Below are positions 1 to 45,247 of a DNA stretch of 45,247 nucleotides, one piece after another. The stretch comes from Myxococcota bacterium (GTDB taxonomy: Bacteria > Myxococcota_A > UBA9042 > DTJE01): the NCBI GenBank assembly GCA_017994695.1, contig JAGOKF010000024.1, forward strand, positions 1 to 45,247. Direction: 5' to 3'. Made by a program: the position numbers and the translations under genes. Each line of letters starts with the position of its first letter. Position 1 is the stretch's first letter. Under the pieces are notes generated by a model. It was not told where the DNA came from, did not search any database, and saw only the letters and a program-made list of their open reading frames with translations.

Positions 1-418
1 CCTACGGGTCCGGTGTCCGGGCTACGCCCGTCCACCTCCCCCTCCGGGGCACGGCGGACAAGGGACCGCGGGGGTGGTCCCTAATTCGTGGCAATCGGGT
101 GGTCCCTTCCTCGTGGCAATTGACAGGAACGGGGAGCTTGAAAATGCCGCCGAAGCGCTGGATGAAGGGCACGGACCCCGGCTCGCCGCGCACACCGGCT
201 CCGCAGGCACGCCTGCGCATCCACGCGAATCCAAGGACCTCAGGAACGCGGACCCTGTCTCGGAGAGAAAGGCCCCGTCCATGCCGAGCAGGCAGGAGAC
301 CTCCGGGGGCAAGGCCGGGACCCCCTGGCGGGAGCGGGCTGCGGGCCTGATCGGGTCCACCAGGAGCGCCGCGGTGTCCCCCGCACGGCGGGCATCGGGG
401 CATCGGCCGGCCGGTGCG
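1..418. other. Left-edge non-coding stretch
   Basis: I see no convincing gene here. Open frames exist on both strands but have no ribosome-binding site, recognisable domain or signal peptide, and look like by-products of high G+C. The only clear structure is the pair of direct repeats at 73-120, followed at once by TTGACA (119-124 region). The stretch lies downstream of the stop codon of the TamB-like gene, so it is the 3' flank of that operon. Confidence 0.6.
73..120. repeat. Two 23-bp direct repeats, possible IS terminal sites
   Basis: Units 73-95 and 98-120 begin GGTGGTCCCT and end TCGTGGCAAT. They differ at three central bases and repeat with a 25-bp period. TTGACA follows immediately. 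From memory, IS21-family ends carry several short repeated transposase sites of the TGGTCCC...TGGCA type, so this may be an element end or remnant whose body lies left of the window. No transposase gene is visible, so that reading is a guess; the repeat itself is directly seen. Confidence 0.45.
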
Positions 419-3400
419 TCAGCGGGCGGGCGGTTCGGGGATCGCCTCCAGGCGGAATTCGGCCCGGCGGTTCCGGACCCTCGCCTCCTCGGTGCCCGAC
501 GGGTCCGCGGGCCGTCCGTCCCCCAGGCCCACCGTGGCCGCCCCCCGGCCGGGCACCCCCGCCGCCGCCAGGGCCGCCCGGGCCGCCGCGGCCCGCCGGA
601 CCGAAACCCGCAGCCGGGCCTCGGGCGTGCCCAGGTCGTCCGAGTGGCCCTCCACCGCCACCCGCACGCCGGGGACCTCCCGCAGCAGGGCCCCGGCCAC
701 CCGCAGGGCCGCCCGGGAGGCCGCATCCAGCACCGCCGCGCCCGGCTCGAAGAGCGCGGTCCGGATGCGCCCGCCCAGGGCCTCCAGGCGCGGGGGCGCC
801 ACGTCCGGGGCGCCGTCCTCGTCCTGGAAGCCGTTGAAGGTCTCAGCCGCGTCCGGGGCCGCGTCGGTCGCGTCCGGCACGCCGTCCCCGTCGTTGTCCG
901 GGTCCGGGCACCCGTCGTCGTCCCGCCAGCCGTCTTGGTCCTCGGGCCGGTCCGGGCACAGGTCGAAGGGGTCCTCGATGCCGTCCCCGTCGGTGTCCGG
1001 TCGCTCGCCCCGGGCGACCAGGCCCCAGCCCTCCTCCGGGGGCGGCGGCGGCTTCGGCCCCCCGAAGTGCGTCGTGAAGAAGACGCCCAGGCCCCCCTCG
1101 CCGCGATCGCCGAAGGTCGTGTCCAGGGTCCAGTTCCGGTCCACCCGGTACTCCACGTGCCCCTGGACCCGGTTCGTGTCCGGCGGCGCGTTGGCGTGGT
1201 ACAGGGTCTCCACGTAGATCTGCCGCGTGATCTGCTTTCCCACCGTGATGATGGGCTGCTTCACGTTCTTCCCGAAACCCAGGCCCACCTTGTCCACGCC
1301 CAGGCGGTCGAAGAGCTGCCGCTTCAGGGACGGGTTGTGGAACCGCTCCACCAGCGCCGTGGCCTGGCGGCGCACCTCGCCGTTCTTGTCGTCCACCGCG
1401 TCGGCCCGGCCCATGATCAGCAGCGTCAGCAACTGGTACTCGGGCAGGGGCGGTACCGACGCCAGCACCAGTTCCGGCCGCCGCACCGGTCCCTGCACCT
1501 TCACCAGGACGTCCGTGCCCACGGACCGCCCCCGGGCCACCAGTTCGAGGATCGGCTCCAGGGGCAGCGCCACCGGCGGCTGGTCGGGATCCCCCAGGGC
1601 CGCCGCCCCGCCCTGGCCCCCCGCGGCCTCGGCCCGTCGCAGCAGGTGTCCCTCGGCCAGCGTGAAGCGCCCCTCCTTCACCTCGAAGCGGTTTCCGAAT
1701 AGCCGGAAGCGGCCGCCCTTCGCGACCTCCAGGCCGCCGTCCACCCGCACGACGGGCCCCCGGCGGTCCAGCACCATGCGCCCGCCCACCTGCAGGTCCA
1801 CGCCCTCGCCGTGGACCCGGGCGGCCGGGTCCAGCAGGACGTCCAGCACCAGGTGCCCGGCCCCCGCCAGCCAGCCGCCGCCCGACTCGTGCCCCAGCCA
1901 GTCCACCACGCGCACGGACGGGTTCACCGGAATGCCCCGGACCCTGGGCAGGGACTCCTTCGTGAACCGCACGTCCGCCGAGGCCACGGACACCGAGACG
2001 GCCGCGTCCCCCGGACGGGCCCTCGCCTCGACCCGGGCCTCCCCCTTCACGACGGACACCGGGAGGCCCGGCTGCACCAGCGGGAACTCCTCGGCCTTCG
2101 CCTGGAGGGCCGCCTCCAGGCGCCAGTCGCCCCAGAGCCCCTTCGCGGGGTCGGCGTCCCCGGGGGTGGCCCGCCAGCGCAGGTCGGCGGAGGCCTCCAG
2201 CAGGCCGGGCCCGCTTCGGGCCGCCAGGCGCGTCACCCGCAGGCGGTCCCCCTCCAGCGCCACCTCCAGGTCCAGCGTCTCCAGGCGCCGGTTCAGGGGC
2301 AGCAGGGTGGCCTTTCCCCCCCCCAGGCGCAGGCTCCCCGCCAGGGCCGGGGATCCCACGGTGCCCGCCGCTTCGACGCGCCCCCGCAGGATGCCCTCGG
2401 GCCGATCCAGCCAGGAAGCCAGGAAGGGCGCTGCCAGAGGCAGCGGCAGGGCCAGGTCCAGGGACCCGGCCAGCGCCGCCGGTTCCAGCCGCGCGCCCGA
2501 CCGCCGGGCCGCCACCAGGGGCAGGTCCACGGCCAGGGCCGCCCGGGCCAGCCCCTCCCCCAGGTCGAAGGAGAGCGACTGTCGAATGGGCCCCATGTCC
2601 AGGCGCGCCGCCACCGGCACCGGCGCCCCGTCCCGGGCCCGGTACGTCCCCGCCAGCGTCCCCGCCAGCTCGAAGCCGTCCAGCGTGCCCTGCCCCTGGA
2701 GGGCCACGTCCACCTCGAAGTCGGCCCCGGCCGGCGCCCGCCACAGGGGCCGCAGGCGCTTCGCGGTGAGGCCCTTCGCGGCCAGGGACACCGCGTGGTG
2801 CCCCGCGTCCTTCCAGGCCACCGTGCCGGCCCTCAGGTCCACCGCCAGCGGCAGCGTCAGGTCCATCGTCGCCACCGGGTCGGCCTCGTCCCCCCAGCGG
2901 ACCATCACCGTCGCAGCGTCCCCCCGCTGCGCCCAGGACAGGTGCAGGGCCCCGGCCGCCTCGCCCCGCCAGGCCAGGCCGGCAACGTCCAGCACCAGGT
3001 CCAGGTCCGGCCGCGCCGCATCCCCCGCCAGCCACGCCGAGCCGGTCACGGTGCCGGCCAGGGCCAGGACCGGAAAGGCTCCGGTCAGCCGCGCCAGGTC
3101 CAGGCGCCGCAGATCGACCTGCCCCTCCAGGGCCCCGGGGCCCCAGGACAGCCGGTTCGCCTTCACGTCCAGCGCGACGTCGGCCCGCAGGCGCGCCGAG
3201 GCGTCGGCCACCGGCCCCTCCAGCGCCACCGACACGTCGGCCACCTTCGCCCCGACCGCCCGGGCGACCCGCACCTCCAGGCGGCCCAGGGGCAGGCCCC
3301 CGAAGGAGGCGTCCTCGCTCCGCACGACCACCAGGCGGTCCGCGCCCCGGCCGGCCGCCGCCACCAGCACCCGCACCCTCGCCAGGCCCTTCAGCCCCCG

Positions 3401-3646
3401 GAGGGAGGGGATGCCCGCCACGAGGCCGTCCAGGCCCGTCCGCCACTCCACTTCCACGTCCGGGGAGGCCTCCAGGGCCTGCCAGGGGTCCCGGGGCAGC
3501 CCGGTCGGCGGCCGAGCGGCGGCCGACGCTCCCTGGACCGTCACCTCCGCGGTCGGTCCCTGCGCCTCGGGAAGGACCTGGGCGGTGGCCGGCACCGCCG
3601 CCAGCACCGCCAGCACCGCCCACATCGCCGCCCTCGCCCGACCCAT
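419..3646 (-). CDS. TamB-like protein fused to TSP3 repeats and an OmpA domain
   Basis: This is a 1075-aa envelope protein with an N-terminal signal peptide (hydrophobic stretch, then PATAQ). A long stretch rich in beta strands follows. The TamB C-terminal (DUF490) region lies at about 735-870 and contains LLTLLIMGRADAV and GFGKNVKQPIITVGK. TamB family proteins form a periplasm-spanning beta-taco that works with an Omp85 partner and in lipid transport to the outer membrane. After a Pro run come Asp-rich TSP3 units (about 883-945, DTDGDGIEDPFDLCP) and an OmpA peptidoglycan-binding domain (about 955-1070). The OmpA domain keeps the key Asp in GHSDDLG and Arg in RVRNRRAEF. The start at 3646 follows GAGGCGGGCG and lies 11 bp after the stop of the upstream Omp85 gene. 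Larger in-frame extensions upstream overlap that gene and are not real. TamB activity is inferred; the domain order is read from sequence. Confidence 0.88.
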   Translation of the reverse strand: MGRARAAMWAVLAVLAAVPATAQVLPEAQGPTAEVTVQGASAAARPPTGLPRDPWQALEASPDVEVEWRTGLDGLVAGIPSLRGLKGLARVRVLVAAAGRGADRLVVVRSEDASFGGLPLGRLEVRVARAVGAKVADVSVALEGPVADASARLRADVALDVKANRLSWGPGALEGQVDLRRLDLARLTGAFPVLALAGTVTGSAWLAGDAARPDLDLVLDVAGLAWRGEAAGALHLSWAQRGDAATVMVRWGDEADPVATMDLTLPLAVDLRAGTVAWKDAGHHAVSLAAKGLTAKRLRPLWRAPAGADFEVDVALQGQGTLDGFELAGTLAGTYRARDGAPVPVAARLDMGPIRQSLSFDLGEGLARAALAVDLPLVAARRSGARLEPAALAGSLDLALPLPLAAPFLASWLDRPEGILRGRVEAAGTVGSPALAGSLRLGGGKATLLPLNRRLETLDLEVALEGDRLRVTRLAARSGPGLLEASADLRWRATPGDADPAKGLWGDWRLEAALQAKAEEFPLVQPGLPVSVVKGEARVEARARPGDAAVSVSVASADVRFTKESLPRVRGIPVNPSVRVVDWLGHESGGGWLAGAGHLVLDVLLDPAARVHGEGVDLQVGGRMVLDRRGPVVRVDGGLEVAKGGRFRLFGNRFEVKEGRFTLAEGHLLRRAEAAGGQGGAAALGDPDQPPVALPLEPILELVARGRSVGTDVLVKVQGPVRRPELVLASVPPLPEYQLLTLLIMGRADAVDDKNGEVRRQATALVERFHNPSLKRQLFDRLGVDKVGLGFGKNVKQPIITVGKQITRQIYVETLYHANAPPDTNRVQGHVEYRVDRNWTLDTTFGDRGEGGLGVFFTTHFGGPKPPPPPEEGWGLVARGERPDTDGDGIEDPFDLCPDRPEDQDGWRDDDGCPDPDNDGDGVPDATDAAPDAAETFNGFQDEDGAPDVAPPRLEALGGRIRTALFEPGAAVLDAASRAALRVAGALLREVPGVRVAVEGHSDDLGTPEARLRVSVRRAAAARAALAAAGVPGRGAATVGLGDGRPADPSGTEEARVRNRRAEFRLEAIPEPPAR

Positions 3647-3657
3647 CGCCCGCCTCG

Positions 3658-5627
3658 TCAGAAGGCCTCTCCCAGGCCGAAGTGCACGGCCCAGAAGGGC
3701 TCCTCGGGGTATTCCCCCGTGTCGTTCAGGTGGAAACCCACGTCCAGCCGCACCAGGCCCAGGGGGCTGTCGTAGCGCAACCCCGGCCCCGCGGCGTAGT
3801 TCCACTTCGCCGGCTGGAAGGAGTGCTCGGCCGCCTGCACGTCGCCCATGTCCAGGAAGCCCACCAGCGACAGGGGCCCCCACAGGCGGAAGCGCATCTC
3901 GAAGTTCGCCTCCACCATCGAGTCGCCGCCCACCGGGATGCTCTTCTTCTCCCCCGTGTCCGGGTCCGTCTCCTCCAGGCGCGGCGACAGGCGCCTCGCC
4001 CCCCAGCCCCGGACGGTGTTCGCGCCGCCCAGGTAGAAGCGCTGGCTGATGGGCGCTCCCGGGTGCCGCCAGTAGGGCAGGATCATCCCCGCCTGCACGC
4101 GCCCCGCGAACTGCAGCCAGGAGGCGGCCTTCAGGTACCCGCGCATCCCGAGCAGGATCTTGTGGTAGTCGTAGGTGCCGCCCAGGATGCCGCCCGCCAG
4201 GTCGTACACGAAGTCCAGCACGATGCCGTTCTTCGGGTTCACGATGGCGTCGGTCAGGTAGGCCTCCATGCGCAGTTCCAGGAACGACAGGAAGTAGGGG
4301 TCCCGGAAGTCCCGTCCCAGCAGGGACTTGCGCGCGTCCAGCGTGGGGCTGACGTGGAAGAAGTCCACATAGTGGGCGTTGTAGTTCAGGGACAGGTGCA
4401 CCCTTCCCTCGAACCAGCGCGCCAGGCCCGCCCGCCCCTTCACCGCCCAGTACTGGTAGCCCTCCTGCAGATTCATTTCGAAGGCCGGCGTGATGGCCCA
4501 GACCAGCTGGTCCTCCAGGAAGCCCTTCTTCGACAGCGTCGGCACGACCGCCACCACGGGCCCGTGCAGGTACCAGTCCCAGGGGTTCGGCAGCTCGGCC
4601 CACCCGCCCACCAGCTTCAGGTCCAGGCGCGTCAGGTTGTGGAAGAGGTTCCCGTGGGCGTAGTCGAGACTGGCCTGCTGCTGCCAGCGGGCGGTCTCGA
4701 TGGGATCTGCACGCCGGCCCGGACGCTCTGGGGATCCGCCTCGCTGACCCGCACGACCACGTCCACCAGACCGTCCGTCACCGCCTCGGCCGGCTGGGCC
4801 GACACCCACCGGAAGACCTGCAGGGACTTGGCGGCCTGCTCCACCTGCTGCACCAGGGCCGGCGACCACCGCTCGCCCAGGGCGAACCGCACCTCCTTCT
4901 GCACCAGCCGGTCGGGCACCCCCTCAAGCCCCTCGAAGACCAAGCGCCCCACCCGGGCCTCTGGCCCCGGGTCCACCTCGAAGGACACGTCGGCCAGCAG
5001 CGCCGCCTCGTGGACCTCGGCCCCCCCCGACACCTTCGCCAGCGGGCGTCCCCGCACCAGCAGTTCCTGGCGCATGCGCCCCATGGACTCGTTCACGCGG
5101 CCCACCTCGAAGGGCCCACCCTCCTGCAGCGTCGCCTCGGCCTCCACCGCGGCCCGCACCGCGTCCGGCACGTCGCAGTCGGCCGGCCAGGCCACCTTCA
5201 GGGTCCGCACCCGCGCCTGCTGGCCCTCCTCGACGCGGATGACCAGGTTCGCCCTCTTCTTCTTCGCGTCCACCTTCGCGTCCACGCCCAGCACCCGGGC
5301 CTGGTACCAGCCGTGGGCCCGGTACAGGGCCTCCAGGCGCCGGACGTCCACGCCGGTCAGGGCCTCGTCGTAGGGGTAGTTCGGGGTGAAGGGGACCCAG
5401 GACGTCTCGCCGGCGAAGAGGTGGTCCAGGACCTTCTTCTTCGGGAAGGCCTTCACGCCCTCCAGGCGGACCTCGCGGATCCGGACGCCGCCGCCCACCA
5501 GGACCGGGGCCTTCACGCAGCCGGGGACGGCGGCGCCCGCCACCACGCAGACCAGCGTGCAGGCCAGGGCCCTCGCCGCGGACCGCGGCCTGATGCCGTG
5601 CAGCCTGCCGGGGCGGCCGTGCCGCAT
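3658..5627 (-). CDS. TamA/BamA-like Omp85 protein, apparent frameshift at about 4702
   Basis: Outer-membrane Omp85 barrel with periplasmic POTRA domains. The N-terminal part (5627 to about 4705) starts MRHGRPGRLHG and has a signal peptide ending AAVPGC. It then carries POTRA-like repeats (VRIREVRLEGVKAF; ARVGRLVFEGLEGV) and reaches VRAGVQI. The barrel (ETARWQQQASLDYAHGNLF, then YLGGANTVRGWG near the end) lies in another frame, stopping at 3658-3660. The two halves meet at a GGG run on the + strand (4702-4704). Adding one base there gives QIPIETARW and a single frame of about 656 aa, a normal TamA/BamA size. The start is well supported by GAGGGGAG five bases upstream. It forms an operon with the TamB-like gene downstream, the classic tamA-tamB pairing. 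The lesion is either a one-base sequence error or a real mutation. Confidence 0.85.
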
Positions 5628-6132
5628 CCACTCCCCTCGCCCGGATCCGAATCGCCGTGGACCCATTCTACACCCGACGGACGCGGAGCCAAGCCATGGA
5701 CGGAGGCGACGAGAGGCCTGGATCCGCGGTGGTCGTGGCCGCAGCCGCACGATCTGGGCAGGCGCGTTGCCCGCTGGGGGGAGGCGAACAACGCGGCGCG
5801 GTCGGAGTCCGGCCATCGGGGGTCGACGCCCCCGGGCTTCGAGCCGACCTCTGGCGATGGGCCTGGGGCGGTCGTGAGGCCTGGCCCTCGAACCGATCGC
5901 CCCGGATCCGAACCGGGATCGGAACGCCGGGAAACGCCGGGTTCCCTGGACGCTGGAAGTCCTACGGAGGATGACGCGGGACGAAGCGAGCGGACCAATG
6001 AGTTCCCCGATTTCTTCGTGGGCCAGCGACCGGCGGGTTTGACAGGCCTTCTCCCGGGTAGGACACTCGGCTTGTACCCACGGCGTTCCCGCGGACGTGC
6101 CGACCCGCCGTTCCCCTGGAAGGAGGTGCCTC
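5628..6132. other. Divergent intergenic region, 505 bp
   Basis: This separates the Omp85 gene (leftward) from the Cys-rich lipoprotein gene (rightward). No open frame here has a ribosome site or recognisable content. It must hold promoters for both genes. The only candidate I can point to is the rightward TTGACA at 6039-6044. A short stretch around 5895-5945 has overlapping repeats (GATCCGAACCGGGATCGG; ACGCCGGG twice) of unknown meaning. Confidence 0.5.
6039..6067 (+). promoter_or_regulatory. Candidate sigma70 promoter for the lipoprotein at 6133
   Basis: TTGACA (6039-6044) is followed 17 bp later by GACACT (6062-6067), which matches the -10 consensus at three of six positions. The -35 is perfect and resembles the -35 boxes before the pgk-like and tRNA-Cys genes in this window. 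The transcript would have a leader of about 60 nt. Confidence 0.4.
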
Positions 6133-7464
6133 GTGTCCCGAAATCCCGCCGCACCTGGCCGATGGCGTCTTCTCCGGTGGTCCGGGGTCCTGGTCCTGGC
6201 AGGACCGGTCCTGGCCGGGGCCTGCGGGGATGGCGGAGGCACGCAACTCGCCTCGGTGCCCCTGACCGAGGGGGAGTTCGGCGCGATGCTGGCCGGCAGC
6301 ACCGGCGAACAACTGCTTCCTGTCGTCCAGCGGAACGGGACGGGCGACCCGGTGGCGGTGACCGGCGCCGTGTGGATGGACGCCGAGGGACGCAGCCTGG
6401 TGCTGGACCTGGACCCCGCCACGGGCCTGCCCCGGAAGATGGTCTTCGGGGACTTCCTGGTGATCTTCGCCAACTGGAACCCCGAGGGCACGGAGGCCGA
6501 CGTGGCCCGGATCTATGGGCCGACGGGATACCTGGAGATCTTCCGGGACCTCCCGCTCACCCGTCCCCTCCCGCCCCCGGAGGCCTGGTCCGGCCCTCCC
6601 GAAGCCCGGAAGTCCTCGGCGGCCACCTGCCTCCCGGACTGCCCCTCGAAGGAACGCACCGAGGCCGAGATGCTGAAGGTCGCGGGCCTGGGCCTCTCCA
6701 TCGCCTCCTGCGGCCTCGCGGGCCTGACCTCCTGGGGCGCGATGCTGCTGCCGTGCACCGGCGCGGTGGTCTCGGCGGCCAAGATGGCCACCCCCGAGGA
6801 GTCGTGGCTGAACGCGCCGCTGGAACGCGCGGCGAGCCTGCTGGGGGGCATCGACATCCTCCAGTGCCTGGGCGGCGACGTGTCCGGCTGCGTGTCCGCG
6901 GCGCTGGACCGGGCCAGCGGCGAGCGGGAGAAGGCGGCCCGGAGGGAGGAGGCCTACGAGGCCCTCGTGCAGGCCGCCCAGGACCGGCTGATGAACGGGG
7001 AGATCCCCTCGGGCTACCGTGAGGGGGATCCCCCGCCATGCATCGACCACTACGCCTGCACCCCGGGCCTGACGCTGAACTGCGTCGGGGGCGGCACGAA
7101 GACCTGCCGGGCCGACTGTTCCTGGGGAGACTGCCCCGGGAAGTCCGGCGGTGGCGGGTGCTCGGTCGCGGACGACGGCGACCAGGTCTGCGGGGGACTG
7201 GTCCGATCCGTCGAGTCGCAGTGCGCCGCCTCCGGCGGCCGGATCGTCGGCTGGATGAAGAGCAAGGCGGACTGCGTGCGGGCCTACGACTGCTGGCGCA
7301 ACGGCTGCCCCTGCCTGCTCTCGTGCGCCCTCCAGTGCGGCGACGACTCCGGCTGCACCCAGTCGTGCTTCTCCGACTCCGGCGCGAACCCCCAGGCCGA
7401 GGCCGCCGCCTGCGCATCCTGTGCGACGCCCGAGGTCTACGGACAGTGCCAGACCGGCGGATGA
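6133..7464 (+). CDS. Cys-rich predicted lipoprotein, unknown function
   Basis: 443 aa. The GTG start is set by a perfect AAGGAGG six bases upstream. The N-terminus is basic, then hydrophobic (GVLVLAGPVLAGAC), an imperfect lipobox with Cys acylation likely. An N-terminal section (about 35-150) without many Cys is followed by a region with a Gly/Ala-rich hydrophobic segment (GLGLSIASCGLAGLTSWG, about 185-215). The C-terminal 130 residues are rich in Cys (for example CIDHYACTPG and CPCLLSCALQCGDDSGC), suggesting a disulfide-bonded exported domain. I do not recognise the family. It points toward the lipase gene, with only three bases between the two convergent stop codons. The hydrophobic middle could be a membrane segment or a pore-forming hairpin, which is speculative. 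Confidence 0.85.
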   Translation: MSRNPAAPGRWRLLRWSGVLVLAGPVLAGACGDGGGTQLASVPLTEGEFGAMLAGSTGEQLLPVVQRNGTGDPVAVTGAVWMDAEGRSLVLDLDPATGLPRKMVFGDFLVIFANWNPEGTEADVARIYGPTGYLEIFRDLPLTRPLPPPEAWSGPPEARKSSAATCLPDCPSKERTEAEMLKVAGLGLSIASCGLAGLTSWGAMLLPCTGAVVSAAKMATPEESWLNAPLERAASLLGGIDILQCLGGDVSGCVSAALDRASGEREKAARREEAYEALVQAAQDRLMNGEIPSGYREGDPPPCIDHYACTPGLTLNCVGGGTKTCRADCSWGDCPGKSGGGGCSVADDGDQVCGGLVRSVESQCAASGGRIVGWMKSKADCVRAYDCWRNGCPCLLSCALQCGDDSGCTQSCFSDSGANPQAEAAACASCATPEVYGQCQTGG

Positions 7465-7467
7465 GGC

Positions 7468-8655
7468 CTACCGGGGACCGGGCCTGTCCGACCGGGACCG
7501 GCCCCGGACCCGGCAACCGATCCGCAGCAGGGCCAGGAGGATCCAGGCCGGGGGCCTCCCGTTGGCACCCTGGGCGCAGGCCCCGGCGGCCCTGGATCCG
7601 GAGCGGGTCTCCGGCGGGGATTCCCCGGAGGCATTGGGACCCGACCCGTCGTCCGGGTCCTCGATCGGCCGGGCGTCGAGGTCCCGTTCCGCCGGGCCGA
7701 TCCCGTCCACCGTCCCGTCCTCGGCCCCGGGCGGCGCCGGTTCCCGGACGTCCTGGACCGCCGGCAGTTCCTCGGGCATCCCTGCGTCCCGGACCTCCTC
7801 CCCTCCCGGATCGTCGGCGGCGTCGGGAGGCGACCCCTCCTCGGGGACTTCGGGCGGAGGCCGGCAGGCCTCGGGCAGGCACTCCCAGCCCGGGCCGTCG
7901 TCGTTGAGCCCGGTCCCTTCCAGCAGGGCCTCCCGGGTCCGGTCCCAGCACTCGTCGCAGAGGAAGATGCCCCCGTGCTCCACCCACGGCGTGTCCAGTT
8001 CGATGTTCCGGGCCCCCTGCAACTGTGACCCCGACGGGGGCACGATGATCTCGTCGTACTCGCTCCAGAGGCAGGTGTACCGGACGTCCCCGGGGGTCTC
8101 GTCGCAGGCGTTCAACGCTGCCAGGAACTCGTTGTTGCGCCAGGCTTCGTCCCGGCTCCCGATGCACATGTGCTTCGCCCCGCACGAGAACGGGTCCAGG
8201 CAGGCCACGGCCGTGCCGTGCATCGCCCCGGCCAGCGTGACCACCCGGCGCACCCGCCGGGCCCCGCAGAGGTCCGACTTCATCCAGGACAGCAGGTTCA
8301 GGCACCCCATGCTGTGGCAGACCACGTCCACCCGGTCGAACCCCGTCGCCGAGGTCAGTTCCCGGACCCAGCCCTCGATCTCCCCCACGTGCTCGTCGTT
8401 GCACCCCCGGACGTCCCGGAAGGAGGGGGTCCGGAGGTACTCCTCGGGCCACCCGTCCTGGCTGGCCCGCTTGAAGAAGTTGGCCCAGGTGGCATCCCCG
8501 GCTTGCGAAATGACGAAGTAGCCGTGGATGAACAGGATCGGGGTCCGGTCGTAGTCCCACTGGCCGGCCCGGACGGCCCCCGCCGGCATCAGGACCGCCA
8601 GCACCGCCGCGGGAATCCAAGCCGGAAGGCCCCTGGCCGAGGAGGCCGGCCTCAT
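7468..8655 (-). CDS. Secreted lipase-like alpha/beta hydrolase with MYXO-CTERM-like tail
   Basis: 395 aa. A signal peptide (ending AGAVRAGQ) is followed by an alpha/beta-hydrolase fold of the triacylglycerol-lipase/PGAP1 type. It shows the oxyanion-loop motif PILFIHGYF, the nucleophile elbow CHSMGC with Ser115, and several Cys that could form disulfides. A likely catalytic His lies in VEHGGIF. After about residue 265 comes a long Pro/Asp/Glu-rich linker. The end reads GACAQGANGRPPAWILLALL and then an Arg-rich tail, which matches the plan of MYXO-CTERM sorting signals: Cys, short hydrophobic helix, basic end. The protein is therefore probably processed and held at the cell surface. Its ATG overlaps the stop of the upstream repeat lipoprotein (ATGA at 8652-8655), so the two are translationally coupled. 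The substrate is unknown; esterase and amidase roles are alternatives. Confidence 0.85.
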   Translation of the reverse strand: MRPASSARGLPAWIPAAVLAVLMPAGAVRAGQWDYDRTPILFIHGYFVISQAGDATWANFFKRASQDGWPEEYLRTPSFRDVRGCNDEHVGEIEGWVRELTSATGFDRVDVVCHSMGCLNLLSWMKSDLCGARRVRRVVTLAGAMHGTAVACLDPFSCGAKHMCIGSRDEAWRNNEFLAALNACDETPGDVRYTCLWSEYDEIIVPPSGSQLQGARNIELDTPWVEHGGIFLCDECWDRTREALLEGTGLNDDGPGWECLPEACRPPPEVPEEGSPPDAADDPGGEEVRDAGMPEELPAVQDVREPAPPGAEDGTVDGIGPAERDLDARPIEDPDDGSGPNASGESPPETRSGSRAAGACAQGANGRPPAWILLALLRIGCRVRGRSRSDRPGPR

Positions 8656-11600
8656 CGGCCGTTGGAGACTTCGAGGGCGTAGTCGGTCTGGCTGCACTGG
8701 GTGGCGGACCCGGTGGCCCGGTACACCCGGATGTAGAAGGTGTCCTGGTTGTCCGAGCAGAACCGGACGTTCTTGGTGCCGTCGGTGCAGGGCACGCCGC
8801 TCCCGCCGCCCGCACCGACGCTGTCCCCGGCGCAGCAGGGGTCGCTGGGCGGCGACTGGGTCTCCGCGGGGCACTCCCCGGGCAGGCAGCAGGTCCACAG
8901 GCCGCCCTTGGCCGTCGGCGGCGTCACGCAGGGGTTCTCGCCCACGGTGCCCCACCGCCCGGCCACGGTCCACTGCCAGGTCACCCCGCCGCAGGTCTGG
9001 GCCACCCCGCAGCTGCCCTTCCGGATGTCCACCATCAGGGACCCGTCGGTGGGGCTCAGCAGGCGGGCCACCACGTTGAAGCGGTCCCGGCCGGGGCTCG
9101 CCAGGGTCCCGCCGTCGGCGCTGTCCGTCGCCCGGACCTTGTACCAGTCCACGTCGCTGTCGGGCACCACCCGCCCGTACCGCACCGTCGCCGTGCCGTC
9201 GTCGGCCAGGGTGCCGATGTCGATGGCCGTCGCGCAGGAATTGCCGGTGTTGTCGCTCGCGTCCTGCTGGCACTCGCAGCCGTCCCCGACGACCCCGTTG
9301 ACGTTGTAGAACCCCGCGTTGCAGGTCTTGATCACGCACTGGGCCGTCTGGCAGGTGGAGGAGGCGTTGGGCAGCGCGGTGCACAGCGTGTCGGGGTTCT
9401 CGTCGATCCGGGTGTCGCAGTTGTCGTCGATGCCGTTGCACTTCTCGGCCACGCCGGGGCTGATGTTCGCGTTGGCGTCCTGGCAGTCGCCCCCGTCCCG
9501 GGCCGTGTACTTGCCCGTGGAAGCGCACAGGCACTTCTCGTTGCCGGTCACGCCGTAGCCATCCCCGTCGTTGTCGTAGAAATAGGTCACGCATCCCGAG
9601 GCGTTCTCGGTGTCCTGGAACCCGTCGCAGTTGTCGTCCTTGCCGTTGTTGCACACCTCGGTCCGCTCGGGATAGACCTGGGCGTCGCCGTCGTCGCAGT
9701 CCACCCGGGGCTTGTCCCCCGCCCGCCAGTTCTCCTCGGCGTAGCAGATGCACTTGAACTGGCTGGTCCCCCAGCCGTCGCCGTCGGCGTCCCAGTAGAA
9801 GCGCTGGCAGTTGGCCGCGTTCTCGTCGTTCTGGCTCCCGTTGCAGTTGTCGTCCTTGCCGTTGAAGCAGATCTCGGTCCGGTTCGGGTTCACCTGGGGA
9901 TCCGCGTCGTCGCAGTCCCCGGTGAAGCGCGTGGTGTAGATCGACCCCACGGGGAAGCACCGGCACTCGAACTCGGCCGTCCCGAAGCCGTCCCCGTCCT
10001 GGTCCTTGTAGTACCGGGTGCAGCCCGAGGCGTTCAGGTCGTTCTCGGACCCGTTGCAGTTGTCGTCCCGGCTGTTGTTGCAGATCTCCTGGACGCCGGG
10101 GTTGATGGTGTTGTCGTTGTCGCTGCAGTCCCCCGACACGAGGGCCCGGAAGTAGCCCGCCGCCGCGCAGAGGCAACGGCTCTGGTCGATGCCGTAGCCG
10201 TCGTTGTCGAAGTCGTAGAAGAAGTTCTGGCACCCCAGGGCGTCCTGATCGTCGATGTCGCCGTTGCAGTTGTCGTCGATGCCGTTGCACCGCTCCCGGG
10301 CCAGGTGACTGATGTCCGGGTTGTAGGGGTCGCAGTCCTCGGGGATCGGGGTCGGGCAGTCGAAGTTCGGCTGCGGGTCCCCGTCGCCGTCGATGTCGCA
10401 GTCGCAGGCGTCGCCGATGCCGTCCCGGTCCAGGTCCTCCTGGAGCGGGTTGGCGATCCGCAGGCAGTTGTCCTTCGGATCGGGCACCGGGCACTGGGTC
10501 CCGTCGGCCCGGAAGCCGTCGTTGCCGAGCCCATCCCCGTCGGCATCGCAGTCGCAGGCGTCGCCGTCGCCGTCCAGGTCCACGTCGGACTGGTCGGGGT
10601 TCGGCTGGCGCGGGCAGTTGTCCTCCTCGTTGCGCACGCCGTCGCCGTCCCAGTCGAAGTTGCAGGCGTCGCCGTACTCGCCGCCGGTGGTGTTCGCCTG
10701 GTCCGGGTTCGGCACGGTCGGGCAGTTGTCCTTCGGGTTCGCCGGCGGACAGACGGGCCCGTCGTTGGCCACCCCGTCGGCGTCGATGTCGCAGTCGCAG
10801 GCGTCGCCCAGGTTGTCCCCACCGGGCAGCAGGGCGTCGGTGTTCCGCTGGTCCGGGTTGGCCACCGTCGGGCAGTTGTCCTCGACGGTCAGCACCGGGC
10901 AGCCCGGGTTGTTGTTCCCCACCTGGTCGTTGTCGATGTCGCAGTCGCAGGCGTCGCCGGTCCCGTCCAGGTCCAGGTCCCCCTGGTCGGGGTTCGGGAC
11001 GAAGCGGCAGTTGTCCGGGCGATCGATCACGGGACAGCCCGGGTTGTTGTTGGCCACCCCGTCTCCGTCGATGTCGCAGTCGCAGGCGTCCCCGACGCCG
11101 TTCCGGTTCGTGTCCTCCTGCAGGGGATTGGGCACCAGCGGGCAGTTGTCCCGGCTCGCCCCCGGGTCGGGGCACTTCTGCCCCAGCATGTCCAGGTTCG
11201 CCGTGTTGGGGAACCCGTCATCGTCGGCGTCGCAGTCGCAGGCATCCCCCTTCCCGTCCAGGTCCGCGTCGGCCTGGCTGACGTTCTTCACGGTCGGGCA
11301 GTTGTCCGAGGCGTCGGGGATGCCGTCGTTGTCGTCGTCGTCGTCGCAGGCGTCCCCGACCTTCGTGCTGCCCTCCTCCCCGGCGTCGTTGTTCGACTGG
11401 GAGGGGTTCGCCACCAGCGGGCAGTTGTCCTGGGCGTTCGGCACGCCGTCCCCGTCGACGTCCGGGTCCACGCAGTCGGCGAGCCCGTCCCGGTCCATGT
11501 CCGGGAAGCCCTCGTCGGTGGTCCCTTCGCAGTTGTCATCCAGCCCGTTGCACACCTCGGGGGCCGGGTAGGCCCCCTGGCACTGGTTCTGGAGGCCGTT

Positions 11601-12506
11601 GATGCAGTACGCCAGCCCCTCGCAGGTCCCGTAGGCGTTGGTCAGGGGGCAGGGCTTCGGTGCCACGTTGTCGTCCACCCGCCCGTTGCAGTCGTCGTCC
11701 TCCAGGTTGCAGGTCTCGGCGGCCGGGGTCTTCGCGCGGCAGGGCTCGGCGCAGCTGCGCTTGCCGGTGCACCGCCCGAACTCGTTCTCGTTGTAGCAGG
11801 TGGTGAGGTACTCCCTCTGCTCGTACTTCGGGGTGCAGGGGCACTGGCCGTCCCTGGGCCGGCACTGCTTCACGTCCCCGGTGGGGGTCGCCACCGGGAC
11901 GCAGACGAAGTTCTCGGGGCAGTCGGCGTTCTTGTCGCACTGGGCCCCGCAGAACTTCCCCTCGGGACCGGACTCGATGCACAGGAACTTCTTGTTCGCG
12001 GCGCCGGTCTTCGGCAGGCAGTCCTCGTTGGTGTCGCACGGGCGGCAGAGGTTCGGGAAGGGATAGATGCACCCGTAGATCTTCTCCCCGCCGACGGTCA
12101 CCTCGTCGCATGTCCACCCCTGGGGGCAGTCGATCCCCAGGCCGCACTGCTTCGTGCAGATGTTCTGGTCCATCGTCTCGATGCAGATGCCCGAGTAGCA
12201 GTCGCTGGCGTAGTTGCAGGGGCACAGGAAGTTGCCGGGGCATTCGGGCGGCACGTCCACCGATGCGTCGGCGTCTCCGGGGAGATCCGCGGGCAGTTCG
12301 GTCCCCGGGTCTTCGGGGCCTCCGGGGTCGCGGGTCTCCCCCTGGCCGGGATCCCCGGCGGGATCCGGCGCCCCGGGATCCTGGGGCAGGAGGGTGTCCC
12401 GGCCGGTGTCCGGAATGCCGGTGTCCTCGGTCCCGACCCCGCCGCCGCCGCAGCCTCCCGCCAACCCGACCGCCACCGCCAGCACCGCCGTCCACCGCCT
12501 GCTCAT
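8652..12506 (-). CDS. Giant MopE/TSP3 repeat surface lipoprotein
   Basis: 1284 aa. The start follows AGGAGG with a 5-base gap. The lipobox is AVGLAGGC, then a Pro/Asp-rich linker and a Cys-rich region (about 95-260). MopE-type metal-binding motifs (pattern C-N-x-x-D-D-x-C-x-G) occur twice near 265-330 and five times near 730-1030, for example ERCNGIDDNCNG. Between them (about 330-725) are TSP3-like units, eight with DNC followed by a PN.Q-type turn, joined by GDACDCDIDGDGV. The last 200 residues (SCATAIDIGTLAD...DSDVDWYKV...) look like a PPC-type beta domain. The MopE of Methylococcus is a surface copper protein and TSP3 repeats bind Ca2+. Metal-dependent rigidity and surface location are inferred. 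It is the first gene of an operon with the lipase and has a strong promoter. Confidence 0.9.
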   Translation of the reverse strand: MSRRWTAVLAVAVGLAGGCGGGGVGTEDTGIPDTGRDTLLPQDPGAPDPAGDPGQGETRDPGGPEDPGTELPADLPGDADASVDVPPECPGNFLCPCNYASDCYSGICIETMDQNICTKQCGLGIDCPQGWTCDEVTVGGEKIYGCIYPFPNLCRPCDTNEDCLPKTGAANKKFLCIESGPEGKFCGAQCDKNADCPENFVCVPVATPTGDVKQCRPRDGQCPCTPKYEQREYLTTCYNENEFGRCTGKRSCAEPCRAKTPAAETCNLEDDDCNGRVDDNVAPKPCPLTNAYGTCEGLAYCINGLQNQCQGAYPAPEVCNGLDDNCEGTTDEGFPDMDRDGLADCVDPDVDGDGVPNAQDNCPLVANPSQSNNDAGEEGSTKVGDACDDDDDNDGIPDASDNCPTVKNVSQADADLDGKGDACDCDADDDGFPNTANLDMLGQKCPDPGASRDNCPLVPNPLQEDTNRNGVGDACDCDIDGDGVANNNPGCPVIDRPDNCRFVPNPDQGDLDLDGTGDACDCDIDNDQVGNNNPGCPVLTVEDNCPTVANPDQRNTDALLPGGDNLGDACDCDIDADGVANDGPVCPPANPKDNCPTVPNPDQANTTGGEYGDACNFDWDGDGVRNEEDNCPRQPNPDQSDVDLDGDGDACDCDADGDGLGNDGFRADGTQCPVPDPKDNCLRIANPLQEDLDRDGIGDACDCDIDGDGDPQPNFDCPTPIPEDCDPYNPDISHLARERCNGIDDNCNGDIDDQDALGCQNFFYDFDNDGYGIDQSRCLCAAAGYFRALVSGDCSDNDNTINPGVQEICNNSRDDNCNGSENDLNASGCTRYYKDQDGDGFGTAEFECRCFPVGSIYTTRFTGDCDDADPQVNPNRTEICFNGKDDNCNGSQNDENAANCQRFYWDADGDGWGTSQFKCICYAEENWRAGDKPRVDCDDGDAQVYPERTEVCNNGKDDNCDGFQDTENASGCVTYFYDNDGDGYGVTGNEKCLCASTGKYTARDGGDCQDANANISPGVAEKCNGIDDNCDTRIDENPDTLCTALPNASSTCQTAQCVIKTCNAGFYNVNGVVGDGCECQQDASDNTGNSCATAIDIGTLADDGTATVRYGRVVPDSDVDWYKVRATDSADGGTLASPGRDRFNVVARLLSPTDGSLMVDIRKGSCGVAQTCGGVTWQWTVAGRWGTVGENPCVTPPTAKGGLWTCCLPGECPAETQSPPSDPCCAGDSVGAGGGSGVPCTDGTKNVRFCSDNQDTFYIRVYRATGSATQCSQTDYALEVSNGR
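10330..11520 (-). repeat. In-gene tandem TSP3-like coding repeats
   Basis: Degenerate coding repeats of roughly 110-150 bp inside the MopE/TSP3 lipoprotein. Each encodes an Asp/Asn-rich calcium loop, then DNCP-like and GDACDCD-like segments. On the + strand the recurrent string is gtcgcagtcgcaggcgtc, seen near 10390, 10550, 10790, 10940 and 11080. Linkers vary in length, so it is a protein repeat rather than a recent DNA duplication, but the identical short runs could recombine. Confidence 0.8.
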
Positions 12507-12552
12507 CGTGGCCTCCTGGTGAAACCCGAACGCTCCGGGCGTACACTGCGGC

Positions 12553-12582
12553 ATTATAGGCAAAAGGGAAAGCCCCTGACAA
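12553..12582 (-). promoter_or_regulatory. Near-consensus sigma70 promoter for the MopE/TSP3 lipoprotein operon
   Basis: Read on the minus strand: TTGTCA (12577-12582), an 18-bp spacer, then a perfect TATAAT (12553-12558). Transcription would begin near 12546 and give a leader of about 40 nt carrying AGGAGG. This is the strongest promoter match in the window, suggesting high housekeeping expression. Confidence 0.85.
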
Positions 12583-12649
12583 TCGCGGTGATCGACGCCT
12601 CCCCGGCCAGCCCCGGCGAGGCGTCGTCCGCCGGTGCGCTGTCGTCCGC

Positions 12650-12678
12650 TTGGGGGCCGGGACCTGGCGGGATATCAT
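12650..12678 (+). promoter_or_regulatory. Candidate promoter for the FliA-like sigma gene
   Basis: TTGGGG (12650-12655), a 17-bp spacer and TATCAT (12673-12678, five of six matches to the -10). A start site about 7 bases on (near 12685) would leave a short leader containing GGAGGG before the TTG codon at 12698. The promoter is divergent from the MopE promoter, about 70-100 bp away. Confidence 0.45.
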
Positions 12679-12697
12679 GGCGCCCGGAGGGATTCCC

Positions 12698-13402
12698 TTG
12701 CTCCGCATCGACGTCCAGGAATACCTGCCACTGGTCCGGCGGGTGGCGCTGCGGATGGCCGCCCGCCTGCCCCGGGGCACGGACCTCGACGACCTGATCG
12801 GGGCCGGGGTGCTGGGCCTCCTCAGCGCCTCCCGACAGTACGCCCCCGAGAAGGGGGTTCCCTTCCACTGCTATGCCGAGATCCGGATCCGCGGGGCCAT
12901 CCTGGACGAGCTCCGGGCCCAGGCCCCCTCCTCCCGGACCGCCCGTCGCCAGTCCGGCGAGATCGCCGAGACCGTCCTTGGCCTGTCCTCCCGCCTGGGA
13001 CGGGCTCCGACCCCCGAGGAGGTCGCCTCCGAACTGGGGATCAGCCCGGAACGCTACCGGGAACTGCTGGACCGGGTCGCGCCGGTGGTCGTGATCGGGT
13101 TCGACGACCTCCACGGCCCGTCGGACGACGACCCCCGGGACCCCCTCCAGGGGATCCGGGATCCCGACGGCGCCGACCCCGCCGCCGCAACCGCCGACCG
13201 GGAACGGACGCTGCGCCTGGCGACGGCCATCGAGAACCTCACCGAGCGGCAGCGGCAGGTGATCAAGTTCTACTACCTCGAAGGGCTGAACACCAGGGAA
13301 ATCGCCGAGATGCTCGGGGTGACCGAGGGCCGGGTCTCCCAGCTCCACGGATCCGCCCTGGTCCGACTGAAAGGACTCTTGCAGGAAACCTTTCAGGTCT
13401 GA
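12698..13402 (+). CDS. FliA/WhiG-type RNA polymerase sigma factor
   Basis: 234 aa from a TTG start. GGAGGG lies seven bases before it. An in-frame ATG at 12677 would sit inside the probable -10 box and has only GGCGGG upstream, so I prefer TTG, though ATG is possible. The order is region 2 (YLPLVRRVALRMAARLP, DLDDLIGAGVLGLL, FHCYAEIRIRGAILDELR), region 3 (RAPTPEEVASELGIS) and region 4 (LTERQRQVIKFYYLEGLNTREIAEMLGVTEGRVSQLH). This is the sigma28 plan. Family members direct flagellar, sporulation or stress genes in partnership with an anti-sigma. No flagellar gene or FlgM is visible here. The next gene, a GH5 lipoprotein, starts 67 bp downstream, so this sigma may drive the glycan locus, which is inference. 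Confidence 0.9.
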   Translation: MLRIDVQEYLPLVRRVALRMAARLPRGTDLDDLIGAGVLGLLSASRQYAPEKGVPFHCYAEIRIRGAILDELRAQAPSSRTARRQSGEIAETVLGLSSRLGRAPTPEEVASELGISPERYRELLDRVAPVVVIGFDDLHGPSDDDPRDPLQGIRDPDGADPAAATADRERTLRLATAIENLTERQRQVIKFYYLEGLNTREIAEMLGVTEGRVSQLHGSALVRLKGLLQETFQV

Positions 13403-13469
13403 TATGCAGCGTCTTCCGGAAGTCGGAAGGCCCGACCCGGGGTTCCGGGTATTCACTCAGGGGTCTCCC

Positions 13470-16340
13470 ATGAAGAATTCATCCCTACGCTGGTGGCTCG
13501 TGATCGGCCTGTGTCTCGCCGGATGCGCGGGGGACCCCCGGAACGGCCCGCTGCCCCTCTCCCGGCCGACGCTGGACCGGAACTACCTGCTGGACGCCAA
13601 CGGCCGCTACCTGTCGTTCCACGGGGTCAACGTGTCGGGCAGCAGCAAGGTCCCCTACTGGATCCGCCTCCCGGGGAAGGACTGGCGGCCGATGACCACC
13701 GAGGACCTCGGCCTGCCGCCCCAGTCCTACGACGTCTCCTTCGTGGGGCGCCCCTTCGCCCTGGACCCGGGGTGGAAGCCCGGGGACGGCGTCGAGGCGA
13801 TGGCCGACAAGTTCGGAAACGCCCGGACCCAGATCCGCCGGCTCCGGGATGCCGGGTTCGACTCCTTCCGCCTGCTGCTGATCTGGGAGGCCATCGAGCC
13901 GAACCGCCGGGGGGACTACGACCGGGAGTTCCTGGCCTACTACCGGAAGATCGTGGAAATCTGCAACGAGGAGGGCATCCAGGTCCTGGTGGACATGCAC
14001 CACGACATGGTGAGCCGCCTGCTGTCGTCCCGCTACTCGGACCGGCCCTCCTACCGCACCGCCGACGGGCGCACGGTGATCGCCGAGCCCGAGAGCCTGG
14101 AGGGCATCGTGCTGGCCCTGTTCCCGCCCTACACGGACACGGTCCGGGGGGACGGGATGCCGAAGTGGTCCGTCCAGGCGGCGCTGCCCGAAAAAGATCT
14201 GCGGCCCGAGAATCCCTACTGGGGCATCCCCCGGATCGTGAGCCAGTTCACCCCTGCGCTGCTCTGCAAGGCCTGGGGCGTCTATTCCTGGGCCACCGGC
14301 GAGGAGCCGGACGCCCTGATCGACTTCGCGTGCAGCACCCTGGACCCTGCGAGCCCGAACTACGACCCCATCGACGGCCGGTCCTCGGTCTGCCAGGCGG
14401 TGGAGACCGTGTCCGACGAGGATCTGCCTCCCTGGCTGAAGCACATCGCCCGGTTCGCCTGCAACGAGGAGTTCCCCGTCGGGCAGCCGGGAACGGACCT
14501 GGCCTTCGGGCCGGAGAAGTCCTCGGACATGCTGCCATTCTCCCAGTGGAGCATCGGCAGCATCACGAGCCTCGACGCCGAGCGGACGAACGCGGCCTTC
14601 TTCGGGTCCGAGCCGGCCTTCCCGGGGCTCTACGCCCGGGAGTGCCGCGACGGCCGGTTCAACCCCAACGACCTCTACGGCTGCCCCCCCGACAAGATCG
14701 TCTACCCCACGCACCGGGTCTGCCGGGACCCCGAGCGGTCCACCTGGCAGGTCGAGGGCTGCAAGGACGTCCGGGAGGAGTTCTATTCCCTGCGGGACTA
14801 CCTCCAGGAGGCCTTCGTGGGGGCCTGGATCGAGGTCGTCCGGTCGGTGAAGGACCTTCCCAACGTGATCGGCTACGACCTGCTGAACGAGCCCGTCGGC
14901 TACAACATCATGCTGGCCATCCAGACCCTGGTGCAGATGGGCGGCGTGGACCAGGCGGCCATCGGCAACCTGGTGCGGAACCTGGTGGCCGACCCCGCCG
15001 TGGCCGAGCGGATCGAGCGCCTGGTGCCGGCCCTGGGACTGATCCCCGACCTGCCGCCCCTCCCCCCCGAGCCCGTCGCCCCGGTGCCGCCCGTGGCCCC
15101 GGAGGACCCGGGTCCCGGGGCCGATCCCGAGCGGCAGCAGCGCTACCAGGTCGAAAAGGCCCTCTACCAGCGGGACCTGGAGGCCTACCAGAAGCAGAAG
15201 GCCGACTACGATGCCCGGATGGCGGCCTACCCGGCCGAGAAGGCCGACGCCGAGGCCCGCCGCAAGGCGGTCCTGAAGGCCTGGGGCCTGGTCTGGGAGG
15301 GACCCACCTCGCCGGAGCCGGCCCTGGCCGAGCGGGACGGGAACGGGGCCTGGAAGATGGCCGAGTACCAGCCGGACCTCCTCGCGGTGGTGGAACTGAA
15401 CACGTCCTTCGACTGGTCCTTCCTGCGACCGATGTACCATCGCCTGGGCAACGCGATCCTGAAGGAGGACCCCGAGGCCCTGCTGTTCCTGGAGGGCTCG
15501 ATGGGCATCGGCAGCGTGGGCTACGACCTGGGGATGCCGACCCCCGACGGCCTCGAGGGGCACGTGGTCTTCGCACCGCACCACTACGAGGACATCTTCC
15601 CGTTCCTGGGATTCAACATGAACCCCCGGTTCTTCCAGGTGGAGGAGGTGGCCTTCCGGGACTACACGGCCGGAATGGTCGCGGCGGCCCAGCTCGCCAC
15701 GGAGTCCCTGGGCAACGCCCCGGTGGTCTTCGGGGAGTTCGGGTCCTACTTCAACTTCAACGGCCTGGAGCAGTCCATCGCCGACGACTACGTGATCACC
15801 AAGCACATCCTGGACAACTACTACGAGGGCTTCGAGTCGCTGTTCGCCAGCCGGATGGTGTGGTGCTGGACCGAGACCAACGACCCCCGGTTCGGCGACC
15901 TCTGGAACAAGGAGGACTTCAGCATTCTGGGCTTCGACGGCAACTTCCGGGGCCAGGAGGTCTGGGCCCGGCCCCACGCCCGGGCCCTGGCGGGCAAGCC
16001 CCTCCGCACCCGTTTCTACAGCCCGCTCCACTACTTCGACCGGGACAAGGGCATCCCGAACCCCGTCGGGGAGTTCGAGGTGGCCTACCAGTCCAAGGAG
16101 ACCACCGCGCCCACCGAAATCCAGATCCCCTATGACATCCAGTACCCCCAGGGGTTCTTCGTCTGGGCCTCCGACGGGTCGGTCTGGTACGACCACGACC
16201 GGAGGATGCTGTACCACCTGCCGGAGCGGGACGAGCCCGGCGCCGAGCACTGGGTGCGCATCCGGCCCCCCATCGAGGGGGCCCCGGCGGTGGGCTGGCG
16301 CTACTTCTTCCGGGAACACCAGGTGATCGAGGGGGATTGA
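13470..16340 (+). CDS. Endoglycoceramidase-like GH5 lipoprotein (first copy)
   Basis: 956 aa. Lipobox VIGLCLAGC. The catalytic region begins with LDANGRYLSFHGVNVSGSSK, characteristic of endoglycoceramidase-related GH5. The proposed acid/base is Glu474 in GYDLLNEPVG and the nucleophile Glu756 in VFGEFGSYFNF. The 282-residue gap is far larger than in typical family members. It holds a Pro-rich stretch (about 525-550), then a charged helical segment that may coil (about 553-607, with QRDLEAYQKQKADYDA). A C-terminal beta domain (from about 850) ends ...REHQVIEGD. Family enzymes cut the glycan from ceramide or hydrolyse related beta-glycosides. Lipidation and the adjacent porin suggest outer-membrane display. 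The ribosome site is weak (CAGGGG). It shares fold and order with the gene at 17921. The substrate is not decided by sequence. Confidence 0.85.
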   Translation: MKNSSLRWWLVIGLCLAGCAGDPRNGPLPLSRPTLDRNYLLDANGRYLSFHGVNVSGSSKVPYWIRLPGKDWRPMTTEDLGLPPQSYDVSFVGRPFALDPGWKPGDGVEAMADKFGNARTQIRRLRDAGFDSFRLLLIWEAIEPNRRGDYDREFLAYYRKIVEICNEEGIQVLVDMHHDMVSRLLSSRYSDRPSYRTADGRTVIAEPESLEGIVLALFPPYTDTVRGDGMPKWSVQAALPEKDLRPENPYWGIPRIVSQFTPALLCKAWGVYSWATGEEPDALIDFACSTLDPASPNYDPIDGRSSVCQAVETVSDEDLPPWLKHIARFACNEEFPVGQPGTDLAFGPEKSSDMLPFSQWSIGSITSLDAERTNAAFFGSEPAFPGLYARECRDGRFNPNDLYGCPPDKIVYPTHRVCRDPERSTWQVEGCKDVREEFYSLRDYLQEAFVGAWIEVVRSVKDLPNVIGYDLLNEPVGYNIMLAIQTLVQMGGVDQAAIGNLVRNLVADPAVAERIERLVPALGLIPDLPPLPPEPVAPVPPVAPEDPGPGADPERQQRYQVEKALYQRDLEAYQKQKADYDARMAAYPAEKADAEARRKAVLKAWGLVWEGPTSPEPALAERDGNGAWKMAEYQPDLLAVVELNTSFDWSFLRPMYHRLGNAILKEDPEALLFLEGSMGIGSVGYDLGMPTPDGLEGHVVFAPHHYEDIFPFLGFNMNPRFFQVEEVAFRDYTAGMVAAAQLATESLGNAPVVFGEFGSYFNFNGLEQSIADDYVITKHILDNYYEGFESLFASRMVWCWTETNDPRFGDLWNKEDFSILGFDGNFRGQEVWARPHARALAGKPLRTRFYSPLHYFDRDKGIPNPVGEFEVAYQSKETTAPTEIQIPYDIQYPQGFFVWASDGSVWYDHDRRMLYHLPERDEPGAEHWVRIRPPIEGAPAVGWRYFFREHQVIEGD

Positions 16341-16386
16341 CGGCCGTCCCGGGGAGGGCGCGGTCGAGTCACAAGGAGGGCATCGC

Positions 16387-17895
16387 ATGGCAACAAGGCA
16401 CGCTGGACGCGGGTTCCTGGTCGTCCTGATGGTCGGCACCGGGCTGGCCTCGATCCCGGGAGCGGTCCGGGCCGACGAGTCGGCGGATCGGATCCAGGCG
16501 TTGGAGGATTCGGTGCGGGCCCTCCAGCAGGAGGTCACGGCGCTGAAGGAGGCCCGCCCCTCCGGGGATCAGACCCCGGCCGCCGGGCGGGGGGTGGACG
16601 GGTCGCCGCTGCACAAGCCGGCCTTCGAGGCCCACATGCAGCTCCACAACCTGCTGATCTTCCGGAACGACACCGACTTCGACCGCCGGAAGCCCCTCTA
16701 CAACGAGAACGGCCAGACCAGCGGCGCCTTCGCGACGGTCTTCGGCCCGACGCTGACCTGGAACCTCACGGACGACATCCGGGTGTTCTACGAGGCCGAG
16801 GTGGGGCTGAACTACTGGTCGAAGAACAACCCCGACCAGGAGAACGCCCTGGGGGCGGACATCTTCGTTCTGAAGCACCGGCAGATCTACGCCGAGGGAA
16901 GCCTGGCCGACGGCCGGTTCGGCTTCAAGGTCGGCTACCAGTACACGACCGACTCCACGGCCCTGTTCCTCGGTCACTGGATCGGCGCCGCCCAGGTCTG
17001 GTGGGCCCCGAAGAAAGGGTGCCGCTGGTCGCTCCGGGCCGGCATGATCCCCGACCTGACCTACGAGGGCCTGTCGATCGTCGAGAACAACTTCCGGCAC
17101 GACATCTTCACCTTCGGGCTGGGCTGGGACCGGCAGTACAACGACCACTGGTCCTGGAAGTTCGCTGTGGACAGCCTCTACGACACCCACGTGGTCGGCC
17201 GGCCCCGGTGGCTCGTGGTCCCGAACCTCCATCTCGAGGGGCGGACCGGCTGGATGCGGGACGGGTCGGTCCGGGTCAGCGGCTTCGTGGACGCGGTGGT
17301 CCAGGGCGGCCGCAGCGAGAACAGCGCCCTGGACGGCGGGGACCAGACCCTGCTGGCCTGGGCGGCCCAGGGCAACCTGAAGGTCGAGACCCGCCCCCTG
17401 ACCCTCGCCCTGAACGCCCTGGCCCTCTCGCCCGACGACGACTGGCAGGGCAACGGCCGGGAGGGGTCCTTCTTCTACAGCAGCAAGTCCCAGAGCGCGA
17501 CGCTCTACTTCACCGAGGACGAGGTGCGGAACTGGTACGACCAGCTGGACCGCCGCATGGGCCGCTACGAGGGCGGGTTCTGGCAGCACCGGGCCGGGCT
17601 CTTCCTGACGGACCTGAAGGCCACGCTGACCGTGGTGCCCTGGTTCCGCCCCAGCGTGATCCTGGGGTACGGCATCGTGCTGAACCCCCAGAACGCCCTG
17701 GGCGAGCGCCAGGTCGGCTTCGAGGGCAACCTGGACCTGGCCTTCCAGTGGACCCGGCATTTGGTGGCCCGGGTGCTGGTGGGCGGCATGGCCCCCGGCA
17801 AGGCCGCCGCGGCCCTGATGAACCAGATCGCCCCCCAGGACAAGGTGACCGACGGGCTCTGGTGGACCGAGGCCGCCCTGTCCCTGGTGTTCTGA
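16387..17895 (+). CDS. Outer-membrane beta-barrel porin with N-terminal coiled coil
   Basis: 502 aa. Signal peptide ending AVRADE, then a short coiled coil (RIQALEDSVRALQQEVTALK, about 37-57). The rest has alternating polar/aromatic strands (GFKVGYQYTTDSTALF; WSWKFAVDSLYDTHV) and ends in Phe (ALSLVF), the usual mark of an outer-membrane barrel. The coiled coil resembles trimer stalks of carbohydrate porins. It has AAGGAGGG eight bases before the ATG. It sits between two GH5 lipoproteins, so a role in taking up the released oligosaccharide is likely. I see no TonB box or plug domain, so this is a diffusion or selective porin rather than a SusC-type receptor. The specific family is not recognised. 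Confidence 0.8.
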   Translation: MATRHAGRGFLVVLMVGTGLASIPGAVRADESADRIQALEDSVRALQQEVTALKEARPSGDQTPAAGRGVDGSPLHKPAFEAHMQLHNLLIFRNDTDFDRRKPLYNENGQTSGAFATVFGPTLTWNLTDDIRVFYEAEVGLNYWSKNNPDQENALGADIFVLKHRQIYAEGSLADGRFGFKVGYQYTTDSTALFLGHWIGAAQVWWAPKKGCRWSLRAGMIPDLTYEGLSIVENNFRHDIFTFGLGWDRQYNDHWSWKFAVDSLYDTHVVGRPRWLVVPNLHLEGRTGWMRDGSVRVSGFVDAVVQGGRSENSALDGGDQTLLAWAAQGNLKVETRPLTLALNALALSPDDDWQGNGREGSFFYSSKSQSATLYFTEDEVRNWYDQLDRRMGRYEGGFWQHRAGLFLTDLKATLTVVPWFRPSVILGYGIVLNPQNALGERQVGFEGNLDLAFQWTRHLVARVLVGGMAPGKAAAALMNQIAPQDKVTDGLWWTEAALSLVF

Positions 17896-17920
17896 GGAAC
17901 CGCGAGCCAAGGAGGGAACG

Positions 17921-20503
17921 ATGCATGCATTTCGTCGCGCGTGGATCCTTCCGGCGCTGCTGATCCTCGTGCCCGGCTGCGCCGGGGAGGAGCCGTCCCT
18001 TCCGGCCCCTCCCTCGGGGAGGGTGCGGACGCACCTGACCTGGCTGAAGGACTCCGAGGGTCGCTACCTGTACCTTCACGGCGTGAACCTGTCGGGCAGC
18101 ACGAAGGTCCCCAAGGCGGTGGACGGCCGGGTCCTGACACCCCTGGACCTCCGGGAGGCCTTCAACCGGGGCGTGCCCTCCTACACGGGCAAGCCCTGGG
18201 ACCTCCAAGGGTGCCGGTTCCAGGCCGACGGGCGCTACGATCCTTCCTCCGAGGCGACCTGCCAGGCCGCCCAGGAGATCCGGAAACTGCGCCGGGTGGG
18301 GTTCAACGTCTTCCGGTTCCTGCTGAACTGGGAAGGCGTGGAGCCGACGGCCCCCGGGCGGTACGACGAGGTCTACCTGGACAGCATCGCGAAGCACGTC
18401 CAGGTGGCCAGGCACTACGGGGTCTACCTGCTGCTGGACATGCACCAGGACTCCTTCAGCCGCCACCTGGTGGTGCGCTACAACGAGAAGCCCTCCTACA
18501 AGGACGACCAGGGCCGCACGGTGTACCCGCCCCGGGGGAGCCTCGAGAACATGGTCCTCTCCCTGGTCGAGCCGTACACCGACGCGGTCCGGGGGGAGGG
18601 CGCCCCCCGGTGGGCCGTCGAGGCCTGCCTCTACGAGAAGAACCTGGACGCCGACACCTGGGGCGTGCCCCGGCTGATCTCCGGCGTCAGCGAGGCCAAC
18701 CTGTCGTCGATCATCGACCTGCTGAAGAAGGTGATGCCCGGCACCGGGGACGGCGGAGGTCCGGCGGTGCCGCCGTGGATCAACGAACTGCTGGCCCGGA
18801 TCCCCGTTCCGGCCATCCCGGTCACCGACACCTCCGACCTGCTGCCCTTCACGAACTGGGGCCTGATGTCGATGACCTCCATCGACACGGCCCGCTGCTT
18901 CGCGTGCCTGCTGTCGGGGTACTTCGGCGACGACGACCCGTACAAGCGGGGCGGGGCCTTCAAGGGCCTCACGAAGGACGGCGTGCCCATCAGCCGCTGG
19001 ATGCAGCAGGCCTACGGGAAGATGTGGCGCCGGGTCGTGAAGGCCCTGAAGGACCAGAACGGCGGCACGGTGCCCGAGAACGTGATCGGCTACGACATCA
19101 TCAACGAGCCCAACGGGAACTTCATCACGATGACCGCCGCCGCGGCCATCTTCAACACCGGCTTCTACCAGTCCGCGAAGAGCACGCTGGTGGAACTGCT
19201 GGGCAAGGACACGGGAGAGCAGGTCTTCGACCTGCTGACCGCCCTCCGGCTGCTGCCGGTGGTGCCCGAGAAGCCCGGGGACGGGGCGTCCCAGGCCGAG
19301 AAGGACGCCTGGCAGGCCGAGATCGACCGCCTGGCCCGGGACTGGGGCTTCCAGTATGCCGACTTCCTGGGCATCGCGGGCCTCAATGTCGGGTATGACC
19401 GGAACTTCATGACGCCCTTCTACGAGGTCGTCGGCCGGGAGATCTTCGAGGAGGACCCCGAGGCGGTGATCTGGTTCGAGCCAGCCATGAGCATCTCGAT
19501 GGTCCTCGGAGGCGTCACCCAGGGCATGTGGGACATGGGGATGCTGAAGCCCCGGATCTGCCGCTGCGAGGACGAGACCTCCGCCCTGAACGGCAAGGCC
19601 GTCTCCTGCGACGTCGAGGCGGCGCGGTGCGGGAAGGTCCGGGAGGCAGACACCGTCTATGCCCCCCACTACTACGCCGACATCTACCCGTTCCTGGGGT
19701 TCAACTATCCCTCCCGGGACTTCTCCCCCGAGGAGATCCGCCACCGGGACTACGACGACGGCATCGCCGGGGTCTTCCAGGTCGTGGACTGGAACCTGGA
19801 AAAGATCCCGGCGGTGCTGGGAGAGTTCGGGACCTACTACAACTTCGGGGGGATCGAGAAGTCCCACTCGATGGACTACCTGGTGTCCTCTCACATCCTG
19901 GACAACTACTACGAGAGCCTGGAGCGCATGGGGATGCACCGGATCCTCTGGTGCTACACCCCCGACAACGACCCCCGGTACGGGGACTGGTGGAACAAGG
20001 AGGACTTCAGCATCTGGCGCGGCTGGAAGGACCTCGTGATCGACCGGGACATCGGCCTGGCCGAGCCGACGGTGACCACCACCGACCGGGCCCTGGCCGA
20101 GGGGGCCTTCCGGGCCCAGAGGGCCTGGTCGCGGCCCTACCCGAAGGCCCTGGCGGGAAAGCTCCTGTCCCTGCACTTCTACAGTCCCTACCACTACTTC
20201 GACCCGGACAAGGGGGAGGTGCCGCCGGAGCGGGAGTTCGAGGTGATCTACGCGGCGAAGGAGACCCCGGCGCCGACGCAGATCTTCGTGCCGGAGGTCC
20301 AGTACCCCGACGGCTTCTACGTCTGGCTGTCGGACGGCTACGCCTACTGGGACGAGGAGACCCGCACGCTGCTCCATTTCCCGACCAACGACGACCCCGG
20401 GGCCCGACACTTCGTCCGGATCCTGCCCCCCCTGGAGGGCCGCCCGGCCACCGGCTGGAACTACTTCATCCGGGGCAAGGACATCGTCGCGAAGGGACCG
20501 TGA
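17921..20503 (+). CDS. Endoglycoceramidase-like GH5 lipoprotein (second copy)
   Basis: 860 aa, with lipobox LLILVPGC and AAGGAGG before the ATG. It opens with LKDSEGRYLYLHGVNLSGSTK, clearly paralogous to the 13470 gene. Acid/base is proposed as Glu396 in GYDIINEPNGN, nucleophile as Glu635 in VLGEFGTYYNFGG. LLLDMHQDSFSR matches the conserved GH5 strand with substrate-contacting His. The linker between catalytic Glu residues (239 aa) lacks the Pro-rich/helical insert of copy one but has a Cys-containing loop (RICRCEDETSA). The C-terminal beta domain is shared with copy one. The pair has diverged widely, so the two may act on different linkages or lipids. The alternative is a non-lipid beta-glycanase. 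Confidence 0.87.
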   Translation: MHAFRRAWILPALLILVPGCAGEEPSLPAPPSGRVRTHLTWLKDSEGRYLYLHGVNLSGSTKVPKAVDGRVLTPLDLREAFNRGVPSYTGKPWDLQGCRFQADGRYDPSSEATCQAAQEIRKLRRVGFNVFRFLLNWEGVEPTAPGRYDEVYLDSIAKHVQVARHYGVYLLLDMHQDSFSRHLVVRYNEKPSYKDDQGRTVYPPRGSLENMVLSLVEPYTDAVRGEGAPRWAVEACLYEKNLDADTWGVPRLISGVSEANLSSIIDLLKKVMPGTGDGGGPAVPPWINELLARIPVPAIPVTDTSDLLPFTNWGLMSMTSIDTARCFACLLSGYFGDDDPYKRGGAFKGLTKDGVPISRWMQQAYGKMWRRVVKALKDQNGGTVPENVIGYDIINEPNGNFITMTAAAAIFNTGFYQSAKSTLVELLGKDTGEQVFDLLTALRLLPVVPEKPGDGASQAEKDAWQAEIDRLARDWGFQYADFLGIAGLNVGYDRNFMTPFYEVVGREIFEEDPEAVIWFEPAMSISMVLGGVTQGMWDMGMLKPRICRCEDETSALNGKAVSCDVEAARCGKVREADTVYAPHYYADIYPFLGFNYPSRDFSPEEIRHRDYDDGIAGVFQVVDWNLEKIPAVLGEFGTYYNFGGIEKSHSMDYLVSSHILDNYYESLERMGMHRILWCYTPDNDPRYGDWWNKEDFSIWRGWKDLVIDRDIGLAEPTVTTTDRALAEGAFRAQRAWSRPYPKALAGKLLSLHFYSPYHYFDPDKGEVPPEREFEVIYAAKETPAPTQIFVPEVQYPDGFYVWLSDGYAYWDEETRTLLHFPTNDDPGARHFVRILPPLEGRPATGWNYFIRGKDIVAKGP

Positions 20504-20548
20504 CCGGCCCGGGGCCCTCGGCCCGGGCCTCCCATCGAGGAGGGACGG

Positions 20549-22240
20549 ATGGAGACGACACAGCGGCTCGTGGAACTGGGGTTCCTGGACTGGGCGATCG
20601 TGGCACTCTACTTCGTCGCGATCATCGGCATCGGCCTCTACCTGAAGGCCTTCACGAAGACCGGCGACGACTTCTTCCTGGCCGGCCGCCGGAACTCCTC
20701 CTGGGTGGCCGGGCTGGCCTTCCTGTCGGCCAACCTGGGCGCCCTGGAGATCCTCGGCTGGACCGGCGGCACGATGAAGTATGGGATGTTCGTCTCCCAC
20801 TTCTACTGGGTGGGGGCCATCCCGGCGATGCTGTTCCTGGGCCTCTACATGATGCCCTTCTACTACTCGTCGAAGATCCACAGCGTGCCGGGGTACCTGA
20901 AACTGCGCTTCGACGAGAGGACGCGGCTGCTGAACGCCTTCGCCTTCGCGATCATGACGCTGCTGATGAGCGGCATCAACCTGTACCTGATGGCCCTGGT
21001 GTTCAACGTGCTGCTGGGGTGGGACTGGCACGTGAGCATGTGGGTCTCGGCCGCCGCCATCGGCTGCTACATCACCCTGGGAGGCCTCCTCAGCGCGATC
21101 TTCACGGAGATCGTGCAGTTCTTCCTGATCTGGGCGGGCCTGTTCCTGGTGTCGATCCTGGGGCTGGTGGAGATCGGGGGGCCCACCCACCTGATGGACC
21201 AGTTGCCGGCCACGATGACCTCCCTGTGGGCGACCACCGGCGATCCCTCCCGGAACGCGATGGGGGTCACCTGGCTCGGCCTGGCCATGGGCCTGGGGTT
21301 CGTCCTGTCCTTCGGCTACTGGACCACGGACTTCCTGGTGGTGCAGCGGGCCTTCAGCAGCCGGGACCTCCGGTCGGCCCGCCTGACGCCCATCACGGCC
21401 TCCTTCTTCAAGATGGCCCTGCCCTTCATCGTCGTGGTGGCGGGCCTGGTGGCCTACAAGCTGGGCATGGACCCCTCCAGCGGCTTCCGTCTCCCGGAGG
21501 ACCCCCAGAACCCCGGCAAGGTCTGGAACGACGCCGCGCTGCCGCTGCTGATCGCCCGGTACTACCCCACCGGGCTGGTGGGCCTGGGGATCACCGCCCT
21601 GCTGGCGGGCTTCATGGCGGGCCAGGCGGGCAACGTCAGCGCCTTCAACACCGTCTGGACCTACGACATCTACCGGGTGATCTTCCGCCCGAAGGCCTCC
21701 GACGAGCACCTGGTCTGGGTCGGCCGGGTCACCACGGTGGTCGGCATCCTGCTGTCGGTGGCCACCGCCTACGTCGCGATGCAGTTCAACACCATCATGG
21801 ACTACATCCAGGCCATCTTCTCCTGGGTCAACGCCCCCCTCTTCGCGACGATGCTGCTGGGGATGTTCTGGAAGCGCACCACCTCCGCCGGGGCCTTCTG
21901 GGGGCTGCTGGCGGGGATGCTGGTCTCCTTCGCCATCTTCCTGGGCTTCCGCTTCGGGTGGATTTCCGGGGACCTGGCCCGGCTGCTGACCTTCGCGGAC
22001 AACCCCTCGGACATGAGCCGCAACCTCTGGCAGGCCTCCTGGGCCTGGGTGGTCTGCTTCGTGGTGACCATCGGGATCTCCCTGGTGACGCCGCCGAAGC
22101 CCGACTCGGAACTGGTGGGGCTCGTGAAGGGACTGACCCCGGCGGCGGACGACGGCAAGGTGGCCTGGTGGGGCCGGCCGGCCGTCTGGGCGGCCCTGTC
22201 CCTGGCGGTGCTGATCGCCCTGAACGCCTGGTTCTGGTAG
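20549..22240 (+). CDS. Na+/sugar symporter, SSS family (SGLT-like)
   Basis: 563 aa, about 14 hydrophobic segments. The SSS signature appears early (GDDFFLAGRRNSSWVAG), followed by GYLKLRF and the GFMAGQAGNVSAFNT loop typical of SGLT-type sugar carriers. These inner-membrane transporters import sugars with Na+. RBS GAGGAGGGACGG. The position between the GH5/porin genes and galactokinase argues for a galactose or galactoside substrate. Substrate identity is inferred from context; related SSS carriers move myo-inositol, sialic acid or proline. Confidence 0.9.
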   Translation: METTQRLVELGFLDWAIVALYFVAIIGIGLYLKAFTKTGDDFFLAGRRNSSWVAGLAFLSANLGALEILGWTGGTMKYGMFVSHFYWVGAIPAMLFLGLYMMPFYYSSKIHSVPGYLKLRFDERTRLLNAFAFAIMTLLMSGINLYLMALVFNVLLGWDWHVSMWVSAAAIGCYITLGGLLSAIFTEIVQFFLIWAGLFLVSILGLVEIGGPTHLMDQLPATMTSLWATTGDPSRNAMGVTWLGLAMGLGFVLSFGYWTTDFLVVQRAFSSRDLRSARLTPITASFFKMALPFIVVVAGLVAYKLGMDPSSGFRLPEDPQNPGKVWNDAALPLLIARYYPTGLVGLGITALLAGFMAGQAGNVSAFNTVWTYDIYRVIFRPKASDEHLVWVGRVTTVVGILLSVATAYVAMQFNTIMDYIQAIFSWVNAPLFATMLLGMFWKRTTSAGAFWGLLAGMLVSFAIFLGFRFGWISGDLARLLTFADNPSDMSRNLWQASWAWVVCFVVTIGISLVTPPKPDSELVGLVKGLTPAADDGKVAWWGRPAVWAALSLAVLIALNAWFW

Positions 22241-22274
22241 GAGCCCGGGCCTGACTTCCCGGGGGAGGCTTGCC

Positions 22275-22484
22275 ATGTCGGAACAGCGGGAACCGTTGCC
22301 CATCTGGTTCTTCGTCGGCGTGATCCTGGCCGTGTACGGGGTCCTGGTGATCCTGGGGGACGTCACGAACCTCCGGGAGATCCGGCTGGCCCATCTCCGC
22401 CCGGGTCTCTGGTGGGGTGGCGGGATGCTGGTCTTCGGGGCGGTCTTCACCGCCCTGGGCCTCTGGTCCCACCGCCAGGGCTGA
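22275..22484 (+). CDS. Small two-helix membrane protein beside the symporter
   Basis: 69 aa, with GGGGGAGG upstream of the ATG. Two hydrophobic spans (IWFFVGVILAVYGVLVILGD and LWWGGGMLVFGAVFTALGLW) are joined by a short loop (LREIRLAHLRPG). Small proteins of this design are often encoded next to SSS transporters. A regulatory or assembly subunit of the symporter is a reasonable guess but unproven. Confidence 0.75.
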   Translation: MSEQREPLPIWFFVGVILAVYGVLVILGDVTNLREIRLAHLRPGLWWGGGMLVFGAVFTALGLWSHRQG

Positions 22485-22559
22485 AGGCCAGCGACCCCTC
22501 CCCGGGCGCCCGGACGGGTCGCCTCGATCGCGGAACGGGCGCCCGACAGGGAGGATTCC

Positions 22560-22973
22560 ATGCGCAAGGTCTCGACCCGACCCCCCTCCTTTCCCGATGC
22601 CCCGAAGGACGTGCCCCTGGTCCCGGTGGGTCCCGAACGCTGGCAGGTCCTCTGCGGCGACCCCGGCCACTGGCGGGTGGGGATCTATTCCCCCCCCGAG
22701 GACCGACCCGAGGCCTGCCGGAAACTGGAGTGGCACGACTGCCCCGAGTTCTTCCTGCTGATGTCCGGCCGGGTCACGCTGGTCCTCTCCGACGGCGCGG
22801 GAGGTCTCCGGGAGGTGTCCCTGGCACCCGGCAGGCCGGTCCTGGTCACGGTCCCCCACTCGGCCTACTGCCCCGACGGGCCCCACGGGGGGACCTGCCT
22901 CGTGGTCGAGCGGGACTCCTTCGACACGGAGTACCGGGCCGTCGAGGACTGGAAGGCCCCCTTCCCTTCCTGA
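22560..22973 (+). CDS. Cupin-like small protein
   Basis: 137 aa. Conserved order of a single cupin barrel: KLEWHDCPEFFLLMSGRVTLVL, then LAPGRPVLVTVPHSAYCPDGPHGG. The first motif has only one His plus Glu, so metal binding is uncertain. RBS GGGAGG six bases before the ATG. Placed between the symporter and galactokinase, it might bind or isomerise the imported sugar (for example as a mutarotase-like or ketohexose isomerase-type cupin) or act as a sensor. The role is unknown. Confidence 0.75.
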   Translation: MRKVSTRPPSFPDAPKDVPLVPVGPERWQVLCGDPGHWRVGIYSPPEDRPEACRKLEWHDCPEFFLLMSGRVTLVLSDGAGGLREVSLAPGRPVLVTVPHSAYCPDGPHGGTCLVVERDSFDTEYRAVEDWKAPFPS

Positions 22974-22983
22974 GGAGGACGCG

Positions 22984-24159
22984 ATGGAGTGGTGGCAGCG
23001 GGCACGGCAGGGGTTCCGGGAGGCCTTCGGGGCGGACCCCGCGTTCGTCGCCGATGCGGGCGGCCGGGTCAACCTGATCGGGGAGCACACGGACTACCAC
23101 GAGGGCTTCGTGTTCCCGGCGGCCATCGACCTCCGGACGCTGGCGGCCGGGTCCCCCCGGACCGACGGCCGGATCCGGATCCGTTCCGGCAACGTGGAGG
23201 AACTGAGGGAATCCCTGGTGGAGACGCTGGCCCCTCCCGGGGGGTTCCCCCCGTGGTGGGCCTATGCCGAGGGCCCCCTCTGGGCCCTCCGGGAAGAGGG
23301 CCTGCCGATCCCCGGCGCCGACCTGTGGGTCCGGGGAGAGGTCCCCCTGGGAGGCGGCCTCTCCTCCTCGGCCTCGATCCAGGTGGCCCTGGCGGCCCTC
23401 GGCGCCGCCCTGGCGGGACGATCCCTGCCAGCGATGGAGGTCGCACGCCTGGCCCGCCGGTCCGAGAACCTCTACTGCGGGGTGCCCTGCGGGGCGATGG
23501 ACCAGGTGGCCTCGGCCTGCGGGGTCGCCGGTCACGCCCTGCTGCTGGACTGCCGGACGCTGTCCTTCGACGCGGTCCCGTTCCCCGGGGACTGGGCCCT
23601 GGTGGTGGCCGACTCGGGGGTGCGGCACTCCGTCGCCGGGTCCGAGTACGCCCGCCGGCAGCAGGAGTGCGCCCGGGGCATGGCCGTGGCCCGACAGGCC
23701 TTCCCGGACGTCCGGACCGCCCGGGACCTGGCGCCCGACCGCCTGGAGGCGATCCGGAACGACCTGGACCCGACCGCCTTCCGGCGACTGCGCCACGTGG
23801 TGACCGAAAACGACCGCTGCCTCCGGGCGGGGGACGCCCTGCGGCGGCACGACGGGCCCGCCCTCGGGTCGCTGCTGGCCGGGTCCCACGAGTCCCTGGC
23901 CCGGGACTACGAGGTCTCCTGTCCCGAACTGGACCTGCTGGTGGAAATCGGCTCGGGGCTCCCGGGTTGCATCGGGTCCCGCCTCACCGGGGCCGGCTTC
24001 GGGGGCAACACCGTGCACGTCGTCCAGGGCGACGCCGCCGGGGCCTTCCGGGAGGAACTGGGGCGCCGCTACCGGGACCGGACGGGCCGGGAGACCGCCA
24101 TGCGCATCGTCCACCCGGACCAGGGCGTGCGCTGCCTGCCGGTGTCCCCCGACGACTGA
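22984..24159 (+). CDS. galK: Galactokinase
   Basis: 391 aa GHMP kinase, usual length. The galactokinase signature GRVNLIGEHTDY is at 27-38, with Arg28. The ATP loop is PLGGGLSSSAS, the catalytic Asp is in CGAMDQ (Asp173), and motif 3 is TGAGFGGNTVHV. It phosphorylates alpha-D-galactose at C1. TGAGGAGG precedes the ATG by about 6 bases and the previous stop is 11 bp upstream. It sits directly ahead of a UDP-sugar pyrophosphorylase gene, giving galactose to galactose-1-phosphate to UDP-galactose. No galT or galE is seen in the window. GalNAc kinase is a possible alternative substrate within the family. Confidence 0.93.
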   Translation: MEWWQRARQGFREAFGADPAFVADAGGRVNLIGEHTDYHEGFVFPAAIDLRTLAAGSPRTDGRIRIRSGNVEELRESLVETLAPPGGFPPWWAYAEGPLWALREEGLPIPGADLWVRGEVPLGGGLSSSASIQVALAALGAALAGRSLPAMEVARLARRSENLYCGVPCGAMDQVASACGVAGHALLLDCRTLSFDAVPFPGDWALVVADSGVRHSVAGSEYARRQQECARGMAVARQAFPDVRTARDLAPDRLEAIRNDLDPTAFRRLRHVVTENDRCLRAGDALRRHDGPALGSLLAGSHESLARDYEVSCPELDLLVEIGSGLPGCIGSRLTGAGFGGNTVHVVQGDAAGAFREELGRRYRDRTGRETAMRIVHPDQGVRCLPVSPDD

Positions 24160-24166
24160 GGACGCC

Positions 24167-25954
24167 ATGAACCCGACGACCCTCCGTTCCCTGCTGCCCG
24201 CCTCCCTGACCGACCGGATCGACCGGGAGACCCTGGCCCGCCTGGAGGATCTCCACCGGGCCGGCTTCCTGGAGGACGCCCTCCGCCAGGTGCCGCTGGA
24301 GGCCCCCCCGGAGACCTGGGACACCCTGATCCGGGACCTGGCCGCCTGCGACCTGGACTGGATCGCGGGCCTGCGCGAGGCCCTGGACCGGCCCCCGGCC
24401 CCCCGGGACCCCGGGGACCTCCTGCCGGTCACGCCCCTGCGCCTGGACGACCCCCGGCGGGACTCCTGGATCGGCGCGGGAACGCGGGCGCTGGAGGAGG
24501 GGGCCGTCGCCTCCCTGATCTTCGCCGGCGGGGCGGCGACCCGCTTCTTCTCCGAGGCGGCCGGGGACCCCGAGGTGGAAGCCCTCCGGAGCCGGCTCGG
24601 AGCCGACCCGCCCAAGGGCCTCTACCCCCTCTTCCCGGTCCTCCGGCGGAACTTCCTGGAGGTCTTCCTGGCCGAGGCCCTGGAGGCGGGCCTGGCCGCC
24701 GGGCATCTGCCCCCGGTGGTCCTGATGACCTCCCGCCAGACCGACACGGCCATCCGCGCCTTCTTCCGGGACGGGTACCGGGAGTCCTTTCCGAAGGACC
24801 TCGTGCTGCCGATCCTCCAGCAGGAACACCCCCGCCTGGATGCCCGGGGCAGGCTGGTGGTGGCCCCCGGCGGGCGCCTGGTCCGCACCGGCGACGGTCA
24901 TGGCGGGGTCTTCCGGGCCCTCTGCCGGGCCGACGAAGGCCCCTCCCTCCGGGACCGGATCCGGGCGATGGGGGTCCGCACGCTGGTCATGCACAACGTG
25001 GACAACGCCCGGGCACGCCCCTTCGATCCCGCCCGCCTGGGGGTCCACGAGTCCTTCGCGTTCGCCTTCACGATGACCGTGGCCCCCCGGGCCCACGTCC
25101 GGGAGAAGGTCGGACTGGTGGCGATGGATGCCCGGACCGGCCGCATCGAGGTGATCGAGTACTCGGTCTGTCCCCCCGAGGTGGCCGACGCGAAGGACCC
25201 CGACGGCCGGCCGCGGTTCCGCTACGGCCACCTGAACACGAACCTGGTGGACCTCGATTCCATCCTCCCGGACCTGCCCCGGACCCTCTACACCGGCAAG
25301 AAGGTTCCGGTGGGGGACCGGCTGGTCGAGACCGCCTCCCACGAGATGCTGAACCAGCACCTGTCGGGGCTCCTGCCGGCGGACCGGGTCGGGGTGCTGG
25401 AGGTGCCCCGGGAGGAGTTCTTCCTGCCCACCAAGAGCCTCCGGGGGGAGGACAGCCTGGAACAGACGCGGGAGGCCCTGGCCCAGGGGCACCGGGAACG
25501 CCTCGAACACGCCGGCGCCCGGGTGGACCCGTCGGCCCGGGTGGAACTGCACCCCTGCCTGGCCGGGGGACCCTGGCCCCTCGGCGCGCTCCGGGACTGG
25601 GAGATCGGTCCGGGGAGCACCCTGGCGCTGGCCGTGATCCACGGTCCGTCGGGACCGCCGGGGGTCGGGAGGGGGTTCCTCCTGGGGGACGGGGCGACGC
25701 TGGTGGTGGACGCCGAGAGGCCCCGGGGTCCCGTCTCGGTGGACCCGGACACCCGCCGGGTCCGGGAGGACCGATCCCGGGCCGGGCGGTTCGCCCTCGG
25801 GAACGGCGTGGTCGTCCATCCCGGGGCGCGCATCCGGGTCCGGATCCTCGGGGACGGCTGCTTCGTGATCCCGGACGGGGCCCGCCTGGCCGGGGAGGCG
25901 GACCTGGTCGTCCCGCCGGGGGAGACGCGAACCTGGCCCGGGGGGTTAGAATAG
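24167..25954 (+). CDS. UDP-sugar (UTP-hexose-1-phosphate) pyrophosphorylase
   Basis: 595 aa, similar in size to plant-type UDP-sugar and UDP-N-acetylhexosamine pyrophosphorylases. The nucleotide loop is SLIFAGGAATRFF (about 117-129), a variant of the G-G-x-G-T-R motif in which the second Gly is Ala. The following KGLYPLFP supplies the catalytic Lys. A central Rossmann core follows, with GYGHLNTNLV-like text (FRYGHLNTNLVDLD), typical of the UDPGP family. The C-terminal beta region (about 430-595) may be a left-handed helix. The ATG is 8 bp after the galK stop (tgaggacgcc). The pathway role is conversion of galactose-1-phosphate with UTP to UDP-galactose (Isselbacher-type route). The exact sugar specificity is not resolved by sequence. 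Confidence 0.88.
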   Translation: MNPTTLRSLLPASLTDRIDRETLARLEDLHRAGFLEDALRQVPLEAPPETWDTLIRDLAACDLDWIAGLREALDRPPAPRDPGDLLPVTPLRLDDPRRDSWIGAGTRALEEGAVASLIFAGGAATRFFSEAAGDPEVEALRSRLGADPPKGLYPLFPVLRRNFLEVFLAEALEAGLAAGHLPPVVLMTSRQTDTAIRAFFRDGYRESFPKDLVLPILQQEHPRLDARGRLVVAPGGRLVRTGDGHGGVFRALCRADEGPSLRDRIRAMGVRTLVMHNVDNARARPFDPARLGVHESFAFAFTMTVAPRAHVREKVGLVAMDARTGRIEVIEYSVCPPEVADAKDPDGRPRFRYGHLNTNLVDLDSILPDLPRTLYTGKKVPVGDRLVETASHEMLNQHLSGLLPADRVGVLEVPREEFFLPTKSLRGEDSLEQTREALAQGHRERLEHAGARVDPSARVELHPCLAGGPWPLGALRDWEIGPGSTLALAVIHGPSGPPGVGRGFLLGDGATLVVDAERPRGPVSVDPDTRRVREDRSRAGRFALGNGVVVHPGARIRVRILGDGCFVIPDGARLAGEADLVVPPGETRTWPGGLE

Positions 25955-25990
25955 TCCCGGCCCCTGCCTCGTCGGAGCATCGGAGTCGTC

Positions 25991-26572
25991 GTGGAGCCGC
26001 TGGAACGGGACCTGGTACTGGCCGCGAAACGGGGCGACCGGAAGGCCTTCCAGGTCCTTGCCGAGCGGCACTACGGGAGGATTTACCGGATGCTGCTGGC
26101 GCTGACTCGCCAGGAGGCCGAGGCCCAGGACCTGGCCCAGGAGACCTTCGTGCGGGCCCTCCAGGGCATCGGGTCCTTCCAGATGGGGTCGGGCTTCTAC
26201 ACCTGGCTCTACCGCATCGCCCACAACGTCTTCGTGGACCGGTACCGGCAGCAGCGGACCCAGCGGGAGTCCCGGGAGTACGAGGACGAACGGAAGGCCC
26301 AGCCGGCCCTGGGGGCCGAGACCGATTCGAGACCCCTGGAGCCGTCCCGGCTGGTGGAGGCCCAGGAGCGCCTCGAGGTGGTCCGCCAAGCGATGGCGCT
26401 CCTGAAGCCGGAACACCAGGAGATCCTGGTGCTCCGGGAGGTGGAGGGGCTGTCCTACGAGGAGATCTCCGCGGCCCTGGGGCTCAAGATGGGGACCGTG
26501 ATGTCCCGGCTGTTCCATGCCCGGATGCAGATCCGGGAGATCCTGGAGGCCCGGTTGGGGCGCCACGGCTGA
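25991..26572 (+). CDS. ECF (sigma24-type) RNA polymerase sigma factor
   Basis: 193 aa. Region 2 is FQVLAERHYGRIYRMLLALT...AQDLAQETFVRAL...FYTWLYRIAHNVFVDRYRQQ. Region 4 is ALLKPEHQEILVLREVEGLSYEEISAALGLKMGTVMSRLFHAR. These are the standard ECF domains for -10 and -35 recognition. GTG start, with CGGAG upstream. A TAGAAT at 25947-25952 could be a -10 element, but I see no clear partner -35. The following gene encodes a possible anti-sigma, the usual arrangement. Confidence 0.93.
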   Translation: MEPLERDLVLAAKRGDRKAFQVLAERHYGRIYRMLLALTRQEAEAQDLAQETFVRALQGIGSFQMGSGFYTWLYRIAHNVFVDRYRQQRTQRESREYEDERKAQPALGAETDSRPLEPSRLVEAQERLEVVRQAMALLKPEHQEILVLREVEGLSYEEISAALGLKMGTVMSRLFHARMQIREILEARLGRHG

Positions 26573-26583
26573 GGGAGGGGGAG

Positions 26584-27030
26584 ATGGACCGGCGCAAGGC
26601 CATGCGGATCGCCGACGGGGAGGCCCCGGAGACCGCTCTGGACCCGAGGCTGGCCGCCGAGGTGGAGGCCTTCCGGGACCTCTCGGAGGAGATCCGGGCG
26701 GCGGCGACCCCCCGGCGGGAGGCCCCGGACTTCGAGGCCTTCTTCCGGGCGGTGGAGGCGCGGTACGAGGAGACCCGGACGGCTTCCCCCGAGAAGGGGT
26801 GGGCCCGGTGGTGGAAGGCCCTGCGGGAACGGCCCCTCTGGTGGATGGCCCCCGTCGGCGCGGCGATCGCGGCGGCGGCGCTGCTGGCCTTGACGGCACC
26901 GGGGGATCGGGCCCCGGACAACACCTGCTTCGTGGACTCCTATGACCTGGACCGGGGGTCGGTGGTGATCGACCAGGACCTGGACGACCCGTCCCGGGCG
27001 ACGGTGATCTGGTTCCTGGAGGAGGGGTGA
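26584..27030 (+). CDS. Single-pass membrane protein, candidate anti-sigma factor
   Basis: 148 aa, starting after GGGAGGGGG. A charged cytoplasmic N-terminal domain (about 1-75) is followed by one transmembrane span (WMAPVGAAIAAAALLALTA) and a 45-residue outer part ending RATVIWFLEEG. It follows an ECF sigma gene by 11 bp, and this layout suggests an anti-sigma. The zinc-finger H-x3-C-x2-C motif of many anti-sigmas is absent. The closing IWFLEE resembles proteins beside ECF genes in other deltaproteobacterial genomes. Function is inferred from context only. Confidence 0.75.
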   Translation: MDRRKAMRIADGEAPETALDPRLAAEVEAFRDLSEEIRAAATPRREAPDFEAFFRAVEARYEETRTASPEKGWARWWKALRERPLWWMAPVGAAIAAAALLALTAPGDRAPDNTCFVDSYDLDRGSVVIDQDLDDPSRATVIWFLEEG

Positions 27031-27031
27031 G

Positions 27032-27499
27032 ATGCATCGGCGACGGATCGGAGCCTGGGTCTTCGCGGCGGCGGCCGCCCTGGTGCTGGCGGCCTCGGCG
27101 ATGCCCCGGAGCGCGGCGGCGGGACCCCGGGCGGAGGTGACCCTGACGGTGATCCTGGCCAGGCGGGAACCGCCGAAACTGCACCCCGGCCTGCAGAAGA
27201 TGTGGGACACCCTCCGGCGGTCCTTCGGGGACAAGTTCGCCTCCTTCGACCTGGCGGGGGAAACCTCCCGGCGGCTGGCCGAGGGGGAACGGGTCGAGTC
27301 CGTGCTGCCCAACGGGGACCGCTTCGCGGCGGTCTTCCAGGGAGTGACCGAGGAGAAGGGCCTGCTCCGGATCCACCTGGAGATGGGGGAGTTCCGGACC
27401 AAGGTCCGGGTCCACGACGGGGGGGTCTTCTTCCAGGCGGGACGCCGCCACGGCGACGCGACGGTGCTGATCGGCGTCCGGGCGGCCCTGGTTCCCTGA
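27032..27499 (+). CDS. Exported conserved protein in sigma-factor operon
   Basis: 155 aa, starting one base after the previous stop. A signal peptide (VFAAAAALVLAASAM, ending PRSAAAGP) precedes a small all-beta domain with LPNGDRFAAVFQGVT and RVHDGGVFFQAGRRHGDATVLIGVRA. The family tends to sit beside ECF sigma/anti-sigma genes in deltaproteobacteria. A role as a periplasmic sensor for the sigma pathway is plausible but untested. Confidence 0.75.
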   Translation: MHRRRIGAWVFAAAAALVLAASAMPRSAAAGPRAEVTLTVILARREPPKLHPGLQKMWDTLRRSFGDKFASFDLAGETSRRLAEGERVESVLPNGDRFAAVFQGVTEEKGLLRIHLEMGEFRTKVRVHDGGVFFQAGRRHGDATVLIGVRAALVP

Positions 27500-27560
27500 C
27501 CCGCGGACCCCGGTCAACCCCACCAGAACGGCGGCCAGGGCGCCGCCAGAAAGGAGCCCC

Positions 27561-29756
27561 ATGAACCCGCCCGATCCCCGAAGGACGTTCCCGGCGATCC
27601 TTGCCCTGGCACTGGGACCGGCGCTTCCCCTCCCTGCCGCCGCTGATCCCCGGGAGGAACCCGTGAAGGACGAGGCCAAGACCCCGGCGACCCCGGCGCC
27701 GGAACCCGGGGGGAACCCCCTGCTGGAGGAATGGGACACCCCCTTCGGGATGCCGCCGTTCCCTCGCATCCGGGAGGAGCACTTCCTGCCTGCCCTGAAG
27801 GCGGGGATCGAGGCCCAGCGGGCCGAAGTCCGGGCCATCGCCGCCCGGCGGGACCGGCCTTCCTTCGAAAACACCGTCCGGGCCCTGGACCGGAGCGGCC
27901 TGCTGCTGGAACGCGTCCGATCGGTCTTCTTCAACCTGCTGTCGGCCGAGACCACCCCGGGGTTGCAGGCCGTGGCGAAGGAGGTCGCCCCGATGCTGGC
28001 GGCCCTGGAGGACGACATCCTGCTGGATCGGCGGCTCTTCGCCCGGGTCCGAACCGTCCACGCCCGGCGAAATGATCGCCGCCTCTCCGAGGAGGACCGC
28101 CGCCTGGTCGACGAGACGCTGAAGCGCTTCCTGCGGGGCGGAGCGGCCCTGGACGAGGCCGGGCAAGCCCGCCTGCGGGAGATCCACGCGGAGTTGTCGG
28201 TGCTGGGCCTGCGATTCGGCGACCACCTGCTGGCCGAGACCAATGGCTTCCGGCTGGTCCTGGAACGCCCGGAGGACCTGGCGGGCCTCTCGCCGGCCCA
28301 GGTCCGGGCCGCCGCCCAGGAGGCGGATCGGGCGGGGCTGCCGGGCCGGTGGGTGGTGACCCTCCAGGCCCCGAGCCTCTGGCCCTTCCTGCAGCAGTCC
28401 GATCGCCGGGACCTCCGACGGCAGGCCCTGGAGGCCTACGCCGCCCGAGGAAGCCGCGGCGACGACCGGGACAACCGGGAGATCCTGGCCCGGACCGCGG
28501 CCCTGCGCCTCGAGAAGGCCCGGCTGCTGGGGTTCCCCACCTGGGCCCACTATGTGCTGGACGACCGCATGGCGAAGACGCCGGATCGGGTCCGGGAACT
28601 GCTGGACCGCCTCTGGGAGCCGGCGAAGGCCGTGGCAGCCCGGGAGGCCGAGACGCTGCGCCAGGCGATGCGGGCGGCCGGGGCCCCGGCGGACCTCCAG
28701 GCGTGGGACTGGTGGTACTGGGCCGAGCGGGTCCGTCGGGATCGCTGGGGCGTCGACGAGGAAGCCCTGCGGCCCTACTTCCCGCTGGACCAGGTCCTCC
28801 AGGGCGCCTTCGAGGTGGCCCGCCGCCTCTACGGGATCACCTTCCAGGAGCGGACGGACCTCGCGGCCTACCTGCCCGAGGTCCGCACCTTCGAGGTCCG
28901 GGACGCCGACGGGTCCCACCTGGGGGTCTTCCTGGCCGACTACCACCCGCGGCCGGGGAAGCGGGGCGGGGCCTGGGCCGGACGCTACCGGGGACAGTGG
29001 GAGCAGGACGGCCGGGACGTCCGCCCCATCGTGGTCAACGTCGGCAACTTCACCCGGCCCTCGGGGGATGCACCGGCCCTGCTGTCGCTGGACGAGGTCG
29101 AGACCCTCTTCCACGAACTGGGCCACGGCCTCCACGGGCTGCTCTCCCGGATCCGCCACCGGAGCCTCGCCGGCGTGCCCCGGGACTTCGTGGAACTGCC
29201 GTCCCAGATCCTGGAGAACTGGGTCCTGGAGCCCGAGGTGCTGGCCTTCTATGCCCGGCACTACCGGACGGGCGAGCCCCTGTCGCCGGAGACGGTGGCC
29301 CGGATCCGGGAGGCCCGGCAGTTCAACCAGGGCTGGGCCACCGTCGAGTACCTGGCGGCCGCCTGGCTGGACCTGGCCTGGCACTCCCTGGAGGCCCCGG
29401 TGCCGGCGGACCAGGCGGACGCCTTCGAGCGGTCCGTGCTGGACCGCATCGGCCTGCCCCCGGAGATCCTGCCCCGCTACCGCAGCCCCTACTTCCAGCA
29501 CGTCTTCGGCCCCGGCGGGGGCTACTCGGCGGGCTACTACTCCTACATCTGGAGCGAGGTCCTGGACGCCGACGCCTTCGAGGCCTTCCGGGAGAAGGGC
29601 CTCTTCGACCCGTCCACGGCCCGGGCCTTCCGGACCGAGATCCTCGAGCGGGGAGGGACCCGGGAGGCCGACGAGATGTACCGCCGCTTCCGGGGCCGGG
29701 ACCCCGTCGTGGGCCCCCTGCTGGTGCGCCGTGGACTGGCGGGGGCCCTGCCTTGA
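27561..29756 (+). CDS. Exported M3-family metallopeptidase (oligopeptidase A / Dcp type)
   Basis: 731 aa. A hydrophobic leader (AILALALGPALPLPAAA) precedes a Pro-rich linker and the usual M3 thimet-type body. The zinc site is HELGH (His518, Glu519, His522) in VETLFHELGHGLHGLL. The likely third ligand is the Glu in VELPSQILENW. YSYIWSEVLDADAF and GGGYSAGYYS are characteristic of the family. M3 enzymes trim short peptides. The leader suggests export to the periplasm, unlike cytoplasmic PrlC. RBS AAAGGAG. A GC-rich hairpin pair sits just past the stop. Confidence 0.92.
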   Translation: MNPPDPRRTFPAILALALGPALPLPAAADPREEPVKDEAKTPATPAPEPGGNPLLEEWDTPFGMPPFPRIREEHFLPALKAGIEAQRAEVRAIAARRDRPSFENTVRALDRSGLLLERVRSVFFNLLSAETTPGLQAVAKEVAPMLAALEDDILLDRRLFARVRTVHARRNDRRLSEEDRRLVDETLKRFLRGGAALDEAGQARLREIHAELSVLGLRFGDHLLAETNGFRLVLERPEDLAGLSPAQVRAAAQEADRAGLPGRWVVTLQAPSLWPFLQQSDRRDLRRQALEAYAARGSRGDDRDNREILARTAALRLEKARLLGFPTWAHYVLDDRMAKTPDRVRELLDRLWEPAKAVAAREAETLRQAMRAAGAPADLQAWDWWYWAERVRRDRWGVDEEALRPYFPLDQVLQGAFEVARRLYGITFQERTDLAAYLPEVRTFEVRDADGSHLGVFLADYHPRPGKRGGAWAGRYRGQWEQDGRDVRPIVVNVGNFTRPSGDAPALLSLDEVETLFHELGHGLHGLLSRIRHRSLAGVPRDFVELPSQILENWVLEPEVLAFYARHYRTGEPLSPETVARIREARQFNQGWATVEYLAAAWLDLAWHSLEAPVPADQADAFERSVLDRIGLPPEILPRYRSPYFQHVFGPGGGYSAGYYSYIWSEVLDADAFEAFREKGLFDPSTARAFRTEILERGGTREADEMYRRFRGRDPVVGPLLVRRGLAGALP

Positions 29757-29762
29757 ACGAAT

Positions 29763-29796
29763 CCCCCGCATCGGATCGGGGGCGGTGAGCCGCCCC
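29763..29796 (+). terminator. Overlapping GC hairpins, possible terminator
   Basis: CCCCCG at 29763-29768 can pair with CGGGGG at 29777-29782. Alternatively GGGGCGG at 29779-29785 pairs with CCGCCCC at 29790-29796 (loop TGAG). The two stems share bases and cannot form at once. No T-run follows, so classical Rho-independent termination is doubtful. Confidence 0.35.
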
Positions 29797-29872
29797 GGCA
29801 CGCTCCGACCAGGCCAGGGGAGACGGGTTCCTCCGGGGAAACCCTGGGAGGCATCCCGGGGGTCCGGGCGGT

Positions 29873-29900
29873 TTGACAAGGAAGGCTCCTCGGCTACACT
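29873..29900 (+). promoter_or_regulatory. Sigma70 promoter for the pgk-like operon
   Basis: TTGACA (29873-29878), a 16-bp spacer, then TACACT (29895-29900). Five of six bases match in the -10 except for C at position 3 and C at position 5 (TACACT against TATAAT, four matches). The probable start near 29907 leaves about 38 nt of leader to the ATG at 29945. Confidence 0.75.
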
Positions 29901-29944
29901 TGCGCCTCGGCTTGATCCGCCCTCTTCGGGGGCGAGAGGCCCGG

Positions 29945-31120
29945 ATGGACCTGCTTCGGGGAATTGAGAAACTGGAAGCCCTGCCCCTGGAAGGGCGGCG
30001 GCTCCTCCTCCGGGTGGACCTGGACTGTCCGCTGGAGGACGGCTGCATCCTCGATGACCGGAAGATCCGCGCCGTGGTCCCGTCGGTCCGCCAGGTCCTG
30101 GCGGCCGGGACCCGCCTGGTGCTGGCCTCCCACCTGGGGAACCCCCAGGGCCGGCGCATGCCCGGGCTGTCGATGGCCCCCGTGGGACTTCGCCTGGCGG
30201 AACTGCTGGACCAGGAGGTCTACCTTCCCGAGGACGTGGTCGGGGATGGTCCCCGGAAGGTCGTGATGGAGCGGATGGACGGGGAGGTCGTGCTGCTGGA
30301 GAACCTGGCCTTCCACGCCGAGGAGGAGCAGGGGGACGACCTCTTCGCCCAGCAACTGGCACACCTGTGCGACCTCTACGGGATCGATTCGCTGGGCCTC
30401 TGCGCCCGGCGCTGGGCCTCCACCGTGGCGCTCCCGAAGCACGTCCACTCCCGGGGGGCCGGGCCGGCCCTGTTCCGGGAACTGCAGCAACTGAACCGCC
30501 TCTGCGCGTCGCTGGAACAGCCCGCGGGCATCCTGGTGGGGGGCAGTCTGCTGAAGGACCGGATGACCCTGATCCAGTCCTGGCAAGGCAAGGTCCGGAC
30601 GATGGCCTTCGGGGGACGCCTGGGATGGCTGATGGCCCAGGCGCCGTCGGCGGCCGAGCGGGAGGACGCCGAGCTGGCCCGGCATTTCCTGGCCCGGGCC
30701 CGGGCCCGGGAGATGGACGTCCGTCTGCCCATCGACCTCCGGGTCCTGCTGGAGGACGGCACCGAGACGGTCGCCGGGGTCCGGGAGGTGCCCGGAACGG
30801 CCCGGATCCTGGACATCGGGCCCGAGACGGCGGCGGACTTCGGCCGGGCGCTGTCGGACCTGCGGACGATCTGGTGGAACGGGACCCTCGGGGACCCCGG
30901 GGAGGAGGCGACGGCCGAGGGCACCGAGCGCCTGGCCCGGATGCTGGCCCGGTGCCGCTGCACCAGCGTCGTGGTGGGCGACGACACCGCGTCCCTGGTG
31001 GGTCGCCTGGGGCTGACGCCCTTCTTCACCCACGTGTCCGCCGGGGGCGAGGCGGCCCTGCGGCTGCTGGAGGGACAGGACCTGGACGCCCTGAAGGCGA
31101 TCCGGGAGGGAGGGAAGTGA
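29945..31120 (+). CDS. Phosphoglycerate kinase homologue with degraded active site
   Basis: 391 aa, usual PGK length, with family landmarks retained: RVDLDCPL, ASHLGNPQG, LENLAFH, LDIGPETAADF, WNGTLGDP, FFTHVSAGGEAALRLLEG. The 3-phosphoglycerate site is largely lost. By eye, the motif Asn after RVD is Asp27, the catalytic Arg of TRI is Lys40, Arg of HLGR is Asn66, and Arg of ENLRFH is Ala122. The nucleotide Lys in GGAK has become Leu (GGSLL). The start ATG is set by frame and promoter, but no strong Shine-Dalgarno precedes it. It is translationally joined to tpiA by a one-base overlap. I infer a structural or regulatory paralogue or a decaying gene; a functional pgk should lie elsewhere. Confidence 0.85.
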   Translation: MDLLRGIEKLEALPLEGRRLLLRVDLDCPLEDGCILDDRKIRAVVPSVRQVLAAGTRLVLASHLGNPQGRRMPGLSMAPVGLRLAELLDQEVYLPEDVVGDGPRKVVMERMDGEVVLLENLAFHAEEEQGDDLFAQQLAHLCDLYGIDSLGLCARRWASTVALPKHVHSRGAGPALFRELQQLNRLCASLEQPAGILVGGSLLKDRMTLIQSWQGKVRTMAFGGRLGWLMAQAPSAAEREDAELARHFLARARAREMDVRLPIDLRVLLEDGTETVAGVREVPGTARILDIGPETAADFGRALSDLRTIWWNGTLGDPGEEATAEGTERLARMLARCRCTSVVVGDDTASLVGRLGLTPFFTHVSAGGEAALRLLEGQDLDALKAIREGGK

Positions 31121-31887
31121 TGGACACCGCGAACCGGCGACCCCTGATCGCCGGCAACTGGAAGATGCACCTGGACGCTTCCGGAGCGGCGGCACTGGCC
31201 CGGGAGGTCCTTCAGCGGACCGGCCGATTCCGCCATGCCGACGTCTGCGTGCTGCCGGCCTTCCCACTGATCCCGGCCGTGGCCCGGGTGCTGGAGGGAT
31301 CCCCGGTGGGCTTCGGTGCCCAGGACCTCAGTGCCGAGGAGGAGGGGGCCTTCACCGGAGAGGTCAGCGCCCGGATGCTCACGAGCCTGGGCTGCCAGTA
31401 CGTCTGCATCGGGCACTCGGAACGCCGGGAGTACCACCTGGAGTCGGACGAACTGGTCCGGCGCAAGGTGGAGCGGGCGCTTTCGGCCGGTCTGATCCCC
31501 ATCGTCTGCGTCGGGGAGAAACTGGCCGAGCGGGACCGGGGCGAGACCTTCGCCCGGGTGGAACGGCAGGTGACCGTGGGCCTTTCGGACCTCGATGCGA
31601 AGGCCATGGAGAGGCTCGTGATCGCCTACGAACCGGTCTGGGCCATCGGGACCGGCCGCAACGCCACGCCGGCCCAGGCCCAGGAGGTCCACGAGTTCCT
31701 CCGGGGCCTGCTGGCCCGGTTCCACGGCCCGGAGGTCGCCGCGAGGACCCGGATCCTTTACGGCGGCAGCGTGAAGCCCGGGAATGCCCGGGAACTGCTG
31801 GCCCAGCGGGACGTGGACGGGGCGCTGGTGGGCGGAGCCAGCCTCTCGGGGGAGTCCTTTGCCGCCATTGTCGAAAGCGCGGGGTGA
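31120..31887 (+). CDS. tpiA: Triosephosphate isomerase
   Basis: 255 aa TIM barrel. Catalytic Asn13/Lys15 sit in AGNWKM, the His in CIGHSERR and the Glu in AYEPVWAIGTG. The phosphate loop is YGGSVKPGN. All active-site residues are present. It interconverts dihydroxyacetone phosphate and glyceraldehyde 3-phosphate. GGAGGGAGG precedes the start, which overlaps the pgk-like stop by one base (TGATG). secG follows after 3 bp, a common order in bacteria (pgk-tpiA-secG). Confidence 0.96.
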   Translation: MDTANRRPLIAGNWKMHLDASGAAALAREVLQRTGRFRHADVCVLPAFPLIPAVARVLEGSPVGFGAQDLSAEEEGAFTGEVSARMLTSLGCQYVCIGHSERREYHLESDELVRRKVERALSAGLIPIVCVGEKLAERDRGETFARVERQVTVGLSDLDAKAMERLVIAYEPVWAIGTGRNATPAQAQEVHEFLRGLLARFHGPEVAARTRILYGGSVKPGNARELLAQRDVDGALVGGASLSGESFAAIVESAG

Positions 31888-31890
31888 CGC

Positions 31891-32211
31891 ATGGAATTCT
31901 TGTTCGGTCTGATGATCGCGTTTCACATCCTGGTGTCGGCGCTGCTGATCGTCGTGATCCTGCTGCAGCCCGGGCGGGGCGGCGGGGGCATGGGGGCGGT
32001 GTTCGGCGGCGGATCCTCGACCTCCATCTTCGGGGGCCGGGGTGCGACCACCGTGCTCAGCAAGGCCACGGGGATCCTGGCGGCCATCTTCATGGTGCTG
32101 TCGGTGGCCATCGCCCTGACCGGGTCCGAGCGCAGCGTGGTGTCGGAAGTGCCGGAGGCGCCCCCGGCGCCCACGGCACCGGCGCCCCAGGCCCCCGCCG
32201 AGTCCCCGTGA
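31891..32211 (+). CDS. secG: Protein translocase subunit SecG
   Basis: 106 aa. Two transmembrane segments (FLFGLMIAFHILVSALLIVVILLQ and ILAAIFMVLSVAIALTG) flank the conserved loop QPGRGGGGMGAVFGGGSS. A Pro/Ala-rich tail follows. SecG assists SecYE in protein export. It directly follows tpiA, as in many bacteria. Confidence 0.95.
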   Translation: MEFLFGLMIAFHILVSALLIVVILLQPGRGGGGMGAVFGGGSSTSIFGGRGATTVLSKATGILAAIFMVLSVAIALTGSERSVVSEVPEAPPAPTAPAPQAPAESP

Positions 32212-32242
32212 CTCTGCGCCCCGTCCACCGGGAGGTCCGACC

Positions 32243-32755
32243 ATGGACGCCCTGGAGGCCCTGCTGACCCGCCGGAGCATCCGGAAGTTCCAGCCGGATC
32301 GGACCGTTCCTCCCGGGACGGTCGAGACGCTGATCCGGGCGGCGATGGCGGCACCCTCGGCCCGCAACCTCCGCCCCTGCGAGTACCTCGTGGTGGAGGA
32401 TCGCCGGCTGCTGGACGCCCTGGCCCAGGCCCATCCCCACGGTCGGATGCTGGCCCAGGCATCCCTGGCCGTCGTCCTCTGCGCCGACCCGGATCGCCAG
32501 CCCCTGGAGGGCTACTGGCTCCAGGACCTCTCGGCGGCCACCGAGAACCTGCTGCTGGCGGCCCATGCCCTGGGCCTCGGGGCGGTGTGGCTCGGGGTGC
32601 AGCCCCGGCCCGAGCGGGAGGCGGCCCTCCGGGAGATCCTGCAGGTGCCCGAGCCTTTCCGGATCGGGATGATGGTGGCCATCGGATACCCGGCCGAGAC
32701 GAAGGAAGGACCCGACCGCTACGAACCCGCCCGGGTGCACCGGGACCGTTGGTGA
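32243..32755 (+). CDS. Nitroreductase-family flavoprotein
   Basis: 170 aa, at the short end for the family. FMN-binding motifs are RRSIRKFQ and AAPSARNLRPCEYLVVED near the start and ENLLLAAHALGLGAVWLG in the second half. RBS GGGAGG. It likely reduces nitroaromatics or quinones using NAD(P)H as a dimer. The true substrate is unknown. It may be the last gene of the pgk-like operon, 31 bp after secG. Confidence 0.88.
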   Translation: MDALEALLTRRSIRKFQPDRTVPPGTVETLIRAAMAAPSARNLRPCEYLVVEDRRLLDALAQAHPHGRMLAQASLAVVLCADPDRQPLEGYWLQDLSAATENLLLAAHALGLGAVWLGVQPRPEREAALREILQVPEPFRIGMMVAIGYPAETKEGPDRYEPARVHRDRW

Positions 32756-32852
32756 TTCCCCGGGGGGACCTCCGGGCCCGACGGCCCCCTGACTTCCGGC
32801 CGATCCGGGCAACCCCTCCGGACGACTTCCCTCGATCCTGCGGGGGTTTTCG

Positions 32853-32883
32853 TTGGCCCTTTCCGGCCCAGCGGTGGTATATC
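32853..32883 (+). promoter_or_regulatory. Weak candidate promoter before glutamine synthetase
   Basis: TTGGCC (32853-32858), a 19-bp spacer, then TATATC (32878-32883). The spacing is long and the -35 imperfect. No sigma54 TGGCAC-N5-TTGC pattern is seen in this 175-bp gap, though glutamine synthetase genes often have one. Confidence 0.3.
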
Positions 32884-32930
32884 TCCGGGACCCTTTGGGG
32901 GAAAGCCGTCGCGGCTTGGAAGGAGGAGCG

Positions 32931-34361
32931 ATGTTCTCGACGGTCCGGGAACTGCTGGCGTACCTGCGCAAGGAGGAGGTCCGGACGGTGGACCTGAAGT
33001 TCACCGCGCTGTCGGGTAGGCTGCACCACGTGAGCCTCCCGGCCTCCCGGTTCGATGACTCGGTCTTCGAGGACGGCGTGGGCTTCGACGGGTCCAACAT
33101 GCCAGGCTTCAAGGGCGTCGAGTGCGGGGACATGGTGCTGGTCCCGGACCCGGCCACCGCCTTCCTGGACCCCTTCTTCTCCGACAAGACCCTGTCGCTG
33201 ATCTGCGACGTCGCCGAGGCGGGGACCCTCGCCCCCTTCCCCCGGGACCCCCGGGGCATCCTGAGACGGGCCGTGGAGGCCCTTCGGGCCTCGGGGCTGG
33301 CCGACGAGGCCCTCTTTGGGCCCGAGTTCGAGTTCTACCTGCTGGACCAGGCGCTGTTCGACAACGGGGTCTGCGTCTCCCAGGCCGTGTTCGGGTCCCG
33401 GGAAGGCCGGATCCCCGGCTGCGAGGAGTTCCGGCAGCCCCAGTCCCTGCCCCTGAAGGGGGGCTACCACGCCGCGCCGCCCCAGGACGCCTTCTTCGAC
33501 ATCCGCAACGAGATGGCCCTGCTGCTGGAGCAGGCCGGGGTGGACGTCCGCTACCACCACCACGAGGTCGGCAGTCCGGGCCAGCAGGAGATCGAGGTGC
33601 ACCTGGGAACGCCGCTGCGCATGGGCGACGTGGCCCTGATGGTGAAGTACTTCGTGAAGATGGTCGCCCGGCGCCACGACCTGGTGGCGACCTTCATGCC
33701 CAAGCCCTTCTTCGGCGAGGCGGGCAGCGGGATGCACTTCCACCAGCACTTGTTCCTGAAGGGCCGGCCCCTCTTCGACGACCCGGCGGGGTACGGCGGC
33801 CTCTCCCGGACCGCCCTGGCCTACGTCGCGGGCCTGCTGGAACATGGCGCGGCGGTGATGGCCTGGACCAACCCCTCGACGAACTCCTTCCGGCGCCTGG
33901 TGCCCGGCTTCGAGGCGCCCGTCAACGCGTTCTTCAGCCTGGGCAACCGGAGCGCCGCGATCCGCATCCCCAAGTACACCCGCAGGCCCCAGGATCGCCG
34001 GATCGAGTTCCGGACGCCCGACGCCACCTGCAATCCCTACCTGGCCATGGCGGCCCAGCTGCTGGCCGGGCTGGACGGCATGCGCCGGGAACTGGACCCC
34101 ACGGCGATGGGCTTCGGCCCCTTCGACGAGGACGTCTTCGCGATGCCGGAGGCGGACCGGAGACGCCTGATCCACTCCCTGCCGGCCTCCCTGGAAGCCG
34201 TGCTGGAGGCCCTGCAGAACGACCACGAATTCCTGGTCGGCCCGGGGGTCTTCACCGAGCCACTGATCGCCGACTGGGTCCGGATCCTCCGGGAGCGGGA
34301 GTGCCTGGCGATGCGCCAGCGGCCCCATCCCTACGAGGTCGAACTGCACCTGGACTGCTGA
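32931..34361 (+). CDS. glnA: Type I glutamine synthetase
   Basis: 476 aa, within the normal range. AAGGAGG lies 5 bases before the ATG. Conserved features: GVGFDGSNMPGFK in the N-terminal beta-grasp, EFEFYLLD and DVRYHHHEVGSPGQQEIEVH, HFHQHLFLK, the ATP/glutamate residues in NPSTNSFRRLVPG, and RIEFRTPDATCNPYLAMAA. It makes glutamine from glutamate, ammonia and ATP as a dodecamer. The usual adenylylation segment (NLYDLPPE) is here DVFAMPEAD, so the modified Tyr is Phe and control by GlnE would not work at that site. It lies alone between the nitroreductase and tRNA-Cys genes. Confidence 0.93.
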   Translation: MFSTVRELLAYLRKEEVRTVDLKFTALSGRLHHVSLPASRFDDSVFEDGVGFDGSNMPGFKGVECGDMVLVPDPATAFLDPFFSDKTLSLICDVAEAGTLAPFPRDPRGILRRAVEALRASGLADEALFGPEFEFYLLDQALFDNGVCVSQAVFGSREGRIPGCEEFRQPQSLPLKGGYHAAPPQDAFFDIRNEMALLLEQAGVDVRYHHHEVGSPGQQEIEVHLGTPLRMGDVALMVKYFVKMVARRHDLVATFMPKPFFGEAGSGMHFHQHLFLKGRPLFDDPAGYGGLSRTALAYVAGLLEHGAAVMAWTNPSTNSFRRLVPGFEAPVNAFFSLGNRSAAIRIPKYTRRPQDRRIEFRTPDATCNPYLAMAAQLLAGLDGMRRELDPTAMGFGPFDEDVFAMPEADRRRLIHSLPASLEAVLEALQNDHEFLVGPGVFTEPLIADWVRILRERECLAMRQRPHPYEVELHLDC

Positions 34362-34365
34362 CCGG

Positions 34366-34395
34366 TTGACAAGACCCCGCCCGGTCCGGTACAAA
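34366..34395 (+). promoter_or_regulatory. Promoter for tRNA-Cys
   Basis: TTGACA (34366-34371), an 18-bp spacer, then TACAAA (34390-34395). Transcription would begin near 34402, about 16 bases before the mature tRNA. The -35 overlaps the end of the glnA region, with the stop codon just upstream. Confidence 0.75.
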
Positions 34396-34417
34396 TGCGC
34401 TGCGTTTCGTCGCCCCT

Positions 34418-34491
34418 GGCGCCATAGCCAAGCGGTAAGGCAGAGGTCTGCAAAACCTCCATCCCCGGTTCAAATCCGGGTGGCGCCTCCA
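34418..34491 (+). tRNA. tRNA-Cys (GCA)
   Basis: Acceptor arms GGCGCCA (34418-34424) and TGGCGCC (34481-34487) pair fully, followed by T and an encoded CCA (34489-34491). The anticodon stem GAGGT/ACCTC encloses the loop CTGCAAA, with anticodon GCA at 34450-34452. The T arm is CCCGGTTCAAATCCGGG. All arms are canonical. No second tRNA is nearby. Confidence 0.96.
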
Positions 34492-34608
34492 ATCCCCCCG
34501 TGCCTGTCCCCGAACCCCTCGGGTCCGGTCCGCCCGGCTCGCGGCAGCGGCCTGCGGGTTCCGATCGACCCGCGGACCTGCTAGGATTGCCCGGAAGGAG
34601 GCGAGCCG

Positions 34609-35925
34609 ATGGGCGAGAGGCAGCGCTACCGGATCATCGAGAAGATCGACGCGGGCGGCATGGCGGAGATCTACAAGGCCGTCGCCATCACGCTGGACGG
34701 CTTCGAGAAGCCCGTGGCCATCAAGCGCATCCTCCCGTCCCTCTGCAACCAGCCGAAATTCGTGAACATGTTCCTGGACGAGGCCCGCCTGGCGATGCAC
34801 CTGAACCACGCGAACATCGTGCAGGTCTTCGACGTGGGCCGGGCCCAGGGCACCTACTTCATCGTGATGGAACTGATCGAGGGCTACAACCTCCGTAGGG
34901 TCTTCCAGCGCCTCTCGGAGGTGGGACAACGCTTCCCGGTCCCCATCGCCCTCTTCGTGGTCACCGAGATGCTGAAGGGGCTCGCCCACGCCCACGAGCG
35001 CCGGGACGCGAACGGGAACCCCCTGGGGATCGTCCACCGGGACGTGTCGCCGCCGAACGTGCTGATCTCCCGGGCCGGCGAGGTGAAGGTGACGGACTTC
35101 GGCCTGGCGAAGGCCATCACCCAGGCGGAACTGACCGACCCGGGCATCGTGAAGGGGAAGTTCAGCTACCTGTCTCCCGAGGCCATCGACGGCCGGGCGG
35201 TGGACCACCGGGCGGACCTCTTCAGCGCCGGCGTGGTCCTGTGGGAACTGCTGGCGAACCGGCGCCTCTTCCTGGGCAAGACCGAGATGGAGACCGTGGA
35301 CCTGGTCCAGAAGGCCGAGGTCCCCTCCCTGACCCTGCTGAACCCCGACGTTCCCGAGGAACTGGAACGGCTGGTGCTGAAGAGCCTGGCCCGGGACCCC
35401 CGGAAGCGCTACCACAGCGCCCGGGAGATGGGGGACTCCCTGATGGCCTTCCTGTTCCAGGAGGGTCTGAAGGTCACCTCCTACGACCTGACCGAGTTCC
35501 TCCGGAGCATCTTCGAGGCCCAGGCGGTAGAGGCCGAGGGGCTGAACCAGGAGCGGATCAGCCTGCTGATCTCCGACGAGATCCTGAGCCTGTCGATGAT
35601 GCGCTACGCGGGGCAGCCGCTGCCCATCGAGGGCAGCACCCCCATCCGGCTGGAGACCCTGAACCGGCTCGGGGGAGGGCACCTGTCCTCCGAGGACCTC
35701 CGGGGGCAGGCGGCCCGGATCGGGGACGGGTCGGCGATCCCCCGGACCCAGGGAACCCCCCTGGTGGAGATGCTGGAGGGACGGGAGACGATGGCGATGC
35801 CGGCCCTGCAGCCCCGGGCGCGTTCCGGCGGCCCGTGGCTGTGGGTGGGGATCGGCGGCCTGCTGCTGCTGGGGGCGCTGGCGGCGGCGGGGTGGTTCCT
35901 CCTGGGTCCCGGAGGTGGCGGATGA
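34609..35925 (+). CDS. Membrane-anchored Ser/Thr protein kinase
   Basis: 438 aa. An N-terminal kinase domain (about 7-275) holds the Gly loop IDAGGMAEIYKA, Lys39 in VAIKRIL, HRDVSPPNVL (Asp145) and TDFGLAK (Asp163). The SPPN variant of the catalytic loop is frequent in myxobacterial-type kinases. A linker of about 120 residues carries a likely phosphorylated low-complexity stretch. One transmembrane helix (WLWVGIGGLLLLGALAAAGWFL, about 407-428) ends the chain. RBS GGAAGGAGG. It overlaps the next gene by the ATGA at 35922. Substrates are unknown. Confidence 0.95.
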   Translation: MGERQRYRIIEKIDAGGMAEIYKAVAITLDGFEKPVAIKRILPSLCNQPKFVNMFLDEARLAMHLNHANIVQVFDVGRAQGTYFIVMELIEGYNLRRVFQRLSEVGQRFPVPIALFVVTEMLKGLAHAHERRDANGNPLGIVHRDVSPPNVLISRAGEVKVTDFGLAKAITQAELTDPGIVKGKFSYLSPEAIDGRAVDHRADLFSAGVVLWELLANRRLFLGKTEMETVDLVQKAEVPSLTLLNPDVPEELERLVLKSLARDPRKRYHSAREMGDSLMAFLFQEGLKVTSYDLTEFLRSIFEAQAVEAEGLNQERISLLISDEILSLSMMRYAGQPLPIEGSTPIRLETLNRLGGGHLSSEDLRGQAARIGDGSAIPRTQGTPLVEMLEGRETMAMPALQPRARSGGPWLWVGIGGLLLLGALAAAGWFLLGPGGGG

Positions 35926-36416
35926 GACGGCGGTTTCTTGCATCGGGGGCGATCCTGTGCCTGGCGGCGCTCCTTGGAGCCTGCGAGTCCTCCTCCGGAG
36001 AGACGTCCGACCCGGGGTCGATCCGGCCCGACGTGCGGGACGTCCCGGCGACCCCCGACGAGGCGCTGACCGACGAGGGACCGGAGGCCTACACGGTCCC
36101 GAATCCCTCGGGGAAGGGGCACGGGGAGCCCTGCCAGCAGGATGCGGAATGCCAGTTCCTGCGGTGCATCGAGGCTCCCACGGTGACCGGGGGCCTGTTC
36201 CGGATCTGCAGCAAGGACTGCGCCTCGGGACCCTTCGCCCCGTGCAGCCTGGAGGGGACCGGATACCTGTGCCTCCGGACCTCCCCCTCGGCCGGAAACG
36301 ACCTCGTTTCCTTCTGCGGGCTGCTCTGCGAGGACGCGGACCAGTGCCCCCCGGAATACGGGGACTGCCGGGTGGTGGTCGGGGCCCAGAAGACCTGCGC
36401 CGTGCCGGCCCCCTGA
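35922..36416 (+). CDS. Small Cys-rich lipoprotein coupled to the kinase
   Basis: 164 aa. Lipobox LAALLGAC after a short basic start. A Ser/Asp-rich linker is followed by a compact domain with about 10 Cys (GEPCQQDAECQFLRC; CSKDCASGPFAPCS; CGLLCEDADQCPPEYGDC). This resembles the Cys-rich modules of other myxobacterial surface proteins. It starts by overlapping the kinase stop and has GGAGGTGGCGG as ribosome site. Being co-translated with a sensor-type kinase, it could be a surface component of the same pathway; that is inference. Confidence 0.85.
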   Translation: MRRRFLASGAILCLAALLGACESSSGETSDPGSIRPDVRDVPATPDEALTDEGPEAYTVPNPSGKGHGEPCQQDAECQFLRCIEAPTVTGGLFRICSKDCASGPFAPCSLEGTGYLCLRTSPSAGNDLVSFCGLLCEDADQCPPEYGDCRVVVGAQKTCAVPAP

Positions 36417-36459
36417 CCGGATCGCCGGCGGCCTGTGCGGCATCGGTCCCGTCCGCTCG

Positions 36460-37959
36460 TCAGTCGTTGAAGATGTAGTCGTACCAGAATCGCTTGCTGC
36501 GGTCCGCGGTCAGGTCCACGTGGATGTGCTTGACCTGGGTGTACTCCAGCAGGCCGTGGGGCCCCAGTTCCCGGCCGACCCCCGACTGCTTGTAGCCCCC
36601 GAAGGGCGCCAGGGCGTTCAACAGGTGGTAGTCGTTGATCCAGACGGTCCCCGTCCGGATGCGCTTCGCGATGTCGATGGCCCGGGGCACGTCGCGGCTG
36701 AAGACCGCTCCCCCCAGGCCGTAGATGCTGTCGTTGGCCATCCGGATGGCGTCATCCACGTCGTCGTAGCGGATCACCGACAGGACGGGCCCGAAGATCT
36801 CCTCCTGGGCGATGCGCATCCGGTTGTCCACCTGGTCAAAGACCGTCGGCTCCACGAAGTGCCCCCGTTCCAGGTGCGGAGGCCGCCGCCCGCCGCAGAG
36901 CATCCGGGCCCCCTCTTTCTGCCCGGCCTCGATGTAGCCCATCACCGTGTTCCACTGGGACCGGGAAACCACCGGGCCCATCGTGGTGTCGAAGTCCTGG
37001 GGGTCCCCGACCCGGATGTGGCCGATGCGGTCCAGCATCCGGGCGACGAAGGTGTCGTAGATGCCCGCGGGGACGAAGCAGCGGGTACCCGACTCGCAGA
37101 CCTGCCCCGCGTGGAAGAAGGTCCCGAAGAGAGCCCCGTCCACGGCCAGGTCCAGGTCCGCGTCCTCCAGGACCAGCGTCGGGGACTTCCCCCCGAGTTC
37201 CAGCGTGACCTTCTTCACCGTGTCGGCGGCCATCCGCATCACCTGGCGGCCGGTCTCGGTGCTGCCGGTCAGGGCGACCTTGTCCACCATCGGGTTCGTG
37301 CAGAGTTCGGGCCCGATCACGCCGCCCGATCCCGTCAGGAGGTTGAAGACCCCGGGAGGCAGGTCCGCCTCGGCGATCACCCTGGCCAGTTCCAGGGCCG
37401 AGAGGGGGGTGTCCGTGGCGGGTTTCAGCACCGCCGTGTTGCCCATGATCAGGGCCGGGGCGGTCTTCCACACGGCCATCAGGAAGGGGAAGTTCCAGGG
37501 GATGATCCCGGCGCAGACCCCGATGGGTTCCCGGTTCACGAAGTTCCATGACACGTAGGGAAAGTCGATCCAGGGAAGAGGTTCGTAGGTCGGGAGCCGC
37601 GCCCCCAGGTCCACCAGCAGCCGGAAATGCTCGATGCCCAGGGGGATGTCCATCAGCGTGGTCTTGCGGATCGTGGCCCCCGAGTCCCTCGACTCCAGGT
37701 CCGCCAGTTCCGCCTGACGGGCCATCAGCCCCTCCACCACCCGCCCCAGGGCAGCCGCCCGATCCTTCGGGGACATCCGCGGCCAGGGCCCCTCGTCGAA
37801 GGCCTTCCGGGCCGCGGCAATGGCCCGGCGGGCATCCTCCACGGTGGCCACCGGGACCTCGGCGATGGGCTCCTCGGTGGCGGGATTGAAGGTCGCCCGG
37901 ACCGCGCCGTCGCTGGCGTCGCAGAACTGCCCGTCGATGAACAGCTGGTACCGTTCCAT
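36460..37959 (-). CDS. NAD(P)-dependent aldehyde dehydrogenase
   Basis: 499 aa, typical length. GIIPWNFPFLMAVWK starts the cofactor domain, TGSTETGRQVM forms the NAD loop, the general base Glu lies in TLELGGKSP and the nucleophile is Cys288 in AGQVCESGTRC. It ends with GGYKQSGVGRELGPHGLLEYTQVKHIHVDL, close to the betaine/retinal-type ALDH group. AGGAGG precedes the ATG. It is divergent from the patatin gene and convergent with the kinase/lipoprotein operon (43-bp gap). The substrate aldehyde is not known. Confidence 0.94.
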   Translation of the reverse strand: MERYQLFIDGQFCDASDGAVRATFNPATEEPIAEVPVATVEDARRAIAAARKAFDEGPWPRMSPKDRAAALGRVVEGLMARQAELADLESRDSGATIRKTTLMDIPLGIEHFRLLVDLGARLPTYEPLPWIDFPYVSWNFVNREPIGVCAGIIPWNFPFLMAVWKTAPALIMGNTAVLKPATDTPLSALELARVIAEADLPPGVFNLLTGSGGVIGPELCTNPMVDKVALTGSTETGRQVMRMAADTVKKVTLELGGKSPTLVLEDADLDLAVDGALFGTFFHAGQVCESGTRCFVPAGIYDTFVARMLDRIGHIRVGDPQDFDTTMGPVVSRSQWNTVMGYIEAGQKEGARMLCGGRRPPHLERGHFVEPTVFDQVDNRMRIAQEEIFGPVLSVIRYDDVDDAIRMANDSIYGLGGAVFSRDVPRAIDIAKRIRTGTVWINDYHLLNALAPFGGYKQSGVGRELGPHGLLEYTQVKHIHVDLTADRSKRFWYDYIFND

Positions 37960-38019
37960 GGAGGACCTCCTGACTGGGGATTTGATTCTACCGGGTGTCG
38001 ATTCCCCTGGACAGGGGCC

Positions 38020-38047
38020 TTGACGCAGCGCGTTAGCGCGTTATCTT
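38020..38047 (+). promoter_or_regulatory. Promoter with tandem GCGCGTTA operator-like repeat
   Basis: TTGACG (38020-38025), a 16-bp spacer, then TATCTT (38042-38047). The spacer contains GCGCGTTA at 38028-38035 repeated at once at 38036-38043, with the second copy running into the -10. A tandem repeat placed there would suit a repressor site. It serves the patatin gene and perhaps the leftward aldehyde dehydrogenase. Confidence 0.6.
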
Positions 38048-38073
38048 TGGGGCGGCAGTTCGGGGAGGCCGGG

Positions 38074-39078
38074 ATGAGAGAACAGCCCTCGAAGAGACCG
38101 CGGATCGGCGTGGCGCTGGGAGGAGGAGCCGCCCGGGGGTGGGCGCACCTGGGCGTGATCCGGGCCCTCCGGGAGGAGGGCATCGACCCCTGGTGCGTGG
38201 CGGGGACCAGCATCGGGTCCTTCATCGGAGCGGCGTGGATCAGCGGGAGTCTGGACCGCCTGACCCGGGAGGTCCTGGCCCTGAACCTGCGGCGGCTGCT
38301 GCCCTTCTTCCGGGTGCACCTGGCCCGGGCCGGGCTGATCGACGGACGGAGCCTCGAGCCTCTGATCCGGCAGTTCGTGACGGCGGAGCGCTTCGAGGAC
38401 CTTCCCCGGCGGTTCGGACTCAACGCCACGGACCTGCGCCTGGGGGAGGAGGTGCCGATCCGGGAGGGCGACCTGCTGTCGGGCATCCTGGCGAGCACCG
38501 CGGTGCCGGGCCTCTTCAGCCCGGTGGAGCGGGACGGGAGGCTCCTGGTGGACGGGGGACTGGTGAACCCGGTCCCGGTGTCCCTGGCCCGGGAGATGGG
38601 CGCCGAGGTGGTCGTCGCGGTGGACATCAACCACCACGTCGTCCGGGACGGCCCCTGGCAGCACCACGGGGAAGCGACCCAGGTCCCCGGGGAGGACTCC
38701 GTGCCCGCCGAGTCCGGCGACGACGGGGACCCGGACCGGAAGGCGCCCTGGCCCGAGTGGATGCGCCGGTGGCTCCCCTCCACCCGGAACTCCGGGAGCG
38801 ATTCCCCCGGACCGAAGCGGCCGGGATTGCACGAGGTCCTCTGGATGGGCATCGCCATCGGGGAGGTCGCCATCGGGGACCTCCGGATGCAGATCGACCG
38901 CCCGGAAGTGCTGATCCGGCCCCGGGTGGGGCACATCCCCTTCCTGGATTTCAGCCGGGGCGGGGAGGCGATCGACGCCGGGTACGAAGCGGCGCGGGAG
39001 ATCCTGGGCGATCCGGCGGTCCGGGCCCGCCTGGGGCTGGCCCCCCGGGAGGATTTCAGGGTACCCTCGGACCCATGA
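38074..39078 (+). CDS. Patatin-like phospholipase
   Basis: 334 aa. Patatin elements: ALGGGAARGWAHLGVIRAL (oxyanion loop), nucleophile Ser in AGTSIGSFIGAA, and the catalytic Asp in DGGLVNPVPV. About 60 acidic/charged residues (VPGEDSVPAESGDDGDPDRK, near 215-235) form an insert between strand and C-terminal helix. Related RssA/NTE proteins cleave membrane phospholipids. No signal peptide is seen, so it is likely cytoplasmic or membrane associated. RBS GGGGAGG. The stop overlaps the start of tsaD (ATGA). Confidence 0.92.
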   Translation: MREQPSKRPRIGVALGGGAARGWAHLGVIRALREEGIDPWCVAGTSIGSFIGAAWISGSLDRLTREVLALNLRRLLPFFRVHLARAGLIDGRSLEPLIRQFVTAERFEDLPRRFGLNATDLRLGEEVPIREGDLLSGILASTAVPGLFSPVERDGRLLVDGGLVNPVPVSLAREMGAEVVVAVDINHHVVRDGPWQHHGEATQVPGEDSVPAESGDDGDPDRKAPWPEWMRRWLPSTRNSGSDSPGPKRPGLHEVLWMGIAIGEVAIGDLRMQIDRPEVLIRPRVGHIPFLDFSRGGEAIDAGYEAAREILGDPAVRARLGLAPREDFRVPSDP

Positions 39079-40103
39079 GGGTCCTGGGCATCGAGTCCTC
39101 CTGCGACGAGACGGCGGCGGCGGTGGTCGAGGATGGCCGCCGGGTCCGGAGCAACGTGATCCACTCCCAGGTGGCGATCCACGCCCCGTTCCGGGGGGTG
39201 GTGCCCGAGGTGGCCTCCCGGGACCACCTGCGGCAGATCGTGCCGGTGGTGGACCGGGCGCTGCGGGAAGCCGACGTGACCCTCGACCGGGTGGACGGGA
39301 TCGCCGTGACCCTGGGACCGGGCCTGATCGGGTCGCTGCTGGTGGGGATCCAGTTCGCGAAGGGACTGGCCCTGGCCACGGGGAAACCCCTGGCGGGGAT
39401 CGACCACCTGGAGGCCCACGTGATGGCCTCCTTCCTGGTCCCGGAACGGGATCCCCCGGAGTTTCCCCACCTGGCCCTGGCCGTCTCCGGTGGACACACG
39501 AGCCTGTACCGGGTCGCGGCCCCCGGACGGCTGGAACTGCTGGGGAGGACCCGGGACGACGCCGCGGGAGAGGCCTTCGACAAGGCCGCCGCGATGCTGG
39601 AACTCCCCTACCCCGGCGGCATCTCCATCGAGCGGGCCGCCGAGGGGCACCGGACGGACGCGGTGGTCCTGCCGCGGCCCTTCCTGAAGGAAGGGTTGGA
39701 GATGTCCTTCTCGGGGCTCAAGACGGCGCTCCGGCGCCACCTGGAGACCCTGGGGCACCCCCCCGACCCCCGGGAGGTGGGGGAGATCGCCGCGGCCTTC
39801 CAGGAGGCGGTGGTGGACGTGCTGGTGACCAAGACCTGCCGGGCGGCCCGGGAGACCGGAACCCGGGACGTGGTGCTGGCCGGGGGCGTGTCGGCGAATC
39901 GGCGGCTCCGGGACCGGATGGCCGAGGCCCTGGAACGGGAGGGAAGGCGGATCCACCTGCTGCCCCTGTCCCTGTGCACCGACAACGCCGCGATGGTCGC
40001 CGGCCTCGGAACCCGCTATCTTTTCGGGGACCTGTCCGGGGCCCCGGCGCCCCGGGGCCTGGAGATGGAGCCCTACACCCGCGCCGGCGGAGGTGCCCGA
40101 TGA
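39075..40103 (+). CDS. tsaD: tRNA N6-adenosine threonylcarbamoyltransferase TsaD
   Basis: 342 aa. GIESSCDETAAAVV at the start, the metal motif H-x-x-x-H in DHLEAHVMAS, AVSGGHTSLY, GEAFDKAAAML, SFSGLKTAL and VVLAGGVSANRRLRDR. It catalyses threonylcarbamoyl transfer to A37 of tRNAs reading ANN codons, with TsaB and TsaE. Starts inside the patatin stop (ATGA) and ends inside the next start. Confidence 0.97.
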   Translation: MRVLGIESSCDETAAAVVEDGRRVRSNVIHSQVAIHAPFRGVVPEVASRDHLRQIVPVVDRALREADVTLDRVDGIAVTLGPGLIGSLLVGIQFAKGLALATGKPLAGIDHLEAHVMASFLVPERDPPEFPHLALAVSGGHTSLYRVAAPGRLELLGRTRDDAAGEAFDKAAAMLELPYPGGISIERAAEGHRTDAVVLPRPFLKEGLEMSFSGLKTALRRHLETLGHPPDPREVGEIAAAFQEAVVDVLVTKTCRAARETGTRDVVLAGGVSANRRLRDRMAEALEREGRRIHLLPLSLCTDNAAMVAGLGTRYLFGDLSGAPAPRGLEMEPYTRAGGGAR

Positions 40104-41434
40104 GGATGTGGGCGGCGGGATGGCTGTTGCTGGTGGCCGCTTGCGGCGTCGCGCCGGCGACGGACCTGGGCCCGGACCCGGGGAAGCCCGAAGAGGTGAT
40201 CGACGCCACGACGGATCTCCCTGATTCCGGGGTCAGCCCCGATGTGGCAACGGATGCGACTCCAGAATCCGGGGAGATCGGGAACTGTCCCGGCGGGATC
40301 CGCCCCTGGCAATGCCTGGTCCCCAGGGACTGCCCCGAAGGGACCTCCTGCTCGCTGCCGACCTCCTGCCCCGAGGGGTCGTGCCCCGGCGGCTGCCCGG
40401 ACCTCGGCGGCGGACGGCCGGGGGTCCCTGGCGTCTGCCTGTGGGCGCCCACGGCCACGCCGTGCTCGGCCACGCAGCGCTGCCCCGCGGGGACGGGCTG
40501 CTTCCTGGGCGGATCCCCGGACCTGGGGGTCTGCCGGACGCTGCCCCCGATCATCGGGGCGTGCTGGGGGGACCTGGACTGCCCGGCGTCGATGGGATGC
40601 GTCGGGGAGGTCCGCTGCGAGGCGACCCGGTGGGCGACCTGCGTGGACCACCCGGGGTTGTGCCTGCCCAGGCCGGGGCCCCCGGCCTGCCTGGAGGACG
40701 AGGACTGCGGCGAGGGCCAGTGGTGCCAGGGGGCCACGCTCTGCGCCCTCGGGGATCCCTCCTGCGCCGATCGGCCCGGGTCCTGCCGGGCCGGCCCGGC
40801 ACCCGACTGCACGCGGAACCCCGACTGCACGGGGGACCCGGCGGAACCGGTCTGCATCGCGGTGGCCACGGGGGGATCGGGCTACTGCGCCCCGGGGGCC
40901 GGCCTGCACCAGGGGGAGTGCTGGCAGGATGGCGAGGCCTGGTGCGGAGAGGAGGCCCCGGCGTGCGCCGGCGCGACCCCCTGCCCCCCGGGACGCCGCT
41001 GCCGGGCGGCCGGCATGCACGGGGGCGTCTGCGCGGCCTTCCCCCCGCCCGGGGAGGAAGGGATCCGGATCGACGTCCTGCGGGACGACGATGCGGACAC
41101 GGTGCTGGTGATCCGCAACGAGGGACCCGTGGCCATCTTCGTCCCGACCTGCGACACGCTGTTGATGGAGACCCAGAAGAACGGCGCCTGGCCGGAGGAC
41201 GGGACCTTCACCGGCAGCGCCCGGGATGCCCTCTGCGGGCTCCCGGGAGTCCCCGGAGCCATCCGGGTCCCCTCGGGAGGGGCCCGGGTGCTGAAGGGAC
41301 TGGAGGTGTTCCTGCCCCTGCCCTCCCCGAAGCGGATGGTGCTCCACTTCCGGATGGGGTGCGACGGCCGGGACCCCGAGGGCGGGGTCTGCACGGTGCC
41401 GGACCGGGTGGCCCGATCCGAGGCGTTCCTGTGA
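40100..41434 (+). CDS. Cys-rich predicted lipoprotein between tsaD and rsmA
   Basis: 444 aa. Lipobox LLLVAAC immediately after a short start. A Pro/Asp/Thr-rich linker is followed by more than 40 Cys in EGF-like spacings (CPEGTSCSLPTSCPEGSCPGGC; CLEDEDCGEGQWCQG; CTRNPDCTGDPAEPVC). From about 325 it changes to a Cys-poor beta domain (IRIDVLRDDDADTVLVIRNEG). The plan resembles surface-adhesin-like lipoproteins of myxobacteria. Each end overlaps a core gene: the ATGA with tsaD and GTGA with rsmA. Function not recognised. Confidence 0.85.
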   Translation: MRMWAAGWLLLVAACGVAPATDLGPDPGKPEEVIDATTDLPDSGVSPDVATDATPESGEIGNCPGGIRPWQCLVPRDCPEGTSCSLPTSCPEGSCPGGCPDLGGGRPGVPGVCLWAPTATPCSATQRCPAGTGCFLGGSPDLGVCRTLPPIIGACWGDLDCPASMGCVGEVRCEATRWATCVDHPGLCLPRPGPPACLEDEDCGEGQWCQGATLCALGDPSCADRPGSCRAGPAPDCTRNPDCTGDPAEPVCIAVATGGSGYCAPGAGLHQGECWQDGEAWCGEEAPACAGATPCPPGRRCRAAGMHGGVCAAFPPPGEEGIRIDVLRDDDADTVLVIRNEGPVAIFVPTCDTLLMETQKNGAWPEDGTFTGSARDALCGLPGVPGAIRVPSGGARVLKGLEVFLPLPSPKRMVLHFRMGCDGRDPEGGVCTVPDRVARSEAFL

Positions 41435-42252
41435 TCCCCGGACCCCCTCCCCCGGAGCGGCGCACGGCCCGCAAGGAACTGGGCCAGCACTTCCTGACCC
41501 ACGAGCGGGACGCCCGTCGCATCGTCGAGGCCCTGGACCCGAGACCCGGGGACACGGTGCTGGAGATCGGCCCGGGGCCGGGGGCCCTGACCCGGCACCT
41601 GGTCCCCCGATGCGGCCGGCTGCTGCTGCTGGAAAAGGACCCCCGGTTCGTGGCGGACCTGCGGGATCGCTACGGCGATTCTCCCCGGGTGGAGGTGATC
41701 GAGGGCGACGCCACGGAACCGGATTTGGCCCGGTGGCTGTCGCCGGGCATCCGGGTGGTCGGGAATCTGCCCTACAACGCGGGGACCGCGATCCTGATGA
41801 ATCTCCTGGAGAGCCGGGACCGCCTGGCCCGGGTCGTGGTGATGCTGCAGCAGGAGGTCGCGGAACGCCTGGTCGCGGCCCCGGGGAGCCGCGCCCGGGG
41901 ATCCCTGTCCCTCCGGGTGCAGGCCCGGGCGGGGGTAGCCCTGCGGTTCCGGGTCCCTCCGGGCCACTTCGTCCCCCCGCCGGCAGTCTGGTCGGCCGTG
42001 GTGGTGCTGGACCCGGCCGGAGCCGATCCGGAGGCCGCCGAGGCGGCGAGCCGTCCCTCCTTCGACGCCCTGGCCCAGGCCCTCTTCGCCCAGCCCCGGA
42101 AGACGGTGGTCAACAGCCTCGCCGACGGCACCCGCCTCCCCCGGGAGAGGATCGCCGAGGCCCTGGCCCGGGTCCCCATCGACCCGGGCATCCGGCCGTC
42201 GATGGTCACGCAGGACGCCTTCCTGGGGCTGTGGCGGGAACTGGGATCCTAG
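41431..42252 (+). CDS. rsmA: 16S rRNA dimethyladenosine transferase RsmA (KsgA)
   Basis: 273 aa, from GTG overlapping the previous stop (GTGA). KELGQHFLT lies near the start, SAM motif I is [15 protein letters not shown], the catalytic N-L-P-Y is at GNLPYNAG, and the C-terminal domain has [12 protein letters not shown] and PRKTVVNSL. It dimethylates two adjacent adenines near the 3' end of 16S rRNA. A related eukaryotic-type variant is excluded by the GNLPYN motif. The stop TAG shares four bases with the convergent gyrA stop. Confidence 0.96.
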
Positions 42253-44741
42253 AGGTCCTCCTCGGGCAGCGGGGCTGCGCCGTCGTCCTCCAGGGGCATC
42301 TCGGGCTCCTCTTCCTTCTCGGCCAGCACGTCCACCGCGACGACGCGCTCGTCGGCAGCGACGCTCATCACCCGGACTCCCTGGGTCACCCGCCCGATGC
42401 GGGAGATGTCCTTCACCCGCACCCGGATCACCTGTCCCGTGGAGGAGGTCAGCATCAGTTCGTCGTCCTCCCGGACCTCGAGGAGGGCCACCACCGATCC
42501 GACCTTGGGGTTCACCCGCATCGCCAGGATCCCGCTGCCGCCCCTGCGCTGGACCCGGTACTCCTCCGAGGGGGTGCGCTTGCCATAGCCCTTCTCGGTG
42601 ACGGCCAGCAGGTCGCAGTCGGGGTGCAGCACCTCCATGCCGACCATCTGGTCGCCCCGGGCCAGGGAGACCCCCCGGACCCCCCGGGTGTCCCTCCCGA
42701 TGGGACGCAGGTCCTCGAGGCTGAACCGGATCGACTTGCCCCGCCTGGTGAACAGCAGCACGTGCTGGCCCTCGGTGGCGCGCCGCACCGCGATCAGGTC
42801 GTCGTCGGGGTCCAGCCGGATGGCGATGATCCCGTTGCTCCGGATGTTCTTGAACTGGCCCAGTTCCGTCCGTTTCACGATCCCCTTGCGGGTCCCGAAG
42901 ACCAGGGACTCGGGGGCGTCGGGGTCCGGCACCGGCAGGATCGCGGCGACCCGCTCGTCCCCCGCGAGGTTCAGCAGGTTCACCATCGCCCGGCCCTTCG
43001 AGGTCCGGGACCCCGGGGGGATGTCGAAGACCCGGAGCCGGAAGACCCGCCCCTTGTCCGTGAAGAACAGGACGTGGGCGTGGGTGCTGGCGACGAACAT
43101 GTTCACCACCCAGTCCTCGTCCCGGGTCGCCATCCCCGCCTTGCCCTTGCCCCCGCGTCGCTGGCTGCGGTACTGGGCCACCTGGGTGCGCTTCACGAAC
43201 CCCTGGGCCGACACCGTGACGACCATCTCCTCCTCGGGGATCAGGTCCTCCAGGTCCAGGTCCCCGACGTCCTCGACGATTTCCGATCGCCGGGCGTCGC
43301 CGTAGCGGTCCCGGATCTCCTCCAGTTCCCGGGCCACGACGTCCAGCAGCAGGGCCTCGGACGCCAGGATCTCCTCCAGGCGGGCGATGTTCTTCCGGAT
43401 CTCCTCCAGTTCCTGGAGGATCTTGTCCCGCTCCATCCGGGTCAGGCGCTCCAGGCGCAGTTCCAGGATCGCCCGGGCCTGGATCTCGGTGAGCCCGAAG
43501 GTCTGCATCAGCCCGTTGCGGGCCTCCTCCGGGTTCCGGGAGGCCCGGATCAGGGTGATCACCTCGTCGAGGTGGTCAAGGGCGATCTGGTAGCCCAGCA
43601 GGATGTGCTCCCGTTCCCGGGCCTTCCGGAGATCGAAGCGGCAGCGCCGGGTCACCACGTCCTTGCGGTGCTCCACGAAGGCCTGGAGCACCTCCTTCAG
43701 GTTCATCAGGCGGGGCTGCCCGTGGTGGATCGCCAGCAGGATCACGTTGAAGGCCGACTGCATCGGGGTCAGGGCGTGCAGCTGGTTCAGCACGACCTGG
43801 GCGTCGGCGTCCCGCTTCAGCTCGATCACGATGCGCATCCCGTCCCGGTCCGACTCGTCCCGGAGGTCGTGGATGCCCTCGATGCGCTTCTCCTTCACCA
43901 GTTCGGCGATGCGTTCCAGCAGCCGGGCCTTGTTGACCAGGTAGGGGATCTCGGTGACGACGATGGCGGTGCGTTCCCCCTTCCGGTCCCCCTCCACGTG
44001 GCTCCGGGCCTGAATCTTCACCACCCCACGCCCGGTCTCGTAGGCCTCCCGGGCCCCCCGGGTTCCCAGGATCTTCCCCCCCGTCGGGAAGTCGGGAGCC
44101 GGCAGGTGTCGGGTCAGTTCCTCCAGCGTGATGGAGGGGTTGCGGATCAGCGCCACCAGGGCCTGGATCACCTCGCCCAGGTTGTGGGGCGGGATGTTGG
44201 TGGACATGCCGACGGCGATGCCCGAGGACCCGTTGATCAGCAGGTTCGGGACGCGGGCCGGCAACACCGACGGCTCCTCGAGGGACCCGTCGTAGTTGGG
44301 CACCATGTCCACGGTCTCCTTCTCGATGTCGGCCAGCATCTCCTCGGCCAGCCGGGTCATGCGCACCTCGGTGTAGCGCATGGCCGCGGGGGCGTCCCCG
44401 TCCACCGATCCGAAGTTCCCCTGGCCGTCCACCAGCAGGTAGCGGAGGCTGAAATCCTGGGCCATCCGGACCATCGTGTCGTAGATGGCCGCGTCGCCGT
44501 GGGGGTGGTACTTCCCCATCACGTCGCCGACGATGCGGGCGGACTTCTTGTAGGGCGTGTTGTGGAAGTTCCGGCTCTCGTGCATCGTGAAGAGCACGCG
44601 CCGGTGCACCGGCTTCATCCCGTCCCGGACGTCGGGCAGGGCGCGGCCGATGATCACGCTCATCGCGTAGTCCACGTAGGACAGGCGCATCTCGTCTTCG
44701 ATATTGACCGGCGTCAGGTGCAGGCCCACTGGATCGGACAT
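42249..44741 (-). CDS. gyrA: DNA gyrase subunit A
   Basis: 830 aa. Start ATG at 44741 with GGGAGGT seven bases upstream; a GTG at 44750 sits too close to that site. The breakage-reunion domain has [11 protein letters not shown], catalytic Tyr in [11 protein letters not shown], and the C-terminal beta pinwheel. QRRGGKG is the GyrA box, separating it from ParC. The quinolone-contact position (Ser83 of E. coli) is Ala84 in [10 protein letters not shown], while Asp88 is kept. Acidic tail follows. gyrA meets rsmA tail to tail over a CTAG palindrome (42249-42252) that supplies both stops. Confidence 0.97.
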
Positions 44742-44819
44742 TCGGACCACCTCCCATCGGCGCGCCCGGCGATCGCAGGCCCGCGGCCGGGCCCCTTCGG
44801 AACGCGTTCGGGCGCGCGG

Positions 44820-44848
44820 ATTTTACGACAGATCCTTCGTTCCAGGAA
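44820..44848 (-). promoter_or_regulatory. Candidate gyrA promoter
   Basis: Minus-strand TTCCTG (44843-44848), a 17-bp spacer, TAAAAT (44820-44825, five of six matches). The -35 is weak, so it may need an activator. The leader would be about 70 nt. Confidence 0.35.
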
Positions 44849-44883
44849 GGCCTTCGGACACTGCAGCGCCCCGGTCACGTCCG

Positions 44884-45247
44884 TCAGGGATTCCCCTCGG
44901 CTGCCTTCGCCCGGGCACGTTCCAGCAGCTTGGGGGCCAGGGCGTTGTTGGGGTCGACCTTCAGGGCCTCTTCGAACCGCCGGATGGCCTCGGCGAAATT
45001 CCCGTCCTTCATGGCCTGCTGGCCGCCGAGCACCAGGGCCTTCGCCCGGGCCTCCCGCTCCTCGGGGGACACCGAGGGAGCCGGGGCCGCCGTCGGGGCG
45101 GGGGACCGGGGAGCCGGGGCGGCCCGGGGAGCGGGCTTCGGGGCGGGGGTCTCGACCCGGGGAGCCGGGGAGGCGGCCGGTGCCGGGGCGGGCTTCTCGG
45201 CTGCCGGCGCGGGAGCCGGCCGGGCAGGCGCGGGAACGGGCGCGGCC
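44884..45247 (-). CDS. C-terminal part of TPR protein with Pro/Ala-rich linker (partial)
   Basis: Runs off the right edge, so the start is not seen. The visible 120 codons encode about 60 residues of Pro/Ala/Lys repeats (APAPAASPAPRVETPAPKPA) and a C-terminal TPR-type helix pair (ALVLGGQQAMKDGNFAEAIRRFEEALKVDPNNALAPKLLERAR). Short TPR ends after such linkers are common in myxobacterial kinases and envelope proteins. It may be co-transcribed with gyrA, 142 bp downstream. Function cannot be judged from this portion. Confidence 0.8.
   Translation of the reverse strand, partial: AAPVPAPARPAPAPAAEKPAPAPAASPAPRVETPAPKPAPRAAPAPRSPAPTAAPAPSVSPEEREARAKALVLGGQQAMKDGNFAEAIRRFEEALKVDPNNALAPKLLERARAKAAEGNP

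Follow-up and report, generated by a model that had tools for sequence, protein, structure and literature searches.

The window analysed here, a stretch of 45,247 nucleotides, comes from a 3.96 Mb draft genome, 96.7% complete, of the Myxococcota. Among named relatives it is closest to uncultured Myxococcales and 'Deltaproteobacteria' MAGs, of which several are apparently lake-derived by their isolate names; the lineage is represented here by environmental genomes alone. It encodes an array of nine plus-strand genes (Table 1) separated by gaps of 7 to 75 nucleotides, in which no plus-strand terminator-like site was found. The order, short gaps and ends of these genes agree with the first-pass annotation (12698-25954), as does the lack of SusC and SusD, no gene of the array matching such families in Pfam or NCBIfam. 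The delimitation of the locus by those coordinates holds for the nine genes but not for their surroundings, since the conserved neighbourhood reaches past both ends. Upstream it includes a divergent TSP3/MopE lipoprotein and a class-2 lipase (7471-12506, minus strand), the latter found in the same order at three other loci (L048, L050, L163). Downstream, an ECF sigma factor gene (25991) begins 36 nucleotides past the UDPGP gene and is followed by two small genes without assigned function (window 25991-27499); this order is kept in genomes G001 and G012.

Table 1. Features of the locus, with positions in the window
Feature	Position	Strand	Basis
Sigma factor, FliA/WhiG family (sigma-28 type)	12698..13402	+	TIGR02479, 217 bits
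GH5a lipoprotein	13470..16340	+	PF00150 and PF18564 (Glyco_hydro_5_C); inserted module
Outer-membrane beta-barrel (porin)	16387..17895	+	Model, Foldseek; N-terminal helix
GH5b lipoprotein, predicted beta-galactosyl-lipid hydrolase, core enzyme	17921..20503	+	PF00150 and PF18564
SSS-family transporter, SGLT-like, Na2 and sugar site atypical	20549..22240	+	PF00474
Two-TM protein, 69 aa	22275..22484	+	Two apparent TM stretches
Small cupin	22560..22973	+	Weak NCBIfam and PDB matches
Galactokinase (GalK)	22984..24159	+	TIGR00131, PF10509
UDPGP-family nucleotidylyltransferase, candidate UDP-galactose pyrophosphorylase	24167..25954	+	PF01704
Secreted lipoprotein, divergent, TSP3 and MopE metal-binding repeats	8655..12506	-	PF02412, PF11617; synteny
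Exported class-2 lipase / serine hydrolase	7471..8655	-	PF01674, 33.9 bits (cut-off 20.3)

A search for the same gene order in other genomes, proposed as a check in the first-pass annotation, found all or much of it in several other members of family f1, to which the window genome belongs; the arrangement is not fortuitous. The full order including GH5a is present in G001; the order sigma factor, barrel, GH5b, SSS transporter, two-TM protein, cupin, galK and UDPGP is intact in G012 and G008 and partial in G005 and G011, where a contig ends or galK is non-adjacent. Two more members of the family (G007, G006) and two genomes of another family (G029, G050) keep parts of it, and GH5, barrel, SSS transporter and two-TM protein stay together at two further loci (L075 and L076, the latter labelled Bdellovibrio). 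Among 284 Myxococcota genomes, searched with E values up to 1e-15 for the barrel and 1e-40 for GH5, the GH5 family occurs in 30 and the barrel in 29, every one of the latter also carrying GH5 (Fisher p 8e-39, inflated by the shared ancestry of the genomes). Of 38 barrel loci, 35 have an adjoining GH5 gene and two of the other three are cut by contig ends; the genomes being related, these events are not independent. Some GH5 paralogues stand without a barrel. An orthologue of the SSS transporter was found in 19 genomes of the sample searched, 18 of which also have GH5. Genome G003 (C45, L163:5176-10198) carries the SSS transporter, two-TM protein, cupin, galK and UDPGP without GH5 and barrel, near the same divergent TSP3/MopE lipoprotein and class-2 lipase as in the window; the locus thus consists of two modules that travel together but are separable. 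The first module is a near-obligate pair of a large GH5 lipoprotein and an outer-membrane barrel; the second serves galactose uptake and activation, here through the SSS transporter, two-TM protein, cupin, GalK and UDPGP. The nine-gene array is one form of this conserved two-module system.

The barrel protein has no match in Pfam or NCBIfam. Its AlphaFold2 model (pLDDT 70.7) has about 18 strands, and its best Foldseek matches are AlgE, OccD/OccK and chitoporin at only 9-13% identity, which indicates the kind of channel rather than its substrate. The earlier claim that the locus has its own outer-membrane channel is upheld by this model and by the near-obligate partnership with GH5.

GH5a is best started at the ATG at 13470 (alternative, 13404), which gives a lipoprotein signal with the lipobox LAGC; its nearest solved structure is SglA, and the catalytic glutamates of the NEP and GEFG motifs are present. 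Between the catalytic segments lies a proline-rich stretch followed by a helix-like repeat insertion (window about 15100-15400), which is weakly matched in the PDB by a designed PP-alpha miniprotein. GH5a is absent between the sigma factor and the barrel in four genomes (G005, G012, G008 and G011), and its orthologues, which form their own clade in the GH5 tree, are found elsewhere beside another barrel (L061, L063) or in tandem pairs (L058, L059). GH5a is an insertion into the locus, and the two GH5 genes are not one ancestral set. The view of the array as a single locus with two GH5 enzymes therefore stands for GH5b, which is core, and not for GH5a, whose occurrence in other neighbourhoods is in part what the first-pass annotation had named as speaking against it.

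The model of GH5b (pLDDT 80, pTM 0.86) retrieves sterylglucosidase chains at all of ranks 1 to 15 of a Foldseek search of the PDB (E about 1e-24), followed at ranks 16 to 31 by EGCase I and II (E about 1e-19), one more SglA chain and an endogalactoceramidase (1.6e-13); the first match past these 31, a GH5 endoglucanase (3e-7), is six orders of magnitude weaker. Profile searches give the same order (SglA, 159 bits; Sgl1, 133; EGCase II, 86). The conserved residues of clan GH-A GH5 enzymes, with the two catalytic glutamates (acid/base and nucleophile) among them, are invariant in all 17 sequences compared (N376, E377, H564, Y566, E616 and W658 in mature GH5b numbering). In Sgl1, the sugar is contacted by Lys47, His142, Asp144, Asn269, Glu270, Glu520, Trp570 and Glu587, and a capping Trp584 excludes more than one sugar (PMC8497620). 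Seven of these contacts (Lys47, His142, Asn269, Glu270, Glu520, Trp570 and Glu587) align with residues shared by all 17 GH5 members, Asp144 aligns with Asp in 15 of the 17, and the equivalent of Trp584, within a GDxWNxED motif, is invariant throughout; the mapping is by sequence alignment, and TM-scores of 0.5-0.6 denote likeness at the level of the fold, not of detailed geometry. The invariant cap tryptophan favours a monogalactosyl lipid over a complex glycosphingolipid. The window GH5 proteins score 48.6 and 61.7 bits against the EGCase I equivalog NF051847, for which the cut-off is 700 bits. GH5b is accordingly a predicted glycolipid-cleaving enzyme that, as judged from its sequence and model, appears sterylglucosidase-like in fold and cap motif. 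The first-pass description of the pair as endoglycoceramidase-like was right as to glycolipid-type GH5 lipoproteins and too specific otherwise, GH5b being nearest to fungal sterylglucosidases with the single-sugar cap tryptophan. The closest solved enzymes are glucosidases, and residue comparison alone does not indicate galactose.

The indication of galactose comes from the neighbouring genes. GalK scores 299 bits against TIGR00131 (cut-off 226.65) and contains the galactose-binding signature PF10509, and galK lies close to GH5 and barrel in several family f1 genomes. In a remote part of the GH5 tree, two genomes (G154, G189) carry GH5, barrel, galE, galT, galK and an SSS-family gene, all read in the same direction, and a third (G178) has GH5, barrel, galE, galT and galK, the GalE, GalT and GalK proteins all being identified by NCBIfam equivalogs. 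The series galT, galK, GH5, barrel is found in G032, and galT and galK face barrel and GH5 in G031. That galactose is the product is best supported by the finding of two unrelated routes for galactose 1-phosphate, UDPGP and galT, next to one and the same pair of GH5 and barrel, and the sugar released is very probably galactose; the proposal first made from galK and UDPGP in the window is thus strengthened by the galE-galT-galK clusters beside GH5 and barrel in other families. The nearest solved structures to UDPGP are UDP-GlcNAc/HexNAc pyrophosphorylases. Its gene stays with galK where GH5 and barrel are absent (L163), and a separate galT elsewhere in the window genome means that UDPGP is not strictly needed. 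The cupin, which weakly matches 3-hydroxyanthranilate dioxygenase-like cupins in NCBIfam and the PDB, is conserved in position between the two-TM protein and galK.

No other part of the locus is as conserved as the SSS transporter (78-83% identity in most of family f1), whose nearest solved relatives are vSGLT and human SGLT1. We compared it at the residues that we take to bind galactose and Na+ in vSGLT, among them Ser364 and Ser365 of the Na2 site. The two serines read Ala and Gly in all 14 aligned orthologues; at the sugar site, Q69 is changed to E, E88 to Y and N260 to S, S91 and N142 are also changed, and K294, Y263 and Q428 are kept. The sequence of 2xq2, presumably the K294A mutant of vSGLT, has Ala at position 294, where the window protein has Lys. 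Neither the Na2 serines nor the full set of galactose contacts of a vSGLT-type Na+/galactose symporter is thus present, and given these losses the transporter might carry something other than galactose; Na+-driven import of galactose, as first annotated, is unproven. The Na2 serines are retained in the SSS proteins of G189 and G031, which are encoded within or close to galT-type loci. A transporter 52% identical to that of the window lies in an unrelated neighbourhood in G113 (C25, L166:8068-9687) and keeps one Na2 serine; neither GH5 nor barrel was detected in that genome. The SSS query had no matches in a viral collection. In most loci the 69-residue two-TM protein, which has no Pfam match, directly follows the SSS gene, and it is conserved beside it in Myxococcota and in L076; it is likely to be a small accessory subunit of the transporter.

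The aglycone may be ceramide, diacylglycerol or sterol, in no order of preference. True neutral ceramidases (313-479 bits, cut-off 32.1) adjoin GH5 paralogues in G012 (in two places) and G011, and these paralogues have no barrel. In both genomes (G011:C128, L030:83-13302; G012:C31, L029) an operon-like block contains a neutral ceramidase, FadL, an SCP2-like protein, a class III aminotransferase, an FGGY kinase, a TetR regulator and the GH5 paralogue, with a class II aldolase in L030; from its gene content it reads as a putative sphingolipid-degradation operon. In the window genome, a lipoprotein of 1005 amino acids (G000:C96, L086:1456-4473, minus strand) has a weak ceramidase-like domain fused to a GH5 domain, the two parts of which are separate neighbouring genes in G012 (L059). 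The genome's own neutral-ceramidase matches were weak (26-47 bits) and were set aside as evidence for sphingolipids. As true ceramidases adjoin only paralogues in relatives, the glycosphingolipids of prey or host that were first suggested as a possible target are not supported as stated. The class-2 lipase and TSP3/MopE lipoprotein are kept beside the operon in relatives, even without GH5 and barrel (L163), and this pair would suit galactosyl-diacylglycerol. In a literature search of partial coverage, nothing matching was found on bacterial GH5 enzymes acting on galactolipids or on such loci in Myxococcota.

The sigma factor, which exceeds the TIGR02479 cut-off of 189.6 bits, is the sole FliA/WhiG protein above that cut-off in the window genome. 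Its TTG start at 12698 lies behind a GGAGG and a TTGGGG-N17-TATCAT box, and several relatives have a TTGACA-like box at that place. FlhA is absent from all 13 genomes of family f1, the window genome included, so the flagellar system that accompanies FliA proper is lacking. Exactly one FliA/WhiG gene is present in 11 of the 13, and in 8 of these 11 it stands at the GH5-barrel locus. Other genomes without FlhA also carry a FliA/WhiG sigma factor, so the linkage to GH5 and barrel could be mere synteny. Two loose matches to a sigma-28-type promoter motif were found near the locus, both at L066 and none in the window. WhiG has a precedent in actinobacteria for use outside flagellar control (PMC8325347).

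Taken with the models, these comparisons suggest that the array is probably a galactolipid-scavenging operon. GH5 lipoproteins anchored in the outer membrane would hydrolyse beta-linked galactose off a lipid of prey or detritus, whose aglycone might be that of a monogalactosyl ceramide, diacylglycerol or sterol; galactose would cross the outer membrane via the dedicated barrel encoded beside GH5b and the inner membrane via the SSS transporter and its two-TM partner, and would be phosphorylated by GalK, after which the UDPGP-family enzyme would convert it to UDP-galactose. The computations show which genes are present, their order and conservation, the intact catalytic residues of GH5, the fold class, the pairing of GH5 with barrel and the repeated link to galactose metabolism; that the enzymes are exposed at the surface, which lipid they cleave, which way transport runs, that the genes are co-transcribed and that the sigma factor controls them are what we infer in this scheme. 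The first-pass recognition of a non-Sus, glycolipid-type system is sustained by the lipoprotein GH5 enzymes and the locus's own channel; the insertion of GH5a and the near-obligate pairing of GH5 with barrel had gone unnoticed in it.

Release of oligosaccharides from complex glycosphingolipids by endoglycoceramidase-type GH5 enzymes, with galactose as the end product of further trimming, is unlikely: the EGCase I matches in NCBIfam (49-73 bits) are far under the equivalog cut-off, the cap tryptophan whose Sgl1 counterpart restricts the site to one sugar (PMC8497620) is invariant, and the window array holds no further exoglycosidase, even though EGCase I and II are the second-best fold matches of GH5b, ceramidases neighbour GH5 paralogues and GH84 lies near GH5a-type loci. 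That the best fold and profile matches are ergosteryl-glucosidases, and that the nearest solved relatives of UDPGP are HexNAc pyrophosphorylases, would instead suit hydrolysis of steryl or other glucosides, with GalK and UDPGP acting on another sugar or in the general provision of UDP-sugars; the recurrence of two non-homologous kinds of galactose genes (UDPGP, and galT with galE) with GH5 and barrel makes this improbable. Turnover of the bacterium's own galactolipids or outer-membrane glycolipids seems very improbable, since an outer-membrane lipoprotein, a dedicated barrel and genes of uptake and activation read as catabolic import and GH5 paralogues sit with ceramidase and FadL, although the core locus is highly conserved and lineage-specific control by the sigma factor is possible. 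As for galactolipid scavenging, it is doubtful that its most far-reaching form holds in every part, namely that the only FliA/WhiG sigma factor of a non-flagellate Myxococcota lineage runs a galactolipid-feeding operon with a new channel family tied to a surface enzyme that resembles sterylglucosidases, and with an SSS transporter that has a two-TM subunit and functions despite lacking the canonical Na2 serines.

The window GH5 enzymes share with SglA of Aspergillus and Sgl1 of Cryptococcus a two-domain fold, large insertions, the catalytic Glu pair, sugar contacts and the capping Trp; unlike these fungal proteins, to which they are about 16-18% identical in the fold match, they are exported bacterial lipoproteins, and the genes they are linked to serve galactose rather than glucose. 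Bacterial GH5_28 (EGCase I/II) and GH5_29 (Rhodococcus endogalactosylceramidase) are likewise glycolipid-cleaving GH5 enzymes with a C-terminal domain, and GH5_29 offers a precedent for cleavage of galactosyl-ceramide linkages (PMC3526467), but they have about 480 amino acids and open active sites, whereas the window enzymes have about 790-960 and the cap motif. Like the Sus-type loci of Bacteroidota, the locus clusters genes for a lipoprotein hydrolase, a channel through the outer membrane, and the uptake and activation of sugar; in contrast to their TonB-dependent channel, it has a porin-like barrel of the AlgE/Occ/chitoporin type and no SusC/SusD-like gene was seen in it, and the proposed substrate is a lipid-linked sugar rather than a polysaccharide. 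With a gal operon (Leloir pathway) and SGLT-type symporter it has GalK in common, and in distant relatives GalE, GalT and GalK, but the window operon has a UDPGP-family enzyme in place of GalT and an SSS transporter that belongs to a divergent clade and is paired with a two-TM protein. The locus makes the role of an orphan FliA/WhiG sigma factor in bacteria without flagella directly testable. If the galactolipid-scavenging reading is true, it would provide a source of bacterial enzymes for galactolipids, a glycolipid counterpart to Sus-type loci made up of a GH5 lipoprotein and a channel family without a Pfam model, and a concrete food source for uncultured lake Myxococcota.
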